Positions 1 to 64,000 of a stretch of DNA of 64,000 bases are shown piece by piece (positions within the stretch are counted from its first letter, which is position 1; each line of letters opens with the position of its first letter). Under the pieces are notes generated by a model. The model made no database searches. It saw nothing but the letters and a program-made list of their open reading frames with translations, and was not told the origin of the DNA. This DNA comes from Paraburkholderia sp. Tr-20389 (lineage in GTDB: Bacteria > Pseudomonadota > Gammaproteobacteria > Burkholderiales > Burkholderiaceae). Location of the stretch: contig NZ_JAAGPD010000006.1 in the NCBI RefSeq assembly GCF_017104565.1, positions 186,001 to 250,000 of the forward strand. Direction: 5' to 3'. A program made the position numbers and the translations under genes.

Positions 1-461
1 TACTCGACGTCCGGTTTGCGAAACGGCAGCACTTTCGCGGGCGGTCGCTTCCAACGCGAAAAGTGATTCGCAAGGTATCCCTTCACGCTTTGCGAAACGA
101 GTTCCTGTGCGCCGGCGCGAAGCGTCTCGGCAACCTGTTCAACGGACTCGGCGCCCAGCACGATGAAGGTGACCGCCACTTCGCTCCACGCGAAGACGAT
201 CGCGTGTGGCGCGCCGGTCTGGTGCTTCTCGTAGAGTGCCATCAGCGGTTCGCCAATCTCGCTCGTGTATTCCAGACCACGCAGCTTGCGGATATCGCGA
301 ATATCTCCAGCTTGCCAGTCCATCTCCGATGGCTGGCGCGCATCGCTGTTCTCGTCGGCCGCGGCGTCCCCACGGTTTGGCCGCCTGTAGTGGCGACCGA
401 TCAGCAGGCGGTATCCACTAGCCAGATGCTGAACCTGGGCGAGCGCCTCGTCGATCTCCAT
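1..461 (-). CDS. Hypothetical protein, 3' end outside the window
   Basis: An uninterrupted minus-strand reading frame runs from an ATG at 461 to the window edge (153 codons, no stop). A GGGAG ribosome-binding site lies about 7 bases before the ATG. The protein begins MEIDEALAQVQHLASGYRLL and has a soluble, mixed alpha/beta-looking composition with a run near residues 100-125 rich in Val, Glu and Ala. I do not recognise a family. The third-position GC pattern favours this frame over the plus-strand frame that overlaps it. Its C-terminus is missing only because the window ends, so a stop or domain further left could identify it. Confidence 0.65.
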   Translation of the reverse strand, partial: MEIDEALAQVQHLASGYRLLIGRHYRRPNRGDAAADENSDARQPSEMDWQAGDIRDIRKLRGLEYTSEIGEPLMALYEKHQTGAPHAIVFAWSEVAVTFIVLGAESVEQVAETLRAGAQELVSQSVKGYLANHFSRWKRPPAKVLPFRKPDVE

Positions 462-735
462 GCCGGACTCCCGTCTGCAAGCGGAATTCAAATAGTTGAC
501 GCCTTTTCCAGGTTGGGTGAGGGCCTCGCTCTGCCTGACGTCTGCGTTGCCTCATACTGCCAGGAAGAATCCAGCCTGCACCCGCTTTGAGCGCACCGCA
601 AAAAGAACGCCTCGTTGGCTGTGACCGGCGCCAACGAGGCAGAACTGCACGGGCCGAGGAGATGGTGAGTTCCCGCGCAGAGTGCTTGCGCACACAGCAA
701 CCGTGACTTCACACAGATACGTCCCGGAAGTTCAA

Positions 736-1173
736 TCAGGACCGGCGCGAAAGCATGCACAGGGCCTGGAAGGTTCGATGCTGTTCGTCATAGCCCTGCA
801 GCGTGCCTTTGTTCCAGGTGATGCGGTTGTTCCGCCTTTCGGCCAGTTCCTTAGCCTCCTTCTTCGTCGGAATCCAGAAGACGCTACTTCTGACCCCTGG
901 CATCTGCCAGATCCGCCCATCGTTCGCCAGCTGCGTCAGCACCGGATTGAGTGCCTGCACAGACTGACCGAGCTTGTCAGCGATCTCCTGCGTGCTGTAC
1001 CGGATGCCTTGCGTCATGACGGCCAGCACGTCACGTGAATTGACGCGTCTTCTTGTGTGTTCACCGGCCACGACGTCGATCTCTTCACCACTGGAATGGT
1101 CTCCGCGCGCAACCGCAAATGCGTCGCTGTCGGTGGCTGTTGCGTTTGACTGCCTACGCTTTGATGTGGACAT
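736..1173 (-). CDS. Hypothetical winged-helix-like DNA-binding protein
   Basis: A 145-residue protein with a GAGGG ribosome-binding site just before the ATG. The first 40 residues are polar and probably disordered. Residues about 45-105 read like a small winged helix: 'RDVLAVMTQGIRYSTQEIADKLGQ' (split here as a recognition-type helix), then a 'NPVLTQLANDGRIWQMPG' wing-like segment with aromatic and basic residues. This resembles small MarR/ArsR-like or plasmid-type transcription factors, but I cannot name the family. It stands alone, with about 270 bases on its left before the next minus-strand gene. The role as a regulator is inference from the fold pattern. Confidence 0.6.
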   Translation of the reverse strand: MSTSKRRQSNATATDSDAFAVARGDHSSGEEIDVVAGEHTRRRVNSRDVLAVMTQGIRYSTQEIADKLGQSVQALNPVLTQLANDGRIWQMPGVRSSVFWIPTKKEAKELAERRNNRITWNKGTLQGYDEQHRTFQALCMLSRRS

Positions 1174-1501
1174 CTAACCCTCGACTAAGTACCAGTACGT
1201 TATGCTGCGAATGTATAACGAATCGCATCTGAAAACGTGAGTCAACAACTTGATTTTGATAACGAAGTAGTCATCGATAAACGCGCAACATTAAGGTATC
1301 TTTTTCCGAATCAAATACAGGAATCGGTAACTGTATTGATAGACGAGAGATGTTGGGTTTGCAAGGGTGGCGCATGCGCGTCGCTCTTCGATGACCGCAA
1401 TCGACCTCTCGATGTTCGCACGTCGCACGGCTACGGACATCGATGGTCTTCGTCGACCCCACCACGCAATGTGCCACTGGCGTGAGAAAGGCAAGCTTCG
1501 A
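1174..1501. other. Low-GC intergenic stretch with a possible gene relic
   Basis: The stretch 1190-1350 is clearly poorer in GC than its neighbours. A short plus-strand frame from a GTG at 1237 starts with a plausible protein sequence (DFDNEVVIDKRATLRYLF) but then turns into non-coding-looking codons. It may be the 5' relic of a transferred gene or simply a promoter region for the gene at 736-1173. No hairpin or repeat stands out. Confidence 0.3.
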
Positions 1502-3478
1502 TCAGGGCTCTGATATCGAGAACCACAAGTCGAACTTGTCGAACATGCCTAACATCTCGCGGAATCGGGTCCGGTCACCATCGAATTGCACCTTGTCGCT
1601 GCTGGACAGATCGGCAAGCTTCATTTTCCCCATGGCCACATCATTCAACGTCGTCCGGTCAAACGTGATGTTGGCGTCGGGGTGTTCAATGAGCTGATTC
1701 TTCGTGTAATTCATGACGCCATTGCGCACGGTAAGCCCGTAGCGTTCGTTCACGTCCGGAAGGATCAGATTGAAAGCGTAGTTCTTGTCGGCTGCTTTTG
1801 GACCATTCAGATGGATAGCAAGAAAGTCGAGGAACATCTCTGTCGTCATCGATCGAATAATGTCCGGTGCCGCGGTGTTGGTCGCCGACAGTCGCTTGAC
1901 ACCACCTCGCAGCTCTTGCGCGCCGCTGAGATACACGTTGCGCACCGGGCCCGACTCGGACTGATAGCCCAACTGTTCAAGAGCGTCGGCCTCGAGCAGC
2001 CGGGCAGCACGGTTGCCGGGATCCGCGAAGACCAGCTTGTTCGTGATCGACGCCACCCACCGGTAATCACCTTTCGCGTACGCCTCGCGTGCGTTCGACA
2101 TGATCTTCTCAGGTCCGACAAGCGCTACGAACCTCTTCGCGTCATCGACGGGCGGCAGTGGGTCGAGGTTGGCGGGATTGGCATCCCACCACCCCAGATA
2201 GAGTTGATACGTCGCGCGCACGTCGTGCTTTAGATTCCCATAGTAGCCGCGGCTGTAAAACTCTTTGGCGAGGGAATCGGGAAGCACAAACTGCTCGGCG
2301 ATCTCGTGCATCGTCAGGCCTTCGTTCGCCATGCGCAGCGTCTGATCGTTGATGTACTTGTAAAGGTCTCGCTGCTTGGTGAGATGTTCGACAACACGCT
2401 CGTTCCCCCACTGCGGCCATTGGTGACTTCCGAACGAAACGACGGCTTCCTTGCCGAACATACTGATGGTTTGATCAAGTGCCTGCGCCCACTTCTGCGC
2501 ACTTCTCACTTTTGCGCCGCGCAAGGTCAGAATGTTGTGCAGCGTATGATTCGCGTCCTCGGCCACGTCGAGCGCCTTGAACTGGGGGAAGTAAAAGAGC
2601 ATCTCGGCCGGCGCCTCGGTGCCCGGCGCCATCTGGAAGACGACCTCGATACCATCGATGGTGATCTTCTCTCCCGTGTCCTTGATCAGTTTGTTCGGCT
2701 GAAGCAGAGTCAATGTACCGTGGACGTTCGGAAGACCAAGACCACTCCCTACCGATCCACGCGCATCGTCCGGCAGAAGGCCGCCGTACATATAGGTCGC
2801 TCGCCGGCTCATCGCGTTTCCAGCAAAGATATTCTCGCTGACGGCTTCTTCCATGAAGCCCTCAGGCGCAACCAGCGGCACCTTGCCGGACGCGACATCG
2901 TGTGCGTCGACGACCCCTCTCAGGCCGCTGAAATGATCGACATGGCTATGTGTGATGATCACGCCCGTGACGGGACGACGTTCCACCTTCTCGTTGATCA
3001 GATCGAGCGCGGCCTTCGCTGTTTCAGCAGAACTTCCGGTGTCGACAACGATCCATCCGGTTGCCCCGCGAATGAACGTCACGTTCGCCAGATCGATGTT
3101 TCGAACCTGATAGATGCCATCGACGACCTTGAAAAGGCCGCTGATCGAAAGAATCTGCTCCTGCCGCCACAGGCTTGGATTGACAGTCGGCGGTGCCGCG
3201 TCACCCTTGCGCAAGAAGTCATAACGCCTCAAATCGACGACCGGCTGGCCAGACGGACCTTCGATAACCGGTTGCGGCAACTCAGCCATGAAGCCGCGCC
3301 GCGCGTCATCGAAGTCGCGCGTGTCCGCAAAGTTGAGGTAGCTCCTTAGCCGTTCGTTGAGTTGCCTTGTCTGAGGCGTTGCGTCATTGGGACCGACGGC
3401 GCTGATGGGATCGCGAGGCGCCTGGGCAAAGGCCAGCGCCGAGATGCAAGACAGCAGAATCGACATGCATAGTTTCAT
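1502..3478 (-). CDS. Secreted SdsA1-type alkylsulfatase (metallo-beta-lactamase fold)
   Basis: A 658-residue enzyme expected to hydrolyse primary alkyl sulfates (SDS-type detergents) to alcohol and sulfate. Residues 1-19 form a Sec signal peptide ending FAQA, so it is periplasmic or secreted. The dinuclear-zinc motif THSHVDH is at 176-182. Further family signatures follow: 'HTLHNILTLRG', 'GSHQWPQWGN' and 'RGYYGNLKHDVRATYQLYLG'. The C-terminal 130 residues match the SCP2-like lipid-binding domain of this family, and the length is normal. A strong GGAGGAAGG site precedes the ATG. No partner gene is adjacent. The fold and class are secure; the exact sulfate ester is inferred. Confidence 0.92.
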   Translation of the reverse strand: MKLCMSILLSCISALAFAQAPRDPISAVGPNDATPQTRQLNERLRSYLNFADTRDFDDARRGFMAELPQPVIEGPSGQPVVDLRRYDFLRKGDAAPPTVNPSLWRQEQILSISGLFKVVDGIYQVRNIDLANVTFIRGATGWIVVDTGSSAETAKAALDLINEKVERRPVTGVIITHSHVDHFSGLRGVVDAHDVASGKVPLVAPEGFMEEAVSENIFAGNAMSRRATYMYGGLLPDDARGSVGSGLGLPNVHGTLTLLQPNKLIKDTGEKITIDGIEVVFQMAPGTEAPAEMLFYFPQFKALDVAEDANHTLHNILTLRGAKVRSAQKWAQALDQTISMFGKEAVVSFGSHQWPQWGNERVVEHLTKQRDLYKYINDQTLRMANEGLTMHEIAEQFVLPDSLAKEFYSRGYYGNLKHDVRATYQLYLGWWDANPANLDPLPPVDDAKRFVALVGPEKIMSNAREAYAKGDYRWVASITNKLVFADPGNRAARLLEADALEQLGYQSESGPVRNVYLSGAQELRGGVKRLSATNTAAPDIIRSMTTEMFLDFLAIHLNGPKAADKNYAFNLILPDVNERYGLTVRNGVMNYTKNQLIEHPDANITFDRTTLNDVAMGKMKLADLSSSDKVQFDGDRTRFREMLGMFDKFDLWFSISEP

Positions 3479-4103
3479 CCTTCCTCCGTCAGAACGAGAG
3501 CCGAACTTCTTCTGATGCCATTGCCGATGTAGGGGCCAGTTAAAATATCACTCCGGGCCGGAGGCCTGTATCTGGATTGCAGCCGAAAAGATGATCCGTG
3601 CGTTGGGGATCGTTTATTTGAGGCGACCGACCTCAATACAACGCTTTTAGTTGGTGATCGCCCCACCCCTTCGCCTGGATAGCCCTTTCCATTCTTCTGG
3701 AAAGCTGTCCGGTCGTATAACGAAGGGCCTGACGCGGACGCGTGGTCAAAGAATTTCTGCGGCCAATCGAGGGGCGTATGTTTGCGTCGCAAGCCGCTCG
3801 TGGTGAAACATCGCGGGAAACCGCAACTGAAGAACGCGCAGGTTTGCTTGCGACGCACTGATGAGCGCTTCGAACCACGGCGCCAGGTTGACAAGCCCTG
3901 ACTGTTCGATGGTGGTAGCGACGAGCGAACAGAAAGTCCGCCTCAACGATTGACCCGCAAAAGATGCCAGCGCGTTTAACGCCGACGATTTTCGGCAGCC
4001 GTGGTCAGTCACTAGAAGCCGGTGCGCGACGCATAGGGAGGCACGCGCTCATTCGCGTAGTGGCGTCGTCCGGCGGCGCATTGAACATCCGGCGCCACGA
4101 GGG
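3479..4103. other. Gene-poor interval between the alkylsulfatase and the zinc-ribbon protein
   Basis: About 625 bases without a convincing gene. Short minus-strand frames at 3475-3894 and 3746-4012 lack a good ribosome-binding site and have poor codon usage. The frame at 3746-4012 contains a few protein-like stretches (SGLVNLAPWFEALISASQAN) and could be a degraded gene, but I cannot assign it. The part just right of 3479 probably holds the alkylsulfatase promoter. Confidence 0.4.
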
Positions 4104-5189
4104 TCACCGGCTCTGCGTCCCTTGCTGTTCCGCCTTTACCGCCGAATCATCCGATACCGGCTTGCCACACTGGTTGCAGAATGGGAAGAACGCAAAGTTA
4201 CGGCCGCCGCAACCGCAAACCTTGAACAGGTTCAGCCCGCAGTGGATGCAGTACGAGACCTGATCGCCGCCGAGATGCCACGGTTTATCGCACGAAGGGC
4301 ACAGCTTCTTTTGATAGGCGCTGAGCGCCTTCTCGTAATCGACGCTACGGGCACGATCGGTCTGACTCTGTTCGAGCTCGGCGCGCTTGCGCTCAACGTA
4401 CTTCTGGAAAGCACGGAGCATGTAAATTCCCGCGAACGCGGTGAGTGCAATACCCACTATCACTCGTACATAGCCCCCAAAATTGGGGAGGTACGGCACG
4501 AGTTCGACAAAGAACGCCGTGAGCGCGAAGAGGCCAAACCCGTAGACGAACGGCCAGTATCGATTTCTGCGGAAGCGGATGAACAGCCATACTGCAACGA
4601 CGAGAAGTGGGAGCGTCAAGGCGAGGCGCCACCCGAACACAACGAGTTCATAACGGCGGCTCGCCGCCTGGTAACGTTCATCGGCCGCCTGCCTTGCGGT
4701 CGCGATCTGGACTCGCAACTGGTTCATCCGGGCGTCAATCGGGCGAGCGTCATCGAGAAGCGCATTCTGTTGCTTTTGCCAGCCGGCGACGCTAGCCTGG
4801 AGCGCGTCGAGTTGACGTGTTCGCGCAAGCAACTCCGGATCATTGCGGCCATCCCCGGTGGCCTGCCTGGTCGCGATCCAGTTCCGGAAACTCTCGCGTG
4901 CTTCCGTGTAGAGCTTGACTGCCCGTTCCTGAGCGATGCGTGTGTTTTCGATCTTGTCGTTCAACGCATCCCGCTGAAGCTGCAGATCATGCATCTGGAC
5001 GTCCAGCGGTGAAGTCACAGCATCGCTGAATTGCTCGGCATTCGGCGGTCCGCCATGCGGCGCATACATAAGATCGCGGATCACGAGTGCGCCGAGCATG
5101 TTTAAAAAGATCGCGAAAGCGATCGCGATAACCCAGGAAGCAACCTTCAGAAGACGTGCTGGTCGCGAATAGGCCTGACTGATCTTCAT
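4104..5189 (-). CDS. Inner-membrane protein with coiled coil and C-terminal zinc ribbons
   Basis: A 361-residue protein preceded by an AGAGG site. Residues about 14-38 form a first membrane helix. Residues 60-180 are a long, charged, heptad-like coiled coil rich in Gln, Arg and Ala. Three more hydrophobic helices follow between about 190 and 260. After a short basic helix, the C-terminal 75 residues carry cysteine pairs: CPSC, then CIHC, then CGCGG, then CNQC, which is the pattern of one or two rubredoxin-like zinc ribbons. The layout suggests a periplasmic coiled coil joined to a cytoplasmic zinc-binding tail. I do not know a named homologue, and no neighbour suggests a pathway. Confidence 0.8.
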   Translation of the reverse strand: MKISQAYSRPARLLKVASWVIAIAFAIFLNMLGALVIRDLMYAPHGGPPNAEQFSDAVTSPLDVQMHDLQLQRDALNDKIENTRIAQERAVKLYTEARESFRNWIATRQATGDGRNDPELLARTRQLDALQASVAGWQKQQNALLDDARPIDARMNQLRVQIATARQAADERYQAASRRYELVVFGWRLALTLPLLVVAVWLFIRFRRNRYWPFVYGFGLFALTAFFVELVPYLPNFGGYVRVIVGIALTAFAGIYMLRAFQKYVERKRAELEQSQTDRARSVDYEKALSAYQKKLCPSCDKPWHLGGDQVSYCIHCGLNLFKVCGCGGRNFAFFPFCNQCGKPVSDDSAVKAEQQGTQSR

Positions 5190-5413
5190 GGCAACCTCTT
5201 TTTCATCGTCATTTTGTGGAGCGGATGAGTTGCCCCGCTGGCGCGATCATAACCGCAGCGGCTCCAGCTTCGCCCGCCCCCGGCAAAAGCGCGACGTCGG
5301 TGGCCGCTTTCAGCGTGGTTCCAGCCAGCCCCCCATCAAGAGCATGGGTCTTCTGACAGCCTCCATCGACAATCGATTCACCTGGTCGAGTCCCGTCCGA
5401 TCTCCGCATCGAA

Positions 5414-5450
5414 CAAAAAAAATCCCGCGGCAACGCGTCATTGCCGCGGG
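5414..5450 (-). terminator. Intrinsic terminator on the minus strand
   Basis: A perfect 10-bp stem (CCCGCGGCAA at 5424-5433 pairs with TTGCCGCGGG at 5441-5450) with a 7-base loop is followed on the minus strand by a run of eight or nine T (plus-strand A at 5414-5422). No protein gene lies upstream of it on that strand: the next gene to the right is a plus-strand porin. It could end a small RNA made divergently from the porin promoter region. Confidence 0.75.
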
Positions 5451-5705
5451 AGAACCTTGGTAGACCAAAGAAGGTCGTGATGTCACATGGAACAAGCCAT
5501 CACGAGCCGGAGTTTTGCATTACACCGGCGAATCGAATATCTGGGCGACTCTCGGGACGCATATCAGACAACTCCGAAACTCAAACATCCGCTCCAAATC
5601 GCAACACCGCGGATGAACTGCCCTCCTGCTTTTGATATGTTGCGTCCTGACTGGTTTTTCAGTCTCGCGAAAAAGACACCGTTTATTGTTTTGGAGACCA
5701 AATAA

Positions 5706-6887
5706 ATGTCCATGAAGAAGTCGTTGCTTACAATTGCCGCACTGGGGGCCTTTGCCGGCGCAGCCCACGCACAGAGTACGGTTACGCTGTACGGACTTAT
5801 TGATGAAGGCCTGAGCTATACGAATAACGTCAGGACGGGGTTCGATGCAAAGGGCAACCCGACGCACGGCAGCCTGTGGGCTATCCAGAGTGGCGTTCTC
5901 CAAGGTAGCCGCTGGGGCATGAAAGGCACAGAAGATCTGGGCGGCGGTCTTAAGACCATCTTCCAGATCGAGGGCGGCTTCAACGCCAGTAATGGTGCGC
6001 TCGGTCAAGGTGGCCTTCTGTTCGGTCGACAGGCATACGTCGGCCTGGCGTCAGCGAATGCGGGTACGGTCACACTGGGTCGCCAGTATGATTCCGTCGT
6101 CGACTATCTCGGTCCGCTAACGGCCAATGGCAGCTGGGGCGGCACGTTCTTCGCGCATCCGTTCGACAACGACAACACCAACAACTCCTTCCGCGTCAAC
6201 AATGCGGTCAAGTACACGAGCGCGAACTACTCGGGCTTCCAGTTCGGGGGGCTTTACGGTTTCAGCAACTCCCCGCAGTTTGCGCAAAATCGCGCATGGA
6301 GTCTCGGGGCCCGTTACTCCAATGGCCCCCTTACAGTTGCAGCTGCTTACCTTGACCTGAAGAACCCCGGCTCGACCTGCGGCGGCGCGTTGCCGGGCAC
6401 GCTACTGAACAGTGCGGGCGTGAACGCCTGCACCGGATCGGACACAACGTTTGCAGCTTCCAAGCAGCGCACGGGCGGTATGGGCGCAAACTACGCCTTC
6501 GGTCCCGCGACGGTGGGCGTCATGGCAAGCGAGACGCTGCTGAACAGTTGGGCGGGAACGATGCATACAACCCGGTTCCTCAACGTCGAAGCGAACGCGC
6601 AGTATTTTGCGTCGTCGGCCCTTTCGCTGGGCGCGATGTACGACTACACACGCGTCAACGGCGGTTTCACTGGATCGGGACTCGATGGCAATACCGGTTA
6701 CCACTTCAACATGATCGGCCTGATGTCCGACTATTTCCTGTCGAAGCGTACCGACGTCTACGCGCAGGCAGTCTATAACATTGGCTCGGAAAGCGCGCGC
6801 GGCGGTGTGGCTATCGTGGGCGCGGGCGGTGCATCGACATCGACCTCCCAGGTCGTCGCGCGTGTGGGCATCCGTCATAAGTTCTGA
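5706..6887 (+). CDS. Outer-membrane trimeric porin (OmpC-like, Burkholderia type)
   Basis: A 393-residue general porin forming a 16-strand beta-barrel for small hydrophilic solutes. The signal peptide (MSMKKSLLTIAALGAFAGAA, then HAQ) is followed by the typical start STVTLYGLIDEGL. Family marks include 'GSRWGMKGTEDLGGGLKTIFQ', 'LFGRQAYVGLAS' and 'TLGRQYDS'. The barrel ends in an aromatic C-terminus (VGIRHKF), the BAM recognition signal. A GGAG site precedes the ATG. It is monocistronic, with about 500 bases of leader on its left that also hold a minus-strand terminator. A second porin of the same length lies at 31019-32200. Confidence 0.95.
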   Translation: MSMKKSLLTIAALGAFAGAAHAQSTVTLYGLIDEGLSYTNNVRTGFDAKGNPTHGSLWAIQSGVLQGSRWGMKGTEDLGGGLKTIFQIEGGFNASNGALGQGGLLFGRQAYVGLASANAGTVTLGRQYDSVVDYLGPLTANGSWGGTFFAHPFDNDNTNNSFRVNNAVKYTSANYSGFQFGGLYGFSNSPQFAQNRAWSLGARYSNGPLTVAAAYLDLKNPGSTCGGALPGTLLNSAGVNACTGSDTTFAASKQRTGGMGANYAFGPATVGVMASETLLNSWAGTMHTTRFLNVEANAQYFASSALSLGAMYDYTRVNGGFTGSGLDGNTGYHFNMIGLMSDYFLSKRTDVYAQAVYNIGSESARGGVAIVGAGGASTSTSQVVARVGIRHKF

Positions 6888-6941
6888 ACGAGCCTGGCCG
6901 GACGCAGCTAGCGCTGCTTGAGCGCCGTGAATCCGGTGCCG

Positions 6942-6987
6942 ATTCTTCGATGCCTCGTCTGATTTTTTTAGGCGGGCGTCGAAGAAT
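6942..6987. repeat. Inverted repeat downstream of the porin
   Basis: ATTCTTCGA (6942-6950) is repeated in inverted form as TCGAAGAAT (6979-6987), with further partly paired bases inside and a run of seven T in the loop. It lies about 55 bases after the porin stop and may fold in the porin mRNA 3' end. It is not a classic terminator because the T run lies inside the loop. Confidence 0.4.
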
Positions 6988-7113
6988 GCTCTCTCTACCA
7001 GGTCCGTCGACGGCCCATTGGCAACATCCCTGAGCATGTTTGCTTCTGGCGGGACTATTGATTGCCCTCTGTATCCGGCCTGCGGCTGGCAAGGTCGCGC
7101 CCGACAACCGCCT

Positions 7114-7135
7114 GAGCAGTGATAGCACACTGCTC
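7114..7135. promoter_or_regulatory. Perfect hairpin before the small lipoprotein gene
   Basis: GAGCAGTG (7114-7121) and CACTGCTC (7128-7135) form an 8-bp perfect inverted repeat with a 6-base loop, ending 24 bases before the preferred ATG at 7160. It could be an operator or an mRNA 5' structure. No experimental class is implied. Confidence 0.35.
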
Positions 7136-7159
7136 GCTCGTATGGTAAGTGATCCGCCT

Positions 7160-7423
7160 ATGCGTCAGTCCATCTTTGTTATTCGTCTCATCGCAGCCTC
7201 GATGATTTGCCTGCTTGGCGCGTGTGTGTCCTCAACGCCTGAAACGTCGACCACCGTTACGGGATCCGATCGTGATTCACATGGCTGTACCAGTTCTGCC
7301 GGCTATTCGTGGTGTGAATACACGCAGCGTTGCGAACGCCCCTGGGAACTCGCGAAACTGAAAGGCTTTGCACTTTCCGAAGAACATCTCGCGCACTACT
7401 GTTCAACGGGGACAGCCGAATAG
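7160..7423 (+). CDS. Small cysteine-containing lipoprotein
   Basis: An 87-residue protein if started at ATG 7160. Upstream in-frame ATGs exist, but only this one places a lipoprotein signal at the N-terminus: MRQSIFVIRLIAASMICLLG, then AC, giving the lipobox LLGAC with Cys 22. The mature part has a conserved-looking core, HGCTSSAGYSWCEYTQRCERPW, with three cysteines and an aromatic-rich segment, as in small periplasmic inhibitor-like or Kazal-like modules. It is probably anchored to a membrane facing the periplasm. The function is unknown and it stands alone between the porin and a LysR remnant. Confidence 0.7.
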   Translation: MRQSIFVIRLIAASMICLLGACVSSTPETSTTVTGSDRDSHGCTSSAGYSWCEYTQRCERPWELAKLKGFALSEEHLAHYCSTGTAE

Positions 7424-7523
7424 TACGGCCTGGTCACATCACGTCACGAAATAACCAACTCAGGCGGCTGCGCTGATCGTATATCGCCTGATCTCGCATC
7501 TCATACTGCACGAGTGGTTTGTC

Positions 7524-8192
7524 ATGCGTGACCGCTCCGCTCCCCGCCTGCTCCGTCGTCAAGCAACTGTTCGGAGCGCCGAACAGACATTCAGGATTGT
7601 GGCCAGCGACGCGATCCATCACGCGGCCAGCGCATTGCTTGCCACCCGGCTCGGGCACTACGCCCCTCGATGCCGGATCGCACTGCTACCGTATGACAGC
7701 GTGCGAACTCAGGAGCAGATGGCCACCGGAGAAATCGACCTCTGGCTCGGCGCCCGGTCGTCCATGCCACCCAACCTGCGCGCGAGGACACTTTATGAGG
7801 AACACTTCCTGTGCGTCATGCGGCGCGAGCATCCGCTTGCAGCCCGGCCCCTCGATCTCGATCGCTTCTGCGCACTTGAGCATGTGCTCGTCTCGCCCAG
7901 CGGCGGCGGGTTCCACGGAATAGTCGACGAAAGCCTGGCCGCGCTGAACCGCAACCGGCGCGTGACGGTATCCCTCAACAGCTTCCTGCTGGTGCCTGCC
8001 GTCATTGCCGGGAGCGATCTCGTTGCCACCGTGCCCGCCCGTCTCGCCCGCGCCTGGACACAGCAGCTCAATGTGCTTGCGCCGCCGTGCGAAATCGCCA
8101 GCTTTACTGTCATGATGGGCTGGCACGCCCGCGCACATGCGGATCCGGCCCAGATATGGCTGCGACAGCGGTTGGCAGACTTGCTGATCTGA
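7524..8192 (+). pseudogene. LysR-family effector-binding domain lacking its HTH
   Basis: The 222-residue frame matches the C-terminal substrate-binding half of a NodD/PcpR-like LysR regulator: 'FRIVASDAIHHAASALLATRL', 'GEIDLWLGARSSMPPNLRARTLYEEHFLCVMRREHPLA', and 'NSFLLVPAVIAGSDLVATVPARLA' are standard positions of that fold (each quoted in part). A normal protein would have about 90 more residues carrying the winged HTH; no HTH can be found in any frame between 7424 and 7523. I read it as a 5'-truncated, probably non-functional gene. A free-standing effector domain that is still translated cannot be excluded. Confidence 0.65.
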
Positions 8193-8314
8193 TCGCCGCG
8201 GCTGGCTCGATTACCAACTCACACGCGAGCGCTCCCATCGCTGGCAATCTCGCGCAGACACAAAGCGTGCCCCCCGGAACCGAAGTTCGCCAGGGGCAAC
8301 AGATCACACGGGTT

Positions 8315-8560
8315 TCAGGAGGAAGGGCGCATCGCTTCGATGACGCCTTGCGCCAGGCCGTCATGCGAGTTGACCACGGCGAAGTCCTTCGCAAAGCCGG
8401 TGTTCAACGGGATCTCGCGGGTCATCGCAACCCCAGGGACATCGCTTTCCACGAACACGGTGGCCACATCGATCCCGGTCTCTCTCGCGCAGCGGAAGGC
8501 CGATTCCGTCACGCCGCAATCGTCTGCGGAGCCGCCGGTAGCGAGCTGACGCGAATCGGA
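8315..8560 (-). pseudogene. Decayed VWA-like gene, copy A (3' part)
   Basis: The minus-strand frame reads a degraded 3' end of a VWA-type protein: TGGSADDCGVTESAF, then GIDVATVF, then NTGFAKDFAVVNSHDGLA, ending at a TGA at 8315-8317. It aligns residue by residue with copy B at 8945-9200, including the bases just after the stop. Only about 80 codons are left and the 5' part is absent. Nothing suggests expression. Confidence 0.6.
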
Positions 8561-8636
8561 TTTGTCCTATGCCAGCGACAGAACATGCCGCCTACACTGG
8601 TTCTTATCTTGAAATTCAACTCACCGGAGAACTGCC

Positions 8637-8867
8637 ATGAGCCCGCTTTCGTCGCTGATCGATCATTCGCAACTGCTCAACAGCGTACAGACGCTGTACT
8701 CGTTCGCACCCACCGAAGAGACTTTCGCCGCAGACGAGCGCGTCGCAGCAGCAAAAGCCATCGCGCGCGATGATGAGCGCACGGCACAGATCAAGAGTCT
8801 CGTCAGCGGCACGCTGCTTTTCCTGCCGCTCCTCGGCGTGTATTTCGCGCTGTGTGCCACCCGCTAA
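8637..8867 (+). CDS. Small single-pass membrane protein
   Basis: A 76-residue protein with a good GGAG site 8 bases before its ATG. The first 50 residues are soluble, helical and acidic/basic (AADERVAAAKAIARDDERTA). Residues about 55-73 form one membrane helix (LVSGTLLFLPLLGVYFALCA). This tail-anchored layout suggests an inner-membrane protein facing the cytoplasm. It sits exactly between two decayed copies of the same VWA-like gene on the opposite strand, so it may have been captured between the duplicates. I do not recognise its family. Confidence 0.6.
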   Translation: MSPLSSLIDHSQLLNSVQTLYSFAPTEETFAADERVAAAKAIARDDERTAQIKSLVSGTLLFLPLLGVYFALCATR

Positions 8868-8944
8868 TGCGCGAAGTGCAGGCCGCGTAGACGAAAAATC
8901 GCCCCAGGAACCGAAGTTAGCCGGGGCAAGCGCTCACGCGCGAT

Positions 8945-9260
8945 TCAGAAGGAAGCGCGCATCGCGCCGATAACGTCACGCGCCAGGCCCTGAGGCGAGT
9001 TGACCAGGACGAAGTCCTTCGCAAAGCCGGTCTTCGACAGGATCGCGCGGGTCATCGCAACCCTGTCGCCCACACACGCCGTGGTCACGTCGATCCCGAA
9101 CTCGCTGGCAAGCCGATAGGCTGATTCTGCTACGCCACGATCGGCCGCGGCACCGTCGGTGATGGCAACCAGTACCGCCCGGTTCTTATATTGCAGTTTT
9201 CGGCAATGGTGTCGCTATAACCATAGGGCTCGTCTGCCCGTCACAGAACGCTCACCATCC
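8945..9260 (-). pseudogene. Decayed VWA-like gene, copy B (3' part)
   Basis: The minus strand encodes NRAVLVAITDGAAADRGVAE, then SAYRLASEFGIDVTTACVGD, then SKTGFAKDFVLVNSPQGLAR, ending at the TGA 8945-8947. The strand-plus-'TDG' pattern is that of a VWA (metal-ion-dependent adhesion site) fold. Going upstream, the frame breaks near 9185 but continues in a neighbouring frame as DEPYGYSDTIAENCNI, so one frameshift is needed to join them. The rest of the gene is missing. It is the better preserved of two direct copies about 630 bases apart. Confidence 0.6.
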
Positions 9261-9757
9261 AGCAGTGATGGCGCTGCCAGAGGCCGGCACGGATGCCCGT
9301 CCATCCATGCGAGTCGCGGCCTTTTCCTTAGATAAAGTTCTCGGGGAGATGGAGCGAACTCGCTCGTTTACACCTCCCTCCCGTCTGCACATTGCGATCG
9401 CGTGCATCAAGTCTCAGTAACAGAGCGCTTTCTATTGAGCGACAAGCGCGATGCGTCGGATCTGCCTGGTAAGCCTGGTGCGTATCTCCAAATTGGATAC
9501 GAATCACTTCAATCGCTTACTGCACTTGACTTCGCACGACCCGAACTTCCGTGTCGTCATCTCATAATTTCGGAGTCGTCTTAGGGATTCTTACCCGAGA
9601 TATTTTTAAGATTCTTTACATGCTGATCGTCAGCGCGGCCACACGAAGAGTGGGATTGGGCAACAGCGAGTCGGCGTAAGCGGTGCGACGCATCCATGAG
9701 AGCACCGCCGGGTTTCGAAACAGGCTTCATTCGTTCAATCTCTTAGGAGCATTCAAA
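9261..9757. other. Upstream region of the fimbrial genes
   Basis: About 500 bases without a convincing gene. The part near 9570-9625 is rich in A and T and is the likely promoter region for the pilin gene. An AGGAG ribosome-binding site lies at about 9745-9750. Confidence 0.4.
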
Positions 9758-10327
9758 ATGCAAGAACGTATCATCCCCGCCGTCATCATCGTTGCAATGG
9801 GCATCGTCGGTCTTCAGTCGATGCAGGCGCATGCCGCCGACGGCACGATCACGATCAACGGCGCAGTCTCGGATACGACCTGCTCGATCAACGGCGTGGC
9901 AGCCGGTTCGCCCGCCAACGTGACGACGACGCTGCCCACGGTTCCGGCCGGATCGCTGGCGTCGGCCGGCGCGGTTGCCGGCACGTCGAACCTCGGCAAT
10001 ATCCAGCTGGCGCTGAGCGGCTGCTCGGGCACGGCAACGAAGGCCGTCGCACGCTTCGAAAACGGTCCTACCGTCGACCAGAGCAGCGGCTATCTCGTCA
10101 ACCAGTCCGTCGCATCGCCTGCTCAGAACGTCGAAGTCCGCCTGCTGAACGCACAGATGCAGCCGGTCAGCATCCTGACCAACGCGAACAACGACGTCGT
10201 CAACAACGGCGCGACGATCTCGGGCGGCGCAGCGACATTGAACTACTTCGCGCAGTACTACGCGACGGGCAAGGCGCAGCCGGGCAGTGTCACAACGTCG
10301 GTGCAGTACACGATGCAGTACCAGTAA
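9758..10327 (+). CDS. Fimbrial major subunit (chaperone-usher pilin)
   Basis: A 189-residue type-1-like pilin. The start at ATG 9758 is chosen because it has an AGGAG site and begins the signal peptide MQERIIPAVIIVAMGIVGLQ, cleaved after HAA. The mature part begins DGTITINGAVSDTTCSING, the usual N-terminal strand with the first Cys; the second Cys is in 'LSGCSGTATKAVARFENGP'. The C-terminus 'TTSVQYTMQYQ' is the beta-strand with penultimate Tyr that the chaperone holds by donor-strand complementation. The chaperone gene follows, but no usher gene is found, so assembly would need an usher from elsewhere. Confidence 0.9.
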   Translation: MQERIIPAVIIVAMGIVGLQSMQAHAADGTITINGAVSDTTCSINGVAAGSPANVTTTLPTVPAGSLASAGAVAGTSNLGNIQLALSGCSGTATKAVARFENGPTVDQSSGYLVNQSVASPAQNVEVRLLNAQMQPVSILTNANNDVVNNGATISGGAATLNYFAQYYATGKAQPGSVTTSVQYTMQYQ

Positions 10328-10339
10328 GTGGCATCCGAC

Positions 10340-10361
10340 GGCGCTTGTATCGGCAAGCGCC
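10340..10361 (+). promoter_or_regulatory. Intercistronic hairpin between pilin and chaperone genes
   Basis: GGCGCTTG (10340-10347) pairs perfectly with CAAGCGCC (10354-10361) around a 6-base loop. It starts 13 bases after the pilin stop and lacks a T run. Such hairpins commonly stabilise the upstream pilin mRNA and lower chaperone output; that role here is inferred. Confidence 0.5.
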
Positions 10362-10418
10362 TTCATGATCGGGTTTGGCGTCGGAAAATGCGTGACTAAA
10401 AGTGAAGCGGGTGAAGCG

Positions 10419-11159
10419 ATGAAAGCGATGAGTCGAGTGCTGGCGGGTCTGGGTCTGGCGTGTGCGCTGTTTGCCGGCGCGGCGCAGGCGAGTGTGACGA
10501 TTGGCGGCACGCGGGTCGTGTACCCGCTGGATCAGCGCGAGGTGACCGTCAAGCTGAATAACGACAGCCGTACGCCGTCGCTGGTCCAGGTCTGGATGGA
10601 CGACGGCAACGCCGATGCGAAGCCGGGCGACAGCAAAGCACCTTTCGTCATCACGCCGCCGATTTTCCGCATGGACGCGAGCAAGTCGCAGACGCTGCGC
10701 GTCATGTACACGGGCGAGGCACTGCCGCAGGATCGCGAGGCGGTCTACTGGCTCAACGTGCTGGACGTGCCGCCCAAAGCCGATGCGAAGGCCGACACCA
10801 ACACGCTGCAGTTCGCCTATCGGACGCGCATCAAGGTGTTCGTGCGCCCGCCGAAGCTGCCCGGCACGCCGGACGAGGCGCCCCGCCTGCTCGACTGGAA
10901 GGTCGTGCCGGCGCCGCAGGGCAAAGGGCAGGCGCTCGCCGTGTCGAACCCGACGGCGTATCACGTGTCGTTCAGCGAGATTACGGTGACGTCCAACAGT
11001 GCGACGTACAAGAACGACAAGGGCGGCATGGTTGCGCCGCGCGGCCAGGAAATCATCGCAGTGCCGCAGATGAACGGTGTGCATGCCGGCAAAGTGCACT
11101 ACGTCGCGATCAACGACTACGGCGGCGCAATCGAAGGCGATGCGACAATCGCGCAGTAA
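10419..11159 (+). CDS. Periplasmic PapD-like fimbrial chaperone
   Basis: A 246-residue chaperone from ATG 10419, chosen because it starts the signal peptide (MKAMSRVLAGLGLACALFAG, cleaved after AQA). An upstream in-frame ATG at 10365 would only add a poor N-terminus. Two immunoglobulin-like domains follow. The family features are visible: 'GTRVVYPLDQREVTVKLNN', 'FVITPPIFRMDASKSQTLRV' and 'REAVYWLNVLDVPP', where the Arg and Lys anchors hold the subunit C-terminus. It should keep the upstream pilin soluble and primed in the periplasm. A strong terminator ends the transcript right after it, so the functional unit is only pilin plus chaperone. Confidence 0.92.
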   Translation: MKAMSRVLAGLGLACALFAGAAQASVTIGGTRVVYPLDQREVTVKLNNDSRTPSLVQVWMDDGNADAKPGDSKAPFVITPPIFRMDASKSQTLRVMYTGEALPQDREAVYWLNVLDVPPKADAKADTNTLQFAYRTRIKVFVRPPKLPGTPDEAPRLLDWKVVPAPQGKGQALAVSNPTAYHVSFSEITVTSNSATYKNDKGGMVAPRGQEIIAVPQMNGVHAGKVHYVAINDYGGAIEGDATIAQ

Positions 11160-11175
11160 CCTCACACTTCTTCAC

Positions 11176-11196
11176 ACGGCCGGACATTCCGGCCGT
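11176..11196 (+). terminator. Intrinsic terminator after the fimbrial chaperone
   Basis: ACGGCCGGA (11176-11184) pairs with TCCGGCCGT (11188-11196), a perfect 9-bp stem with a 3-base loop, followed by a T-rich tail (CCGTTTTCCTCTT). It separates the chaperone gene from the adhesin remnant. Confidence 0.75.
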
Positions 11197-11258
11197 CCGT
11201 TTTCCTCTTCCAATCAATCTCGAAAAGGCCGGCGTGTGCCACTCCAGGCGCGCGCTGA

Positions 11259-11621
11259 GCCTTTGCACGTAAGGCTCTGGCGTCTCATCCAGCTGCTGGA
11301 GCGGTTGCCGCACGAACACCGTTTGCTCTGGGCTTGACCTGCCAGACAGGTGTCGGTGTGTCTGTGACGTTCAGTTCGACCTCGGGTGCATCCGGTGTCC
11401 CCTCGGTGCTCGCGAACGTCGGTACCGCGCAAGGCATCCGCGTGCAATTGCTCGATTCGACACAATCGCCGCTCGTGCTCGACTCTCCTCTGCTTCTTAC
11501 GGCAAGCACGACGGGCAACATGTCGTTTCCCTTTTATGTCCAGTATTACCGCGTGGGTGCACCGGCTGTAGTTGCGGGTACTGTCCGCGCGACGGCGGTG
11601 TTTACGATGAGCTATCAGTGA
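11259..11621 (+). pseudogene. C-terminal remnant of a fimbrial tip adhesin or minor pilin
   Basis: The frame after a TGA at 11256 reads AARTPFALGLTCQTGVGVSV, then TFSSTSGASGVPSVLANVGT, and ends VRATAVFTMSYQ. This is the standard pilin-domain end of a two-domain tip adhesin: 'PF.L.L.C' before the second Cys position and the closing beta-strand with penultimate Tyr. No proper start codon, signal peptide or lectin domain is found upstream. The usher gene normally between chaperone and adhesin is absent. I read this as what remains after a deletion that removed the usher and most of the adhesin. Confidence 0.75.
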
Positions 11622-11968
11622 CCGAGCGAATGAACACGCAGCGCTGTCGTGTTCGCATGCTGCGGACGATTGGTGAGGTGCTGCCGTTCGGCCCGGAAGT
11701 CGCGGAGGGGGATGGACACAACGTTGGTGAGCCGGCCCCGCAGTCCGGACACCGCTGCGTTGGCATAGAGTACCCGTCATCGCTCCTCGACGGGTACGAC
11801 GCCGCGCTGCTTGAACACTTCGTCACACACGACGATCTCGACGCTCGTCGCGTCGTACATGGAGTACCGACGATCCGAGGATTCCGTGCTCAAGTCCGAG
11901 CCAACCAGGACACGTGGGTTTTCTCGTTCTGCCCGTCTGCCGGCCGGCACGGGCAAGCGCCATGCATT
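11622..11968. other. Non-coding stretch between adhesin remnant and PBP gene
   Basis: No reading frame here looks like a real protein and no clear terminator was seen. The mrcA-like gene on the minus strand ends at 11969, so this is the 3' flank of two convergent units. Confidence 0.4.
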
Positions 11969-14470
11969 TCACAACGCGTCCGATTTGAAGATGTCGAGGA
12001 TCTGCCGCTTCTCCGATGGAGTGACATCCGGCGTTCCCGGGTTATCCGGTTCCGCATCATCCGACGACGCCTCTTTATGATGCACACGACGCGACGCTGA
12101 CACGTCGATACTCGCAACGAAACCGTGACCGGGCAGATAGTCCGAATAGAACAGCTCACCTCGCGCCTTCGCTGCTCCATTCGGCAGCGCCGGTTCGGCT
12201 TGCGGCACGTTACGCAGCGCACGCTGCATATACTCGACCCAGATCGGCAGCGCAAGCTGCGCGCCGAACTCGCGGCTACCAAGTGATTTCGGCTGGTCGT
12301 AGCCCATCCACGCGACGGCTACGAGCGACTGCTGATAGCCCGCGAACCAGCCGTCCTTGGCGTCATTGGTCGTCCCCGTCTTGCCTTGCAGATCGTCACG
12401 ATGCAGTACGTTCGTGCCCGCGCCCGTGCCCGCCGTGGCGACGGAGTGCAGCAGGCTGTTCATGATGTACGCGTTTTGCGGGGAGATCGTCTGCGGGGCT
12501 CCCTTGCCCGCCGACAGCGGCTGCACGTGAGAAAGCTTCTGGCCGCGTGAATCGGTTACTTCGGCGACGAGATATGGACTGATCCGGTAGCCGCCGTTGG
12601 CGAACACCGAGTACGCCCCGGCGAGTTGCAGCGGCGTCGCCTGTCCCGCGCCTAGCGCCATCGGCAGGTAAGGCGGCGTTCTGTTCACGTCAAAGCCGAA
12701 GCGCTGTGTGACGAAGTCCTGTGCGTACTGGGTGCCGATATACGACAGAATGCGGATCGACACGAGGTTTTTCGACTTCTGAAGCGCGACTCGCATCGGC
12801 ATCGGACCATCTGGCTGGTCATCGTCCTTCGGGTCCCACGCTTGCCCGTGCGACGCACCCGCCGCGAAATGCAGCGGCGCGTCGTTGATGATCGTCGCCG
12901 GTCCGAGTCCCTTGTCGAGCGCCGCCGAATAGATGAATGGTTTGAAAGTCGATCCCGGCTGACGCCACGCCTGCGTGATGTGGTTGAAGTTGTTCTTGTT
13001 GAAGTCGAAGCCGCCGACGAGCGCGCGAATCGCGCCATCCTGTGGCGTCATCGATACGAGCGCGCTTTCCACCTGCGGCAGTTGCGTGATCTCCCAGTTG
13101 CCATTCGCATCGGCGATCAGCCGTATGATCGAACCCGCACGGATGCGCTGCGCCTTCGCCGCGCGCGGCGATATCGAAACCGACGCGAAGCCCAGGCTGT
13201 CGCCCGACATGCTCACCTGCGTGCCATCGAGCAACTGCGCCTTCACTTCCTTCGACGTTGCCGACGTCACGACGGCCGCCACGATTTCCCCGTTGTCAGG
13301 ATGATCGTTCAACGCGTCGTCAATCGCGTCATCGCGCTCATCGCCGGCCGGCGGCAACTGCATAAAACCTTCCGGCCCACGATAGCCGTGACGGTGCTCA
13401 TAATCCATCACACCTTTGCGCACCGCGTGATACGCAGCGTCCTGATCGGCAGATCTGATCGTCGTGACAACGTTCAGGCCACGCGTATAAGTCTCGTCCT
13501 TGTACTGCGCGTACATCATCTGACGCACCATCTCCGCAGCGTATTCGGCGTGGACGCTGTATTCGTTACCCGCCGTCCTGGTATGAATTTCCTGCCTGAT
13601 GGCTTCGTTGTACTGGGTCTGCGTGATGTAGTTCAGATCGAGCATCCGTTTCAGGATGTATTCCTGACGGATCTTCGCGCGCTTTGGATTGACGACGGGA
13701 TTGTACGCAGAGGGCGCTTTTGGCAGACCCGCGAGCATCGCTGCTTCTGCCAGGGTAATGTTCTTCAGATCCTTGCCGAAGTACACGCGCGCAGCCGCCG
13801 CGAAACCATACGCGCGCTCGCCCAGAAAGATCTGGTTCATGTACAGCTCGAGAATCTGGTCTTTCGTGAGGGTGTGCTCGATCCTGTACGCGAGCTGCAT
13901 TTCCCTGAGTTTGCGGGACAAGGTTCTTTCGTTCGACAGGAACAGGTTGCGCGCCAACTGCATCGTCAGTGTGCTTGCGCCCTGAGGCGACCCCTTGTGC
14001 GCCAGATCGGCAATGCCCGCCCGCAGTATGCCCACAAAGTCGATACCACCATGCTCGTAAAATCGCGCGTCCTCGATGGCGAGCACGGCCTTCTTCTGTA
14101 TGTCAGGAATGTCCTTAAGCTGAACCAGCTCGCGCCGTTCCGCGCCGAACTCACCAATCAGAACGTGATCGGCGGTGTACACGCGTAGCGGCACCTTGGG
14201 ACGATAGTCAGTAAGCGCGTCGATCGACGGTGTCGGCGCTGACGTCTCAACGGCAGCCCAGGCCGCGGCCTGCATACCGGCAAGCGCCGATAATGCGCCA
14301 ACGCCCGCGAGCCAGCGTACAACCTTGCTAACGTGGCGTTGATCGACGGGCGAGCAGATCGCACTGCTGCACAACCGGCGATCAGGCGAATCTTCGCCGT
14401 CCCTTCGGAAAGAGCCTGGCGGTAGTGGTCGCCGGTTGATGTGATGCTCGTTGTAGTCGCGCTTTTTCAT
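11969..14470 (-). CDS. mrcA: Bifunctional penicillin-binding protein 1A (class A PBP)
   Basis: An 833-residue peptidoglycan synthase with glycosyltransferase and transpeptidase activities. The N-terminal 45 residues are polar and cytoplasmic; a single membrane anchor spans about 50-73. The GT51 domain has EDARFYEHGGID at 133-144 with catalytic Glu133 and 'QGASTLTMQLARN' near 163-175. An OB-like insert follows. The transpeptidase domain has the Ser of GSTFK at 507 (SxxK), SKN at 566-568 and KTGT at 697-700, so all active-site motifs are intact. It starts 3 bases after the stop of dacB and is probably co-transcribed. Its place on this accessory segment suggests an additional copy besides a core PBP1A, which is inference. 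Confidence 0.93.
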   Translation of the reverse strand: MKKRDYNEHHINRRPLPPGSFRRDGEDSPDRRLCSSAICSPVDQRHVSKVVRWLAGVGALSALAGMQAAAWAAVETSAPTPSIDALTDYRPKVPLRVYTADHVLIGEFGAERRELVQLKDIPDIQKKAVLAIEDARFYEHGGIDFVGILRAGIADLAHKGSPQGASTLTMQLARNLFLSNERTLSRKLREMQLAYRIEHTLTKDQILELYMNQIFLGERAYGFAAAARVYFGKDLKNITLAEAAMLAGLPKAPSAYNPVVNPKRAKIRQEYILKRMLDLNYITQTQYNEAIRQEIHTRTAGNEYSVHAEYAAEMVRQMMYAQYKDETYTRGLNVVTTIRSADQDAAYHAVRKGVMDYEHRHGYRGPEGFMQLPPAGDERDDAIDDALNDHPDNGEIVAAVVTSATSKEVKAQLLDGTQVSMSGDSLGFASVSISPRAAKAQRIRAGSIIRLIADANGNWEITQLPQVESALVSMTPQDGAIRALVGGFDFNKNNFNHITQAWRQPGSTFKPFIYSAALDKGLGPATIINDAPLHFAAGASHGQAWDPKDDDQPDGPMPMRVALQKSKNLVSIRILSYIGTQYAQDFVTQRFGFDVNRTPPYLPMALGAGQATPLQLAGAYSVFANGGYRISPYLVAEVTDSRGQKLSHVQPLSAGKGAPQTISPQNAYIMNSLLHSVATAGTGAGTNVLHRDDLQGKTGTTNDAKDGWFAGYQQSLVAVAWMGYDQPKSLGSREFGAQLALPIWVEYMQRALRNVPQAEPALPNGAAKARGELFYSDYLPGHGFVASIDVSASRRVHHKEASSDDAEPDNPGTPDVTPSEKRQILDIFKSDAL

Positions 14471-14473
14471 GTC

Positions 14474-16021
14474 CTACCTGTTCGCGGTGGCCGCACCTGA
14501 TAGCCCGGACGGCAACCCCTCGTAAACCCATTCGATCAGCGCGTCGTGCGCCGCCTGTGCCGCGGATGCGCGAACATCGTTGATCACGCTGACCACCACA
14601 TAATTTGAGCCATCTGCGGCAGTGACGTAGCCGGCAATCGCTCGAACGTCGCGCAACGTTCCCGTCTTCATATGCGCATGTCCACGCGCAGTCATACCGA
14701 CCAGGCGGCGGCGCATCGTACCGTCGACGCCCGCGACTGGCAGCGAGTCAATAAAAATCTGCGCGACCGGGCTCGACCATGCCGCCTGCAGCAGAGTCGA
14801 AAGCGACATCGCGCTGATGCGTTCGTTGCGTGATCGTCCCGAACCGTTTTCCAGCACGAGTTCCGGAAAGGCCAAGCCCTTTTTTCGCAGGAATCCAACA
14901 ATGGTTCGCGTCGATTTCTGCGCTGTCGCGGGAGGCCGGCCCGACACTGCGCCGATCGTCAAAAACAGGTTGCGCGCCATCACGTTGTTGCTCAGCTTGT
15001 TGATGTCGCGAACGATATCTCGCAGCGGCGGACTGTCATGCGTTGCCACGAGACGTGCCCCCGCCGGCACCGTGCCTTCACGGATGTAACTGGCATCCGG
15101 GCTATCCGTAAACGTGCCGCCCGTCTGTTGCCAGAGCGCAAGGAATCCCTCGCCAAAGAACGTCGTGTGATCGAGGACTGCTTCATTGACGACCTGTTCG
15201 CCACAGCGTCGCGAATAAGCACCACGGAATATCGCGTGAACGATCCCGGCATCGCCGCGCTCGACGGTCGGCCCATAGCCTTGCGAGGGTGTGCGACACG
15301 GCCCTGTCGTCATGCGCAGCTCGTTATCGATCAGCAGATGCGCGAGCGGTGGACTCACTTCAACCTTGACGGCGCCGTCAGTCGACGGTGTCAATCTGAA
15401 CGACAGCGACTTGAATGAATAGAGCAGCGGATCGGGACCTACCGCATAGAGTGATCCGGCGTCGCCATCAAGGAGCGGCAGCTCGCGTGTAGTCGGAGCG
15501 AAATAGTGTTTATCGAGTACCAGTGCACCGTCGACGCCGGTGATGCCTGCGCGGTGAATCTTCCGTACCAGATCGAGCAGTTCCTCCGGAACCAGCTTCG
15601 GGTCACCTCTACCCTGGATATACAGATTTCCGTGAAGCACGCCGCTTGCATCGACATTGCCCTCGGCCCAGGCGCTGGTTCGCCAGCGATAGTCGCGGCC
15701 CAGTATCGACAGACCGGCCCACGTCGTCACGAGCTTCATTGTGGACGCGGGCATCATCGGACGGTCGGCGTTGAGCGCGATGAGTGGCGTGCTACTGCCT
15801 GCTTTCGCGATCACCACGCTCATTGCCGAAAGTGGTACACGTGCCTGCGCGAGTCCGGACGTCACCGGCTGCGGCAGCGTGATCGGGGCTGAATCGACCG
15901 CCTTGCCGGCGTCGACGGGGATTTCGACGGCCATCGCCCCAAATGACATGGCACACGCTAGCAGAATGGCAACTGGCTTGCCGGGCAACCCGGGAGAGAA
16001 GTGACGGACTGGATTCCTCAC
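14474..16021 (-). CDS. dacB: D-alanyl-D-alanine carboxypeptidase/endopeptidase (PBP4 type)
   Basis: A 515-residue class C PBP acting in the periplasm, trimming or cutting peptide cross-links of peptidoglycan. Start is a GTG at 16021, only three bases after the stop of the upstream lipoprotein gene, so translation is probably coupled. A signal peptide ends near residue 31. SxxK is STMK at 93-96; the SNN motif is in 'NKLSNNVMARN'; KTGT is in 'HMKTGTLRDVRAIAGY'. The long insert between the first two motifs is typical of PBP4. It precedes mrcA in the same operon, pairing a synthase with a hydrolase. Confidence 0.93.
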   Translation of the reverse strand: MRNPVRHFSPGLPGKPVAILLACAMSFGAMAVEIPVDAGKAVDSAPITLPQPVTSGLAQARVPLSAMSVVIAKAGSSTPLIALNADRPMMPASTMKLVTTWAGLSILGRDYRWRTSAWAEGNVDASGVLHGNLYIQGRGDPKLVPEELLDLVRKIHRAGITGVDGALVLDKHYFAPTTRELPLLDGDAGSLYAVGPDPLLYSFKSLSFRLTPSTDGAVKVEVSPPLAHLLIDNELRMTTGPCRTPSQGYGPTVERGDAGIVHAIFRGAYSRRCGEQVVNEAVLDHTTFFGEGFLALWQQTGGTFTDSPDASYIREGTVPAGARLVATHDSPPLRDIVRDINKLSNNVMARNLFLTIGAVSGRPPATAQKSTRTIVGFLRKKGLAFPELVLENGSGRSRNERISAMSLSTLLQAAWSSPVAQIFIDSLPVAGVDGTMRRRLVGMTARGHAHMKTGTLRDVRAIAGYVTAADGSNYVVVSVINDVRASAAQAAHDALIEWVYEGLPSGLSGAATANR

Positions 16022-16024
16022 GCG

Positions 16025-16297
16025 TTAGCGATGCCAGTGATGGCCGCCCCACAGATCGAATCCGATGGAGACCGATTGCACCCAGACAGGCCAAACGGGT
16101 GCAACGTAGACGGGAGCCGGCTGGACCGCCGACACAACAACAGGCTGCGACTGCACAGGCACGTCACCTTCCGCATGTGCCGTCGGTGCCAGCGGCACCG
16201 CTGCGGGCGAATATGCGTACGGACCTGGGTAGTAGCAGCCACCAAGCGGCACCCCGCCGGCGACGGCCAGCGGCAGCATCAATACCTTGAGGTTCAT
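16025..16297 (-). CDS. Small Pro/Val-rich lipoprotein
   Basis: A 90-residue lipoprotein: signal MNLKVLMLPLAVAGGVPLGG followed by Cys 21 (lipobox PLGGC). The mature part is low in complexity, rich in Pro, Val, Ala and Tyr, and ends with aromatic and His residues (GFDLWGGHHWHR). It is the first gene of the operon with dacB and mrcA, with only 3 bases before the dacB GTG. A cell-envelope role near the PBPs is inferred from context; no domain is recognised. Confidence 0.75.
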   Translation of the reverse strand: MNLKVLMLPLAVAGGVPLGGCYYPGPYAYSPAAVPLAPTAHAEGDVPVQSQPVVVSAVQPAPVYVAPVWPVWVQSVSIGFDLWGGHHWHR

Positions 16298-16458
16298 GCG
16301 TCGTTCTCGTATAGCGAATTCTGACGGTACGACTGACGGCTCACTCTCAATCCCGCATCCATACTGAACACCTTGCGATGGAAATCACCGCGCCAGTCAT
16401 GCAGTGCGAACATATCGACCGCTTCACGAGAGAAAGCCGTCATTCGTTACTTGCCGGA

Positions 16459-17016
16459 TTACGGTTTGGCCGCTGACGCCGCGCTAGCGCTCGCTGCCTT
16501 CGGCGTACCGGCCGTTGCCGCACGTTCTGCTTTGTGAGCGGCGCTGGCGTGCGAAGCGTGCTTCACCCCGTGCGTGTGATGCCTGGTGTGCTTGCCATGC
16601 TTTTTGTGCTTGCCATGCTTTATGTGCTTGTGGCTGTGACGCTTGCCGTGCTTGTGATGTTTGCCATGCTTGTGATGCTTCTTGTTCTTGTGGTCGCGAG
16701 CCGGCGCGACGACGGTGTCATCCGCCGAACCCGTCGTGACGCCCTCGTCACGCGCGTTATGCACAACCTGGTCCTTCACTTCCTGCGTGACCTGGGCAAC
16801 AGCCGCTTGCGCCACCTGCTGCTTGACTGCCTGTGCAACCTGAATCGCGGCGGCTTGCGCCACCTGGTCCTTCACTGCCTGCACAACCTGCGCCGTAGCC
16901 GCCTGCGCGACCTGATCCTTCACAGCGTTGGTCACCTGAACAGCCTGATCGACCTGTGCGTAAGCACCAATCGAGAACAGCGCTGCAATCGCAGCGAGGA
17001 TGAGTTTCTTCTTCAT
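16459..17016 (-). CDS. Secreted repeat protein with Gln/Val/Ala helix and His/Lys-rich tail
   Basis: A 185-residue protein from the ATG at 17016, chosen for its AGAGA site and signal peptide (MKKKLILAAIAALFSIGAYA). Residues 21-90 consist of near-repeats of a 15-residue unit of the type QAVKDQVAQAAAIQV, probably an amphipathic helix or coiled coil. Residues 105-160 are a histidine- and lysine-rich block built from KHGKHHKHGKRH-like units, followed by an Ala/Lys-rich tail. The His block could bind divalent metal or polyanions such as nucleic acid or lipopolysaccharide. It is exported to the periplasm or beyond. The function is unknown, and the repeats suggest rapid length evolution. Confidence 0.75.
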   Translation of the reverse strand: MKKKLILAAIAALFSIGAYAQVDQAVQVTNAVKDQVAQAATAQVVQAVKDQVAQAAAIQVAQAVKQQVAQAAVAQVTQEVKDQVVHNARDEGVTTGSADDTVVAPARDHKNKKHHKHGKHHKHGKRHSHKHIKHGKHKKHGKHTRHHTHGVKHASHASAAHKAERAATAGTPKAASASAASAAKP

Positions 17017-17295
17017 TACACGATCTCTTGAACTAAACAGATTCGCCGCCTCAATCGTCGGCTCGCGACACAAACGCCGACCGGATATCTGGGGTTGACC
17101 GGGGATCGTTCATTTCACAAAGTCTTACCTTCGTGCGCCTAAATACACCAGAGTTGTTCCGTCATCCTTCTTCGAAAAATTCGCAAGGAATCGAAAAAAC
17201 CAGATCGAATCGAGATCTTCACGTCAACGGATGCCATACGCTTTCCGTTTATGACCCGATCATCGAACCGGTCACTGGACACCAGAACCTGAACC

Positions 17296-17544
17296 ATGAG
17301 ACTTCGCGTTATTCCCTTCGCGCTGGCTTGCGCGAGTGTCGCTATTCACTGCGGCGCCCAAACCATCGCGACGGGTATCTCCAGCCGAGATGCTTCGAAT
17401 GCTATCGGTGACACGTCGACAGTTGTGGTTCGCCATCCTAATCTTGATCAGAGTTATTGGGGTGGACATCGCCGTGCGCACGCCGGCAGCAAGGTGCACC
17501 GCGCTGAACACTGCGATCGCGAAGACGGCACTCATTCTTGTTGA
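17296..17544 (+). CDS. Possible small secreted protein
   Basis: An 82-residue frame begins with a fair signal peptide (MRLRVIPFALACASVAIHCG, then AQ). The rest (TIATGISSRDASNAIGD and a Tyr/Trp/His-rich end) has no known domain, and there is no strong ribosome-binding site. The codon pattern in the second half is weak. It may be a real short protein, a truncated one, or chance. The rest of the 17017-17628 interval shows no other gene. Confidence 0.3.
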   Translation: MRLRVIPFALACASVAIHCGAQTIATGISSRDASNAIGDTSTVVVRHPNLDQSYWGGHRRAHAGSKVHRAEHCDREDGTHSC

Positions 17545-17628
17545 ACACGGACACGGCACTCGGAAGTACACTGCACGCCCCGCGGAGAACGACGTAGAGC
17601 AGCCAACCATTCCTGAAGGAACCTGAAG

Positions 17629-18393
17629 ATGAACCAGAAAGATTCGATCCGAAAGCCGACCTTGCGCCTTACGCGACGTGAATGTCTGGCCGCAGCGGTC
17701 GTGGTCAGCGCGGTGCTTCTGGGTGGCTGCGGCGCATTCCATGGCCCACAGTCTGTTGCGGTGACAAACACATCCGGTAGTGCGGCGATACCGCCTGCCC
17801 CTGCGGGCTATTACCGTGCCAACGTTGGCGACACCGTGTCGTCTGTAGCATCGGGTTTTTCGCGCGCGCCCTCCCTGATCGCGCAGTGGAATGGCATCTC
17901 CGTCGATTCCACACTTGTTCCTGGCGAACTACTTCGTGTCGCACCCGTTGCGGATTCAGAAAACGTACGCCCCGTTCCCGATTGCCAAGGCTCGCACGTG
18001 GCCGGTCGGACAGAAACTCCCGAGTTTTTGTGGCCAGTGGTTGGAGCCGTTACAACCGCCTATGGCACTAACGGTGCCAAAGGCATCGTCATTTCTGGCC
18101 ATTCCGGCGATCCGGTAAGGGCCGCCCGGGGCGGGCGCGTTCTGTACGCCGGAAACCAGGTCAAGGCGTATGGCCAGTTGATCGTGATCAGGCACGATAG
18201 TCATACCCTGACGGCATATGGAAATAACAGCCGTGTCCTTGTCAAAGAAGGCGCCCTCGTCACCCAAGGCCAGGTGATCGCCGAGATAGGCGATGAGGTA
18301 GTTGGAAAGCCGGCACTTATCTTTGAGGTGCGAAAGGATCGAGTGCCTGTCGACCCGGCGACCTATCTCCCCCCGTGTCATCCATCGATGTGA
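17629..18393 (+). CDS. NlpD-like lipoprotein (LysM plus degenerate M23 domain)
   Basis: A 254-residue lipoprotein. The signal ends at LLGGC (Cys about 34). Residues about 60-105 are a LysM domain (YYRANVGDTVSSVASGF, then WNGISVDSTLVPGELLRV) that binds peptidoglycan. Residues 130-250 form a LytM/M23 domain (FLWPVVGAVTTAYG, GHSGDPVRAARGGRVLYAGN, LVTQGQVIAEIGD). The zinc ligands of active M23 enzymes are not in place: the expected HxxxD and HxH are missing. It is therefore probably an amidase activator like NlpD/EnvC, not an enzyme. A GGAAC site lies before the ATG. It stands near other cell-wall genes, which supports an envelope and division role. Confidence 0.88.
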   Translation: MNQKDSIRKPTLRLTRRECLAAAVVVSAVLLGGCGAFHGPQSVAVTNTSGSAAIPPAPAGYYRANVGDTVSSVASGFSRAPSLIAQWNGISVDSTLVPGELLRVAPVADSENVRPVPDCQGSHVAGRTETPEFLWPVVGAVTTAYGTNGAKGIVISGHSGDPVRAARGGRVLYAGNQVKAYGQLIVIRHDSHTLTAYGNNSRVLVKEGALVTQGQVIAEIGDEVVGKPALIFEVRKDRVPVDPATYLPPCHPSM

Positions 18394-18599
18394 GATCGGC
18401 TCTCCGGAACGCAAGCCGATGTGGGGTTAATGCCTCATTGCTTAACAGATCGAAATTGACCATTCCAAGGCTATTTCGATCGCAGGGGTGCAGACTTCCA
18501 GCACGGTCGTATCCACCGTGCCGTTGATGCCACCGATGAGGCGACTCTCCTGTGCCGTTTCGTCCTATCCTCCCTGCGCTGTAGTGTCATGGCCTCGAT

Positions 18600-19184
18600 G
18601 TGTCAGACGATGCAGGCGCACCACCTTTCGCAGTATCTATACGTTCATTGGCTAACAAAAATATTCGTGGCATTTATTTCGTCATCCTCATGTCATTAGC
18701 CACCACCTTGTCGGGCTGCGTGCGGCTTCCCGTGACCCAAGGATCTGGCAAATCGCAACAATCCGAGGTGGAGGTGACGAACGATCGTTCAGTCATGGAT
18801 GATGCGAACCCTCCGGAATCGCAGCAGATCAAACCGTCAGCATCATTGGGATTCCCGCAACTGGGAGTTGCATCATGGTATGGGACGACATTCAATGGGC
18901 ATCGCACTGCAAGCGGTGAGCGCTTCAACATGAACGCCATGACAGCAGCGCACAAGACGTTGCCGCTGGGATCGTACGTGCGTGTCACTCTGGTTCGCAC
19001 TGGAAGATCCATAATCGTGCGCATCAACGATCGCGGACCCTTTAGCCGTCGTCGGATCATCGACCTGTCGTATGCAGCGGCATCGGCGCTCGGAATTCAG
19101 AGAGCAGGCACCGGCCTCGTCGCGATCAGTCGGTTGCGTTCCGCGACAAGCGACATTGTCGACGTACAGGGTGACGACAGCTAG
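18600..19184 (+). CDS. rlpA: RlpA-like septal ring lipoprotein (DPBB domain)
   Basis: A 194-residue protein with GTG start at 18600; this start keeps the basic n-region before the lipoprotein signal ([15 protein letters not shown], Cys about 40). An ATG at 18690 would cut into the signal. The double-psi beta-barrel begins at about 90: [20 protein letters not shown], '[17 protein letters not shown]' and '[22 protein letters not shown]'. The conserved His and Asp of the lytic transglycosylase family ([14 protein letters not shown]) are present. There is no C-terminal SPOR domain, so it is a short version. It should cut or bind denuded glycan at the outer membrane. Confidence 0.87.
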
Positions 19185-19186
19185 CC

Positions 19187-19636
19187 ATGACCAAACCGTC
19201 GAAGAACGGCAGATCGTTTCTGACGAAGGAAATGCTTCTGCCACTTGCTGCGGCACGTGTGCGAGCGTTGTCGCTGGAAAACCACCTTGCCCTTGCGACG
19301 TTACGCGCAGGGCAAGGCGATTTCTATCAGATGAGTTGCCTGTTGCGGACGATCTACCTTGCGTATTTCATACACGCCGAGTTGGCGCAGCCAACTGAAG
19401 ATGTCTTCCCTCAGGCGGAGCACGCGCTTGCCCGCAGTGTTGCCCGGTCGGAGAACGGCGAGGGATGGTCCCTTGCGGACGATGAGTGGCAGCTCATCAC
19501 CCGGATACTGGAAATGCATGACCGTCAGCTATCCCGCACCCCTCGTTACGTTTTCGAGAGAGCGTGGGAACAATTGCAACGCTTCACTTCGAGCAACGCC
19601 GAGTCTCCGATTTCATTGGGGCAAAAAGATCATTGA
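19187..19636 (+). CDS. Conserved hypothetical protein
   Basis: A 149-residue soluble, helical protein beginning MTKPSKNGRSFLTKEMLLPL, 2 bases after the rlpA-like stop, so the two are probably co-transcribed and translationally coupled. It contains 'LALATLRAGQGDFYQMSCLL', 'TIYLAYFIHAEL' and 'WQLITRILEMHDRQLSRTPRYVFERAWEQLQRF'. Proteins of this kind are sometimes labelled Fis-family regulators in Burkholderia genomes, but I see no clear helix-turn-helix. No catalytic motif is seen. The coupling to an envelope gene is the only functional hint. Confidence 0.7.
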   Translation: MTKPSKNGRSFLTKEMLLPLAAARVRALSLENHLALATLRAGQGDFYQMSCLLRTIYLAYFIHAELAQPTEDVFPQAEHALARSVARSENGEGWSLADDEWQLITRILEMHDRQLSRTPRYVFERAWEQLQRFTSSNAESPISLGQKDH

Positions 19637-19890
19637 CTGCACCTGAGCGCTGGCCAGGTTATACGACCGTCCGCCTCAGAGCTGCGACCGAAATTGATCG
19701 GGTTATCGTCCGCTCAGTTTTCTGGGAGCGATGTCAGCTGTTATCCTGATTTTGGAAATTGCGACCGGCTTGGTCGCTTCGCTTCACTTATCAGACCAAC
19801 GGCGGCCTGCCATATCGCGTTGCCGCCGCCAGGGACGAGGCCAAGCAAGTCCGACGGTCACTTCGGAAATGAATGCGCACTCGTAGCTGC

Positions 19891-21282
19891 TCACTCACGC
19901 GTCGCCTGAACCCGCCCGGCCTTGACGGCCGCTTTCAGCGATGACCAGTCCGCCTCGTTCTGCTCCGCGTACGCGAGCGCGAATCGCTCGATGGCTGCGT
20001 CGAATGCCGACGACTTGCCCACGTATCCGCTGATCAGCGCCGGGTCGCCCGCTTTCGCCATCGATTGCGCTAACGCTGTGCCACACGACACCGCATATTC
20101 GGCAAGGTCCGCGACGTCGAAGGTGGTGAAGTCGAATGCCCCTTTCATATCGCGCAACTGCCTGACATAGAAGTCATTGCCTGTGTGATGCATCTTGGAC
20201 CATCCCAGGAAGATGTCACTGGCCGATTGCAGAAGACGCTGGCCATTTACCACCCGCTGACCATGATTCGGATATTGACTGGCCGGGAGGTAGCCCTCCA
20301 GCACCGACGCCCTCGCCTCCTTGAGTTGCAGGAATAGCGGGCATTCCCCGTCTGCCATGAAGAGCGCCTCATAGCAGCGGGTACCGACCGAACCGATGCC
20401 GACGACGCGAATCGCGACATCGACGAGTTCATAACGGTCGAAGAGCGCGCGCCTGTCGTCGGGCAACGTCAGCCGGTAATCGGCGAAGAACCTCCGGATC
20501 ATGTCGTCGTACTGCTTGTGTTCGCGCCTGTTCTTGAGCGGGATGTGATAGACCAGCGGTGGCAATTCCCTGATGCGCACCTTGCCGTTGACCAGTTCGG
20601 TCGAATGGCTCATTACCGAACGCGACGACTGCAACCGCGCCTTGTCGATGACTGCCAGCTCCTTTCGTTTTTCCTCGGTGGAATCCGCAATGGTCAGCAT
20701 CGTCGCGGCCTTGAACTGGTAGTACCAGATGTCGAGCGTGTCCATCCTGCTGAACTCCACGATGCGCGCCCGGAATGTCTCGCACAGTCGACGGACAATG
20801 CCACGCTGATTGCTCAGTGCAAACCCACGTTCGCGCGCGGCGATCACGAAGGACGCGGCCAGCCTGCGCACATCCCAGTCGAATGGTCCTGGTAGTGTCT
20901 CATCGAAGTCGTTGGGTCCGAAAAGAATCCGTCGCTCAGGGCTCGCGAAAAGCCCGAAGTTGGCCAGGTGCGCGTCACCGCCGAGTTGCACGATGACATC
21001 GCTGCGCGGCAGCCTGGACAAATCAAATGCCATCAGCGGAGCGGCACCGCGATAAAACGCAAACGGATTCGCAAGCATGCGGCCATACCTGATCGGGATC
21101 AACTCCGGCACCCGCCCCACGTTGGATGCGTCGAGCAGTTCGATCGGGTCTCGCTTTTCTATCTTGCAGACCGCAAGCTTCGCTCGCGAAACCTTTCTGC
21201 GCGCTTCCTTGCCGAGATTGATCCGGGATGCAAGCGGTCCGCGGCCGGCAAACAAACCCGAGACATCGTTGTGTGTAGTCAT
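19891..21282 (-). CDS. DUF2252 family protein
   Basis: A 463-residue protein if started at ATG 21282 (MTTHNDVSGLFAGRGPLASR). In-frame ATGs at 21321 and 21420 would add 13 or 46 residues with no conserved look; none has a strong ribosome-binding site, so the start is uncertain. DUF2252 signatures are clear: 'MLANPFAFYRGAAPLMAFDL', 'VQLGGDAHLANFGLFASPER', 'FGPNDFDETLPGPFDWDVRR'. The 'GDAHLxNFG' and 'NDFDE' patterns recall aminoglycoside-phosphotransferase/kinase-like active sites, so an ATP-dependent phosphotransfer is possible but not proven for this family. It stands alone. Confidence 0.85.
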   Translation of the reverse strand: MTTHNDVSGLFAGRGPLASRINLGKEARRKVSRAKLAVCKIEKRDPIELLDASNVGRVPELIPIRYGRMLANPFAFYRGAAPLMAFDLSRLPRSDVIVQLGGDAHLANFGLFASPERRILFGPNDFDETLPGPFDWDVRRLAASFVIAARERGFALSNQRGIVRRLCETFRARIVEFSRMDTLDIWYYQFKAATMLTIADSTEEKRKELAVIDKARLQSSRSVMSHSTELVNGKVRIRELPPLVYHIPLKNRREHKQYDDMIRRFFADYRLTLPDDRRALFDRYELVDVAIRVVGIGSVGTRCYEALFMADGECPLFLQLKEARASVLEGYLPASQYPNHGQRVVNGQRLLQSASDIFLGWSKMHHTGNDFYVRQLRDMKGAFDFTTFDVADLAEYAVSCGTALAQSMAKAGDPALISGYVGKSSAFDAAIERFALAYAEQNEADWSSLKAAVKAGRVQATRE

Positions 21283-21481
21283 TGTTCGAGAACTCGTGTT
21301 TTCTTCGATAGTTTGACGCATGCGACAGGATTCAGTTCTTTCATATGGCACGCCCTTCGATTTCGTTACATCCCTGACGAATACGAAAGCCGGGAACCGT
21401 ATTCGACGCCCAAACAGCATTCAGGCAGGCACGACTTCCATATTAATGCAGGCAGGGTCATCAACTGTCGCGATGAACCGT

Positions 21482-21645
21482 TCATCGCTTGATGGACTCG
21501 TACTCGCTTGAAAACAGATTGCCAGATTCATAGAATGATTTGATCTTTTCCGGATATCTGAGCAATACGCTCGCCGCCTGTTTAAGAGCGGCACGTCCGT
21601 TTTCGTCTTGATTGATACGGACGAAGTTTTCTGTCAGAAGTCCGA
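21482..21645 (-). pseudogene. C-terminal gene remnant, family unknown
   Basis: A minus-strand frame reads GLLTENFVRINQDENGRAAL, then KQAASVLLRYPEKIKSFYES, and ends at a TGA at 21482-21484. It looks like genuine coding sequence (good amphipathic helices) but a stop lies directly before it, at 21646-21648, and no start codon or upstream part exists. It is probably the tail of a gene whose 5' part has been lost; I cannot name the family. Confidence 0.35.
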
Positions 21646-21690
21646 TTCATGTACGCATCAGGTTGAGGCCAACCGTACGTGGAGGGCAAC

Positions 21691-22377
21691 ATGGCTTGCG
21701 AATTTCCGCTTAGTCGCCGCAGCTTTCTCAAAGTCATCGGTGGAAGCGTCGCGACTGTTACGGTGAGTAACCTCTCAGCTTCCCTGATGAGTGGCTGTAC
21801 AACGTCCTCTTCGCGCGCTCGCCCCACCGCCCCCGCCTCCGCTGGCACCTGAACGCCCCGCGACTGGACACATGGCTGGGCGACGGAGCCTGGCAAGGCC
21901 AATTGGCGTATCGAAGGCTATCTGAAGGTGACGGGATCGAAGATCTACGCCCGCGACTTTAAGGCGAGCGATTTCAAAGGATGGCCATCGCATGAGAACT
22001 GGTTGTACGCGCTGAGATGTAACTGCGTCGACAGGATCGTTCTAGGCTACGACCTCAGTGTATTGCCGCAGAACCTCCAGCCCATTGCCATCGTCTCCAA
22101 CAAGACATTGAACGCGCGTCGCGTTCCCCTCGCTCAGGAAAGCGATCCCTACAGCGAAAAAAACACGGATATCAGCTTCTTTCCTCAGGACAACCATCCC
22201 GCCGATTGCTACGGCCAGCCCGTTGCCCTGCTCATTTTCGAAGACTTCGATACTTACCGCCGGGCACGAAAGATACTGGAATTCAACGACAAGGCAAAAC
22301 AAGCGATATTCCTTGTCGATGCCGACTGTGATACGACATCAATCAGTCTCACAAGGGCTACGGCTCTAATGCCTTGA
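21691..22377 (+). pseudogene. Truncated molybdopterin-dependent aldehyde/xanthine dehydrogenase-type large subunit
   Basis: From an ATG at 21691 with a GGAGGG site, the first 53 codons give a Tat signal (LSRRSFLKVIGGSVATVTV) and an SGC motif, then an in-frame TGA at 21850 stops it. Reading through, the same frame continues with the N-terminal domain of a large Moco subunit: 'WRIEGYLKVTGSKIYARDFK', 'GYDLSVLPQNLQPIAIV', 'PADCYGQPVALLIFEDFDTY'. The frame then loses similarity after FNDKAK and ends at 22377. A full protein has over 700 more residues. It is therefore a pseudogene by nonsense mutation plus loss of its 3' part. Confidence 0.75.
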
Positions 22378-22605
22378 ACGGGCACAGTCGCAGCGTCACG
22401 AAGGCCGCAACGATCGTCATTAAAAATGTGCGAATTCGCCGACAGCCTCCCTTCATTTACGCCAAAGGAATCCATTCATATTTTCTTTGTGTGTCGGCCG
22501 ATCGAAATCTTTGCACCTGAACCTATCCGGCATTGCTCATTGAACGGACAACCCGACCGATCGCTTCGATTCCTATGACGACATGAAGTCGATTGATGTC
22601 TATCG

Positions 22606-22944
22606 CTAGATCGTCGCATTGGCGTCAGTACTTTCGAGCTTGATATTACCTGGGTTCAACTGAATCACACGCAGATTCGTGGCGCGCAAATAGATCACCG
22701 AAGTCTTGCCACGCCCAAACAGAGCGATAGTATCGCTCGACTTTTCGCTCCGCCTCAAAGCTAAAGAAGGCCGATGCAGATGTGCAATTTAGGTAGTAGT
22801 TCTTGCCGTCTCCACGCAAAAAACTTCCCGTTCGAGATAACGCGAATTGCCCACTAAAAAGCCGACCATCAGTGTGGAGCCGCTATGTGCGGTGTCGCAC
22901 AGATTGCCTCGATGCGAATCGCATTCAATGCATCTGACTGGCAT
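22606..22944 (-). pseudogene. Possible frameshifted gene, family unknown
   Basis: On the minus strand three overlapping frames each carry protein-like sequence in turn: from ATG 22944, MPVRCIECDSHRGNLCDTAH and 'MVGFLVGNSRYLERE'; then in a neighbouring frame GDGKNYYLNCTSASAFFSFE; then DTIALFGRGKTSVIYLRATN and LRVIQLNPGNIKLES before a TAG at 22606-22608. Two frameshifts would join them into one protein of about 110 residues. This is a low-GC stretch between two other decayed or unknown genes. The reading is tentative. Confidence 0.3.
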
Positions 22945-23004
22945 TGAAGACTGGAAAACCAATACGAGTCAGTACAAATTTAATACAGAGAGAGTGAGGG
23001 CATC

Positions 23005-23730
23005 ATGAAGAATCCCGTCGGGCTCAATCCGCCCTTGGCAAGGCGCGTCTGCGTTTTCGTCGTATTTGGCGCTATTGGTTTGTCCGGATGCGGCACGGGA
23101 GGAAATACCACCGCGAGCGATCCGCCCACCTTTGCAGTTATCACAAACCAGAGTTCATACGACTGCCGGAAGAGCGACGGCACTCGCGATGACACATGCA
23201 AGATCGAGGGAAAGGTTCTACATAACGGACCAACAGCCAATCTGTCCTACATACTGTACAAGCCCAGCGACAAGGAACATGAGACACCGATCGTCTGTAC
23301 GTTGCCGGCCGCAGCCGCCGACGTGATCGCGACAGGGCGCAGCATGTCTTTGACAGTGCCCGTGAGTGCCGCGGGCGCACAGGCGGCACTCGGCATAAGC
23401 GGTGGAACAAGCCAGACGGCTCAGCTAGTTAATCTGAACACGGGTAGCCAGCCTGCACTTTATATATTGACATCAAACTTTTCACTCTGCATGGCTTATG
23501 GCTTCGGTGCAATTGATTCAACCACATACGCCGCGAGCCTGACGAAGGTGCTTGCCGACGCCGCGAAGATGTCGGTTGCCGCTTCAACGGCGACTAATCC
23601 CGTGATCGCCGACGCCCCGACTCCCGCTTCGAACCCGGCGACCGAGGCCCCGGCTCCTGCTTCCAACCCAGCACCCGCTGCACCCGGGGCGAATCCTTCA
23701 AAAGGAGGAAAAAAGAACCCCGCAGGATGA
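23005..23730 (+). CDS. Hypothetical lipoprotein with Pro/Ala-rich tail
   Basis: A 241-residue protein preceded by a GAGAGAGTGAGGG stretch that includes its ribosome-binding site. The lipoprotein signal ends at GLSGC (Cys about 29). The mature part to about 185 is a beta-rich domain with several Cys (YDCRKSDGTRDDTCKIEG, 'ETPIVCTLPAA', 'SNFSLCMAYGFGAID'), which could make disulfides in the periplasm. Residues 195-241 are a low-complexity tail of TPASNPA/APAP repeats ending in Lys/Gly. It is followed 66 bases later by a phospholipase-D-like gene on the same strand, so they may form a two-gene unit. The family is unknown. Confidence 0.7.
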   Translation: MKNPVGLNPPLARRVCVFVVFGAIGLSGCGTGGNTTASDPPTFAVITNQSSYDCRKSDGTRDDTCKIEGKVLHNGPTANLSYILYKPSDKEHETPIVCTLPAAAADVIATGRSMSLTVPVSAAGAQAALGISGGTSQTAQLVNLNTGSQPALYILTSNFSLCMAYGFGAIDSTTYAASLTKVLADAAKMSVAASTATNPVIADAPTPASNPATEAPAPASNPAPAAPGANPSKGGKKNPAG

Positions 23731-23796
23731 AGGGCGATCACGCCGCACAAACCGACAGTACCGACAGCCAAACCGAACAACCCAACGGAGCATGCA

Positions 23797-24501
23797 ATGG
23801 AATCTGCAATCCAGAAAAGCAAGACTAACGTCATTTCGGATCCCAAAGAAACATTGCAAACATTTAATCTGCTTGAATTGCAGCAGTACACGGCAGAGGG
23901 AGCTTACTCGTCGAATGCCAGTACCGACGTCCATCTCTTTTATGTGGGCAGAGACGATGTTCACGACATCCTGAAGCATATCCTCTCCCGCGTCAGTGTA
24001 TCGCTCTATCTGAACATGTACGGCTATGACGACGCCGAGCTGAACGGTATCTTGATGGACCTCGTTAAGGACCCCACCGTCACGATGCTTGTAACACTGG
24101 ACCGTTCACAGGTACATGGACTCACCGAGAGAGGCCTGCTGACTAAAGACATGGCTGAGAACGCGGCCGGGATGAATACGCACTTTGTGGTCGGCGAGTC
24201 GCAAACTCATCAGATCAGCCACACGAAAGGATTCGTCGCTGATGGACGCGTTGCGCTGGAAGGCTCAACAAATTGGTCCCAATCCGGTGAGGGCATTTTC
24301 CTTTTCAGCGATCACGGGAAGCCTGTGGCGGGTGGACCCAAGTACAAGGCGCAGAACAACACGGCATGCGTGATTACCGACCCCGATACGATCAGCCGTT
24401 TCCAGACTGAACTCGTCAGGGAACACATGATAGCGAAGGCACAGGACAAATCTAGTCTGTCAGAGGCGATGGAGGTTGAGCCGGCGGCCGCCCATTCCTG
24501 A
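23797..24501 (+). CDS. Phospholipase-D-like (PLDc) protein with one HKD motif
   Basis: A 234-residue protein with a single PLD catalytic motif at about 147-166: HTKGFVADGRVALEGSTNWS, with the pattern H-x-K-x4-D-x6-G-S-x-N. Enzymes of this size, such as Nuc-type endonucleases, act as dimers with one motif from each subunit. The N-terminal part has 'DVHLFYVGRDDVHDILKHIL' and 'VSLYLNMYGYDD', the usual first beta-strand of the fold. There is no signal peptide, so it is cytoplasmic or uses another export route. It may hydrolyse phosphodiester bonds in DNA or phospholipid; which cannot be told from sequence. It lies just after a lipoprotein gene. Confidence 0.82.
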   Translation: MESAIQKSKTNVISDPKETLQTFNLLELQQYTAEGAYSSNASTDVHLFYVGRDDVHDILKHILSRVSVSLYLNMYGYDDAELNGILMDLVKDPTVTMLVTLDRSQVHGLTERGLLTKDMAENAAGMNTHFVVGESQTHQISHTKGFVADGRVALEGSTNWSQSGEGIFLFSDHGKPVAGGPKYKAQNNTACVITDPDTISRFQTELVREHMIAKAQDKSSLSEAMEVEPAAAHS

Positions 24502-24643
24502 CACGACAGGTCCGACTCTCACCGAAGCGCCTCAGATTCGAGTGGTACTCATCCGGATCGCGTGGGTCATCTTGTACTGGAGACATCTTGCCGCACCGAC
24601 GGCGAACGCTATCTAGTCTGGCGCTTGGCTTGTCCACGATGAC

Positions 24644-25549
24644 CTACGTCACCTTCAAATCCCGCACGATCCAGTCGAGCGCGGACTGCGCGAGATCATC
24701 CAGGCTGCGCCCCGCCAGCGTCAGTACCTGAAGGCGGCGCTGCGTCAGCAACGGGTTATCGAACGGAACCGCCTTCATACGATCCACGCCCAGCCGCTTG
24801 GCCACGGAAACGTACCCCGACGGCATGATCGACTGCGGCACCGACAGCGCGAAACGATACAGCGCCGCGACATATCGGCTCGTCATCAGCGGCACGATTT
24901 CGATGTTCTCGACGTTGCACGCAATATCGAACAATTGACGGTTCGTCGTGCCCTTGTCCTGAAGCAAAACCGGATAGGCAGTGAGATCCTTCAGCGCGAT
25001 CTTCGCTTTGCTTGCGAGGGGATGTTCGTCGTGCATCAAGGCCATGACGGGCGCGCGTTGCGTGTACTCCACTACGACGCCCGCCTCCGGCTTGAAGCTG
25101 AACGTCAGCGCGATGGACGCCTCGCCCGACAGCAACATCTGACTCGCTCTTTCGGACGGCACGACCTCGAGTTGAATCGCGACATCGGGATGCTCGCCGC
25201 AGAACGCGCCCAGCGACACGGGCAAAAAATCGAAGGCAAAACCTTCCGTACACGCAATCGTAATGGTGCGCGAGCGCCGCCGCTCTTCCCCCTGGATTTC
25301 ATCGAAGACCGCCTGCGCATCCGACAGCGTGCGCTGTGCGTGACGCAGCAGGAGCCGTCCGGCGTGTGACAGGACCATGCCACGCGCATGCCGCTCGAAC
25401 AGCGGCACGCCGATATCGCCTTCGAGCTTGGCGATATGCCGGCTCAACGCGGACACGGTCAACCCGAGCTTCTCGGTCGCGGACGTAAGCGAACCCGCCT
25501 GCGCAACGACGGAAAAATAGTACAGCGACGGTTCCAGCAGCTTACGCAT
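24644..25549 (-). CDS. LysR-family regulator of the adjacent catabolic operon
   Basis: A 301-residue LysR regulator. The winged HTH is at about 5-65 (SLTSATEKLGLTVSALSRHI, AKLEGDIGVPLFERHARGMV) and the effector-binding domain at about 95-295. It is transcribed away from the M20/MHS operon, the standard layout for a LysR activator with its target. In the 131 bases between the two starts lies CGCAA, 15 bases, TTGCG at 25595-25619, which is repeated before the porin at 31019. The effector is probably the substrate or an intermediate of the pathway; this is inference. Confidence 0.9.
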   Translation of the reverse strand: MRKLLEPSLYYFSVVAQAGSLTSATEKLGLTVSALSRHIAKLEGDIGVPLFERHARGMVLSHAGRLLLRHAQRTLSDAQAVFDEIQGEERRRSRTITIACTEGFAFDFLPVSLGAFCGEHPDVAIQLEVVPSERASQMLLSGEASIALTFSFKPEAGVVVEYTQRAPVMALMHDEHPLASKAKIALKDLTAYPVLLQDKGTTNRQLFDIACNVENIEIVPLMTSRYVAALYRFALSVPQSIMPSGYVSVAKRLGVDRMKAVPFDNPLLTQRRLQVLTLAGRSLDDLAQSALDWIVRDLKVT

Positions 25550-25594
25550 GGCAATGACGCGTGGCCCGAGGTTCGACGCGAGGTTTGAGGAAAA

Positions 25595-25624
25595 CGCAAA
25601 TGTACCTTGTTTGATTGCGAATAC
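25595..25624. promoter_or_regulatory. Probable LysR operator, site 1
   Basis: CGCAA (25595-25599), 15 bases, TTGCG (25615-25619), followed by AATAC. The 14 bases TTGATTGCGAATAC at 25611-25624 recur exactly at 30913-30926 before the porin gene. It sits between the divergent LysR and M20 genes, where a LysR regulator would bind. Confidence 0.6.
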
Positions 25625-25680
25625 AAAAATACTTCCAGCCCGGTAATCTGGTCACAGTCGCATCAAACCTTTTACCCCAC

Positions 25681-27069
25681 ATGTCCAGACATCGCGCCCT
25701 TGCTCTCGCCCGTTCGCACTTCGACAGCGGCGACTTTCTCGCCACGCTCACCCGGCGCGTCGCGCTCCCGACCGAAAGCCAGCGCGTCGATGCCGCGCCG
25801 CTCCTGCGCCGTTATCTCACCGATGAAATCGAAGGGCCGCTCCGCGCGCTCGGCTTCACCTGCGAGATCATGGAAAACCCTGTGTCGGGGATGCCGCCGT
25901 TTCTCATCGGCGAACGCATCGAATCGCCCTCGCGCCCGACAGTGCTGTTGTACGGCCACGGCGACGTGATCGACGGCGACGCCGCCAACTGGACCTGCGA
26001 GCGCTCGCCGTGGCGCGTGAGCGTCGAAGACGAGCGCTGGTATGGACGCGGCATCGCCGACAACAAGGCGCAGCACTCGATCAACCTCGCCGCGCTCGCG
26101 GCGGTTTTCGCGGAGCGCGGCGAACTGGGCTTCAACGCGAAGATCATCTTCGAGATGGGCGAGGAAGTCGGATCGCCGGGGCTCGACGCTGTGTGTGCGA
26201 CGCTGCGTGATCGTCTTACAGCCGATCTCCTGATTGCTTCGGACGGGCCGCGTCAACGCTCGTCGTCGCCCACGGTGTTCCTCGGCTCGCGTGGCGCGTT
26301 GCACTTCCGGCTGCGGGTCGCGAATGCATTCGGTGCGCGCCATTCGGGCAACTGGGGCGGCGTGCTCGCCAATCCCGCGACCGTGCTGGCCAATGCGCTC
26401 GCAAGTCTCGTCGATGGCCACGGCCGCATCCGCATCAACGGCCTCTTGCCGCCACCCATTCCGCCGCAGGTGCGCGAGCGGGTCGCCCATCTGGAAATCG
26501 GCAAGGACGAAGGCGATCCGCCGCTCTCGCCGAACTGGGGTGAACCCGGCCTCACGCCGGCCGAGCGCGTGTTCGCATGGAACACGCTCGAAGTACTCGC
26601 GATGCAATCCGGCAACGTCGCCAACGCGGTCAGCGCGATTCCACGCGCAGCCGAAGCGGTGTGCCAGTTGCGCTTCGTGGTCGGCACGGACTGGCGGCGC
26701 GCGCAGCAACTGATCACCGCACATCTTGCACGCGAAGGCTTCGATGGCGTCGAGGTGACGATCGAGGCTTCCGGTGGCGCGACACGGCTCGATCCCAACG
26801 ATCCGTGGGTCGCATTCACCGAACGTTCGATCGAAGCGTCCACGGGCAAACCGGTGACGCTGCTGCCGAACCTCGGCGGCACGATCCCGAACGAATGCTT
26901 CGCCGACACGCTCGGCCTGCCGACCATCTGGATTCCGCATTCCTATCCCGGCTGTCGTCAGCATGCGCCCGACGAGCACGTGCTCGCGCCCGTCATGGCC
27001 GAAGCGCTGCAACTGATGACGGGCGTCTTCTGGGATCTCGGGGAAGACGACGTCCCGCACGCCCGCTGA
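25681..27069 (+). CDS. M20-family metallo-amidohydrolase/peptidase
   Basis: A 462-residue enzyme from ATG 25681 (an upstream in-frame start would lie in the operator region). It has the M20 dizinc motifs: 'VLLYGHGDVIDG' (HxD), 'GRGIADNKAQH' (bridging Asp) and 'FEMGEEVGSPGL' (catalytic and ligand Glu pair), then a dimerisation domain at about 210-330 and a late His in 'WIPHSYPGCRQHAPDEHV'. Enzymes of this kind release amino acids from N-acyl or dipeptide substrates in the cytoplasm. It is the first gene of an operon with a transporter, a kynureninase-like enzyme and a cupin protein, which suggests that it unmasks an N-acylated aromatic or amino-acid substrate. Confidence 0.88.
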   Translation: MSRHRALALARSHFDSGDFLATLTRRVALPTESQRVDAAPLLRRYLTDEIEGPLRALGFTCEIMENPVSGMPPFLIGERIESPSRPTVLLYGHGDVIDGDAANWTCERSPWRVSVEDERWYGRGIADNKAQHSINLAALAAVFAERGELGFNAKIIFEMGEEVGSPGLDAVCATLRDRLTADLLIASDGPRQRSSSPTVFLGSRGALHFRLRVANAFGARHSGNWGGVLANPATVLANALASLVDGHGRIRINGLLPPPIPPQVRERVAHLEIGKDEGDPPLSPNWGEPGLTPAERVFAWNTLEVLAMQSGNVANAVSAIPRAAEAVCQLRFVVGTDWRRAQQLITAHLAREGFDGVEVTIEASGGATRLDPNDPWVAFTERSIEASTGKPVTLLPNLGGTIPNECFADTLGLPTIWIPHSYPGCRQHAPDEHVLAPVMAEALQLMTGVFWDLGEDDVPHAR

Positions 27070-27107
27070 ACGCCAACCTATTCGCTTTCCTGAACGGAAC
27101 ACACATC

Positions 27108-28400
27108 ATGGATTCGACCATCATCGACGACAACACGCGGCAGGCCGACACGAAGCCCATGCGGCGACTGATCGTCGCGACGAGCATCGGCAACGCGCTC
27201 GAGTGGTTCGATTTCGCGGCATACGGCTTCTTCGCCGTCACGCTGTCGAAGCTGTTCTTTCCGGCTCACGACGAAACCGTCTCCCTGCTGATGACGTTCG
27301 GCACCTTCGGTCTGTCGTATGTGTTCCGCCCGCTCGGCGCGCTGCTGCTCGGGCGCTATGCCGACCGCCACGGGCGCAAGGCGGCGCTGCTCGCGGCGCT
27401 CGCCCTGACGACGATCGGCACGCTCATCTGCGCAGTCATTCCGACGTATGCGCAGATCGGCCTCGCCGCGCCCATCGGCCTGATGTTGGCGCGCATACTC
27501 ATCTCGTTCTCGACGGGCGGTGAATTCGGCAGCGGCACCGCGCTCATGATCGAGCAGAAGAGCCAACGCAAGGCGTTTCTCTCGAGCTGGCAGTTTTCGA
27601 GTCAGGGTATGAGCACGGTCCTCGCGTCGTGCGCGGGGCTCGTGCTCAGCACGCAACTGTCGGCCGCGCAAATCGAGTCGTGGGGGTGGCGCATGCCTTT
27701 CGTCTTCGGCCTGCTCGTGGCACCCGTTGGGCTTTATATCCGCAAGCATATCGACGATACCCTGCCGGCAGAAAAGGAAGGCACGACACGCAAGGCTCCC
27801 GTGCGCGAACTGCTCGCCCACAGCAAGGGCCGCATCCTGCTCGCCGCGGGCATCATGGCGGTCTCCACGGCGGCCAGCTATCTGATGATCCTCTACATGC
27901 CGACCTATGCGGTGAAGCAACTGCACCTGCCGGCATCGACGGGCTTCGCGGCGACGGTGGTCACCGGCCTCATCCTGATGATCTGCACGCCGATGATGGG
28001 CCATCTGGCGGATCGCTATGGACGCAGCCGCATGATGGTCGGCTCCGCGCTGCTCACGCTGCTGACCATCTACCCATGTTTCGCGTGGCTGCTGTCGAGC
28101 GCATCGTTTGCCGTGCTGATGGCGATCATGGTGCTGGCGGGCGTCTTGAAGGCGATCTACTTCGGTCCGCTCGCCGCGGTGCTGTCGTCATTGTTTCCGA
28201 CGAGCGTGCGCAGCACGGGCCTCGGCTTCAGTTACAACATCGGCGTGATGGTGTTCGGCGGATTCACACCCTGGCTCGTCACCGCGATGATCGGCGCAAC
28301 GCACGACCCGCTTTCGCCAGCGTTCTATCTGATGGCATGCGCGGTGCTCAGTCTCGCCTGCATCGGCCTCTATCACTTCAAGCTCGTGAAGCACATCTGA
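27108..28400 (+). CDS. MFS transporter, metabolite:H+ symporter (MHS) family
   Basis: A 430-residue inner-membrane carrier with 12 predicted helices, started at ATG 27108. Family marks: 'ATSIGNALEWFDFAAYGFFA' at about 24-43, the loop 2-3 motif 'GRYADRHGRKAALLAAL' and the loop 8-9 copy 'GHLADRYGRSRMMVG'. MHS proteins import organic acids, betaines or amino-acid-like compounds with protons. It follows the M20 gene by 38 bases and overlaps functionally with the next gene (3-base gap), so it most likely imports the substrate of this pathway. Confidence 0.92.
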   Translation: MDSTIIDDNTRQADTKPMRRLIVATSIGNALEWFDFAAYGFFAVTLSKLFFPAHDETVSLLMTFGTFGLSYVFRPLGALLLGRYADRHGRKAALLAALALTTIGTLICAVIPTYAQIGLAAPIGLMLARILISFSTGGEFGSGTALMIEQKSQRKAFLSSWQFSSQGMSTVLASCAGLVLSTQLSAAQIESWGWRMPFVFGLLVAPVGLYIRKHIDDTLPAEKEGTTRKAPVRELLAHSKGRILLAAGIMAVSTAASYLMILYMPTYAVKQLHLPASTGFAATVVTGLILMICTPMMGHLADRYGRSRMMVGSALLTLLTIYPCFAWLLSSASFAVLMAIMVLAGVLKAIYFGPLAAVLSSLFPTSVRSTGLGFSYNIGVMVFGGFTPWLVTAMIGATHDPLSPAFYLMACAVLSLACIGLYHFKLVKHI

Positions 28401-28403
28401 CTC

Positions 28404-29558
28404 ATGACCATGCACGACAACGACATGCAAATGCTCACCGACGATTTCAGCGGCTGGCTCATGTATCACTCGGTAGGCGTTTATCCGGACCATCGCCGGG
28501 CGATGACCGATGCGCTCGCCCGCTTTGCCGCGACATGGTGCGCGCCCGACGATACTCGCTGGGATGAAGCCCTCGCCGCGCGGGCGCGTCTCCTCTCGGA
28601 CTGGGCCGCGCTGATCGGCGCGCGCGATGCCGACGTGTTCGGCGCGCAGAACGTGACGGATATCTTCGCGCGCTTCATCGACGGCCTCGCCGACGATGTG
28701 CTGCGCGGCCGCACCGTGCTCGTCGCGGCGGATTGCTTCCCGAGCCTGCACTTTCTGCTATCGGGTCTCGCGGCGCGACGCGGCTTCACGCTGCGCACCG
28801 TTGCCGTCCGCGAAGGCGAAGCGTATGTGCGCGACGAAGACTTCATCGAAGCATGGACCGGCGATGTCGCGCTTGCGCTCGTCACATGGGTGTCGTCGTT
28901 GACTTCGAAGCGCGTGAATCTCGCCGCAATGTGCGAGCAGGCGCGGCGTCGCGGCAGTCTCGCGGCACTGGACGTGACGCAGGGCATCGGCATCCTGCCG
29001 TTCGATCTGAACGAAACACCCTTCGACTTCGTCTGCGGCTCGACGCTCAAATGGCTATGCGGCGCGCCGGGCACGGGCCTTGGCTATATCGCGCCGCGCG
29101 CGCTCGCGCAGGGCGTGGAGCCTGCCGTCCGCGGCTGGTTCAGCCAGGAGAACCCGTTCAACTGGAACATCGATGCATTCGATTACGCGGCCGATGCGCG
29201 CCGCTTCGATACGGGCACGCCATCGATCCTGCCGTTCGTCGCATCGCAGCCGGGCATGTCGTGGATGCGCGCACAGCCGGCGGGCAGCGTGCGTGCGCAC
29301 AATCTCGCGCTCTGCCACGAATTGATCGCCATGATCGACGACAAGGGCTGGCGCCTGCTCTCCCCTCGCGACGACGACGAACGCGGCGCGAGCATCATGG
29401 CCGAAGCGCCCGCGCATCTCGATGCCGCGTCGCTCGTCCCGCAACTCAAGGACGCCGGCGTGTTCGTCGATTCGCGCGGCCGCACGCTGCGTCTCTCTCC
29501 CGGTGTCTGCACGACGCGCGCGGGGCTCGAAAGGCTGGCGCAATGCCTGCCGCGATGA
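28404..29558 (+). CDS. Kynureninase-like class V PLP enzyme
   Basis: A 384-residue fold-type I PLP enzyme of the aminotransferase V/kynureninase group. The PLP lysine is in CGSTLKWLCGAPGTG (about 217-231). Other marks are 'AAMCEQARRRGSLAALDVTQ' with the PLP-binding Asp, 'FGAQNVTDIFARFIDGL' and 'RRFDTGTPSILPFVA'. Kynureninases cleave a C-C bond beta to the amino acid, releasing alanine and an aromatic or aliphatic acid. The protein is shorter than standard kynureninase (about 415) but similar in layout. Starting 3 bases after the transporter stop, it is co-translated. Whether the substrate is kynurenine itself is unknown. Confidence 0.82.
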   Translation: MTMHDNDMQMLTDDFSGWLMYHSVGVYPDHRRAMTDALARFAATWCAPDDTRWDEALAARARLLSDWAALIGARDADVFGAQNVTDIFARFIDGLADDVLRGRTVLVAADCFPSLHFLLSGLAARRGFTLRTVAVREGEAYVRDEDFIEAWTGDVALALVTWVSSLTSKRVNLAAMCEQARRRGSLAALDVTQGIGILPFDLNETPFDFVCGSTLKWLCGAPGTGLGYIAPRALAQGVEPAVRGWFSQENPFNWNIDAFDYAADARRFDTGTPSILPFVASQPGMSWMRAQPAGSVRAHNLALCHELIAMIDDKGWRLLSPRDDDERGASIMAEAPAHLDAASLVPQLKDAGVFVDSRGRTLRLSPGVCTTRAGLERLAQCLPR

Positions 29559-29666
29559 AGACCGCGCGTGCGCGCTCGCGCGCACCGCGCCGCATTGGGA
29601 TCGCCTGCGTGCTGACAGGGCCGCCGGCGTGCGCAAGCATCACGCGCCGCCACTTCCCTTTCACTC

Positions 29667-30806
29667 ATGATGCGAATACCCATGAACTCATCTACTCCAT
29701 GCACCCGGACTGACGCCGCCATCGAAGGCGTGCGAGGCTTTGTCGTGCCCATGAGCTGCACCGACCTGCCCGCGACGATGCACTTCTTCATCGCGCGCCT
29801 CGGGTTTCGGCTCGATGCGATCTTTCCAGCCGACGGCCCGCGCACCGCGCTCCTGTCGCGCGACGGCGTATGCATCAAGCTCGGCCTCGATGTGCATGAC
29901 GGCATCGGCACGCTGAACGTCCTATGCGACGACCCTGCACAACTGCCTGGCGAGACACGTGAGCTGATCGCGCCCAACGGCGTCGTCGTGCGTCTCGTGC
30001 ACGCCAATCCGCCGATGATCCTCCCCACTACGCGCCAGCAGCTCGTGCTCTCGCAGGCGGGTGATAGCTCGCACTGGAGCGTCGGCCGCGCGGGCATGCG
30101 ATATCGCGACCTGCTCCCGGAGCGGCACGGCGGCGCGTTCATCGCGTCGCATATCCGCATTCTCGAAGGCGGGCCGGTGCCCGATTACGTGCACTATCAC
30201 AAGATCCGCTTCCAGACGATCTTCTGCCGCAAGGGCTGGGTGCGCCTCGTTTATGAAGGGCAAGGCGAGCCGTTCGTTCTCGAAGCAGGCGATTGCGTGC
30301 TTCAGCCGCCCGAGATCCGGCATCGCGTGCTCGAAAGCTCTGCGGGCGCGGAGGTAATCGAACTCGGCAGCCCCGCCGAGCACATCACGATGGCCGATCA
30401 CGAGATGACTCTGCCCACACCCGTCTATGCTCGCGAGCACGAATTCAACGGCCAGCGCTTCGTGCGCTATGTCGCGAAGGGTGCCACGTGGGATGCGTGG
30501 AAATCGCCGGGATTCGTCGTGACGGATACGGGCATCGGCGCAGCGACGAAAGGACTCGCGGGTGTGCGCGTCGTCCGTCCGCAAGGCGAGCGACAGCACG
30601 CGACGCGCAGGCACGAGACCGAGTTCTGCTTCTTCTTCGTGCTCGCGGGCAGTCTCGACGTCCAACAGGGCGAACGGACATGGCGCCTCGAAGCCGACGA
30701 CAGCATCGCGATTCCGGGCAAGCTCTCTTACTCGTTCAGGCGATGCAGCGCGGACCTCGAACTGCTCGAAGTCACGCTACCCGCCGACTTTTCACTCGAA
30801 CAGTAA
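29667..30806 (+). CDS. Fusion of a VOC-like domain and two cupin domains
   Basis: A 379-residue protein. Residues 20-110 resemble a VOC/glyoxalase module (VPMSCTDLPATMHFFIARLG, FRLDAIFPADGPRTALLSRD). Residues 150-240 are a first cupin with metal ligands in 'PDYVHYHKIRFQTIFCRKGW' (HxH; Gln replaces the usual Glu) and 'CVLQPPEIRHRVLES'. Residues 260-375 are a second cupin with 'RHETEFCFFFVLAGSLDV' and a weaker end. Cupin/VOC folds host Fe-dependent dioxygenases, so a ring- or C-C-cleaving dioxygenase acting after the kynureninase-like step is possible. An alternative start is ATG 29682. A strong hairpin follows the stop. Confidence 0.75.
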   Translation: MMRIPMNSSTPCTRTDAAIEGVRGFVVPMSCTDLPATMHFFIARLGFRLDAIFPADGPRTALLSRDGVCIKLGLDVHDGIGTLNVLCDDPAQLPGETRELIAPNGVVVRLVHANPPMILPTTRQQLVLSQAGDSSHWSVGRAGMRYRDLLPERHGGAFIASHIRILEGGPVPDYVHYHKIRFQTIFCRKGWVRLVYEGQGEPFVLEAGDCVLQPPEIRHRVLESSAGAEVIELGSPAEHITMADHEMTLPTPVYAREHEFNGQRFVRYVAKGATWDAWKSPGFVVTDTGIGAATKGLAGVRVVRPQGERQHATRRHETEFCFFFVLAGSLDVQQGERTWRLEADDSIAIPGKLSYSFRRCSADLELLEVTLPADFSLEQ

Positions 30807-30815
30807 GCCGTACTT

Positions 30816-30854
30816 GATCAGGCGCGATGGCCTTGACCGGCATCGCGCCTGATC
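30816..30854 (+). terminator. Hairpin terminator after the catabolic operon
   Basis: A perfect 14-bp stem: GATCAGGCGCGATG (30816-30829) with CATCGCGCCTGATC (30841-30854), loop of 11 bases, followed by a short T-rich stretch (TTCGTT). It begins 10 bases after the cupin gene stop and separates the operon from the porin transcription unit. Confidence 0.65.
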
Positions 30855-30896
30855 TTCGTTCGCGTTAGAAAACCACGTAGCAAGCGTTGCGCATAT

Positions 30897-30926
30897 CGCA
30901 AACCCAGCTTGATTGATTGCGAATAC
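30897..30926. promoter_or_regulatory. Probable LysR operator, site 2
   Basis: CGCAA (30897-30901), 15 bases, TTGCG (30917-30921), then AATAC, identical in arms and spacing to the site at 25595-25624; 14 bases are shared exactly. It lies about 95 bases before the porin ATG. This suggests that the same LysR protein controls the porin. Confidence 0.6.
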
Positions 30927-31018
30927 TCGATAGATCGCGAGACGGTAATGTTGCAAGTGGAGCCAACGACAAAACCGCTCCGTACGCACTGAATCCTCTC
31001 AATACATATTATTTCGTC

Positions 31019-32200
31019 ATGCAAATCAAACTCAGGATAGTGTCGGCTACCGTTCTACTCGCTGCCTGCGGCGTCGCCCACGCGAGTGTCAGCTCGGTCA
31101 CGTTGTACGGGCTCATCGACTATGGTGTGAATTACCAGAGCAACAGCGGCGGCGGGCGCGTGATCGGCGGCGCGAGCGGCATCATGCAAGGCTCGCGTTG
31201 GGGCTTCAAGGGTGCCGAGGATCTGGGCGGCGGTCTGTCCGCCATTTTCCAGCTCGAAAACGGCTTCGATCTCGGCAAGGGCACCGCATTGCAGGGCGGC
31301 ACCCTGTTCGGGCGCCAGGCGTACGTCGGTCTGTCGAGCGATACGTATGGCTCGCTGACGCTGGGACGTCAGTACGATTCACTCGTGACCTTCGTCGAAT
31401 CCCGCATGAACTCCGCGAACTACGGCGGCGGCACGACGGCACATCCCGGCGATCTCGACAACCTCAACAACAGCAAGCGGGTGAACAACTCGGTGAAGTA
31501 CACGAGCCCGAATATCGGCGGCTTCACAATGGGCGGCGTCTATGGATTCGGCGGTCAGGCGGGTGACTACTCGCGCAATCAGATCTGGTCGGTCGGCGCG
31601 GGCTACGATTACGGGAATTTCTCGGCGGGCGCAGCCTTCATGAACGCGCGCAACCCGAATCAGTCGTTTTTCACCAGCACGCCCACCAACGTTGCGGGCG
31701 CGAATCTCAACAACATGACGGCGAGCCCCGTGTATAGCGGATACGCTTCGGCACACTCGTATCAGGCCGTCGCGGCAGCGGGACGCTATACGCTCGGTTC
31801 GGCGACGTTCGGCCTTGTTTATAGCAACGTACAGTTCAAGAATCTCGGCGATACGTCGTCCGGTTCCAATCCGCTACGGCTCACCGGCACCGCCAAATTC
31901 GACACGGGCGAATTCAATCTCACGTACTTCTGGACGCCCGCTCTGGTGAGCCAGTTCGTCTACAGCTATACGCATGGCTCGGGCGTCGGCACGATAGATT
32001 CCTCGAGCTACAACACGCTTTCATTGTCGCTCGATTATTACCTCTCGAAGCGCACTGACGTCTATGTGATCAGCAGCACGCAGTTTGCAAGCGGCACCGA
32101 CTCGACGGGGCACGCGGCGCGCGCAACGCTCAACGCATTGACTGCATCGTCGACGAACCGGCAGACGTTCGTTCAGCTCGGCATTCGCCATAAGTTCTGA
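31019..32200 (+). CDS. Outer-membrane porin linked to the catabolic operon
   Basis: A 393-residue OmpC-like porin, started at ATG 31019 since this opens the signal peptide (MQIKLRIVSATVLLAACGVA, then HAS). An upstream in-frame ATG at 30917 overlaps the operator motif and is rejected. Typical marks: 'SSVTLYGLIDYGVNYQSNSG', 'GSRWGFKGAEDLGGGLSAIF', 'LTLGRQYDSLV', and the C-terminal VQLGIRHKF. The ribosome-binding site is weak. The shared regulatory motif and position suggest that it brings the pathway substrate across the outer membrane. Confidence 0.93.
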   Translation: MQIKLRIVSATVLLAACGVAHASVSSVTLYGLIDYGVNYQSNSGGGRVIGGASGIMQGSRWGFKGAEDLGGGLSAIFQLENGFDLGKGTALQGGTLFGRQAYVGLSSDTYGSLTLGRQYDSLVTFVESRMNSANYGGGTTAHPGDLDNLNNSKRVNNSVKYTSPNIGGFTMGGVYGFGGQAGDYSRNQIWSVGAGYDYGNFSAGAAFMNARNPNQSFFTSTPTNVAGANLNNMTASPVYSGYASAHSYQAVAAAGRYTLGSATFGLVYSNVQFKNLGDTSSGSNPLRLTGTAKFDTGEFNLTYFWTPALVSQFVYSYTHGSGVGTIDSSSYNTLSLSLDYYLSKRTDVYVISSTQFASGTDSTGHAARATLNALTASSTNRQTFVQLGIRHKF

Positions 32201-32261
32201 GCGAAGGGGACGGCGCGCGAGCGCTGCTGAAGTCTCGAATCGTCGTCCCGATCATGCTTCT

Positions 32262-34247
32262 TCACTTCACGCTGAACGGCGACACCAGCATCGTCTTCGC
32301 GGCACTCGCCGCATTGCTATTCGTCACAGGCGGCGTCCATCGATATAGAACAATGCTCGCATCGTTGTAGTTGTCCTTCGTGACTTCGTACTCACCCGTC
32401 GAACGCCGGTACGCCCGAAGTCCGTACATGGAGTCCACGTCGTTGCCAACGTCGACATTGTTCGGATTGGTGTTAGTGAACGTGGTATCGAGCTTTCCCG
32501 TTGTGAGATTGAACGCATCGATATTCGGCACGGTATGTACATAGCCAACGAAAAGATAATTTCCCGCGGCCGCAATCGATTTGGGATTCGCGCTCGTGAG
32601 GTTGATCACCGGCTGCGGCGTGGTCCTGTTGCCGGCCTGCCAGCCGTGATACACCTCGACACGCGATCCGACCGCCGTCCAGTCCGTACTTCCCGACGCC
32701 CCTTGCGTGAGAATCATCGTGTCGCTCTCAGGCAGGTAGATGATCCGTGTCAGTTGTGTGATCGTGGCCGGGATCGGCATCGTGACCGCGGCGCCCCAAA
32801 TGGGTTTGCCGTTCGCATCGAAGCCGGTCAGCGGATAGTGCGAAATGACGTTGGTCTTGTCGAGACCCGCCCAGATATCGCCCTTGCTATCCAGGCAGAA
32901 GCCATTGCGGACTTTCGCCGTCGTACCGAACGACGGTCCCGGCAATGTGCTGTCGGGAATCGCAATGTACCCACTCGTCCGGTTGAAGTGAAAGAAGTAA
33001 AACGTATCGGGATTCTGGCTCGCTGCGACGAGTATCCGGTGTCCACCCACGCTCGCGAGTTGGGCGAAATGCTCTCCGCGTTCGTGGTCGGCGAGATTGA
33101 TGCGCGGATCGGACGGATAGGTGATCGGATCGATCGTGTTCGCGACGTAATTGCCTCCTGCGGTGCCCGAATAGATGTTCACGCCGCCGTAGAAGATGGC
33201 GCCGTCGGTGGCCGGGTCCGGTGCCGCGTTCCCTTCGAAGTTCACCGACTGGAGCTGCCAGCGCAGGACTCCGGTGGCGTCGTACCCGTGAATATCGGTG
33301 CCGCCGTTGCGGCCGAGATCCCACGACCCGCCCCACGGGTTGTTCAGCACAAAAAGGTTGCGCGCCGAATCCCTGCCGATGCCGGTGACACGCGTAAAGC
33401 GCCTGTCGCCCACCTGCCCCTTGACGCCCGTGACCGTATCGAGGTAGCCGCCTTGAACACCGAACGTACCGGCGGCATAAGGTGCGCCGGACACGTCGTA
33501 GATCTTGATGTTCATATCCGGACCCTCGTCGCCGATCCATAACTGCCCGCTCGACGAGTCGAAGTACAGCGAAGAGGGTTTGGCGTTGGCGGGCAACTGG
33601 ATGGTGTTTCCGCGTTCGCCTGTCGGGCGGAACTGGATCACGTCGCCCATGCTCTGTCGCGCGACCCAGACGTTTCCGCCTGCGTCCGCCGCTAGCGCAC
33701 CGGGCGCTTCCACGCCGATATCGCGCAGCCAGACACCGGACGTCGTAAACACACGCACGCGGTTGCCAGGGAAGTCGCTCGCGTAAAGCAGCGAGCCGGA
33801 CGTCGCGAGCCCGGTGACGACATCGGCGAGGCGTTCGTTGGTCGTGGCGCTGACCGGGATGAGCAGATCGCGTGTGCGGCTCGTTCGGTTGTATCGGCCG
33901 ACCGCGCCGCTTCCGTATGTGGTGTTGAACTGCAGAGCCGCGAACAACGAGGTCGAGTTACCTGTGATCGCGCCGCCCTGAAACTCGCCGTGGCCGCCGA
34001 TCGACCCGATGTTCCGCGCGTTCTGATAGATCGCGATGCCGCCTTCGTTCTCGTCCCACATCGACGCGGTATAGATCACGCCTTCCGGCGCCACCCACAT
34101 CGAGCGGGCCACGTTGCCCACCCGTGTCGTGGCCGTGCCATGCGTGTTGGCTAGCCAGACGGTCGAGTACTGCGCGTCGCAAACGGACGGAACGGCCGCG
34201 CTCAACGTGAGCGCGATGAAAGCGGCATAGAGTGATTTGACGCGCAT
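32262..34247 (-). CDS. Secreted beta-propeller-like protein
   Basis: A 661-residue exported protein from ATG 34247, the start that gives a signal peptide (MRVKSLYAAFIALTLSAAVP, cleaved near CDAQ). An upstream start would add 30 residues before the signal. The mature part contains repeated beta-sheet blade-like segments such as 'LWIGDEGPDMNIKIYDVSG', 'GLATSGSLLYASDFPGNRVR' and 'GDIWAGLDKTNVISHYPLTG', as in NHL/SMP30-type propellers. No catalytic residues are obvious. It stands alone, between the porin (convergent) and an acyltransferase gene. The role may be binding of a ligand or a sugar; this is open. Confidence 0.7.
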   Translation of the reverse strand: MRVKSLYAAFIALTLSAAVPSVCDAQYSTVWLANTHGTATTRVGNVARSMWVAPEGVIYTASMWDENEGGIAIYQNARNIGSIGGHGEFQGGAITGNSTSLFAALQFNTTYGSGAVGRYNRTSRTRDLLIPVSATTNERLADVVTGLATSGSLLYASDFPGNRVRVFTTSGVWLRDIGVEAPGALAADAGGNVWVARQSMGDVIQFRPTGERGNTIQLPANAKPSSLYFDSSSGQLWIGDEGPDMNIKIYDVSGAPYAAGTFGVQGGYLDTVTGVKGQVGDRRFTRVTGIGRDSARNLFVLNNPWGGSWDLGRNGGTDIHGYDATGVLRWQLQSVNFEGNAAPDPATDGAIFYGGVNIYSGTAGGNYVANTIDPITYPSDPRINLADHERGEHFAQLASVGGHRILVAASQNPDTFYFFHFNRTSGYIAIPDSTLPGPSFGTTAKVRNGFCLDSKGDIWAGLDKTNVISHYPLTGFDANGKPIWGAAVTMPIPATITQLTRIIYLPESDTMILTQGASGSTDWTAVGSRVEVYHGWQAGNRTTPQPVINLTSANPKSIAAAGNYLFVGYVHTVPNIDAFNLTTGKLDTTFTNTNPNNVDVGNDVDSMYGLRAYRRSTGEYEVTKDNYNDASIVLYRWTPPVTNSNAASAAKTMLVSPFSVK

Positions 34248-34464
34248 GACGGGGGTGTCTTCGATCGCACGCCGTGCAGTACCGGCGCTCATGGAGCGGT
34301 GTTGCCAACCCTGGCAAACTTGCAGTCCGAACACCACACCTTGCCGACTCCAACTTGCACGTCGGATTGGCGTGGGATGTCGTTCGGGTTAACGGCGATA
34401 CGCGACGCGAGTTGAGCGGTTTTTTGACCGTACCATAATAGGTGACGGGCCGATCGCGACCATA

Positions 34465-35661
34465 TCAAACGACAGATGTGGCAGCTGCCGGCCGATCCGC
34501 TCCTTGACTGTTGGCCATGAATGGGTGCTCGATGTATCGAAAGGTCAGCAACGAAATGCAGGTCATCGACAACCCGATGGCCAGCACCACCCCGCCGTAG
34601 ACGATAGCGTCCATCTGCGCAACCGGCAGCACGCGGTTCGCGAGTTGCAAGCCGGCATAGAGCACGACACCGTGGTTGAGGTACACGCTATAACTCGTGA
34701 GGCCGAGTATCTGGAAGGACGGTCTGGATAAAAGGCCGAAGAAGCTGTTGTTATAGAGTGCGCACATGAACACCGGAAAGACGAGGAGCGACTGCAGCAC
34801 GCCATAATCCCGTGCAAAAGGAAGTGCCGTCGCGCAGAGCGTGACCAATGCCGCAACGGCGGCGAACGGTTTTTCCAGATTCCTGAAGGTCGGTTGGCGC
34901 GCGTAGATGAATGCGGCGGCCGTGCCAAACAGGAAGTTGACGGATACGGCGTCGAGCACTCGCACGCCATAGACGAGCACCAGGACGACTGCCGTGACGG
35001 CGCAGAACCTACGGATCGTCATCAGCAAAGCGAGCAACGGAAGCAGCGCATAGAAGACCCACTCATAACGCAACGTCCACATCGCTGTATTCAGGAGCCA
35101 CGATTGCGGAAGGCCGTTGAGGTCGACATGAGCCAGCACGCCGAGCGAAAGCCACTTTGCCGCCGCCCGAACCAGTTCCGCCGGCGAGACTTGCAAGACC
35201 CATCCGGTTTTTTGGCCAACGACGACGAACATCATGGCTGTGACGAACAGGTAAAGCGGCGCAAGTCGTCGAAGTCTCGATACATATAGCCGACGCCACG
35301 CAATCGGCTTGCGGGACATCATAAGCTTGTGCGAAAAAAGGAAGCCTGTGATCATGAAAAACAGGGCAACCGGCACACGTCCGCACAACGTGTAAATGGT
35401 CGAGTCCGGCCAAACCCATGCGCCCGTGCGGTACCAAACGATGCTGGATGCCGCGTGCGTCAGGAATACCGCAAACGCAAGGATCGCTCGCAGACCATCC
35501 AGTTCCCCGTAACGCCGGCCATTGCCGAGCCCCTCGATTGCAGCACGAAAGAAGCGGCTGTGCCGGGCTGCCTGCCCTGCAACCATGAAACATGCGACAG
35601 TGGTCAAGCATGCGGACCACAGCGGAAACTGACTGGCCTGCATATTGGCTCCGTCGTGCAA
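34465..35661 (-). CDS. Acyltransferase family 3 membrane protein
   Basis: A 398-residue integral membrane protein with about 10 helices. The family signatures are 'YGELDGLRAILAFAVFLTHA' with the conserved His at about 69, and 'VPVALFFMITGFLFSHKLM' with the FF..SGF-like motif. These proteins move acyl groups (often acetyl) onto O-antigen, exopolysaccharide or other glycans from the cytoplasmic side. Start may be ATG 35661 or the in-frame ATG at 35643. It is not next to glycan genes, so its substrate is unknown. The small ORF split by the insertion sequence lies just upstream on the same strand. Confidence 0.88.
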   Translation of the reverse strand: MHDGANMQASQFPLWSACLTTVACFMVAGQAARHSRFFRAAIEGLGNGRRYGELDGLRAILAFAVFLTHAASSIVWYRTGAWVWPDSTIYTLCGRVPVALFFMITGFLFSHKLMMSRKPIAWRRLYVSRLRRLAPLYLFVTAMMFVVVGQKTGWVLQVSPAELVRAAAKWLSLGVLAHVDLNGLPQSWLLNTAMWTLRYEWVFYALLPLLALLMTIRRFCAVTAVVLVLVYGVRVLDAVSVNFLFGTAAAFIYARQPTFRNLEKPFAAVAALVTLCATALPFARDYGVLQSLLVFPVFMCALYNNSFFGLLSRPSFQILGLTSYSVYLNHGVVLYAGLQLANRVLPVAQMDAIVYGGVVLAIGLSMTCISLLTFRYIEHPFMANSQGADRPAAATSVV

Positions 35662-35942
35662 GATTGCCGCTGCAGATTACCAATGGCCACGCGATCGCGA
35701 GAAATCACGGCGTCGCCGCGCTACGTTTTGTCATCTCGATCCGAGACAAGATTGATCACCGTTTCGGCCGACATGCTCCCATCGGCTATCTGCCGGGTTT
35801 TGAGGTGAACAGATCTTTGGACTGATGGCGTCCGGCGTTGCGAGAAAGGCAACTATTGGCGATTTGTCGCCTCGCAGAGAGAAATCGCGGCCACGTCGAT
35901 ATCGAGGAAGAAAGCCCTTGGCCAAAGCGTGTCGTTGGCTAA

Positions 35943-36857
35943 GCGACCGTTTCAAAAAGACCCCGAGGGGGCTGTTAACCTTATCGCCAAGCTGTTAACC
36001 TTGGTCGTCTGAACAACCGGAACCACGGGGATGGGCGCACCGATCATTGATGACGAACTATGGGCATTGATAGAGCCTTTGCTGCCACCGGCAAAACCCA
36101 CGCCGCAAGAAATACCCAGGACGGCTCCCGGTTTCCAACCGGGCTGCACTGAACGGCTTCCTGTTCGTATTCAAGACCGGAATACGCTGGTGCAACCTCT
36201 CGACCAAGCTGGGATTCGGCTCCGGGCCAACCTGCTGGAGGCGTTTGCGCGATTGGCAAAGGGCCGGCGTGTGGAGCGCGTTGCACGAACTGCTGCTTGC
36301 GAAGTTACGCGAAGCCGGCGAACTCGATTTCTCACGGGCAGCGACCGATTCATCCTCGGTGCGAGCCGTTGGGGCGGGCGAAAAACTGGCCCGAACCCCA
36401 CCGATCGCTCGCGACCAGGTTCGAAGCATCACATCCTCGTCGACGCCAATGGCGTCCCCATCAGTGCCATCCTGACTGGCGCGAATCGCAACGACGTTAC
36501 CCAGTTGCTGCCGCTCATCGACGCGGTCCCGCCACTTCGCGGCGTACGCGGCCGACCGCTTCGCACGCCCAAAGTCATCTACGCAGATCGTGGCTATGAC
36601 TCCGAGCCGCATCGTCAGCGGCTTCGTGCGCGCGGTATCGAACCGGTGATTGCCAGGCGCCGCACGGAACACGGCAGCGGACTCGGCAAGTCCCGTTGGG
36701 TGGTCGAACGTACTCACGCAGGCTGCACAATTTTCGCCGTCTTCGCATTCGCTTTGAGCGTCGAGCCGACATTCACGAGGCATTCCTTAAACTCGGCTGT
36801 GCGCTCGTCTGCTGGAACATCTTCAGACGTACCGAGCAGTCTTTTTGAAACGGTCTC
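35943..36857 (+). mobile_element. IS5-family insertion sequence (IS427-like), copy 1
   Basis: A 915-bp element with terminal inverted repeats: left GCGACCGTTTCAAAAAGAC, right end GTCTTTTTGAAACGGTCTC. A 3-base target duplication TAA flanks it (35940-35942 and 36858-36860). It carries one transposase gene that needs three frame changes to read through. A copy differing at only a few bases lies at 53786-54700 in the same orientation. It interrupts a small minus-strand ORF. Confidence 0.85.
36031..36848 (+). pseudogene. IS5/IS427-type transposase with three frame changes (copy 1)
   Basis: Reading begins MGAPIIDDELWALIEPLLPP. After AKP, an extra C moves the true frame to the next one, which reads NRAALNGFLFVFKTGIRWCN and CWRRLRDWQRAGVWSALHEL up to SSSVRAVGAGEK. 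At an A5 run (near 36380) the frame returns to the first and reads GSKHHILVDANGVPIS, YADRGYD and 'GKSRWVVERTHA'. A missing base then shifts the tail 'LHNFRRLRIRFERRADIHEA' to its TGA at 36846. The DDE residues are in DSS, ADRGYD and VVERTHA. The A5 shift could be programmed -1 frameshifting, but the other two look like mutations, so the enzyme is probably inactive. Confidence 0.75.
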
Positions 36858-37172
36858 TAAAAACAGCGGAGTCGCGAGACACGCAAACCACAGCGAACAC
36901 TGCAACGCGGTATCAAGCGGACCGGAAACACCCGTGAGTCCCAATACGATCAATACGCAGAACCCGGCAGAGCCGAGCGCGTGCCTGTCAATCAAGGCCT
37001 CGAACCTGCTGGAATTCGCAGCGGTAAGCGCTGACGGTTCGATCTCCGCCTCTCGACAGCTTTGAGTGTATCCACTGACAGCCCGGGCCTGCAACTCACT
37101 GTCTTTGGTGTTATCCGGCCCGTCGACCCTTGCGATCCGTGGATGTCTCATATCTATATCGAGTTCTGTTAT

Positions 37173-37682
37173 TTAGCCGATCGCCAGCAGCTCTTCAACA
37201 CGCGCTGTGGAGAACGTCCAAACCGCCGGAATCTCTTCTGTCGTTCCCGCGCCGTGTGCCCGCGGCGCCCACGTATGCTTCTCATGCAACATCGTGTCGC
37301 CGCGACCTTTGGCGGCGGAGCGCAGCCGTTCTGCAATTTCAGCCGGCGTCGCAAGATAGACGCGTGGCATTTGCTCAACAGCGACTTCCTTGTACTGAAC
37401 AAGGCAAAGTATCGTTCGGGGCGTGTGCTTCAGGCGCCACGTTTCCGCTGCTGAATGGTAGTCCCCCGAGCCCTTGGCGAGACATCCCTGCGACAAACCC
37501 CAGCGCCCGTCCTGGCTGCCTTTTACCGAGACTTTCAACATGCGCTCACCCGAGGCAACTATCAGGTCATACTCAGGCTGGTTGGCGCCGTACTGGACTG
37601 AGACATCGTATCCGATACGCGCGAACAAGGCAGCCGCAGCAGCTTCCGCAGCAACTCCGATGTGACGTGGCGACACCTTCAT
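37173..37682 (-). CDS. PD-(D/E)XK nuclease-like hypothetical protein
   Basis: A 169-residue protein. The N-terminal half has the layout of a small restriction-endonuclease-like fold: helix 'HIGVAAEAAAAALFARIGY', then 'YDVSVQYGANQPEYDLIVAS' and 'RMLKVSVKGSQDGRW', giving Asp...Val-x-Val-Lys spaced as in group I intron-associated or Holliday-junction-resolvase-type PD-(D/E)XK proteins. The C-terminal half has no clear motif. It may be a DNA-binding or cleaving protein, possibly of island or phage origin. The next minus-strand gene upstream ends 12 bases before its start region, so the two may share a transcript. Confidence 0.65.
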   Translation of the reverse strand: MKVSPRHIGVAAEAAAAALFARIGYDVSVQYGANQPEYDLIVASGERMLKVSVKGSQDGRWGLSQGCLAKGSGDYHSAAETWRLKHTPRTILCLVQYKEVAVEQMPRVYLATPAEIAERLRSAAKGRGDTMLHEKHTWAPRAHGAGTTEEIPAVWTFSTARVEELLAIG

Positions 37683-37694
37683 TTTGGTTTTCCG

Positions 37695-38237
37695 TTATTT
37701 AACCGCAGTGTCAGGTTCATTCGTGGATGATGTCGAGTCGCAAATCGTTGAATCGCTGTGTGTCACCGTCATGCCGGGTTCGAGCTTCAGCGACGGGGCC
37801 GTCGCCGTCGCGATGTTCGTCGTCAACTGGATGCGGTCGTCCGGCGATCGCCAGGTGTATTGCACTTCCTTCGAGGTGATATCTGTGAACGAGTGAACCG
37901 TCTGTTCACGAGCCGATATGGCCGGTGTCCCGTGTTGCTCCATCAGCCCGGACAGGACGTTGATGAAGGTCGCCGGCGTAAACGACTCTATTTTCGTGAC
38001 TGCGAAAAGACGCCCATCACAGAAGTTGAGATGAAAACTTTCGTACGCCCCGGTGTCTGGTCGAACCCTGTTGATCACTGTGAGCGCTTCCACCTGCTGT
38101 ACGGTCTCTCCCCGCGCAGTTGCGTTGCGCTCAATGGCTGATTTGGTCTCGCCACTGGCGAAGGACCATGCATCAAACGCCATGCACTTTGTCGCAACGA
38201 TCAACGGGATGATCGGTAGCAAAAGTACGATTCTCAT
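37695..38237 (-). CDS. Hypothetical secreted protein
   Basis: A 180-residue protein with a signal peptide (MRIVLLLPIIPLIVATKCMA) and a polar mature part. It contains 'ESFHLNFCDGRLFAVTKIES', 'EVQYTWRSPDDRIQLTTNIA' and a Thr/Ser-rich end with a further Cys. No family is recognised; the beta-rich middle suggests a small periplasmic domain. It ends 12 bases before the PD-(D/E)XK-like gene and is probably co-transcribed with it, although an exported protein and a nuclease-like protein make an odd pair. Confidence 0.6.
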   Translation of the reverse strand: MRIVLLLPIIPLIVATKCMAFDAWSFASGETKSAIERNATARGETVQQVEALTVINRVRPDTGAYESFHLNFCDGRLFAVTKIESFTPATFINVLSGLMEQHGTPAISAREQTVHSFTDITSKEVQYTWRSPDDRIQLTTNIATATAPSLKLEPGMTVTHSDSTICDSTSSTNEPDTAVK

Positions 38238-38360
38238 CTAGCTCGTCGGTTGCCTTTTCTAGTTGGTCTCTCGAAGCCGCGCCCGTGATCCATCGTCTAC
38301 TTTCGCAGTGTTCACAGCACTGCCATGCGAGTCACTGAATCACACTGCGGTGACGATGTT

Positions 38361-38540
38361 TCAACCCGGGGTTCGATCAAGACGCGGCGCTTTCACCACA
38401 TAGAAGAGATAAGCTTCCCTCGCCAGATGCGGCCCCCAGGCCGCGAGTTCGGCATAGAGCGCCTCCACCTGTACGCCCAGACGCCGCAGCCGGGTGTCCG
38501 GCCATCCGTTGCCGCTCCCGGGAATCGCGCGCTATCCATG
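38361..38540 (-). pseudogene. Possible gene remnant
   Basis: A minus-strand frame without a start codon reads GSGNGWPDTRLRRLGVQVEA, then LYAELAAWGPHLAREAYLFY, and ends at the TGA 38361-38363. A stop codon lies directly upstream near 38541. It looks like the tail of a lost gene in this remnant-rich stretch. The family is not recognised. Confidence 0.3.
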
Positions 38541-38577
38541 CGATTGGCTGGAAAAAAATGCGACATGATTTTCTGTG

Positions 38578-38973
38578 CTACCAGATGGTTTTGACGTGCG
38601 CGTAGGCGCGAATTTTCTCGTCTTTGGTGACGAGCGGTACCGAATATTTCCGTGCCGTCGCGACAATCATCCGGTCGGCAGGATCTTTGTGAAACTCGCC
38701 TGGAAGTTCTACCGATTTGACTGCGATTTCGGAATCGACCGGAACGAAGCGCACCGCTTCGACGTCCCCAACCGCGGCAAGCCAGTTGCCAACGTCCATC
38801 GACAGCACGAGTTTCTCCCGCTCGACGAGCATCGCGATCTCCCACGCGGAGATGGACGAAACAAGAATCTCACCGTCGGCAAGTTCGCGCTCGATGGCAG
38901 CTTTCGCTTTCCTGCTCAGCGTAGGGTCCACCGTTGCCCACCACACCAGCGCGTGCGTATCCAGAACGATCAC
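38578..38973 (-). CDS. vapC: VapC-type PIN-domain toxin
   Basis: A 131-residue PIN-domain ribonuclease. It starts MIVLDTHALVWWATVDPTLS with the first acidic residue (Asp5), has 'SSISAWEIAMLVEREKL' with the conserved Glu (about 45), and 'HKDPADRMIVATARKYSVPL' with the two further Asp. 'LVTKDEKIRAY' completes the metal site. Such toxins cut tRNA or rRNA and stop growth unless bound by the antitoxin. Its ATG overlaps the antitoxin stop by 4 bases (translational coupling). Confidence 0.92.
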   Translation of the reverse strand: MIVLDTHALVWWATVDPTLSRKAKAAIERELADGEILVSSISAWEIAMLVEREKLVLSMDVGNWLAAVGDVEAVRFVPVDSEIAVKSVELPGEFHKDPADRMIVATARKYSVPLVTKDEKIRAYAHVKTIW

Positions 38974-39206
38974 TGCGCCGCCTCCCAGTCACCGTCAGCA
39001 ACCGGGTCGGTGGGGTTGTCGTAACGCACGACCGAACCCCGCAGCAGCTCAAGCGGGCTACGTTCGACACTCCGGTAAGGCCTCACTTCAAGCACAGGCT
39101 TACCGTGATCGGTCACAATGACGCTTTCTCCCGATGCCTCGATCTGCCGGAAGAATTCGAGCGCTTTTGCCTTGAACTCGGTTTTGGAAACCAGATTTTC
39201 GTCCAT
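38970..39206 (-). CDS. Phd/YefM-family antitoxin
   Basis: A 78-residue antitoxin whose N-terminal half has the Phd/YefM DNA-binding fold (VSKTEFKAKALEFFRQIEAS, GESVIVTDHGKPVLEVRPYR). The C-terminal part is acidic and would wrap the VapC active site. It overlaps vapC by 4 bases (ATGA). Phd-type antitoxins repress their own promoter; three GTCACC-type half-sites lie immediately upstream (39209-39254). Confidence 0.9.
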   Translation of the reverse strand: MDENLVSKTEFKAKALEFFRQIEASGESVIVTDHGKPVLEVRPYRSVERSPLELLRGSVVRYDNPTDPVADGDWEAAQ

Positions 39207-39208
39207 GT

Positions 39209-39254
39209 GTCACCTATAGTCATTGCAACTAGTCACCATCCTAGCATAGGTGAC
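39209..39254 (-). promoter_or_regulatory. Operator of the toxin-antitoxin pair
   Basis: GTCACCTAT (39209-39217) and ATAGGTGAC (39246-39254) form a perfect 9-bp inverted repeat. A third half-site GTCACC lies at 39232-39237. The first site starts 3 bases upstream of the antitoxin ATG. Autoregulation by the Phd-type antitoxin, with or without the toxin, is expected for this family. Confidence 0.6.
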
Positions 39255-39537
39255 TACAAAGACAGGTCATTTTGTGAAACAGCCAGCATCGCTAGGGGCT
39301 GCTCCCGTGTCTGCTGCTGCGCTCAACGGGTGGAATACTGATACTCCAAAATGAAAGAGCCCCGATCGCGCTGATCGTAGCTCCTGTCAGGCCGTTCGCA
39401 ATGACCAACAGTCGCCCTCGGACCGTCATTGAAGCGCACCACGACGAGCCCGCGTTTGCCGTCCGCTGCGACTTCAACAACACCTGATATCCTGGAGAGA
39501 TCGGTAAGCACCTCAGCAAGGCCGTTCGCTGTTTCGC

Positions 39538-40047
39538 GTGAGCGTGTTGCATGATCCGGACACAGGCTGGATGCCGAATGAAATGGTGTCCATGTTCCAT
39601 TCTCCGGATCTTCCAACATGTCAGAAACATCAGGTGACGAAGTCAGCGCGCCTCGCCGCACTCACCGCGTGTATTCACTGGAGCCAGCAGCAGATCGTGC
39701 CGGAGACGCTGCAGCCTGGAAGCTCTGTATCCGCCATCGCGCGTAAACATGGCATCAACGACAATATCATGTTCGAGTGGCCCCGGCAGCATCGCCTTGG
39801 CAGGCTGGGCTTGCCGGCATCGACGAGTCCGCCGTCGCAGTGCAGCCAACTGCTGCCGGTCCACGTCATCGATTCACTCGTGCAGTTGCCTGCGGAGCGT
39901 GCGATGCCGCCTGAGCCCACAGAGGACGGGCAAGGCATGAAGCCGTCAGGGTGTGAAGTCGAGATCGAGGTTGGCAAACGCCGCGTGCGCATTCGTGGCC
40001 TGTCGATGGAGCGTGCCGAGCAGTTCCTGCGCGATTGCCTGCGATGA
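39538..40047 (+). pseudogene. IS66-family TnpA, N-terminally frameshifted
   Basis: The later part is a typical IS66 first protein: QPGSSVSAIARKHGINDNIM (helix-turn-helix) and KRRVRIRGLSMERAEQFLRD at the end. The usual start (RTHRVYSLE-type) is present around 39660-39690 but in a neighbouring frame, so a frameshift separates the ends; the current first 40 residues are foreign. The stop overlaps the next gene's ATG (ATGA at 40044-40047). Function as an accessory transposition protein is probably lost. Confidence 0.7.
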
Positions 40048-40640
40048 TCGGCCTGCCGACGGGCACACGCATCTGGATTGCCGCCGGCGTGACCGACATG
40101 CGCTGCAGCTTCCAGGGCTTGGCCGCAAAGGTCCAGTCGGTCCTTGAGGACAATCCGTTCGGTGGCGATGTGTTTGTGTTTCGGGGCCGTCGAGGTGACA
40201 CAGTCAAGATTCTCTGGGCCATGGCTGACGGGCTCTGCGTATTCAGCAAGCGACTCAAGAGCGTGCACTTTGTCTGGCCTGAGGCCGACAGCGGCAAGAT
40301 CCATCTGACGCAGGCCCAACTGTCGATGCTTCTCGAAGGCATCAACTGGAAGCAACCTTCCCGAACGCGCACGCCACTGTCGATGTTGTAAACCGCGCGG
40401 GAGGTGCGTAAACTCCCGCGCATGTCTGATACGCCGCCGCTTCCTGACGACATCGATGCCTTGAAGGCGATGCTTGCCGAGCGGGACCTCGTTATCGAGC
40501 AACTCAAGGCGATCTCCGGCGAATCGTATCGACTGAAGGAAAAGCGGCAAGCGGGTGTGATTAATCGTATTCCGCCCGCGCAAATCGAGGCAGACGACCT
40601 CAAACGAAAACGAAATCCAAAGGAGCCAACCACCCGCCTT
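39640..40640 (+). mobile_element. Truncated IS66-family element
   Basis: The order TnpA, TnpB, start of TnpC is that of IS66. The large transposase gene TnpC is cut after about 28 codons, so roughly 1.4 kb of the usual element is missing. The exact ends could not be found; the borders given are approximate. Confidence 0.65.
40044..40391 (+). CDS. tnpB: IS66-family TnpB (Orf2)
   Basis: A 115-residue protein of the IS66 Orf2 type, intact: MIGLPTGTRIWIAAGVTDMR, 'DVFVFRGRRGDTVKILWAMA' and 'VHFVWPEADSGKIHLTQAQL'. The start at 40044 overlaps the TnpA stop (ATGA), which suggests coupling. TnpB is an accessory factor needed by some IS66 elements; with TnpC truncated it is probably without use. The residues match family consensus well. 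Confidence 0.88.
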   Translation: MIGLPTGTRIWIAAGVTDMRCSFQGLAAKVQSVLEDNPFGGDVFVFRGRRGDTVKILWAMADGLCVFSKRLKSVHFVWPEADSGKIHLTQAQLSMLLEGINWKQPSRTRTPLSML

Positions 40641-40652
40641 GCACTGCAATAA
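40422..40652 (+). pseudogene. IS66 TnpC fragment fused to another sequence
   Basis: The first about 27 codons (MSDTPPLPDDIDALKAMLAE, then RDLVIEQLK) are the N-terminal coiled-coil start of the IS66 transposase TnpC. After this the frame continues AISGESYRLKEKRQAGVINR, which does not belong to TnpC and resembles the tail of an unrelated transposase-like protein. The junction at about 40505 marks the deletion endpoint. The whole catalytic region is missing. Confidence 0.65.
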
Positions 40653-40777
40653 CATTTGAAATCGGTGTATCAACTCATGATCGCGTTTGCGTCTGAGGCT
40701 GTATCAAGTTGAGATTGCGTTTGACAATAATTTCGACGTCCGACTCAACCAGTGCCTGCGGACGCCGCTACGAGCGA

Positions 40778-42031
40778 TCAGCCTTCTCGCTCGACAGTGA
40801 ACAATTCCCGGTTGATGAAGCCAGCCACTTTGCTTCGAATGTATGTGTGGTTTTGGTTCATATAAACCGCATAGCCAAGCCGGTCATCGGAATTGCGCAA
40901 TCCCTGAATAGTTCGAGGTAACCCGAAGGATTTCTGTCGAACGAACTCATTATCAAGGAGCGTAAACCCGCTCACATGGCCCGGTTCTTCTTCGGTAATG
41001 AAGCCGATGGCCGCAAACCCATTCCGAGTCGGCACCGCTTCGTCCCCGAGTGGTAGATTCATATTGGCACACACCATCATGCGAATCGGGTCATAGCCGC
41101 GAGCCAGCGTCATAAGTTCCGCAATCATGTCGCCACCCGGCCGTGGATTCACTTCGATAACGTGAAAGCGCCCGCCGTCAACCTTGAACTCGACGTGGGC
41201 AAACGTGCTGCGTAAATCGATCGCCGACATGACCGCGAGCAGGCCGCCCGAAATCTCCCTGTCCAGTTCTGCATCGAACTGATGAGGATAGATGTGGGCG
41301 AGTTCAACGCATCGAGGCGGTGGCGTAATGAATTTCTTCGTAATCCCCAGGATTCGCCACACGCCGCCGTTCGGATCCCAGACCATCTCGGCACTGAACT
41401 CGTCGCCACCGACATATTCTTCGACGATGAATTTCCGCGACGACGAATAGCCGCGACTGTTGACCGCTGGTAGCGCCAGAATGTCGCCCACGGCCTCTCG
41501 CATATCCGTGGCGCTGTAACACACACGCACCGCGACGCTACCGTTCTCGTCAACAGGCTTGACCACGCAGGGAAAGCCGAATGGCGGCTCATCGATCGCA
41601 GCCATGGCGTTCGCTTCGTTGAACACGATGTGACGCAGCTCATAGCGCGACCCGGAAAGTTTCTTGCGAAGCACGCTCTTGAATCGGCATGCCAGCAACG
41701 CTGGCACCGACGGATGCGCGTTATTCCCGAGGTACCGGTTGACGATCGAGGACTGCAGCACACGGAAATCATCGAACGCCAGGCACGCGACGATTTTTCG
41801 CTCCGATCCGTAAGCGAAATCGAGGATCTTTCCGATGTCGTAGGTATCCACCAACGCAACCTCGTCCGCCACATCGGTCGGATTGGTCACCGAGTTTCGA
41901 TACTCACCGACATCACGGCTCAGGAAGATGGTGTGATAGCCCATCTCCTTCAAATACTGGATGGCCGAGTACCCATACCCCGACAAATTTGACTCGAGAA
42001 TCAATACAGCGTCTTTCAATCTCAGCTCCAT
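40778..42031 (-). CDS. ATP-grasp ligase of the biosynthetic operon
   Basis: A 417-residue carboxylate-amine ligase. Residues 1-110 form a preATP-grasp Rossmann-like domain (AVLILESNLSGYGYSAIQYL). The ATP-grasp core has 'GFPCVVKPVDENGSVAVRVC' (Lys for phosphate), 'FIVEEYVGGDEFSAEMVW' and 'VEFKVDGGRFHVIEVNPRPG' with Mg-binding Glu and Asn. Such enzymes join an amino acid carboxylate to an amine through an acyl-phosphate. It is the last gene of the ten-gene operon, so it would form an amide or peptide bond late in the pathway. The substrate is unknown. Confidence 0.88.
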   Translation of the reverse strand: MELRLKDAVLILESNLSGYGYSAIQYLKEMGYHTIFLSRDVGEYRNSVTNPTDVADEVALVDTYDIGKILDFAYGSERKIVACLAFDDFRVLQSSIVNRYLGNNAHPSVPALLACRFKSVLRKKLSGSRYELRHIVFNEANAMAAIDEPPFGFPCVVKPVDENGSVAVRVCYSATDMREAVGDILALPAVNSRGYSSSRKFIVEEYVGGDEFSAEMVWDPNGGVWRILGITKKFITPPPRCVELAHIYPHQFDAELDREISGGLLAVMSAIDLRSTFAHVEFKVDGGRFHVIEVNPRPGGDMIAELMTLARGYDPIRMMVCANMNLPLGDEAVPTRNGFAAIGFITEEEPGHVSGFTLLDNEFVRQKSFGLPRTIQGLRNSDDRLGYAVYMNQNHTYIRSKVAGFINRELFTVEREG

Positions 42032-42073
42032 TTGAATGATCCATTCACGCGCGTAGGTCCAGGTTGTTGCTGA

Positions 42074-42766
42074 TCACGCCGCAGCCAACGCGTTCGCGTA
42101 CCGCTCGAGCTCCAGCAGGATGACTGGCTCGTGGTGGGCCGCATCGACCCAATCGCAATACGAAGCACGCGACAGCACAAAATCCAGATAACCGCCGATC
42201 AATGAATCCGTGATGTCGAGGTATGTCGACGCGCGTGACATCATCGGCAACACCATCGCATCGACGATCGAGTATTCGCCGAACAGGAACGGCCCACCGG
42301 ACGCTTCCAGCGCGATGTGCATGCCGCGCGTCAGGCGTTCCCACTCGTCCCCCACTGCCCCCGTCGGCCTCATGCGCTTGTCCATTCGTCTTGTGCACCA
42401 AAATGGGAAGGTTGAGCGGATTAATGCGAATTCGCTCTGCAGTTCGGTCGCGAGCGAGCGTGCGAATGCCCTCGTCGCCCGATCATGCGGCCAGAGCCGG
42501 CCATCGCAGTACTCTTGCGAGACATACTCGCAAATCGCAAGCGTTTCCCAAATGACGATCGATCCATCGTGAAGCACCGGAACGCGCGACGACGGATGGA
42601 CAAGCGCGGCCGCCTGCTTGAAGTCGTCGGTGAACTCGCGGGATCCCGGAATCGCCTCGAACGGGATCACGATTTCCTCGAACAGAACCGCCGCTTCACG
42701 CAACAGTGACCACGGACGCAGTGACCACGACGAATACTTCTTGGTACCGCAGTAAAGCTTCAACAT
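42074..42766 (-). CDS. Glutathione-S-transferase-like protein
   Basis: A 230-residue protein with a thioredoxin-like N-terminal domain (MLKLYCGTKKYSSWSLRPWS, 'SSRVPVLHDGSIVIWETLAI' with the cis-Pro and Glu/Thr glutathione site) and an all-helical C-terminal domain ('GPFLFGEYSIVDAMVLPMMS' with the N-capping motif). The Ser in SSWSLRPW could be the catalytic residue. In secondary metabolism such proteins conjugate, isomerise or detoxify reactive intermediates. Its start is only 6 bases after the upstream aspartoacylase-like gene stop, so it belongs to the operon. A role in handling a reactive N-N compound is speculation. Confidence 0.87.
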   Translation of the reverse strand: MLKLYCGTKKYSSWSLRPWSLLREAAVLFEEIVIPFEAIPGSREFTDDFKQAAALVHPSSRVPVLHDGSIVIWETLAICEYVSQEYCDGRLWPHDRATRAFARSLATELQSEFALIRSTFPFWCTRRMDKRMRPTGAVGDEWERLTRGMHIALEASGGPFLFGEYSIVDAMVLPMMSRASTYLDITDSLIGGYLDFVLSRASYCDWVDAAHHEPVILLELERYANALAAA

Positions 42767-42772
42767 TGCTGG

Positions 42773-43720
42773 TCACCTGTCCGCATCCACGCCAACGGCG
42801 CATACGACATCGCCTTTGTTGATCGCCAGCGTATTAACGAAAAACAGGACAATCCCCTCGTCCTTTGCGAGCGGAACGTAGCCGCCGTCGCACAGCAACG
42901 TGTCAAGTCGCCCGACCGCCGTCCCGCGGGACACCTTCATCCCGGGCTGAATCTGCGGATACCACAACCCGTCCAGCTCGGAGGTCAGCGTCCTGAGTGA
43001 TAGTTCTCGCGGTATCTGAGACGCCGGCATGGCTTCTCCGCACATGCCCAGATGGACCATGACTCGATGAATGCCATCCGTGAGTTGCTGCACGCAAGCG
43101 TCGTCGACGCTACCCGAATGCCCCGCCTCGACCAGGATTCCGGGCACATCGATCGAAGAGCTCGCACGGCAGCTGAACCCGTCGCGCGGCGCACCGACGA
43201 TGTAAGGCAAGCCAAACACCGCCGCGAGCACGCGACTTGCTTCGTTCCCCGCATCGAAGAACGTGAACGGCGTCAACGCTTCGCCAATGTCGCCGGAATG
43301 CACGTCGATATAGGCGTCGGATATCGATATCACCTTCGAGAACAGCGCGTGAGCCAGTCGATCGCTCGCGCTTCCATCGGGCGAGCCCGGAAACAACCGG
43401 TTGAGGTTCTTGCCATCGACAGGATTCTCGGACACGCTGCGCTTTTTGAACCCTGCCGTGTTCACGACAGGCATGACAATCAGCGTTCCGCTGCGCAATC
43501 GATCCGCGTCCCTAGACAGCCGGACCACCGCCTCGATACCGGTGTATTCGCTCGCATGGACGCCACCCGTGACGGTCAGAACCGGGCCAGGCACTTCCGA
43601 ACGAATCACAAAGAACGGGATAGGATGGCGCATGTCGTCATCGACGACGAAATAGCCTTTGCTCGTACGTCCGACCGGGAACTGATTCAGGTCGAACTCG
43701 TTGAAGTTGATAATCGTCAT
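42773..43720 (-). CDS. Aspartoacylase/succinylglutamate-desuccinylase-like hydrolase
   Basis: A 315-residue zinc hydrolase of the AstE/AspA (M14-like) family, started at ATG 43720 because of its GAGAGAA site; an ATG 24 bases upstream has none. Zinc ligands are in 'TVTGGVHASEYTGIEAVV' (HxxE) and 'DAYIDVHSGDIGEALTP' (His); 'DGKNLNRLFPGSPDGSASDR' holds the substrate-binding Arg/Asn, and 'PGILVEAGHSG' the catalytic Glu. It removes an acyl group from an amino acid or opens an amide. In the operon it could unmask a protected amino group or cut a precursor. Confidence 0.88.
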   Translation of the reverse strand: MTIINFNEFDLNQFPVGRTSKGYFVVDDDMRHPIPFFVIRSEVPGPVLTVTGGVHASEYTGIEAVVRLSRDADRLRSGTLIVMPVVNTAGFKKRSVSENPVDGKNLNRLFPGSPDGSASDRLAHALFSKVISISDAYIDVHSGDIGEALTPFTFFDAGNEASRVLAAVFGLPYIVGAPRDGFSCRASSSIDVPGILVEAGHSGSVDDACVQQLTDGIHRVMVHLGMCGEAMPASQIPRELSLRTLTSELDGLWYPQIQPGMKVSRGTAVGRLDTLLCDGGYVPLAKDEGIVLFFVNTLAINKGDVVCAVGVDADR

Positions 43721-43771
43721 GGTTCTCTCGAAATAATGGAACATCGATTCGATTCCCTAACACCGCGCCGC

Positions 43772-45013
43772 TCAAACCGTCTCAGGCCGCTCGGACGCTA
43801 CGTGGGCCTCTTTTCGACTTGTCACGGCGTGCAGCACGAGCACGAATAGGCAGATCATCGAAAGCACCGCGAACAGTCCAGTGCCGCCTAGGTACTGAAG
43901 AAGTCCGCCGCCAAGCAACGGCGCGACCGCGCTGCCGAGCGAGTACAGGTTGCCGGCACCGAAGTAGCTGCCGCGGAGGTCGTCGGGCGTCAAGCGATCG
44001 ATCTTCACGCTGAACGTCGGGAACACGATCAGTTCGCCGAGGCTCAACACGATCGTCGCCAGAACGAGTATCGACATCTGCTTTACGCCCGCTGTGGCGA
44101 AACCGACCTGCGCAGCGAACATGAGCGCCAGGCCTATCGTGAGCCTCAACTCGATCGAACGGGCTTCGAGCAATCTCAGCACCGGAAATTGCGCGATGGT
44201 CACTGTCGCAGCGTTCACGGCAATCAACCAGGCGACCAGGCGACGGCCGCCGTCCGGACTGGATCGAGCGATGTACTGGACCAACGTCGAATCAAAATTC
44301 GCGTAGACCAGCGCGACCAGCATGTTGCAGATCAACAGGGTTACAAAGGCGCGATGGCCGAGAATTCGTGCGCACGCATCGGAAAAGCTTCCCTGCTCGC
44401 CAGGGACCTGCGCTGCCTTGCGTGGTTCGAGCTGCCGCAGCAGGGCCCAAAGCACCGCGCCATAGACAAGATGAATCACCCCCACCGTCATGAAAGTCGT
44501 GAGCGGATTGGCGATCCCGGCAGTCACCCCGATGAGCGCCCCCGCGGCGACGCCAATGTTCAATGCGAAGTAGCGAAAATAGAGCGCGAACTCGCGATCA
44601 CCGGCATCGGTCACGCGATCCCCGATCAGCGCCTTGCAGCAGGCTTCCAGTTGAGCGCAACCCATGCTTACCACAAGAATCGACACCGAGTAGCCCGTCA
44701 ACGAATCGCTTGCGCTCATGAGCATGTAGCCGATCGCCGCCACCACCGTGCTGATGCTGATGACGGCTCTGCGCCCGTACCTGTCGGACAGATAACCCGC
44801 ATAAATGCCGCTGAATGCGCCGCACGCCGTTGCTACCGCCAGAAAGCCGCCCACCGCGATTGCCGGCAGGCCGAACTTTTCGAACAGCGTGATTGAAAAG
44901 AACGGCCAAGCCATGTAGTAGCCGCCCCGCGTCAGCAACGTGCCCAGCAACATCATGTGGATCTCGCGAGGAAGCCGGCGATATCGCGCCATTTGAAAGA
45001 TTCTCGTTTCCAT
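43772..45013 (-). CDS. MFS transporter, probable product exporter
   Basis: A 413-residue major facilitator with 12 predicted helices, started at ATG 45013 (GGGGATGGGAA upstream). The usual loop 2-3 motif is 'GIYAGYLSDRYGRRAVISIS', placing it in the drug-proton antiporter-like group. The gene lies inside the operon between the diaminobutyrate aminotransferase and the hydrolase genes. It probably exports the product or protects the producer from it, which is the common role of such genes in biosynthetic operons; an uptake role cannot be excluded. Confidence 0.9.
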   Translation of the reverse strand: METRIFQMARYRRLPREIHMMLLGTLLTRGGYYMAWPFFSITLFEKFGLPAIAVGGFLAVATACGAFSGIYAGYLSDRYGRRAVISISTVVAAIGYMLMSASDSLTGYSVSILVVSMGCAQLEACCKALIGDRVTDAGDREFALYFRYFALNIGVAAGALIGVTAGIANPLTTFMTVGVIHLVYGAVLWALLRQLEPRKAAQVPGEQGSFSDACARILGHRAFVTLLICNMLVALVYANFDSTLVQYIARSSPDGGRRLVAWLIAVNAATVTIAQFPVLRLLEARSIELRLTIGLALMFAAQVGFATAGVKQMSILVLATIVLSLGELIVFPTFSVKIDRLTPDDLRGSYFGAGNLYSLGSAVAPLLGGGLLQYLGGTGLFAVLSMICLFVLVLHAVTSRKEAHVASERPETV

Positions 45014-45096
45014 CAGGTATTCCCATCCCCCACAATCCTGCAGATGTCTGCCGGCCGCTACGGAACCGCGATCCGGAGCGGCCTGCGCGGCCTCGA

Positions 45097-46419
45097 CTAC
45101 AACGAAGCGATGCACTCGTCGATCAACTTGATCGTCCGCTCGAGCAACGTCGCAGGAATCGTCAACGGCGGCATGAGTTTCAGGACTTCGCCACGCGGCC
45201 CCGACATCTCCATCACCACCGCCCGATCAAACATCGCCGCGCGAACGCGCAGCGCATCTTCCGGCCGCGCGAATTCGATTCCCTGAAAGAGGCCGCGGCC
45301 CTTTTTCCGGACCAGCAACTTCGGATGCTTCTTCAGCACCGCCTCCAGTCCCAGATCCATGACCTGAATGTTGTCGTCGAGTTGCCCGAGAAAATGCGCG
45401 TCTTCCCAGTACGACAACGCGGCTCTCGCCGCCACGAACGCAAGGTTGTTGCCGCGGAACGTGCCGTTATGCTCGCCTGGCGCCCAGATGTCGTACTTAG
45501 GGGCGATGAGCACGATCGCCATTGGCAGCCCGTTCCCGCCGATCGACTTCGACAGGCAAATCACGTCCGGTTGAATTCCGAACCGCTCGAAACTGAAGAA
45601 CGTTCCGGTGCGACCACACCCTGCCTGAATATCGTCGATGATGAGCAACGCCCCCAACTCGGTGGCCAGCGCCTGCAGGCCGCGCAACCATGCCTCAGAC
45701 GCGACGTTCAGACCGCCTTCCCCCTGAACGGTCTCGACGATGAACGCGGCCGGCTTCGCATACCCAGAACTCGGATCGCCGAACAATTGGCGCGCGTAAG
45801 CGATTGAGTCGAAGTTCCCATCGATGTAACAGTCGAACGGCAAGCGCACCACATCGTTCAACGACACACCCGCGGCGGAGCGCTTGAAGTCGTTACCTGT
45901 GGCCGCCAGCGCGCCAAGCGAGACACCATGGAAGCCGTTGGTGAACGACGCGACCACCGTGCGCCCTGTCGCCTTGCGAGCCAGCTTCAATGCGGCCTCG
46001 ACAGCATTCGTGCCGGTCGGCCCGGTGAACTGGATGCGGTAGTCCATGCCGCGCGGACCGAGCACGATTCGCGCGAAATCGCGAAGGAACGCCACCTTGG
46101 CCGTCGTCGCGAGATCGAGTCCTTGGACGACCCCGTCGTTGAGCAGGTACTCGACCACCGCATCCTTGATGCGTGCATCGTTGTGCCCGTAGTTGACCGA
46201 CCCGGCGCCAGCCAGCAGGTCCACATAGGCGTTGCCTGCTTCGTCGTACAGCAGCGCCCCCTTCGCAGTCGAAAATACGGTCGGAAAGCCACGTGAGTAC
46301 GACCGGACATTCGACTCGATCCGCTCGACGGCGCTCATACCGCATTCATCGACGATGGCCCGGCTCGCTTCCTGTTCTGCAATGTAACCTTCCAGCTTTT
46401 CCTCGATATACATGGTCAC
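45097..46419 (-). CDS. Diaminobutyrate-2-oxoglutarate aminotransferase (EctB/DAT type)
   Basis: A 440-residue class III PLP aminotransferase closely following the EctB/Dat group: 'RSYSRGFPTVFSTAKGALLY', 'LAGAGSVNYGHNDARIKDAV', 'FTGPTGTNAVEAALKLARKA' and the Lys region 'VICLSKSIGGNGLPMAIVLI'. It makes L-2,4-diaminobutyrate from L-aspartate-4-semialdehyde with glutamate as amino donor. No ectA or ectC is nearby, so this is not ectoine synthesis. Lying directly after the FAD oxidase gene (18 bases), it can supply, and possibly recycle, the diaminobutyrate used for N-hydroxylation and N-N bond formation. Confidence 0.93.
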   Translation of the reverse strand: MTMYIEEKLEGYIAEQEASRAIVDECGMSAVERIESNVRSYSRGFPTVFSTAKGALLYDEAGNAYVDLLAGAGSVNYGHNDARIKDAVVEYLLNDGVVQGLDLATTAKVAFLRDFARIVLGPRGMDYRIQFTGPTGTNAVEAALKLARKATGRTVVASFTNGFHGVSLGALAATGNDFKRSAAGVSLNDVVRLPFDCYIDGNFDSIAYARQLFGDPSSGYAKPAAFIVETVQGEGGLNVASEAWLRGLQALATELGALLIIDDIQAGCGRTGTFFSFERFGIQPDVICLSKSIGGNGLPMAIVLIAPKYDIWAPGEHNGTFRGNNLAFVAARAALSYWEDAHFLGQLDDNIQVMDLGLEAVLKKHPKLLVRKKGRGLFQGIEFARPEDALRVRAAMFDRAVVMEMSGPRGEVLKLMPPLTIPATLLERTIKLIDECIASL

Positions 46420-46437
46420 TCCTGCAATTCGGTTGAT

Positions 46438-47757
46438 TTATTTGAGATCCTTACGATCTTCGGAACGATAATAGGCACCGATGAGCGGCATGAGCGATCG
46501 AGCAATCCGATAGCTGAGCGACGGGCGGATCGTGTCCGAAAAGAACGGGCAATGAGCCCGCTCTCCATCACCGATATAGCGAGCCAACGCGAACCCTGCC
46601 GACACCGAGGTCGGCACGCCGTGACCGCAATAGCCACCGGCGAACAGAACACGCTCACTGACATGGCCGATCCGTGGTGTTCGATCGCGCGTGAAGGCGA
46701 GGCGGCCGCCCCAGCATCGGGCGACGGTGGGGAGCTCTATAGCGTCGCCGAACAGCTCGCGCGCCGCCGCCGCCAGTTCGTTGCCGATGTCCGCGAAATC
46801 ACCGTATGACGCCAGTGATTTCCGTCCACCGAACAACAGCGTTCCATCCTCAAGAATCCGGAAGTAGTTCGAGTAATTGCTGATCGTGGAGGCCACTTTT
46901 CCCGTCGGAAGCAGACGCCTTCGAGTGTCTGGCGACAACGGCTCGGTCGCGACGATGAAGCTGCCCAACGGAACGGTGAAGTGTTGCGCCCCGATACCGA
47001 GGGATTCGCTGTATCCGTTGGTCGCAACCACGACGCACTGTGCGCGCACGACGCCGTGCTCGTGTGTCACTTCGACGTCCGACGACGACTCGCGCACCCG
47101 GATGACAGGCGCGTCCTCGTGAACGCTCGCCCCGTGCTTCAACGCGATTCGCGCCAACTCTCCCACCAGCTTGCGCGGGTTCAGACATGCGCTCGTCCTA
47201 TCCGAGATGGCTGCGACGAATCCCGTCGCGCCGATGTGTTCGCGCAGCGCGGCTCCATCCAGAAATTCGATCGGAAGACGAAACACGTCGTGCTGGATGT
47301 CGAAATTTCGCCTGAGACGTGCCGCATGACGCGCGGAGCACGCAAGCGACAATCGGCCGGATACCCGCCAATCAATGTCGAGACATTCCTCTTCGACGAG
47401 CTTCTGAATCGAGCTCACCGCGTTCAGGAACCATCGAAAATACCGCGCTCCTTCTTCGGCCCCGTAAGCCTCGAGTACGGACGACGCCGATGCGGACGGC
47501 CCGATCGTGCAGAAGCCGGCGTTCCGAGAACTTGCGCCGAAACCGATCTGGCGGGCCTCTAGCAACACAACGTCACGCCCGCTCTTCGCCAGCGCGTAGG
47601 CCGTCGCAAGACCGGTGAAACCGCCTCCGATGATCACTGTGTCGGCGACCGCCGGCACCGCCGGTGACATCGTCACGACGCGCGCGGGCCCCGCCCAGAC
47701 CGGTACGCCAAAGCCTAGGTCTGACCGCTCGGAAGCGGTGTGGCCGTTAGGCTTCAA
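46438..47757 (-). CDS. FAD-dependent amine oxidase (DAO family)
   Basis: A 439-residue DAO-fold flavoprotein. The FAD-binding dinucleotide motif is at about 40-65 (TVIIGGGFTGLATAYALAKS), followed by 'DVVLLEARQIGFGASSRNAG' (glutamylputrescine-oxidase-like) and a C-terminal FAD-contact motif 'RVLFAGGYCGHGVPTSVSAG'. Such enzymes oxidise a C-N bond to imine, then hydrolysis frees amine and aldehyde. In the s56-p1 hydrazine pathway a homologous enzyme cuts the N-N-linked intermediate to release a hydrazino acid. Its 5' end overlaps the N-hydroxylase gene by 11 bases, so the two are coupled. Confidence 0.9.
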   Translation of the reverse strand: MKPNGHTASERSDLGFGVPVWAGPARVVTMSPAVPAVADTVIIGGGFTGLATAYALAKSGRDVVLLEARQIGFGASSRNAGFCTIGPSASASSVLEAYGAEEGARYFRWFLNAVSSIQKLVEEECLDIDWRVSGRLSLACSARHAARLRRNFDIQHDVFRLPIEFLDGAALREHIGATGFVAAISDRTSACLNPRKLVGELARIALKHGASVHEDAPVIRVRESSSDVEVTHEHGVVRAQCVVVATNGYSESLGIGAQHFTVPLGSFIVATEPLSPDTRRRLLPTGKVASTISNYSNYFRILEDGTLLFGGRKSLASYGDFADIGNELAAAARELFGDAIELPTVARCWGGRLAFTRDRTPRIGHVSERVLFAGGYCGHGVPTSVSAGFALARYIGDGERAHCPFFSDTIRPSLSYRIARSLMPLIGAYYRSEDRKDLK

Positions 47758-49051
47758 TTGCTGCTCCCTCCACCGTCTTCAGGGACGCCCGCAGTGCCGA
47801 CGAGATTTCTACGGCGCGCAGAGACAGGATGCTGAACGAGCCCGCATCACCGAGCCCGTGCGAGGATTCGCACAGCCCGTTCACGAAGAACGGCGGCGTT
47901 CCGTCCACATCACGTGGCTGCAGTGAGTAGTTCCGGTTGATTTGCAAGCCTCCGTTCCGATCCGCTGCGAATGCGGCGCGAATGCCGGTCATCAGCGGAT
48001 GAATCGGTTCCTCGGCCAGACCTCGCCCGAAGTTCTTGAAGCCGGTGGCCAGAACCACGGCATCCACCTGCAGGGATTGCCTTGCGCCGGTAAGCCGCTC
48101 GAGTATCTCGATGCGATAGCGGTCGCCTTCACGCTCGCACGCCTCGACCTCGTGGCTGCGATGCATCCGGATAACCTCTTTGCCTTCGATCCTTTGCGCA
48201 TACAGCCTCAGATAGAGCTTATGGATCACGTCGCCGTCGGCGGACGAGTAGTTTGTCGCCTTGAGTTCTGCGTTGAGTATCCGTTTGCCCTCGTCGCTCG
48301 CGTTGTAGTAGTAGTCGACGAACTCAGGGAAATAGACCTCTTCGCTAAACGGACTCGTATCCTTGAGACGGAATGAGTAAGCGCGATGCACGGCGTGCAC
48401 CGTTGATGCGGGAAAGCGCGCGGCCAGATCGAGCACAAGCTCGGCAGCACTTTGGCTACCTCCGATCACCGCGATGGCTCCGCCAGCTTCGAGTCTGTCG
48501 GCTACCAGCGTAAGCGACTGCTCGTAACGAGTCAGATGAAAGACGTCCGGACCGGCCGCTGGCTCGAATACCTGCGGAATGTTCGGCGTACGCCCGGGTG
48601 CGAGCACGACGCTGCGCGCATACCACGTTGCATCGCAAGACTCGATGCGATAAAGGAGCTCACCCTTGACCGTTGTGAGGCTGATCGACTGCACATCCAC
48701 GCCGTACCGCACGTGCTGCGCAAAATGCCGGGCCACCCACACCACGTAGTCGGCATACTCGCGTCTTAACGGGAATGTGATTCCTAGGTTAAGAAAATCG
48801 AATAGCCGCTTGTGGACGTGGAGATAGTTCGTGAATGAATAGTAGCTACGCGGATTGGCCGGAGTGACCAGGTCGCGCAGCGGATGATTCTGGATGTCAG
48901 AGTCATCCAGCAGCATTTCTCGCTGCCAGCCAGGTGACTGATGCCGCTCTAGAAACACGTAACTGCCGTCAAATCCGCGCTCTTCGAGTGCAACGGCAAG
49001 CGCAATGTTGGCGGGTCCGAATCCGATGCCGACGAAATCCAGTACGTTCAT
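47747..49051 (-). CDS. Ornithine/lysine-type N-hydroxylase (SidA/PvdA/IucD family)
   Basis: A 434-residue flavin-dependent amine N-monooxygenase. It begins with FAD motif 'DFVGIGFGPANIALAVALEE', has the substrate/FAD region 'MLLDDSDIQNHPLRDLVTPA' and the NADPH motif 'GAIAVIGGSQSAAELVLDLA', and ends with 'VVLATGFKNFG' (ATG motif) and a long tail. ATG 49051 is taken as start; a GTG at 49060 is possible. These enzymes hydroxylate the terminal amine of ornithine, lysine or diamines. Here diaminobutyrate, made by the aminotransferase of the same operon, is a likely substrate. It lies 30 bases after the MetRS-like gene. Confidence 0.93.
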   Translation of the reverse strand: MNVLDFVGIGFGPANIALAVALEERGFDGSYVFLERHQSPGWQREMLLDDSDIQNHPLRDLVTPANPRSYYSFTNYLHVHKRLFDFLNLGITFPLRREYADYVVWVARHFAQHVRYGVDVQSISLTTVKGELLYRIESCDATWYARSVVLAPGRTPNIPQVFEPAAGPDVFHLTRYEQSLTLVADRLEAGGAIAVIGGSQSAAELVLDLAARFPASTVHAVHRAYSFRLKDTSPFSEEVYFPEFVDYYYNASDEGKRILNAELKATNYSSADGDVIHKLYLRLYAQRIEGKEVIRMHRSHEVEACEREGDRYRIEILERLTGARQSLQVDAVVLATGFKNFGRGLAEEPIHPLMTGIRAAFAADRNGGLQINRNYSLQPRDVDGTPPFFVNGLCESSHGLGDAGSFSILSLRAVEISSALRASLKTVEGAAIEA

Positions 49052-49081
49052 GTTTGTCACGATTTGTATACCTGTGCGGGA

Positions 49082-50662
49082 TTAGATCAAGGCAGCCATG
49101 GGCTTTGACAGAGACCAGGTGAGATCAGTAATCTCAGGTTGAACCTCCCAACCTGTGATACTCGGCATCTCCAGACGCACCCTGATGCCCGCCGCGCTTT
49201 CCGGCATGAGAGGAGCGAGAACCACTGGCAGCACGTTCGCGACCAGCCCGTAAACAAAGGCTACCTGCTGACGGCCGATCGACGGCACCACGTCGGAGAG
49301 ACAGTTCGATGCATAGATCAGTAGCGCACTGACGTGTTCAGCAATGCGCTGCGGGCTGAACTTCTCAACCGTATAAAACTGTTCGAAGCGGTCCAAAATC
49401 GACTGCAATTCAGTACGTTGTTCGGCCGTCACCTCGAGTCGGTCGCCTGGTCGTACGCCCGCACGTGCGGCCGCATCGATCAACTGCGCGTCGACCTTGC
49501 GCCACGGCGAGATCAATCGAGCGTCTAGAAGTTTGTCCATTCCCGCACGCGTAAAATTGACCTTCTGATGCTCGGGGTTGCTGAGTGCTAGGTAATATCG
49601 CACACGATCTTTCGGCACTTCAGCTAACAGATCACGGCCCCAGATAAGGTTGCGCTTGCTTGTCGAGAACTTGAAGTTCTCGAATTCATAGAACTCGTTT
49701 GTCACGATGAAGTCCGGTTGCCGCATTCGCCCGTCGGCAAACGACATTGCCAAGTGCACCAGCGCGAAAAAGAACGAGTTGTCGTAACCGAGAAACTGCA
49801 CGATGCGGGTGTCCGCGGTACGCTCCCAGTGCAATGAGCCGTCGTGACGTTTGCCTGCTGCGATCTCGGCTGCATGGATCAGCCCCGGCATCATTTCCGC
49901 CCACACGTTGAACACCTGTCCCTCGTGTCCCGGGATCTGTGCTGGAATCCCCCAATCCGAGACATATGTGACCGGATAGTCGGGCAGCGGGCGGGCGAGC
50001 AACTCGTCCACCAGTTGCAGCAAATGCGGCCGCCAGTGCTTCGACTTCTCCGAGAAGAACCGCGTGATTTCCTGACGATAGCGTTCCAACTCGAGTACGA
50101 ACAGCTTCACTTCGGAGCGAACGAGTCCGTGCTTTGGTGCGATCGCGTTACGAGGAAGCTTGAGGGTCGTGGCATCGTTCGGATGGCCACAGTTCTCGCA
50201 GATCGCGCCAGCAGTCTCGGCAAAGCACACAGCGCAATGTCCACGCAGGTAGGACTCGAATATCATTGAGCCGTCCACCGCATCCGTCCAGACGTGCTTG
50301 GTCTTCGACGTCAGCTTTCCGTGCTCGTAGAGCCGCTGGAAAAACTTCTGGACGAATGCGACGTGTTCAGCATCCGGGTTGTGAAATGTGTCTGCTTCGA
50401 TACCCGCCATTTCCAACGTTTCGCGAATCTTGTCGGCATAGTCATCGGCCAGCGCCATCGGCATCGCATTCATCTTTGCCGCCGTGGAAACGACATAGGT
50501 CTGGTTGTGATCCGAGTAAGAGACGTAAGCTGCCGTCTCGTTCTTCAGTCTTAGGTATCGCGTATAAATATCGGCACCGAGATACGGGCCGCAGATGTGA
50601 CCGACATGCAGGTCACCATTCGGGGTGGGGGGCGTCGCAGTGACGATTGTCGTTCTTGTCAT
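49082..50662 (-). CDS. Methionyl-tRNA-synthetase-like enzyme of an N-N bond-forming pathway
   Basis: A 526-residue class I synthetase-like protein. The HIGH-type motif is HVGHI at 19-23, the KMSKS-type motif is in 'FKFSTSKRNLIWGRDL' (about 332-347), and a zinc-knuckle with paired Cys is in 'CAVCFAETAGAICENCGHPN'. An anticodon-binding-like helical domain follows, but without a C-terminal tRNA-binding domain. Its place beside a cupin, an N-hydroxylase and a DAO-type oxidase matches the hydrazine synthetases of the s56-p1 type, in which a MetRS-like part activates an amino acid and loads it onto an N-hydroxylated amine without tRNA. A housekeeping MetRS role is unlikely here. A good GGAAG site lies before the ATG. 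Confidence 0.85.
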   Translation of the reverse strand: MTRTTIVTATPPTPNGDLHVGHICGPYLGADIYTRYLRLKNETAAYVSYSDHNQTYVVSTAAKMNAMPMALADDYADKIRETLEMAGIEADTFHNPDAEHVAFVQKFFQRLYEHGKLTSKTKHVWTDAVDGSMIFESYLRGHCAVCFAETAGAICENCGHPNDATTLKLPRNAIAPKHGLVRSEVKLFVLELERYRQEITRFFSEKSKHWRPHLLQLVDELLARPLPDYPVTYVSDWGIPAQIPGHEGQVFNVWAEMMPGLIHAAEIAAGKRHDGSLHWERTADTRIVQFLGYDNSFFFALVHLAMSFADGRMRQPDFIVTNEFYEFENFKFSTSKRNLIWGRDLLAEVPKDRVRYYLALSNPEHQKVNFTRAGMDKLLDARLISPWRKVDAQLIDAAARAGVRPGDRLEVTAEQRTELQSILDRFEQFYTVEKFSPQRIAEHVSALLIYASNCLSDVVPSIGRQQVAFVYGLVANVLPVVLAPLMPESAAGIRVRLEMPSITGWEVQPEITDLTWSLSKPMAALI

Positions 50663-50720
50663 CTTCCACTCTCGGATTTTTGCCTCTCTAACATATTTTT
50701 AGTAAGGTATCCAAACTTAG

Positions 50721-50731
50721 ATGATTATCAT
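50721..50731. promoter_or_regulatory. Possible Fur-box-like palindrome before the MetRS-like gene
   Basis: ATGATTATCAT on the plus strand (ATGATAATCAT on the minus) matches the core of the Fur consensus, with 12 of 19 bases in agreement overall. It lies in an AT-rich 91-base gap upstream of the MetRS-like gene start (50662), about 60 bases away, within what may be an internal promoter. Iron control is a guess. Confidence 0.35.
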
Positions 50732-50753
50732 AAAGTCGTATTCCTGTTGCCTT

Positions 50754-51095
50754 TCAGGCGGATGTTGGCGCTCCCCACCAGATGCAAAGCAGCTCAAGCG
50801 GCGTTGTCGACGAGACGTTTCTCAGCTTGTGAGTGCTGAAACGCGGCAGATAGATCATGTCGCCCTTCTCGACAGCGCATCGCTCACCCTCGACTTCCAT
50901 CTCACCGTTTCCCGACAAGATCAGGAACGTTTCTTCTTCGTCGTGATCGTGAGGAGTGGATGCCTGATCAGGAGCGATCGTCATCCATGCACCTCCCCAC
51001 GAGGGAGTAGTAACGCCATCCCACGGATACAGCCGACGGAAGTCCCCGCCGTATTCCGCTTTGACCACGTCAGTGCTGGCTTTCCGTACCTTCAT
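50754..51095 (-). CDS. Small cupin protein of the N-N bond-forming pathway
   Basis: A 113-residue single cupin, started at ATG 51095 because of its GAGGA site. Metal ligands: HDHDEEE (His 49, His 51 and Glu about 55) in motif 1, and 'YLPRFSTHKLRNV' with the third His in motif 2. In hydrazine synthetases of the s56-p1 type a zinc cupin domain is fused to the MetRS-like part and catalyses the rearrangement that makes the N-N bond. Here it is a separate gene directly before the MetRS-like gene. It follows the dioxygenase gene by 13 bases. Confidence 0.88.
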   Translation of the reverse strand: MKVRKASTDVVKAEYGGDFRRLYPWDGVTTPSWGGAWMTIAPDQASTPHDHDEEETFLILSGNGEMEVEGERCAVEKGDMIYLPRFSTHKLRNVSSTTPLELLCIWWGAPTSA

Positions 51096-51108
51096 TTGCG
51101 CGTCCTCG

Positions 51109-52089
51109 TTAGAAAGAATGATCGACCGAAGGGTTCGACAACAGACCCCAAACACTTATCAGGTCGTCGGCTCCAATCATCGACTCGTGACGCGTACCAT
51201 AGATTCGCTTCAGCCACCGCCACCCTGCAACTTCTCCACGGCCGTGAATGCAGCGATTGTTGTTGAAGATGAGCAATTCTCCGGGCTGCAGGACGATTCG
51301 GCGGCATGCAGTCTGTGCAAGCGCCTTGAGCTCGGCAATCGCCGCTTCCGCCCGCTTGTCTGTCGACTGCGTGAACACGGCCCAGCGGATTTCGTCGAAG
51401 CCGTCCACGCTTTTGATCACCGGCGAATTCGTCGCGAAAATCTTGTATTTGTTGAGGTTGAACGAATCAGCATGTCGAAAATCGAAGATGCTTTGGCGCA
51501 ATACGTTCAACGTTTCGGTCGGCAAGCTGCGTTTGATCTCGCCAATCGTCAGCAAATGTGTCGCGGTTTCGGAGTCGTTGTTGATACTCACGAGTGTGAG
51601 CACTTCAGGGCGCCCGACCCGGGGCAGAAAAGGATTGTCGACATGAAAGCCGAACTCGATTCGTCCCGCGTTCGATTGCGCGTTTTCCGACCCGGGAATG
51701 GGACATACATCATGCAGGATGGCACCGCCCTTCTCTTCCCGATATCCGAAATTTCGCAAACCGACATTTCCGGTCAGACCGGCGAGGATGGCCGAAGTAA
51801 ATGGCGTTTCGCTCGTCGCCCACTTCTCGGTCGGTTGGTCGACGGGAAGATTCCGCAGAATGAAAAATGGTTCATCCGTCTCGAATAGCTGATTCCTGAC
51901 GCGCTCGACAGGAATACCAGCCTCGCGTATCGCCGCAGCGAATCGCGTGTTCTTTCGATCGAATTCCAAGCGAACCTCCCGACTGATCGCCGCTCGCAGA
52001 CCATCGCGGCTTGAGTCGTTCAGCGTATATTCGTATTCGCTGGAGACATGACAAGTCTCAACTCGCTTTGCATCGATATCTTCTCTCAT
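51109..52089 (-). CDS. Fe(II)/2-oxoglutarate dioxygenase (TauD/clavaminate-synthase-like)
   Basis: A 326-residue enzyme from ATG 52089, chosen for its AGGGGA site. The iron-binding triad is visible: 'GRIEFGFHVDNPFLPRVGRP' (HxD) and a distal His in 'FNNNRCIHGRGEVAGWRWL', with the 2-oxoglutarate-binding Arg in 'RWLKRIYG'. The family includes free-amino-acid beta- or gamma-hydroxylases (asparagine oxygenase, VioC). It is the first gene of the biosynthetic operon, so it may hydroxylate an amino acid precursor or the finished scaffold. The substrate is unknown. Confidence 0.88.
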   Translation of the reverse strand: MREDIDAKRVETCHVSSEYEYTLNDSSRDGLRAAISREVRLEFDRKNTRFAAAIREAGIPVERVRNQLFETDEPFFILRNLPVDQPTEKWATSETPFTSAILAGLTGNVGLRNFGYREEKGGAILHDVCPIPGSENAQSNAGRIEFGFHVDNPFLPRVGRPEVLTLVSINNDSETATHLLTIGEIKRSLPTETLNVLRQSIFDFRHADSFNLNKYKIFATNSPVIKSVDGFDEIRWAVFTQSTDKRAEAAIAELKALAQTACRRIVLQPGELLIFNNNRCIHGRGEVAGWRWLKRIYGTRHESMIGADDLISVWGLLSNPSVDHSF

Positions 52090-52146
52090 GCGGTCCCCTA
52101 AAAAAATAAGCAACGCTTCTTTAGCATTCTTTGCGTTGCGGGTGTG

Positions 52147-52747
52147 CTACTGGCTAAGGAAACATTGATCAATGAGCCGATCGCAGTTGGTTTGGCGCTT
52201 GTGGTTCGAAATTTTTAAAGCGAGAAGGCCACCGAGGAAAAATCTGAGTACTTGCTCCGCCGACTTCCTGCTTTTTGAACTCAAGACAGACTTCTCACCT
52301 GACACTGTCACAGCCGCGTACGCGCTGTCACAAGGTTCGCCACCGCGAACAGGCAGAACGGCCGCTCCGTGCCGGACCAGTCCTCGGCAGCGCACTTCGC
52401 GATGTCGGAACAGGTTCTTGACGACATAGATTGGGGGGATTGGCCCACGTGCGAATCTGCGCCTTGGTGCATCTTCGGGGCACAACCATTTATGGAATTC
52501 TTGGCCGACGGGGACGCCATCGAGGATGGCCCTATCCACGATACGTCCCTTCCTTCATCATCAGCCCGCGCTCACATAGCTCGATCCCGATCTCATCTAA
52601 CAGCATTTGCGTCAGCTCATCTTCAACCAGTAGGTGCCGGATTCTCGGCAGTGCGGTGGCGTCAGATACGTTCCCGCGTACCAGATCGGTGCTTAGCACG
52701 CGTGTAGAGCGTGGCCTCAACAACTTGTTCGATCCTTGCAAGCTCAT
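52147..52747 (-). pseudogene. Decayed IS5-family transposase
   Basis: Different minus-strand frames carry successive parts of an IS5-type transposase: DLVRGNVSDATALPRIRHLL (frame 1, N-terminal zinc/HTH region), then 'SPSAKNSINGCAPKMHQGA' (APSSTKN...DPEMHQ-like), then 'LFRHREVRCRGLVRHGAAVL' and 'FAVANLVTARTRL' (C-terminal end). The middle with most of the catalytic core is deleted and at least two frameshifts are needed. It is clearly non-functional and lies directly upstream of the biosynthetic operon. Confidence 0.7.
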
Positions 52748-52920
52748 CAGTCAATTTTTTTGCACTATATAGGGTCGGACGCCGTACCTGCACTAACAGT
52801 ATCGATAGGTTTTTGGGATTGAATATTGGTGTACGAGGCACAATTCCTCGCCTCGTTTAAGTATTTTTAACATTTAACGGAAGCATCTAATTCGACATCC
52901 TAATTGATCGAAATATCTAA
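52748..52920. other. AT-rich stretch upstream of the transposase remnant
   Basis: AT-rich sequence with a 6-bp hairpin CGAGGC (52834-52839) / GCCTCG (52850-52855) followed by TTT, which may be a weak terminator. No gene is seen. Confidence 0.35.
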
Positions 52921-52991
52921 CTAGTGATCGCTTGAGGAAACGGAAAATAAAGCGCGTTTAGCTGCAGCTCCCAAGGAGCGGGGGTAGCCGG

Positions 52992-53210
52992 TTATGGTTC
53001 GGCGAATGCCTCGTCCATCTGCCGGTAGCGTTTGATTTCGTCGCTCTGGAGGTAGATCGATGTCGTCGCGATCAAGACGAGGCGCAAATTGTCGCGCACT
53101 GCCGTCAGCTCCGCACCGCGGGTGAGTGCATGCGTGGCGTGGGTGTCCCGCGTCCAGTGCGGGCTGGCGCGTCGCAGTTTTTCGGCTAGCACAGGATGGA
53201 TTTGTGCCAA
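52992..53210 (-). pseudogene. C-terminal fragment of a tyrosine integrase
   Basis: The frame reads LRRASPHWTRDTHATHALTR, then GAELTAVRDNLR, and 'TTSIYLQSDEIKRYRQMDEA'. It matches the C-terminal catalytic part of phage/island tyrosine recombinases: the Arg-containing 'H(W)xRxTHATHAL' box and the nucleophile Tyr in 'TSIYLQSDE'. The usual His after Arg is replaced by Asp (TRDTHA). Upstream two thirds of the protein are missing. It is a relic of an island integrase next to the operon. Confidence 0.75.
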
Positions 53211-53224
53211 TCACATCGGCGGTC

Positions 53225-53419
53225 ATGCGGAAAAAGCGACGCGCTATGTACCACAGACGGGAACGGGTGAGGCCCGTAGCACTGGCGCTGCGCATCAGCG
53301 TGCCGCCGGAGCGGATGTATTCGTATCTGCGCGGCATCGTGAAGTCGGAAGACGTGATGAACCGCATTCTCCAGCTGGCGTGCGAACTGTTACCGCCTGG
53401 AGGGCGCAAGGCGCCGTGA
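53225..53419 (+). CDS. Hypothetical small basic protein
   Basis: A 64-residue plus-strand frame from ATG 53225: MRKKRRAMYHRRERVRPVAL, then 'VPPERMYSYLRGIVKSEDVM' and a Leu-rich helical end. It looks like a compact basic protein and overlaps the 3' part of no other gene, but it lacks a good ribosome-binding site and its family is unknown. It may be part of a larger lost gene. Confidence 0.3.
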   Translation: MRKKRRAMYHRRERVRPVALALRISVPPERMYSYLRGIVKSEDVMNRILQLACELLPPGGRKAP

Positions 53420-53543
53420 ATGGCGCGTCAGCCAGTGCCCCACTTTAAGGCGGGAAAGTCGTAAGCATTCAACCAAGGCCGTAGCCAAGATTGTTGACGA
53501 GTGTGGTCGAAGTGATTACGGTGCAATGCGCCTGCTCCTCAAC

Positions 53544-53785
53544 TTAATCGGCTTTTGCAGCCGCCAACGCTTCATCGCCCACCCTGCGCGGAATCAGATG
53601 GAAGTGCACGTGGTGTATTTTCTGTCCGGCAATAGACCCATTATTCGACCCTAAGTTGAATCCGCCGACTGTCGTATCTTCTGCGATGATGGCGTCGCGC
53701 ATCCGCCGCCCAGGTTCGAACATCGCCGCCAGCTCGACGGGAGCAAGATCAAATGTATCGCAGACGTGCCGCCTTGGAAGATTAA
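53544..53785 (-). pseudogene. HIT-family hydrolase, 5'-truncated by the insertion sequence
   Basis: The minus-strand frame has PRRHVCDTFDLAPVELAAMF, then 'GGFNLGSNNGSIAGQKIHHV' and the histidine triad in 'IHHVHFHLIPRRVGDEALAA' (HxHxH). HIT proteins hydrolyse nucleotide phosphoramidates such as AMP-lysine. About the first third is missing, and the frame runs into the left end of insertion-sequence copy 2. Removing the element joins it to 'NNCAALLNLPRRHVCDTF', but the sequence further upstream does not look like a HIT N-terminus, so the gene was damaged beyond the IS insertion too. Confidence 0.75.
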
Positions 53786-54700
53786 GAGACCGCTTCAAAA
53801 AGACCCCGAGGGGGCTGTTAACCTTATCGCCAAGCTGTTAACCTTGGTCGTCTGAACAACCGGAACCACGGGGATGGGCGCACCGATCATTGATGACGAA
53901 CTATGGGCATTGATAGAGCCTTTGCTGCCACCGGCAAAACCCACGCCGCAAGAAATACCCAGGACGGCTCCCGGTTTCCAACCGGGCTGCACTGAACGGC
54001 TTCCTGTTCGTATTCAAGACCGGAATACGCTGGTGCAACCTCTCGACCAAGCTGGGATTCGGCTCCGGGCCAACCTGCTGGAGGCGTTTGCGCGATTGGC
54101 AAAGGGCCGGCGTGTGGAGCGCGTTGCACGAACTGCTGCTTGCGAAGTTACGCGAAGCCGGCGAACTCGATTTCTCACGGGCAGCGACCGATTCATCCTC
54201 GGTGCGAGCCGTTGGGGCGGGCGAAAAACTGGCCCGAACCCCACCGATCGCTCGCGACCAGGTTCGAAGCATCACATCCTCGTCGACGCCAATGGCGTCC
54301 CCATCAGTGCCATCCTGACTGGCGCGAATCGCAACGACGTTACCCAGTTGCTGCCGCTCATCGACGCGGTCCCGCCACTTCGCGGCGTACGCGGCCGACC
54401 GCTTCGCACGCCCAAAGTCATCTACGCAGATCGTGGCTATGACTCCGAGCCGCATCGTCAGCGGCTTCGTGCGCGCGGTATCGAACCGGTGATTGCCAGG
54501 CGCCGCACGGAACACGGCAGCGGACTCGGCAAGTCCCGTTGGGTGGTCGAACGTACTCACGCAGGCTGCACAATTTTCGCCGTCTTCGCATTCGCTTTGA
54601 GCGTCGAGCCGACATTCACGAGGCATTCCTTAAACTCGGTTGTGCGCTCGTCTGCTGGAACATCTTCAGACGTACCGAGCAGTCTTTTTGAAACGGTCTC
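53786..54700 (+). mobile_element. IS5-family insertion sequence (IS427-like), copy 2
   Basis: A 915-bp element almost identical to copy 1 at 35943-36857 (few base changes, e.g. GAGACCGCTTC at the left end and one C-to-T inside the gene). Right end GTCTTTTTGAAACGGTCTC. A TAA duplication flanks it (53783-53785 and 54701-54703). It has the same orientation as copy 1. It truncates a HIT-family gene. Confidence 0.85.
53874..54691 (+). pseudogene. IS5/IS427-type transposase with three frame changes (copy 2)
   Basis: This copy carries exactly the same three frame changes as copy 1: an extra C after AKP, the -1 shift at the A5 run and a missing base after THA. One base difference (GCT to GTT) changes a late residue in the apparent frame. 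Because both copies share the damage, they descend from an already damaged copy or were moved by an active transposase elsewhere, unless the A5 shift is programmed. Confidence 0.75.
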
Positions 54701-54877
54701 TAAGTAACGCGGCGCAGTTATTGGATCGGCGATGACAAGCGGCGCGTATCCGGCCCGGCAATGCGTTTTTTCTTCGTGGGGACTGAAATGTCCGCCGGGA
54801 CCGGATCGTGCGCATAGCTATGCCCGCAGGAGTTGCACGGGCAAGCCATGCGCACATGGTGCGCAAAAGCGCTCTAA

Positions 54878-56005
54878 CTAACGAATACTGTCCAGTGCCT
54901 TCGCAAACCTGGCGACCGCACCTTCGACATCATGCAGTTTGTCCAGGCCGAACAGGCCGATGCGGAAGGTCTTGAAGTCTTCGGGCTCGTCACATTGAAG
55001 GGGAACGCCGGGCGCGATCTGCAAGCCGGCATCGGCGAACTTCTTGCCGGATCGTATGCCGTCGTCGTCCGTGTAGCTGACCACGACGCCCGGTGCCTGA
55101 AAACCTTCGGCCGCCACGCTTTTGAAACCTGCTCCGGTCAAGAGCGAACGAATGCGCTCGCCGAGTTCCAGCTGCTCCGCTCTCACTTTGTCGTAGCCAT
55201 ATGCCTCGGTTTCCTTGATGACGTCGCGCAGCGTCGCGAGACTGTCGGTGGGCATCGTGGCGTGGTACGCGAAGCCGCCGTTCTCGTAGGCTTCCATGAT
55301 CTGCAGCCATTTGCGAAGATCGCAAGCGAAACTGGTGCTGGTCGTTGCGTCGATTCTTTCGCGGGCGAGCGGGCTCAACATGACCAGCGCGCAGCAGGGT
55401 GACGCGCTCCAACCTTTTTGCGGCGCGCTGATCAGCACATCGACACCGCTGGCCTGCATGTCCACCCAGACGGTACCCGAGGCGATGCAATCCAGTACGA
55501 ACATCCCGCCGACGGCATGGACGGCGTCGGACACCGCGCGCAAATACGAATCGGGCAGCATCATTCCGGATGCAGTTTCGACATGCGGCGCAAAGACCAG
55601 GTCCGGCTTGTTTTCCTTGATCGCGGCGACCACTTCTTCGATCGGAGCCGGTGCATAGGCGGCCTGCCTTCCCTGTTCGACGGGGCGCGCCTTCAACACC
55701 ATCGATTCAGACGGAATACTGCCCATGTCGAAAATCTGCGACCAGCGGAAACTGAACCAGCCATTGCGGATGACCAGACATTTCCTGTTCGTCGCAAACT
55801 GCCGGGCAACAGCTTCCATGCCGAACGTCCCGCTGCCCGGGACGACAACGGCCGACTTCGCGTTATAGACTCTTTTCAGGGCGTCGGAGATATCCCGCAT
55901 GACGCCTTGAAAAAGCTGCGACATATGGTTGATTGATCGGTCGGTGTAAACGACTGAATATTCGAGGAGTCCCTCGCGATCGACATCGGGAAGTAAACCT
56001 GGCAC
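54878..56005 (-). CDS. Class V PLP aminotransferase (alanine-glyoxylate/serine-pyruvate type)
   Basis: A 375-residue fold-type I PLP enzyme: 'YNAKSAVVVPGSGTFGMEAV' binds the PLP phosphate, 'GGMFVLDCIASGTVWVDMQA' holds the PLP Asp, and 'DVLISAPQKGWSASPCCALV' contains the Schiff-base Lys. It transfers amino groups between small amino acids and 2-oxo acids (alanine, serine, glyoxylate, 2-aminoethylphosphonate type). It lies alone right of the insertion sequence, so its link with the biosynthetic operon is unclear; it is separated by the IS and remnants. Confidence 0.9.
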   Translation of the reverse strand: MPGLLPDVDREGLLEYSVVYTDRSINHMSQLFQGVMRDISDALKRVYNAKSAVVVPGSGTFGMEAVARQFATNRKCLVIRNGWFSFRWSQIFDMGSIPSESMVLKARPVEQGRQAAYAPAPIEEVVAAIKENKPDLVFAPHVETASGMMLPDSYLRAVSDAVHAVGGMFVLDCIASGTVWVDMQASGVDVLISAPQKGWSASPCCALVMLSPLARERIDATTSTSFACDLRKWLQIMEAYENGGFAYHATMPTDSLATLRDVIKETEAYGYDKVRAEQLELGERIRSLLTGAGFKSVAAEGFQAPGVVVSYTDDDGIRSGKKFADAGLQIAPGVPLQCDEPEDFKTFRIGLFGLDKLHDVEGAVARFAKALDSIR

Positions 56006-56207
56006 GTTCGCCTCCGGTAATGGACAAATAATAGAATCGCAAACCGATTCTAACGAAAGCCACCTGCAACCGCATCGGCATCAACCATGCCATCAAGTCA
56101 TGCCGGTGGGGAATGCTGCAGTGGCAACAATCGGCACGATTATGAACCTTCGCCGGAGCGAAGTCGCAAAATGCCCCCGACGTTCTTGAAGCCTTCAAGG
56201 GCAACGC

Positions 56208-57092
56208 CTAAGCCAATCGCAGATCCCACAACACATCGAGTACGTACTGCGTGGAACGCTCGACATAACCCGCACGATAGGCAATGGCGAGCCGACGCCA
56301 CAACGCCGGGCGCAGCGGACGCATGACGATGCGCCCGTCCGGTAACGGCGTAGTGGCCTCATGGGGCAGCAGCGCTGCGCCGTAACCCGCCGCGACCAGA
56401 CTCTTGATCGCGTCGTTGTAGTTGAGCTGGATGCGCGGCACAGGATGGTGTCCTGCCGTCGCGAACCACTCGGCGGTCAGACGCGAAAGACCCGTGGTCG
56501 TGTCATTGAGAATGAGCGGTTGGGCCGCGAGCCATTCAGGCGTGACGCGAGCCGGACACCGCCAGTGCGCCGGCACAAAGGCCATCACGGGGTCGCGGCG
56601 CCACGGCTTTATCACGAGTCCCGCCACCGGCGGCTGAGGCAATGCGACGAGTCCGACATCCAGCGTTCCATCCGTCAGCCGGGACAGCGTTTCTTGCGAA
56701 GTGAGAACTGCGATCTGAATGTCGATAGCGGGATGGTGCTGGCGCAGCACCTCGAGCGCCTGAGGCAACAGGTGGGCAATAGCGCCGGTCGACGCACCGA
56801 GCCGTGCGCGCCCTTCGAGCCCCAACACCTGACGTTGAATATCGTCCAGCGCCTGCTCCGCATCGGCGAGCAGTCGACGCGCGCGCTCCACCAGTACCTC
56901 GCCTATGCCCGACGGCTTCACCTGACCGCGCTTGCGTGACAGGAGCGGCGCCCCAATGCGCTCTTCGAGTTCAGCGATATGGAGGCTGACCGTCGGCGGC
57001 GCCAGATGCAATGCCCGCGCCGCATCGGCAAACGAGCCGCGGTCGGCAATGGCGACCAGAGTTCGCAGGCGGTCCAGGCTGATCTCTCGCAT
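56208..57092 (-). CDS. LysR-family regulator divergent from argC
   Basis: A 294-residue LysR regulator: HTH at about 5-62 (DRLRTLVAIADRGSFADAAR, 'LHLAPPTVSLHIAELEERIG') and effector domain from about 90. It is transcribed away from argC across a 127-base gap with inverted repeats (57105-57140), the standard LysR target layout. It probably controls argC in answer to an amino acid or derivative. Confidence 0.9.
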   Translation of the reverse strand: MREISLDRLRTLVAIADRGSFADAARALHLAPPTVSLHIAELEERIGAPLLSRKRGQVKPSGIGEVLVERARRLLADAEQALDDIQRQVLGLEGRARLGASTGAIAHLLPQALEVLRQHHPAIDIQIAVLTSQETLSRLTDGTLDVGLVALPQPPVAGLVIKPWRRDPVMAFVPAHWRCPARVTPEWLAAQPLILNDTTTGLSRLTAEWFATAGHHPVPRIQLNYNDAIKSLVAAGYGAALLPHEATTPLPDGRIVMRPLRPALWRRLAIAYRAGYVERSTQYVLDVLWDLRLA

Positions 57093-57104
57093 GTCGACGT
57101 CCAG

Positions 57105-57140
57105 ATTCAGAAAAACTGAATGTACAAGTCATGAAATTCA
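57105..57140. promoter_or_regulatory. Inverted repeats between LysR gene and argC
   Basis: ATTCAG, 5 bases, CTGAAT (57105-57121), and a wider pair TGAAT (57117-57121), 14 bases, ATTCA (57136-57140). Spaced inverted repeats of this sort are common LysR binding sites; they lie right at the LysR gene start and 80 bases before argC. Confidence 0.45.
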
Positions 57141-57219
57141 ACTTTTCCTATTCTAGCCGTCAATGGAACATAGCGGTTCCTTCTACCTGTCAACCCGCAG
57201 CCACCGGAGCATTCCACCT

Positions 57220-58149
57220 ATGCACTCTCCCATTGTTTTCATCGACGGCGACCAGGGCACGACCGGGTTGCAAATCCACGAACGGCTGCGCAACCGGACC
57301 GACCTCGAGCTGTTCACGCTTGCCGCTGCCGAACGCAAAGATCCGCGGCGGCGCGCGGAAGCCATCAACGCGTGCGACATCGCCATCCTCTGTTTGCCTG
57401 ATGCGGCCGCGCGCGAGGCAGTGCACGCCATCGTCAATCCCGCCGTCAGGGTGATCGACGCGAGTTCCGCGCACCGCACACAGCAGGACTGGACATACGG
57501 CTTTCCGGAGATGACGCAAGGACAGAGCGAGCGCATTGCGAATGCACGTCGGGTCACCAATCCCGGTTGCTATCCGACCGGAGCAATTGGCTTGCTGCGT
57601 CCTCTGCTGGAGGCCGGGCTCATACCAGGCGACTACCCTGTCAGCATTCATGCGGTGTCCGGCTACTCAGGACGCGGGCGTGCCGGCGTGGAGGAACATG
57701 AGGGGCAAGCTGCGGCCAACGCGCCTTCATACCTGGTGTATGGTCTTGAACTCGCGCACAAGCACACCCCTGAGATCCAGCAGCACGCCGCGCTCGCGCA
57801 GCGCCCCATCTTCGTCCCTGCGTATGGCGCGTTCCGCCAGGGCATCGTGCTGACGGTGCCCCTGGCGTTGCGGCTGCTCGCGCCGGGCGTGGACGGCGCC
57901 ACGTTGCACGCCTGCCTCGCGCGTCACTATGCCGATGCGGCCCACGTGCGTGTCGAGCCGCTGCACGAATCGGGCGTCGTACCGCACCTGGATCCGCAAG
58001 CGCTGAACGGTACGAACGACATGCGCCTGTGCGTGTTTTCCAACATCGAACACGGGCACGTCCTGCTGTCCGCGGTTTTCGATAATCTTGGCAAAGGCGC
58101 GTCGGGCGCAGCGGTCCAGAACCTGAACCTGATGCTCGCGCAGCGATAG
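57220..58149 (+). CDS. argC: N-acetyl-gamma-glutamyl-phosphate reductase, type 2
   Basis: A 309-residue enzyme, short type-2 ArgC, from ATG 57220; longer forms starting upstream lack conservation. NADP-binding start [20 protein letters not shown]; catalytic Cys in '[20 protein letters not shown]'; later '[20 protein letters not shown]'. It reduces N-acetyl-glutamyl-phosphate to the semialdehyde in arginine synthesis. Core arg genes are not near, so this copy is stand-alone, under a LysR gene. It may serve a side pathway, such as a modified amino acid or an alternative carrier; this is inference. Confidence 0.93.
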
Positions 58150-58168
58150 TGGCCATGCGCAAAGGCGA

Positions 58169-58585
58169 TCATTGGACAAGCTTGCCCAATGTCCGCGCCC
58201 ACATGGCGCGAACACGCCGGGCACGATCTTCGAACAGATATGAAGCGACCAGCGTGAGCAGACCCGATATCACGCCCGTTATCACGTGCTCCGCAAAGAG
58301 CGGACCGTAGTGATTCGGGTGTGCGTAGATATCGCCCACTATCGTCAGGAGCCCAACGATCAGCGCATTGCCGTAACGGTTCTTGTAGAGCTTTGCTGCT
58401 GGCGTGAAGGTCAACACCACCGCCAGGATTCCGGTGAGAAGCCCCGTGTTCAAGGCAATCGACCAGTGGGCAATGCTCATGATGTTGCCCCAGCTCCCAG
58501 GCATGCATGTCATGCATGCGCTGGTCGGCTGCCAGAAGCGCTTGATGAACAGCATGGCACGATGCTTCCACTCGCTTGACATCAT
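58169..58585 (-). CDS. Hypothetical membrane protein
   Basis: A 138-residue integral membrane protein with about 3-4 helices: 'WSIALNTGLLTGILAVVLTF', 'YGNALIVGLLTIVGDIYAHP' and 'EHVITGVISGLLTLVASYLF'. The N-terminal 35 residues are basic with Trp and Cys. The family is not recognised; it resembles small Burkholderia membrane proteins of unknown use. It is convergent with argC (19 bases apart) and lies alone. Confidence 0.65.
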   Translation of the reverse strand: MMSSEWKHRAMLFIKRFWQPTSACMTCMPGSWGNIMSIAHWSIALNTGLLTGILAVVLTFTPAAKLYKNRYGNALIVGLLTIVGDIYAHPNHYGPLFAEHVITGVISGLLTLVASYLFEDRARRVRAMWARTLGKLVQ

Positions 58586-58671
58586 TCACTCCTGTCGACG
58601 ACCTCGTTGCAGCGGATGCGGCCGCACGTTGTCGTTGAACTGCACATATTCAGCATTCACGCATGCGAACA

Positions 58672-59598
58672 TCATTCTGTGCCTTTGCTCGCAGAACGTC
58701 TTTTCACATGATCGATGAACGCGCGCAGCTTCGGCATGATCTGCCGACGATCCGGGTAGTACAGAAACACGCCGGGTATCACGGGCGCGAAGGGCTCCAG
58801 CACCTGCACCAGCTTTTTCGCTTTCAATGCTTCCCTGGCGATCGGCGCCGGCAATTGCGCAAGGCCCACGCCTTCGATTGCCGCGCCGAGCATGGTGGGA
58901 AAGTCGTTGGCGATGAAGGGGCCGGACACTGCGATCTCGATTGCCTCTCCGTTATCGTTGAATGACCACGGCGCGAGCGCGCCGCCGGATCTCCGCCAGC
59001 GCAAGCATGCGTGCTGGCGCAGGTCGTCCGGATGTCGAGGCCGGCTGCGCGCTGCAAAGTAGCCTTGGCTCGCGACGACGGTGAGACGCAATGGGGGCGT
59101 CAATGGGACGGCGACCATGTCGGTCGCCACGAACTGGCCTAGCCGGATTCCGGCGTCGAATCCTTCCGCCGCGATATCGATCAGCTTTTCGGTCGCGTCG
59201 ATTTCGACTTCAACCTCGGGATACGCCTGGCAGAAGGATGCGATCAAGGGCTCCAGCAGAATCGGCACCACCGCACGCGGCACCGATAGCCGCAACAACC
59301 CTGCAGGCCGCTGCCCAAGTCCGCGCGCAACCTCGCTGGCGGCCACCAGCTCCTCGAAGGCTGGCTTTGCGCGCGAAAGAAATCGCTCGCCGGCTTCCGT
59401 CAGGCCGACACTTCGCGTCGTGCGTATGAAGAGTGCAGCGCCGATACGCGTTTCCAGCACACGTACGGCCTGACTGATGGCCGATGCCGTCACGCCGAGT
59501 TCAGCGGCGGCCCGGCGAAAGCTGCGATGCTGCGCCACGCTCAGGAACGCTTCTACTCCGTCGAGCGCACCTTGCCTGACTGTGAAGTTTTGCTTCAT
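58672..59598 (-). CDS. LysR-family regulator
   Basis: A 308-residue LysR protein. HTH region: LDGVEAFLSVAQHRSFRRAA, 'ELGVTASAISQAVRVLETRI'; effector-binding domain from about 95, with 'DAGIRLGQFVATDMVAVPLT'. It is divergent to a pair of membrane-protein genes (59687 and 60572), its probable targets. It belongs to the CrgA-like subgroup that often represses as well as activates; this is by general resemblance. Confidence 0.9.
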   Translation of the reverse strand: MKQNFTVRQGALDGVEAFLSVAQHRSFRRAAAELGVTASAISQAVRVLETRIGAALFIRTTRSVGLTEAGERFLSRAKPAFEELVAASEVARGLGQRPAGLLRLSVPRAVVPILLEPLIASFCQAYPEVEVEIDATEKLIDIAAEGFDAGIRLGQFVATDMVAVPLTPPLRLTVVASQGYFAARSRPRHPDDLRQHACLRWRRSGGALAPWSFNDNGEAIEIAVSGPFIANDFPTMLGAAIEGVGLAQLPAPIAREALKAKKLVQVLEPFAPVIPGVFLYYPDRRQIMPKLRAFIDHVKRRSASKGTE

Positions 59599-59686
59599 AG
59601 CTTGTCAACATTGTGATGAATAGTCGCTCACACAGGAGGATGGTACATCTAACGCCGTCTGCCGATACATGTCTGGAGAACCGCCG

Positions 59687-60523
59687 ATGGCCAGCACTTC
59701 CATTACAGCCGATGTCTTCACCCAGCGTCCCGCGTGGCGCAGTCTGCGTTGGACCGTCCCGCTGACAGTCCTGTGGGTCGGGTTGATCTACTGGTTGCCG
59801 GTCATCCCGACCAGCGGCGTTCCGACGACGGCTCACCAGTTAATGGCGCACGGATTGATCGCGCTTGGTTTGTGGCTGGGTCTCGAACGCGCGGATCTGA
59901 CTCCGGACCAACGCCGCGCGATCTGGCTGACGATCATGATCACCGACACGCTCTGGTTCGCGCTCGCGTGGAGCTGTGCAATCAACGGCATGTTCCGAAC
60001 GGACGGCTCGACGTCCTCTGTGCCGATGCTGCCGTTGGCGATCTTCCTGCCGATCATCATCGGCGCGCCGCTGCTGCTTCTTTCGAAGCGCGTGGGACAG
60101 GTGCTGGCCGCGACGCCGGCATCCTGGCTCATCGCACTTCAGTTCTACCGGGTATTCGGAAGCTGGGCACTGGCTGCGTGGCTGCGTGGCGCGCTACCAG
60201 GCGTATTTGCGTTGCCCGCCGGAACAGGCGATGTGTTGACGGGTCTGTTCGCGCTGCCGGCGGCACTCGCGTTGGCGAGCGGTACGGATCAAGGGCGAAG
60301 AGCGGCGATTGCGTGGAATATCTTCGGCCTCGCCGACTTCGTCGTCGCGATTGCGTTGGGCATGGTGACGTCACCCGGCCGATTCCAGTTGATCGTTCCA
60401 AGCGTGCAAAGCATTGGCGCCGGCGCTTACCCGGATGTGCTGACGCCAGCTTTCGTGGTGCCGGCCTCGGTCCTGTTGCACGCGCTTTCGCTGCGTCAGT
60501 TGCTCGGCCGACGCGCCCGTTGA
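59687..60523 (+). CDS. Hypothetical multi-pass membrane protein
   Basis: A 278-residue integral membrane protein from ATG 59687, chosen for its GGAG site; an ATG 18 bases upstream is possible. It has about 7-8 helices: 'WTVPLTVLWVGLIYWLPVIP', 'QLMAHGLIALGLWLGLERAD', 'LPLAIFLPIIIGAPLLLLSK' and 'GDVLTGLFALPAALALASG'. No known transporter motif was found. It is the first of two membrane-protein genes, 48 bases before the next, opposite a LysR regulator. Confidence 0.7.
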   Translation: MASTSITADVFTQRPAWRSLRWTVPLTVLWVGLIYWLPVIPTSGVPTTAHQLMAHGLIALGLWLGLERADLTPDQRRAIWLTIMITDTLWFALAWSCAINGMFRTDGSTSSVPMLPLAIFLPIIIGAPLLLLSKRVGQVLAATPASWLIALQFYRVFGSWALAAWLRGALPGVFALPAGTGDVLTGLFALPAALALASGTDQGRRAAIAWNIFGLADFVVAIALGMVTSPGRFQLIVPSVQSIGAGAYPDVLTPAFVVPASVLLHALSLRQLLGRRAR

Positions 60524-60571
60524 TCCACTCCTTCCCATCCGCACACACGACACCACCTGACGGGAGACATC

Positions 60572-61075
60572 ATGTCATCGGAACGAATCTTCCAGCTGCA
60601 GCTTGTACTTGGCTATGTCGCGTGGCTGCTTTGCTTTGTGGAATACATCTGGCCCAGGATCAGGGCGATGAACCCCGTCGACGCGCATCGCGCGATCGCC
60701 ACCTTGCACAGTTTCCGTTTCTTCGGTCTGGTGTTCATCCTGCCGGGCGTCGTCGGTTCCCATCTTTCCCCGAGCTTCGCCGTATTTGCCGCATACGGCG
60801 ACCTGGCGACGGGAGTGCTCGCGATGCTGGCGCTGCTCACGGTGCGCATACGGGCACTCTTCTGGTCGTTCGTCCTGGCTTTCAATCTGGCAGGTGCAAC
60901 CGACCTCATCCTCGATTACTACCACGCCATCCAGACCGATCTTCCTGCGCATGCAGGAGAACTCGGCGCCATGTACGCGATTCCCGTCATCTACGTGCCC
61001 TTGCTGATGATTACGCATGTGACCGCCTTTTATCTGCTGCTGCGCGCTCTACCCAAACCCGTGCCGAGCTATTGA
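60572..61075 (+). CDS. Hypothetical membrane protein
   Basis: A 167-residue integral membrane protein with 4-5 helices: 'LQLVLGYVAWLLCFVEYIWP', 'FRFFGLVFILPGVVGSHLSP', 'YGDLATGVLAMLALLTVRIR' and 'YVPLLMITHVTAFYLLLRAL'. A GGGAG site precedes its ATG. It probably shares a transcript with the preceding membrane protein; both may function together. No family known to me. It is convergent with cysS, whose stop is 6 bases away. Confidence 0.7.
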   Translation: MSSERIFQLQLVLGYVAWLLCFVEYIWPRIRAMNPVDAHRAIATLHSFRFFGLVFILPGVVGSHLSPSFAVFAAYGDLATGVLAMLALLTVRIRALFWSFVLAFNLAGATDLILDYYHAIQTDLPAHAGELGAMYAIPVIYVPLLMITHVTAFYLLLRALPKPVPSY

Positions 61076-61080
61076 TCCGT

Positions 61081-62475
61081 TCATTCGGAGTGACTATTGG
61101 AAATCCGAGCCACACGTTGCCCATCGCGTCCGTCTTCAACCTGCCACCCTCGAAGCTGTAGTGTCGTTCTCAGTGCATCGGACTTTGCCCAGTCCCGTTC
61201 AAGCCGTACCCGTGCGCGCTCGTCGAGCAAGGCCTGAATGTCATCGGGAATCTCCGTGGCGAGCGGAGTCCAGTCGCGCAACCCGAGTCCCAGCATGGCA
61301 TCGAAACTGTCGACGGTCGCGCGCCGCGTGGCGCCCGGCAAGTCGCTCTTCATCAGATCCCAAAGCACCGCAAGCGCGTTGGGCATGTTGATATCTTCAT
61401 TCACCTCAGCATCGAATCGCTCGACAAAGCGTGCATCGGCGACACCGTCTTCGGGCCAACGGGTATAGGCGTGGCGTAGCCGGTTCAACGCCGACTGGGC
61501 AGCATCGAGCGATGCCCAGCTGAAATGCAGGTTGCTTCGATAGTGCGCGGTCAGGCACAGATAGCGGTATGCGATCGGATCGATGTGCCTGTCGCGCAGC
61601 GTTTGCAAACGAATGAAATCTCCGTCCGACTTCGACATCTTCGTGGCGCTCAAAGTCAAAAAGTGCCCATGCAGCCAGTAGTTCGCGAGTCGCGTACCGT
61701 ATGCCGCTTCCGTCTGCGCAATCTCATTGCTGTGATGCACGGCAATATGATCTTCGCCTCCGCAATGAATATCGAACCACGTGCCGAGGTACTTCGCAGA
61801 CATCGCCGAGCACTCGATATGCCACCCTGGAAAGCCACGTCCCCAAGGGCTGTCCCATTCCATCTGCCGCTTGACGTCGGCGGGGCTGAACTTCCACAAC
61901 GCGAAGTCCGTGATGTTCTTCTTCGCGCCAAGCGCGACGCGTTTGCCCGCCTGCAAGCCGGCACGATCCAGACGCGCGAGATAGCCATAGCTGTCCTGCT
62001 TGCCCGTATCGAAGTAGAGGCCGTCGTTCGTCCGGTACACGTAGCCCGCGCGTTCAAGTTCGAGGATAAAAGCAATCTGCTCAGCGATATGATCCGTCGC
62101 GCGGCACCAGACCGACGGCTCCAGCAGATTGAGCGCGCGCCAGTCCGACACGAACGCGTCGGTATAGCGGCTCGCGATTGTCCATGCTGACTCGCCCGTG
62201 CGTCGACTGCCCTTTTCCATCTTGTCCTCGCCTTCATCTGCATCGGAGACGAGATGGCCCACATCGGTAACGTTCACGACGTGACGCACTTCGTAGCCAT
62301 TGCGCACCAGCGTGCGACGCAGAATGTCCTCGAAAACATAGGTTCTCAGGTTGCCGATATGCGCATGGTCGTAGACGGTCGGCCCGCAGCAATACATACC
62401 GGCACGGCCCGCTTCGATCGATACGAACGGGCGCAAACTGCGCGACCAGGTGTCATACAACATCAGCGGCGGCAT
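61081..62475 (-). CDS. cysS: Cysteinyl-tRNA synthetase
   Basis: A 464-residue class I synthetase charging tRNA-Cys. The start at ATG 62475 has a GGAGAG site; an upstream in-frame start at 62532 would overlap the terminator hairpin and is rejected. Motifs: zinc/HIGH region 'MYCCGPTVYDHAHIGNLRTY' (HIGN), KMSKS in 'TLSATKMSKSDGDFIRL', zinc-binding Cys/His in 'GWHIECSAMSAKYLGTW' and 'DIHCGGEDHIAVHHSN'. Length is standard. The mRNA leader carries a Cys-codon ORF and an intrinsic terminator, so expression is probably attenuated when cysteinyl-tRNA is abundant. Confidence 0.95.
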   Translation of the reverse strand: MPPLMLYDTWSRSLRPFVSIEAGRAGMYCCGPTVYDHAHIGNLRTYVFEDILRRTLVRNGYEVRHVVNVTDVGHLVSDADEGEDKMEKGSRRTGESAWTIASRYTDAFVSDWRALNLLEPSVWCRATDHIAEQIAFILELERAGYVYRTNDGLYFDTGKQDSYGYLARLDRAGLQAGKRVALGAKKNITDFALWKFSPADVKRQMEWDSPWGRGFPGWHIECSAMSAKYLGTWFDIHCGGEDHIAVHHSNEIAQTEAAYGTRLANYWLHGHFLTLSATKMSKSDGDFIRLQTLRDRHIDPIAYRYLCLTAHYRSNLHFSWASLDAAQSALNRLRHAYTRWPEDGVADARFVERFDAEVNEDINMPNALAVLWDLMKSDLPGATRRATVDSFDAMLGLGLRDWTPLATEIPDDIQALLDERARVRLERDWAKSDALRTTLQLRGWQVEDGRDGQRVARISNSHSE

Positions 62476-62502
62476 GGAACTCTCCGTTCTGCAGCGGTTG
62501 CA

Positions 62503-62541
62503 CAAAAAACAAAAAGGCCGCCGGTTTTTCAACGGGCGGCC
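62503..62541 (-). terminator. Attenuator-type terminator in the cysS leader
   Basis: On the minus strand GGCCGCC (62541-62535) pairs with GGCGGCC (62522-62516), followed by TTTTTGTTTTTT (62515-62504). It lies between the 25-codon leader ORF (stop at 62573) and the cysS ATG (62475). Since no other gene needs ending here, it is best seen as a regulated terminator within the cysS transcript. Confidence 0.75.
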
Positions 62542-62572
62542 AGAAGGCGATTGATTCGACGTATAGCAAACG

Positions 62573-62650
62573 CTAGACGCAGCTTCCCTCCGGCATGTCT
62601 TGGCAACATGCGCGTACGATCGAGACGAGGGAAGTGGCGTGGCTTGTCAT
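62573..62650 (-). CDS. Putative cysteine-rich leader peptide of cysS
   Basis: A 25-codon minus-strand ORF (ATG 62650 to TAG 62573-62575). It reads MTSHATSLVSIVRA, then Cys-Cys (TGT TGC, codons 15-16), then QDMPEGS-Cys-Val. Three of 25 residues are Cys, two adjacent. An inverted repeat GCATGT...ACATGC (62611-62593) overlaps the Cys codons, so a ribosome stalled there would change folding before the terminator at 62503-62541. Slow decoding at Cys codons under cysteine starvation would favour readthrough into cysS. No ribosome-binding site is seen before the ATG, which lies at or very near the expected transcription start, so translation may be leaderless. Confidence 0.6.
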   Translation of the reverse strand: MTSHATSLVSIVRACCQDMPEGSCV

Positions 62651-62657
62651 GTGCACG

Positions 62658-62687
62658 ATGCTAGCGTCTGTTCTGATCGAAGGTCAA
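62658..62687 (-). promoter_or_regulatory. Sigma-70-type promoter of cysS
   Basis: On the minus strand the -35 element TTGACC (62687-62682) and -10 element TAGCAT (62663-62658) are 18 bases apart. The expected start point is about 62650-62652, right at the leader ATG. Confidence 0.6.
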
Positions 62688-62722
62688 CACCTGTTTCGTT
62701 CTTTGTGCGATTCGATCCGCGG

Positions 62723-64000
62723 TTAGAACTGCATGGTCGCGCTAGCGACGGCCGTACGCGTGGCGGACGGACTGACGTAGTAGCCCCATGCCGTCGTCCA
62801 GTAGCGACGATTGAACACGTTGTTGATGCCCGCGCGGAACGTCACTTCCTTGCCCGCGATGCGCGTGTCGTACTTGCCGCTCAGATCGAACACCGTGTAG
62901 GCGGGCACGAACTGCGTGTTGGCGGCATCGACGGCCATGTCGCTGACATAGCGGCCACCGAATGCGAGCGTCAGGCGTCGCATGTACGACGGGTTGTACT
63001 CGACGCGGCCAGTCAGCGTCCAGCGCGGCGCGCCATAGACTCGCTTGCCCTCGATGGTCGGGTCGTCGATATCGACTGCCTTGGTATCGAGCCACATGAC
63101 GCCGCCCATCACGCGCCAGTCGCTCGCCAACTGAAGCCAGCCGCTCGCGTCGACACCCGTGTAGCGTTTGGTGCCGTCCTGCGTGAAGACGTTGGCCGAG
63201 TTCGTGTAGTAGTAGCCTTGATCGACGCGGAACAGCGCGATATTTGCACCCCACTTGCTTCGGTCTGTCTTGAAGCCGATTTCATACTGCTTGCTGCGCA
63301 GCGGGCCGAACGTAGCCGGATAGTTGACGTTCGTATTCGCAGCCGAGCCGCCCTGTTCGAGCGACTGCACGTAGCTCACGTACAGCGTCGAATACGGGTC
63401 CGTCTTGTACATCAGCGCCACAGTCGGCGTCACGGGCGACGCAGCGTAATTCGCCGTGGTCGCGCCCGTCGGGTCGTACGTGAACTGATGGAACTGCGTA
63501 TAGCGCAAACCGAGCAACGCGGAGATGCGCGACGTGAATTGCACGGTATCGCTCGCGTAGACGGCCGCTTGCGTCGTGCGCGATTGCCTGTAGAGATTCT
63601 CGCCGATGTGTACATCGGCATTCGTCAGGTACGTGCTGCTGTAGATGTTGCCAATGCCGAGCGGGTAGCCGACGTTCCAGCCTTCGCTGTTGTCGTATTC
63701 GGTGACTTGCGACTGGAATCCCGCGCCCAGCACGACGTCGTGCTTGATGCTGCCCGTGTTGAACTTGCCCTCCACCATCGCATCGACGTTCTGGTAAAAG
63801 TATCGCGTCATCGCCGCATACAGCGTGTTCGAGTAGTTGCCCGCGTTGTCGTAGACGTACAGCAGGCTGTCCGAATTCGTGCGGTTTTCCTTCGCAAAGC
63901 GGTACTTCACGCTGGCGCGCCAGTTCTCGGAGAGACGGTAGTCGAGGCCCGTTCCAAACGATGCCATTTCGACCTGGTAATAGTTCTGCGGCTGCGACAG
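62723..64000 (-). CDS. TonB-dependent siderophore receptor, 5' end outside the window
   Basis: The frame is open to the window edge (over 425 codons; it continues as LSQPQNYYQVEMASFG upstream). It is the C-terminal beta-barrel of a TonB-dependent outer-membrane receptor of the ferric-siderophore group (FpvA/FhuE-like): 'YRLSENWRASVKYRFAKENR', 'SEIGFKTDRSK'-like strand (QYEIGFKTDRSKWGANIALF), 'RVYGAPRWTLTGRVEYNPSY' and the end 'NVFNRRYWTTAWGYYVSPSA' to ATMQF. The aromatic C-terminal residue fits barrel insertion. The plug and TonB box are not visible. Its link with the operon at 41-52 kb, for example as a receptor for a metal-binding product, is only a possibility. Confidence 0.92.
   Translation of the reverse strand: MSQPQNYYQVEMASFGTGLDYRLSENWRASVKYRFAKENRTNSDSLLYVYDNAGNYSNTLYAAMTRYFYQNVDAMVEGKFNTGSIKHDVVLGAGFQSQVTEYDNSEGWNVGYPLGIGNIYSSTYLTNADVHIGENLYRQSRTTQAAVYASDTVQFTSRISALLGLRYTQFHQFTYDPTGATTANYAASPVTPTVALMYKTDPYSTLYVSYVQSLEQGGSAANTNVNYPATFGPLRSKQYEIGFKTDRSKWGANIALFRVDQGYYYTNSANVFTQDGTKRYTGVDASGWLQLASDWRVMGGVMWLDTKAVDIDDPTIEGKRVYGAPRWTLTGRVEYNPSYMRRLTLAFGGRYVSDMAVDAANTQFVPAYTVFDLSGKYDTRIAGKEVTFRAGINNVFNRRYWTTAWGYYVSPSATRTAVASATMQF

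Follow-up and report, generated by a model that had tools for sequence, protein, structure and literature searches.

Few enzymes form N-N bonds under mild conditions, and a cluster of genes in Paraburkholderia sp. Tr-20389 raises the question of whether it encodes such a reaction and, if so, from which amino acids. The window is the whole 64,000-nucleotide stretch analysed from this genome. Within it, ten open reading frames, all on the minus strand, occupy positions 40778..52089. The initial annotation read these genes as a hydrazine (N-N) forming set in a Burkholderiaceae genome, and the analysis described here supports that assignment. The most probable reading is that the ten genes form a self-contained operon whose product is a small amino-acid metabolite with an N-N bond, made through the seven steps proposed below; very probably, the operon joins two amino acids through an N-N bond.

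Gene content and conservation of the operon

The ten reading frames are present in the order and at the place first described, and a Pfam/NCBIfam profile search matched each of the proposed family names. In gene order, the families are TauD, Cupin_2, tRNA-synt_1g, Lys_Orn_oxgnase, DAO, Aminotran_3, MFS_1, the AstE/AspA catalytic domain, GST_N, and ATP-grasp_4. The features are as follows:

51109..52089, minus strand: 2-oxoglutarate/Fe(II) dioxygenase, free-amino-acid beta-hydroxylase type (AsnO/VioC/clavaminate synthase kin; TauD, 4.4e-9)
50754..51095, minus strand: zinc-type cupin, predicted N-N bond forming half of a hydrazine synthetase (Cupin_2, 2.5e-18)
49082..50662, minus strand: MetRS-like protein, predicted amino acid activating half of a hydrazine synthetase
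47747..49060, minus strand: flavin N-hydroxylase (NMO), predicted 2,4-diaminobutyrate N4-hydroxylase (Lys_Orn_oxgnase, PF13434, 1e-91; EctB-linked clade)
46438..47757, minus strand: DAO-superfamily FAD amine oxidase, AmaA-like (DAO, 8.8e-60)
45097..46419, minus strand: EctB-type L-2,4-diaminobutyrate:2-oxoglutarate aminotransferase (TIGR02407 ectB, 584.6 bits, cut-off 552.2)
43772..45013, minus strand: predicted MFS exporter (MFS_1, 5e-35; start placed at 45013, as in WSM2232)
42773..43744, minus strand: AspA/DoeB-like zinc amidohydrolase (AstE_AspA_cat, 1.9e-25)
42074..42766, minus strand: GST-like protein (GST_N_2, 1.5e-9)
40778..42031, minus strand: ATP-grasp amino acid ligase (ATP-grasp_4, 2.6e-25)
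40761..52109, no strand assigned: block common to the window and Burkholderia sp. WSM2232 (blastn, 77% DNA identity)

With starts at 52089 (the dioxygenase ATG) and 45013 (the MFS start as in WSM2232), the intergenic gaps calculated from the coordinates are 13, 91, 21, -11, 18, 83, 27, 6, and 42, in agreement with the range of -11 to 91 given previously. It is this spacing that suggests a single transcript for the ten genes; a pattern scan for sigma-70-like promoters (0 sites versus a shuffled mean of 5.1) was uninformative. As the initial annotation had noted, neither an NRPS nor a PKS is found among the ten proteins by Pfam assignment.

The search for the same gene order in other genomes, which that annotation had proposed, found the identical ten genes in identical order in Burkholderia sp. 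WSM2232, and blastn against 60 kb of that genome confines the homology to window positions 40761-52109. Between the two genomes, dN/dS (Nei-Gojobori) ranges from 0.069 to 0.120 across the ten genes, with dS of 1.02-1.38. Because the ten genes and their order are kept in WSM2232, the operon is far from a chance assembly; it is rare and, judged from its sequence, intact in two divergent genomes.

The MetRS-like protein and the cupin

On the evidence of sequence, tree, and fold, the families to which the enzymes belong are established, as is the assignment of the MetRS/cupin pair to the hydrazine-synthetase type. The MetRS-like protein has HxGH and KFSTS motifs, which are intact HIGH and KMSKS-like elements, and is distinct from the housekeeping MetRS, whose gene lies elsewhere (G000:C115). 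The initial annotation had made its reading depend on how this protein groups and on the cupin active site. In two trees the protein falls away from housekeeping MetRS, and the best structural match in a fold search is the MetRS domain of PyrN. A housekeeping or resistance-type MetRS is ruled out by a score of 211 bits against a cut-off of 336, by the trees (in which no resistance-type MetRS is named), and by the fold ranking. Identity to the R. jostii and PyrN counterparts is only 24-27%. The fold search named PDB entry 9L8V, and a literature search for the identifiers 9L8V and 9VQ4 found no paper.

The first tree included the window protein, 10 over-cut-off MetRS, and 44 of the 95 loci with a MetRS-like match (93 plus L141 and L142). 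Nine of the 12 whole over-cut-off MetRS matches in other genomes were used; L123, L126, and L127 were left out for want of a tblastn match to the window protein. In this tree L142 has a long branch and is placed beside the housekeeping MetRS (support 80). For the second tree, 8 of the 55 rows were dropped as long or near-duplicate (L142, L120, L008, L009, L083, L025, L072, and L105). This tree has no inferred root, and in it the housekeeping sequences attach between two subgroups of paralogs; the R. jostii MetRS has a long branch and falls in the other subgroup. In the alignment, D51 of the window protein, which we take to be an amino-group contact, lies opposite a V in PyrN. As PyrN uses Glu, this may hint at a second amino acid other than Glu, although nothing here is built on it.

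The cupin carries the motif H49-x-H51-x3-E55-x33-H89 (113-aa form), so that the metal ligands and the essential Glu occur at the spacing (steps of 2, 4, and 34) of PyrN (50/52/56/90) and RHS1 (63/65/69/103). Such an H/E motif is common in other cupins as well; among the loci with a cupin match (about 89), it was looked at in 40. An AlphaFold model of the cupin (pLDDT 94.1) has plu4264 and a Salinispora arenicola cupin as its top fold matches; RHS1 (5uqp) ranked only 43rd, with an rmsd of 14.8, which is taken as a putative peculiarity of its chain. The ranking obtained with this model does not favour RHS1 above other cupins, and the cupin fold does not by itself identify function.

The N-hydroxylase and its predicted substrate

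The gene for the flavin N-hydroxylase adjoins that of the MetRS-like protein. In a tree of the window NMO and those of 90 of 98 loci (the other loci lacked an NMO piece of 330 aa), the window protein belongs to a clade linked to EctB-type aminotransferases (Fisher test, p 3.7e-7, a descriptive value only, as related loci are treated as independent). Eight of the 18 clade members have no EctB within 10 kb (seven actinomycete loci and Leisingera), and five of the 18 were fetched for the likeness of their NMO to that of the window, which biases the count. The window's EctB-type protein has an SK motif at residues 290-291, in which K291 is, from its family, presumably the cofactor lysine. With an EctB-type gene inside the operon, a dedicated supply of L-2,4-diaminobutyrate (DABA) is linked to the N-hydroxylase. 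The linked genes argue strongly for DABA as the NMO substrate, and the operon appears to make its own DABA.

Alternatively, the same N-N machinery could act on N6-hydroxylysine (or N5-hydroxyornithine), with EctB then supplying DABA for another purpose: the partner amino acid, or a building block added by the ATP-grasp enzyme. The nearest N-hydroxylases in the PDB are of these types: 5cqf, deposited as a lysine 6-monooxygenase (265 bits), and 3s5w, an ornithine 5-monooxygenase (230 bits). According to the excerpted text of PMC11705231, Apy9 and Por11 take hydroxylamines of other kinds, and Por9, an N-hydroxylase, is reported to be ornithine-type; the seven actinomycete members of the NMO clade without EctB point the same way. 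The linkage of EctB to NMO persists, however, where no MetRS-like protein or cupin was found (Mycetohabitans, A. vitis VAR03-1, and G1144), which links DABA directly to the hydroxylation and makes the lysine or ornithine route unlikely. The same pairs indicate that EctB next to NMO does not alone mean hydrazine.

It is highly improbable that the MetRS-like protein is a peptide ligase or tRNA-charging enzyme beside an unrelated cupin oxygenase, with no N-N bond formed: such a role was the original class prediction of 2010 (PMC2922099, in the text consulted), but N-N bond formation has since been demonstrated for PyrN, RHS1, and others, PyrN working without tRNA (PMC8664883), and the window cupin retains the essential Glu and metal ligands. 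An ectoine-like or siderophore-like pathway (EctB leading to a compatible solute, NMO to a hydroxamate) is scarcely credible. In its favour, EctB exceeds its equivalog cut-off and siderophore pathways are the best-known setting of the NMO family, but no EctA, EctC, hydroxamate acyltransferase, or NRPS is assigned among the ten proteins, the MetRS paralog and catalytic cupin would have no role, and a genome-wide search for ectoine synthase (PF06339) gave no match, which proves little as 14 control genomes were equally silent.

The DAO-type oxidase and the remaining genes

The initial annotation described the N-hydroxylase, MetRS-like protein, cupin, and DAO-type oxidase as the known enzyme set of the s56-p1 type. 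The oxidase fits that description at the superfamily level only. The DAO protein scores 170 bits against the pipecolate oxidase AmaA profile, under the cut-off of 600, and, represented by its WSM2232 ortholog, had no match at 1e-8 to eight DAO queries from other hydrazine loci. Membership of the superfamily is not discriminating, because 70 of the 99 fetched stretches carry a DAO-type gene at some point (WSM2232 counted twice, as L010 and L013). The s56-p1 label as a whole is not supported: the oxidase is unlike those of the other loci compared, and EctB directs the substrate evidence to DABA rather than lysine.

The dioxygenase has AsnO, VioC, lysine 3-hydroxylase, and clavaminate synthase as PDB kin and a metal-ligand motif of H157-V-D159 and H290 (numbered from the TTG at 52113); its matches to the GntD, VioC, and Cs1 NCBIfam profiles are far under their cut-offs. 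The amidohydrolase (H63xxE66, H149, E206) scores 73 bits against the DoeB profile, far under the cut-off of 403, and its PDB kin include 3cdx (aspartoacylase-type, 77.5 bits) and the N-acetyl-diaminobutyrate deacetylase 6twl/6twm (71.6/71.3 bits). The GST-like protein has GST kin in the PDB (best, 47 bits), and the best PDB match of the ATP-grasp protein is the L-amino acid ligase BL00235 (42 bits).

A proposed pathway

In the proposed route, the EctB-type enzyme would convert aspartate semialdehyde to DABA (step 1), which the flavin N-hydroxylase would convert to N4-hydroxy-DABA (step 2). The MetRS-like protein would adenylate a second amino acid and, independently of tRNA, load it onto the oxygen of the hydroxylamine (step 3), and the zinc cupin would convert the resulting unstable ester to a hydrazine bridging both amino acids (step 4). 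The DAO-type oxidase may then oxidise a C-N bond of the hydrazine to give a hydrazino acid or hydrazone (step 5), the product being 2-amino-4-hydrazinobutyrate if the enzyme cuts like Apy10; this step is weak because the oxidase matched none of the DAO proteins compared from hydrazine loci elsewhere. The dioxygenase might beta-hydroxylate, the ATP-grasp enzyme form an amide or hydrazide, and the DoeB-like hydrolase strip an N-acyl group (step 6, in which the GST-like protein is given no particular role), before export by the MFS protein (step 7). The identity of the second amino acid and steps 5 and 6 are guesses.

A fuller reading, offered tentatively and with more doubt than confidence, is that the operon encodes a new and dedicated route. 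It would start from aspartate semialdehyde, pass through DABA and then 2-amino-4-hydrazinobutyrate, and lead to an N-N amino acid that is beta-hydroxylated and possibly cyclic (an aminopyridazinone or a pyrazoline/pyrazole-carboxylate), capped by the ATP-grasp enzyme to give a dipeptide-like, NRPS-free product. The DAO subfamily would have been recruited independently of the type found in other hydrazine loci, the ectoine-degradation-type deacylase would perform a protecting-group step, and the 11.3 kb cassette would move between Burkholderiaceae genomes.

Comparison with known systems

Chemistry of this kind is known, but the literature searched gave no description of the gene set or of its product. 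A search of titles and abstract openings found no DABA/EctB hydrazine-synthetase operon in Burkholderia or Paraburkholderia, and characterised products of the MetRS/cupin class are mostly from actinomycetes (PMC11705231, in the excerpted text). The class of MtRS-paralog operons predicted in 2010 by Aravind et al. has as variable partners a cupin, lysine N6-monooxygenase, ATP-grasp enzyme, diaminobutyrate transaminase, and 2OG dioxygenases, and a dipeptide product was proposed there; the particular ten-gene set of the window is not described in the consulted text of that paper, figures and supplements excluded (PMC2922099).

Two other loci are partly alike. That of Agrobacterium vitis CG118 (L032) has the order cupin-MetRS-NMO-EctB at 41-53% identity to the window, and that of Xenorhabdus sp. 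pXT29 (L105) has an NMO and EctB at 51% and 52%. Neither gave a match at E 1e-5 to the window DAO, 2OG, AspA, GST, or ATP-grasp proteins, and the DAO-type gene of L105, which scores 63 bits with the L084 query, is of a different subfamily.

The operon is compact, megasynthase-free, intact in two divergent genomes, and apparently self-supplying in DABA, so that expression of the whole operon and identification of its product are feasible. A rule that can be tested also follows from it: where a MetRS/cupin locus has an EctB gene next to its N-hydroxylase, the predicted product is a DABA-derived hydrazine.

The operon resembles the MetRS/cupin hydrazine synthetases (PyrN, Spb40, Tri28, and the R. 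jostii RHS1 and MetRS) in its HxGH/KFSTS MetRS-like protein, zinc cupin (HxHx3E-x33-H), and linked N-hydroxylase. As in R. jostii, cupin and MetRS are separate genes; unlike in the synthetases compared, the NMO lies in the EctB-linked clade. Closest in proposed chemistry are the actinopyridazinone (apy, Apy9/10/11) and por (Pseudomonas orientalis) systems, compared here by description only from the excerpted text of PMC11705231: apy couples N4-OH-DABA, and por N4-OH-DABA/N5-OH-ornithine, to an amino acid, and apy contains an FAD oxidase of the Spb39 family. Beyond what is described there for either system, the window operon has its own EctB, 2OG dioxygenase, DoeB-like hydrolase, GST-like protein, and ATP-grasp enzyme.

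Organization and conservation of the operon

The operon comprises ten genes on the minus strand (52089 to 40778) that encode, in order, a 2OG dioxygenase, a cupin, a MetRS-like protein, a flavin N-hydroxylase, a DAO-type oxidase, an EctB-type aminotransferase, an MFS exporter, an AspA-like hydrolase, a GST-like protein, and an ATP-grasp ligase. The ten protein families named in the initial annotation agree with the profile assignments. Intergenic gaps in operon order are 13, 91, 21, −11, 18, 83, 27, 6, and 42 bases, taking the dioxygenase ATG at 52089 and the MFS start at 45013, which is present in Burkholderia sp. WSM2232.

The MetRS-like protein (E ≤ 1e-60) is matched in 2 of 145 same-genus genomes, the window's own included, and in 3 of 398 family genomes (the window's own, WSM2232, and one with a 33% paralog); the ATP-grasp protein (1e-40) matches one of 369 class genomes, its own. 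Of 593 pattern matches read in a GTDB species scan, at least 408 were confirmed, of which the best 80 were kept; among the loci compared at that stage, all ten genes are present in WSM2232 only. Because the ten proteins are 78–85% identical between the two genomes, DNA homology spans 40761–52109 and ends there, and dN/dS is 0.069–0.120 (dS 1.02–1.38), the operon is a conserved, probably functional block. WSM2232 also carries a second, distinct MetRS-like/cupin/N-hydroxylase locus (L011, G089:C71), which in the MetRS tree is sister to an NRPS-linked locus of Sinorhizobium meliloti pSmeSM11b.

The surroundings of the operon differ between the two genomes. Mobile elements and other genes around it in the window are as follows.

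Within 24644–29558, minus strand: LysR regulator, preceding a plus-strand gene group
Within 24644–29558, plus strand: M20 peptidase, MFS transporter, class V aminotransferase with a kynureninase-like C-terminus
35940–36860, plus strand: insertion sequence, DDE_Tnp_1, 921 bp, copy 1, direct repeat of copy 2
39538–40391, plus strand: IS66-type genes (HTH_Tnp_1 and TnpB_IS66), ending about 390 bases past the operon 3' side
53783–54703, plus strand: insertion sequence, DDE_Tnp_1, 921 bp, copy 2, direct repeat of copy 1

The DDE_Tnp_1 copies flank the operon about 17.8 kb apart in direct orientation, with 3 mismatches, and they are the only two matches to this insertion sequence in the window's own genome (among 40 of 75 candidates scored). 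The arrangement is possibly composite-transposon-like, and the operon may have been moved by these copies or by the IS66-type genes. The region 24644–29558 is apparently a further metabolic gene group.

The hydroxylated substrate

The operon aminotransferase scores 584.6 bits against an EctB cut-off of 552.2, and the product of EctB is L-2,4-diaminobutyrate (DABA). In a quick tree of 91 N-hydroxylases, which has long branches, the window's enzyme falls in a clade of 18 (SH-aLRT 99). An EctB-type gene (over 150 bits) lies within 10 kb of the N-hydroxylase in 10 of these 18, the window and its WSM2232 ortholog included, versus 2 of 73 outside, and is missing from the other eight. The EctB label requires 3 changes on the tree versus a shuffled mean of 11.4, with none of 500 shuffles as low. 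Five of the 18 loci were fetched through similarity to the window's N-hydroxylase; without them and the PvdA outgroup fetched likewise, the count is, by subtraction, 6 of 13 versus 2 of 72. The DABA link is further supported because the sole other N-hydroxylase match at 1e-90 among 398 phylum genomes (G1144) has EctB directly adjoining.

An EctB-type aminotransferase adjoins a window-like N-hydroxylase in Mycetohabitans (L106), A. vitis VAR03-1 (L109), and G1144 (L146), and neither a MetRS-like gene nor a cupin was found in these fetched stretches; these loci possibly put N-hydroxy-diaminobutyrate to another use. In G1144, a DAO (67 bits) lies beside EctB and the N-hydroxylase, no cupin match is found at the locus, and the nearby MetRS is of the housekeeping kind, 66% identical to over-cut-off MetRS.

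The DAO-type oxidase and tailoring enzymes

Of the 99 stretches fetched, among which WSM2232 appears twice, 70 contain a DAO-type gene. Matches to the window's DAO are limited to its WSM2232 ortholog, a protein of the Burkholderia arboris locus L142 (108 bits), and loci in two Acidobacteria MAGs (69 and 64 bits). When eight DAO proteins of other hydrazine loci serve as queries, the WSM2232 ortholog is not matched at 1e-8. The label of DAO-type oxidase given initially therefore holds at the superfamily level only, the protein being unlike the DAO queries taken from other hydrazine loci. The operon DAO would be a candidate for hydrazine cleavage.

In comparisons with PDB structures, the dioxygenase groups with AsnO, VioC, lysine 3-hydroxylase, and clavaminate synthase, mostly free-amino-acid enzymes; the GST-like protein matches GST structures. 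For the ATP-grasp protein, the best structural match is BL00235, an L-amino acid ligase. The nearest structure to the AspA-like protein is the aspartoacylase-type 3cdx (77.5 bits), followed by the N-acetyl-DABA deacetylase DoeB (71.6 bits), a match that weakly hints at a second link to DABA chemistry.

Comparison with related and known systems

Plasmid N-hydroxylase–cupin–MetRS loci occur in Pantoea, Deinococcus ficus, and Klebsiella variicola (L005, L007, L008, L009). In L005, L007, and L009 the annotated neighbors include an FAD oxidase, an ATP-grasp protein, and a substrate-binding protein; the Klebsiella stretch stops at the record edge, and L005 (Pantoea agglomerans) has a stop inside the N-hydroxylase frame. 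The MetRS-like proteins of Xenorhabdus pXT29 (L105, 3524–4984) and Vibrio halioticoli (L107, 1673–3091) have DFSTS replacing KFSTS, and their linked cupins lack the usual HxHx3E register; by these motifs, the pairs are assigned to a divergent subtype. Streptomyces griseofuscus (L075, 9612–19589) carries a cupin, a MetRS, an N-hydroxylase of the window's clade, and a DAO, together with a putative aspartate decarboxylase and a putative 2-oxoacid:ferredoxin oxidoreductase of two subunits, both named by eye. Burkholderia arboris plasmid pla_2 (L142, 3326–10948) encodes a cupin like RHS1 of R. jostii (54%), a MetRS-like protein, an N-hydroxylase, and two different DAO-type proteins, one resembling the window's and the second of another type.

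A search of titles and abstract openings found no description of the ten-gene operon. The class, in which MetRS/cupin/N-hydroxylase operons are partnered by an ATP-grasp protein, a diaminobutyrate transaminase, and a 2OG dioxygenase, was predicted in 2010 (PMC2922099). Hydrazines derived from DABA are already known, as PMC11705231 describes: in the actinopyridazinone pathway (enzymes Apy11 and, with alanine, Apy9), N4-hydroxy-DABA is the partner, and in the por pathway, Por11 takes N4-hydroxy-DABA with glycine, the N-hydroxylase Por9 being reported as ornithine-type. The novelty lies in the combination of the ten genes, which includes a dedicated DABA supply and an unusual DAO and which, across the sources searched, occurs in two genomes.
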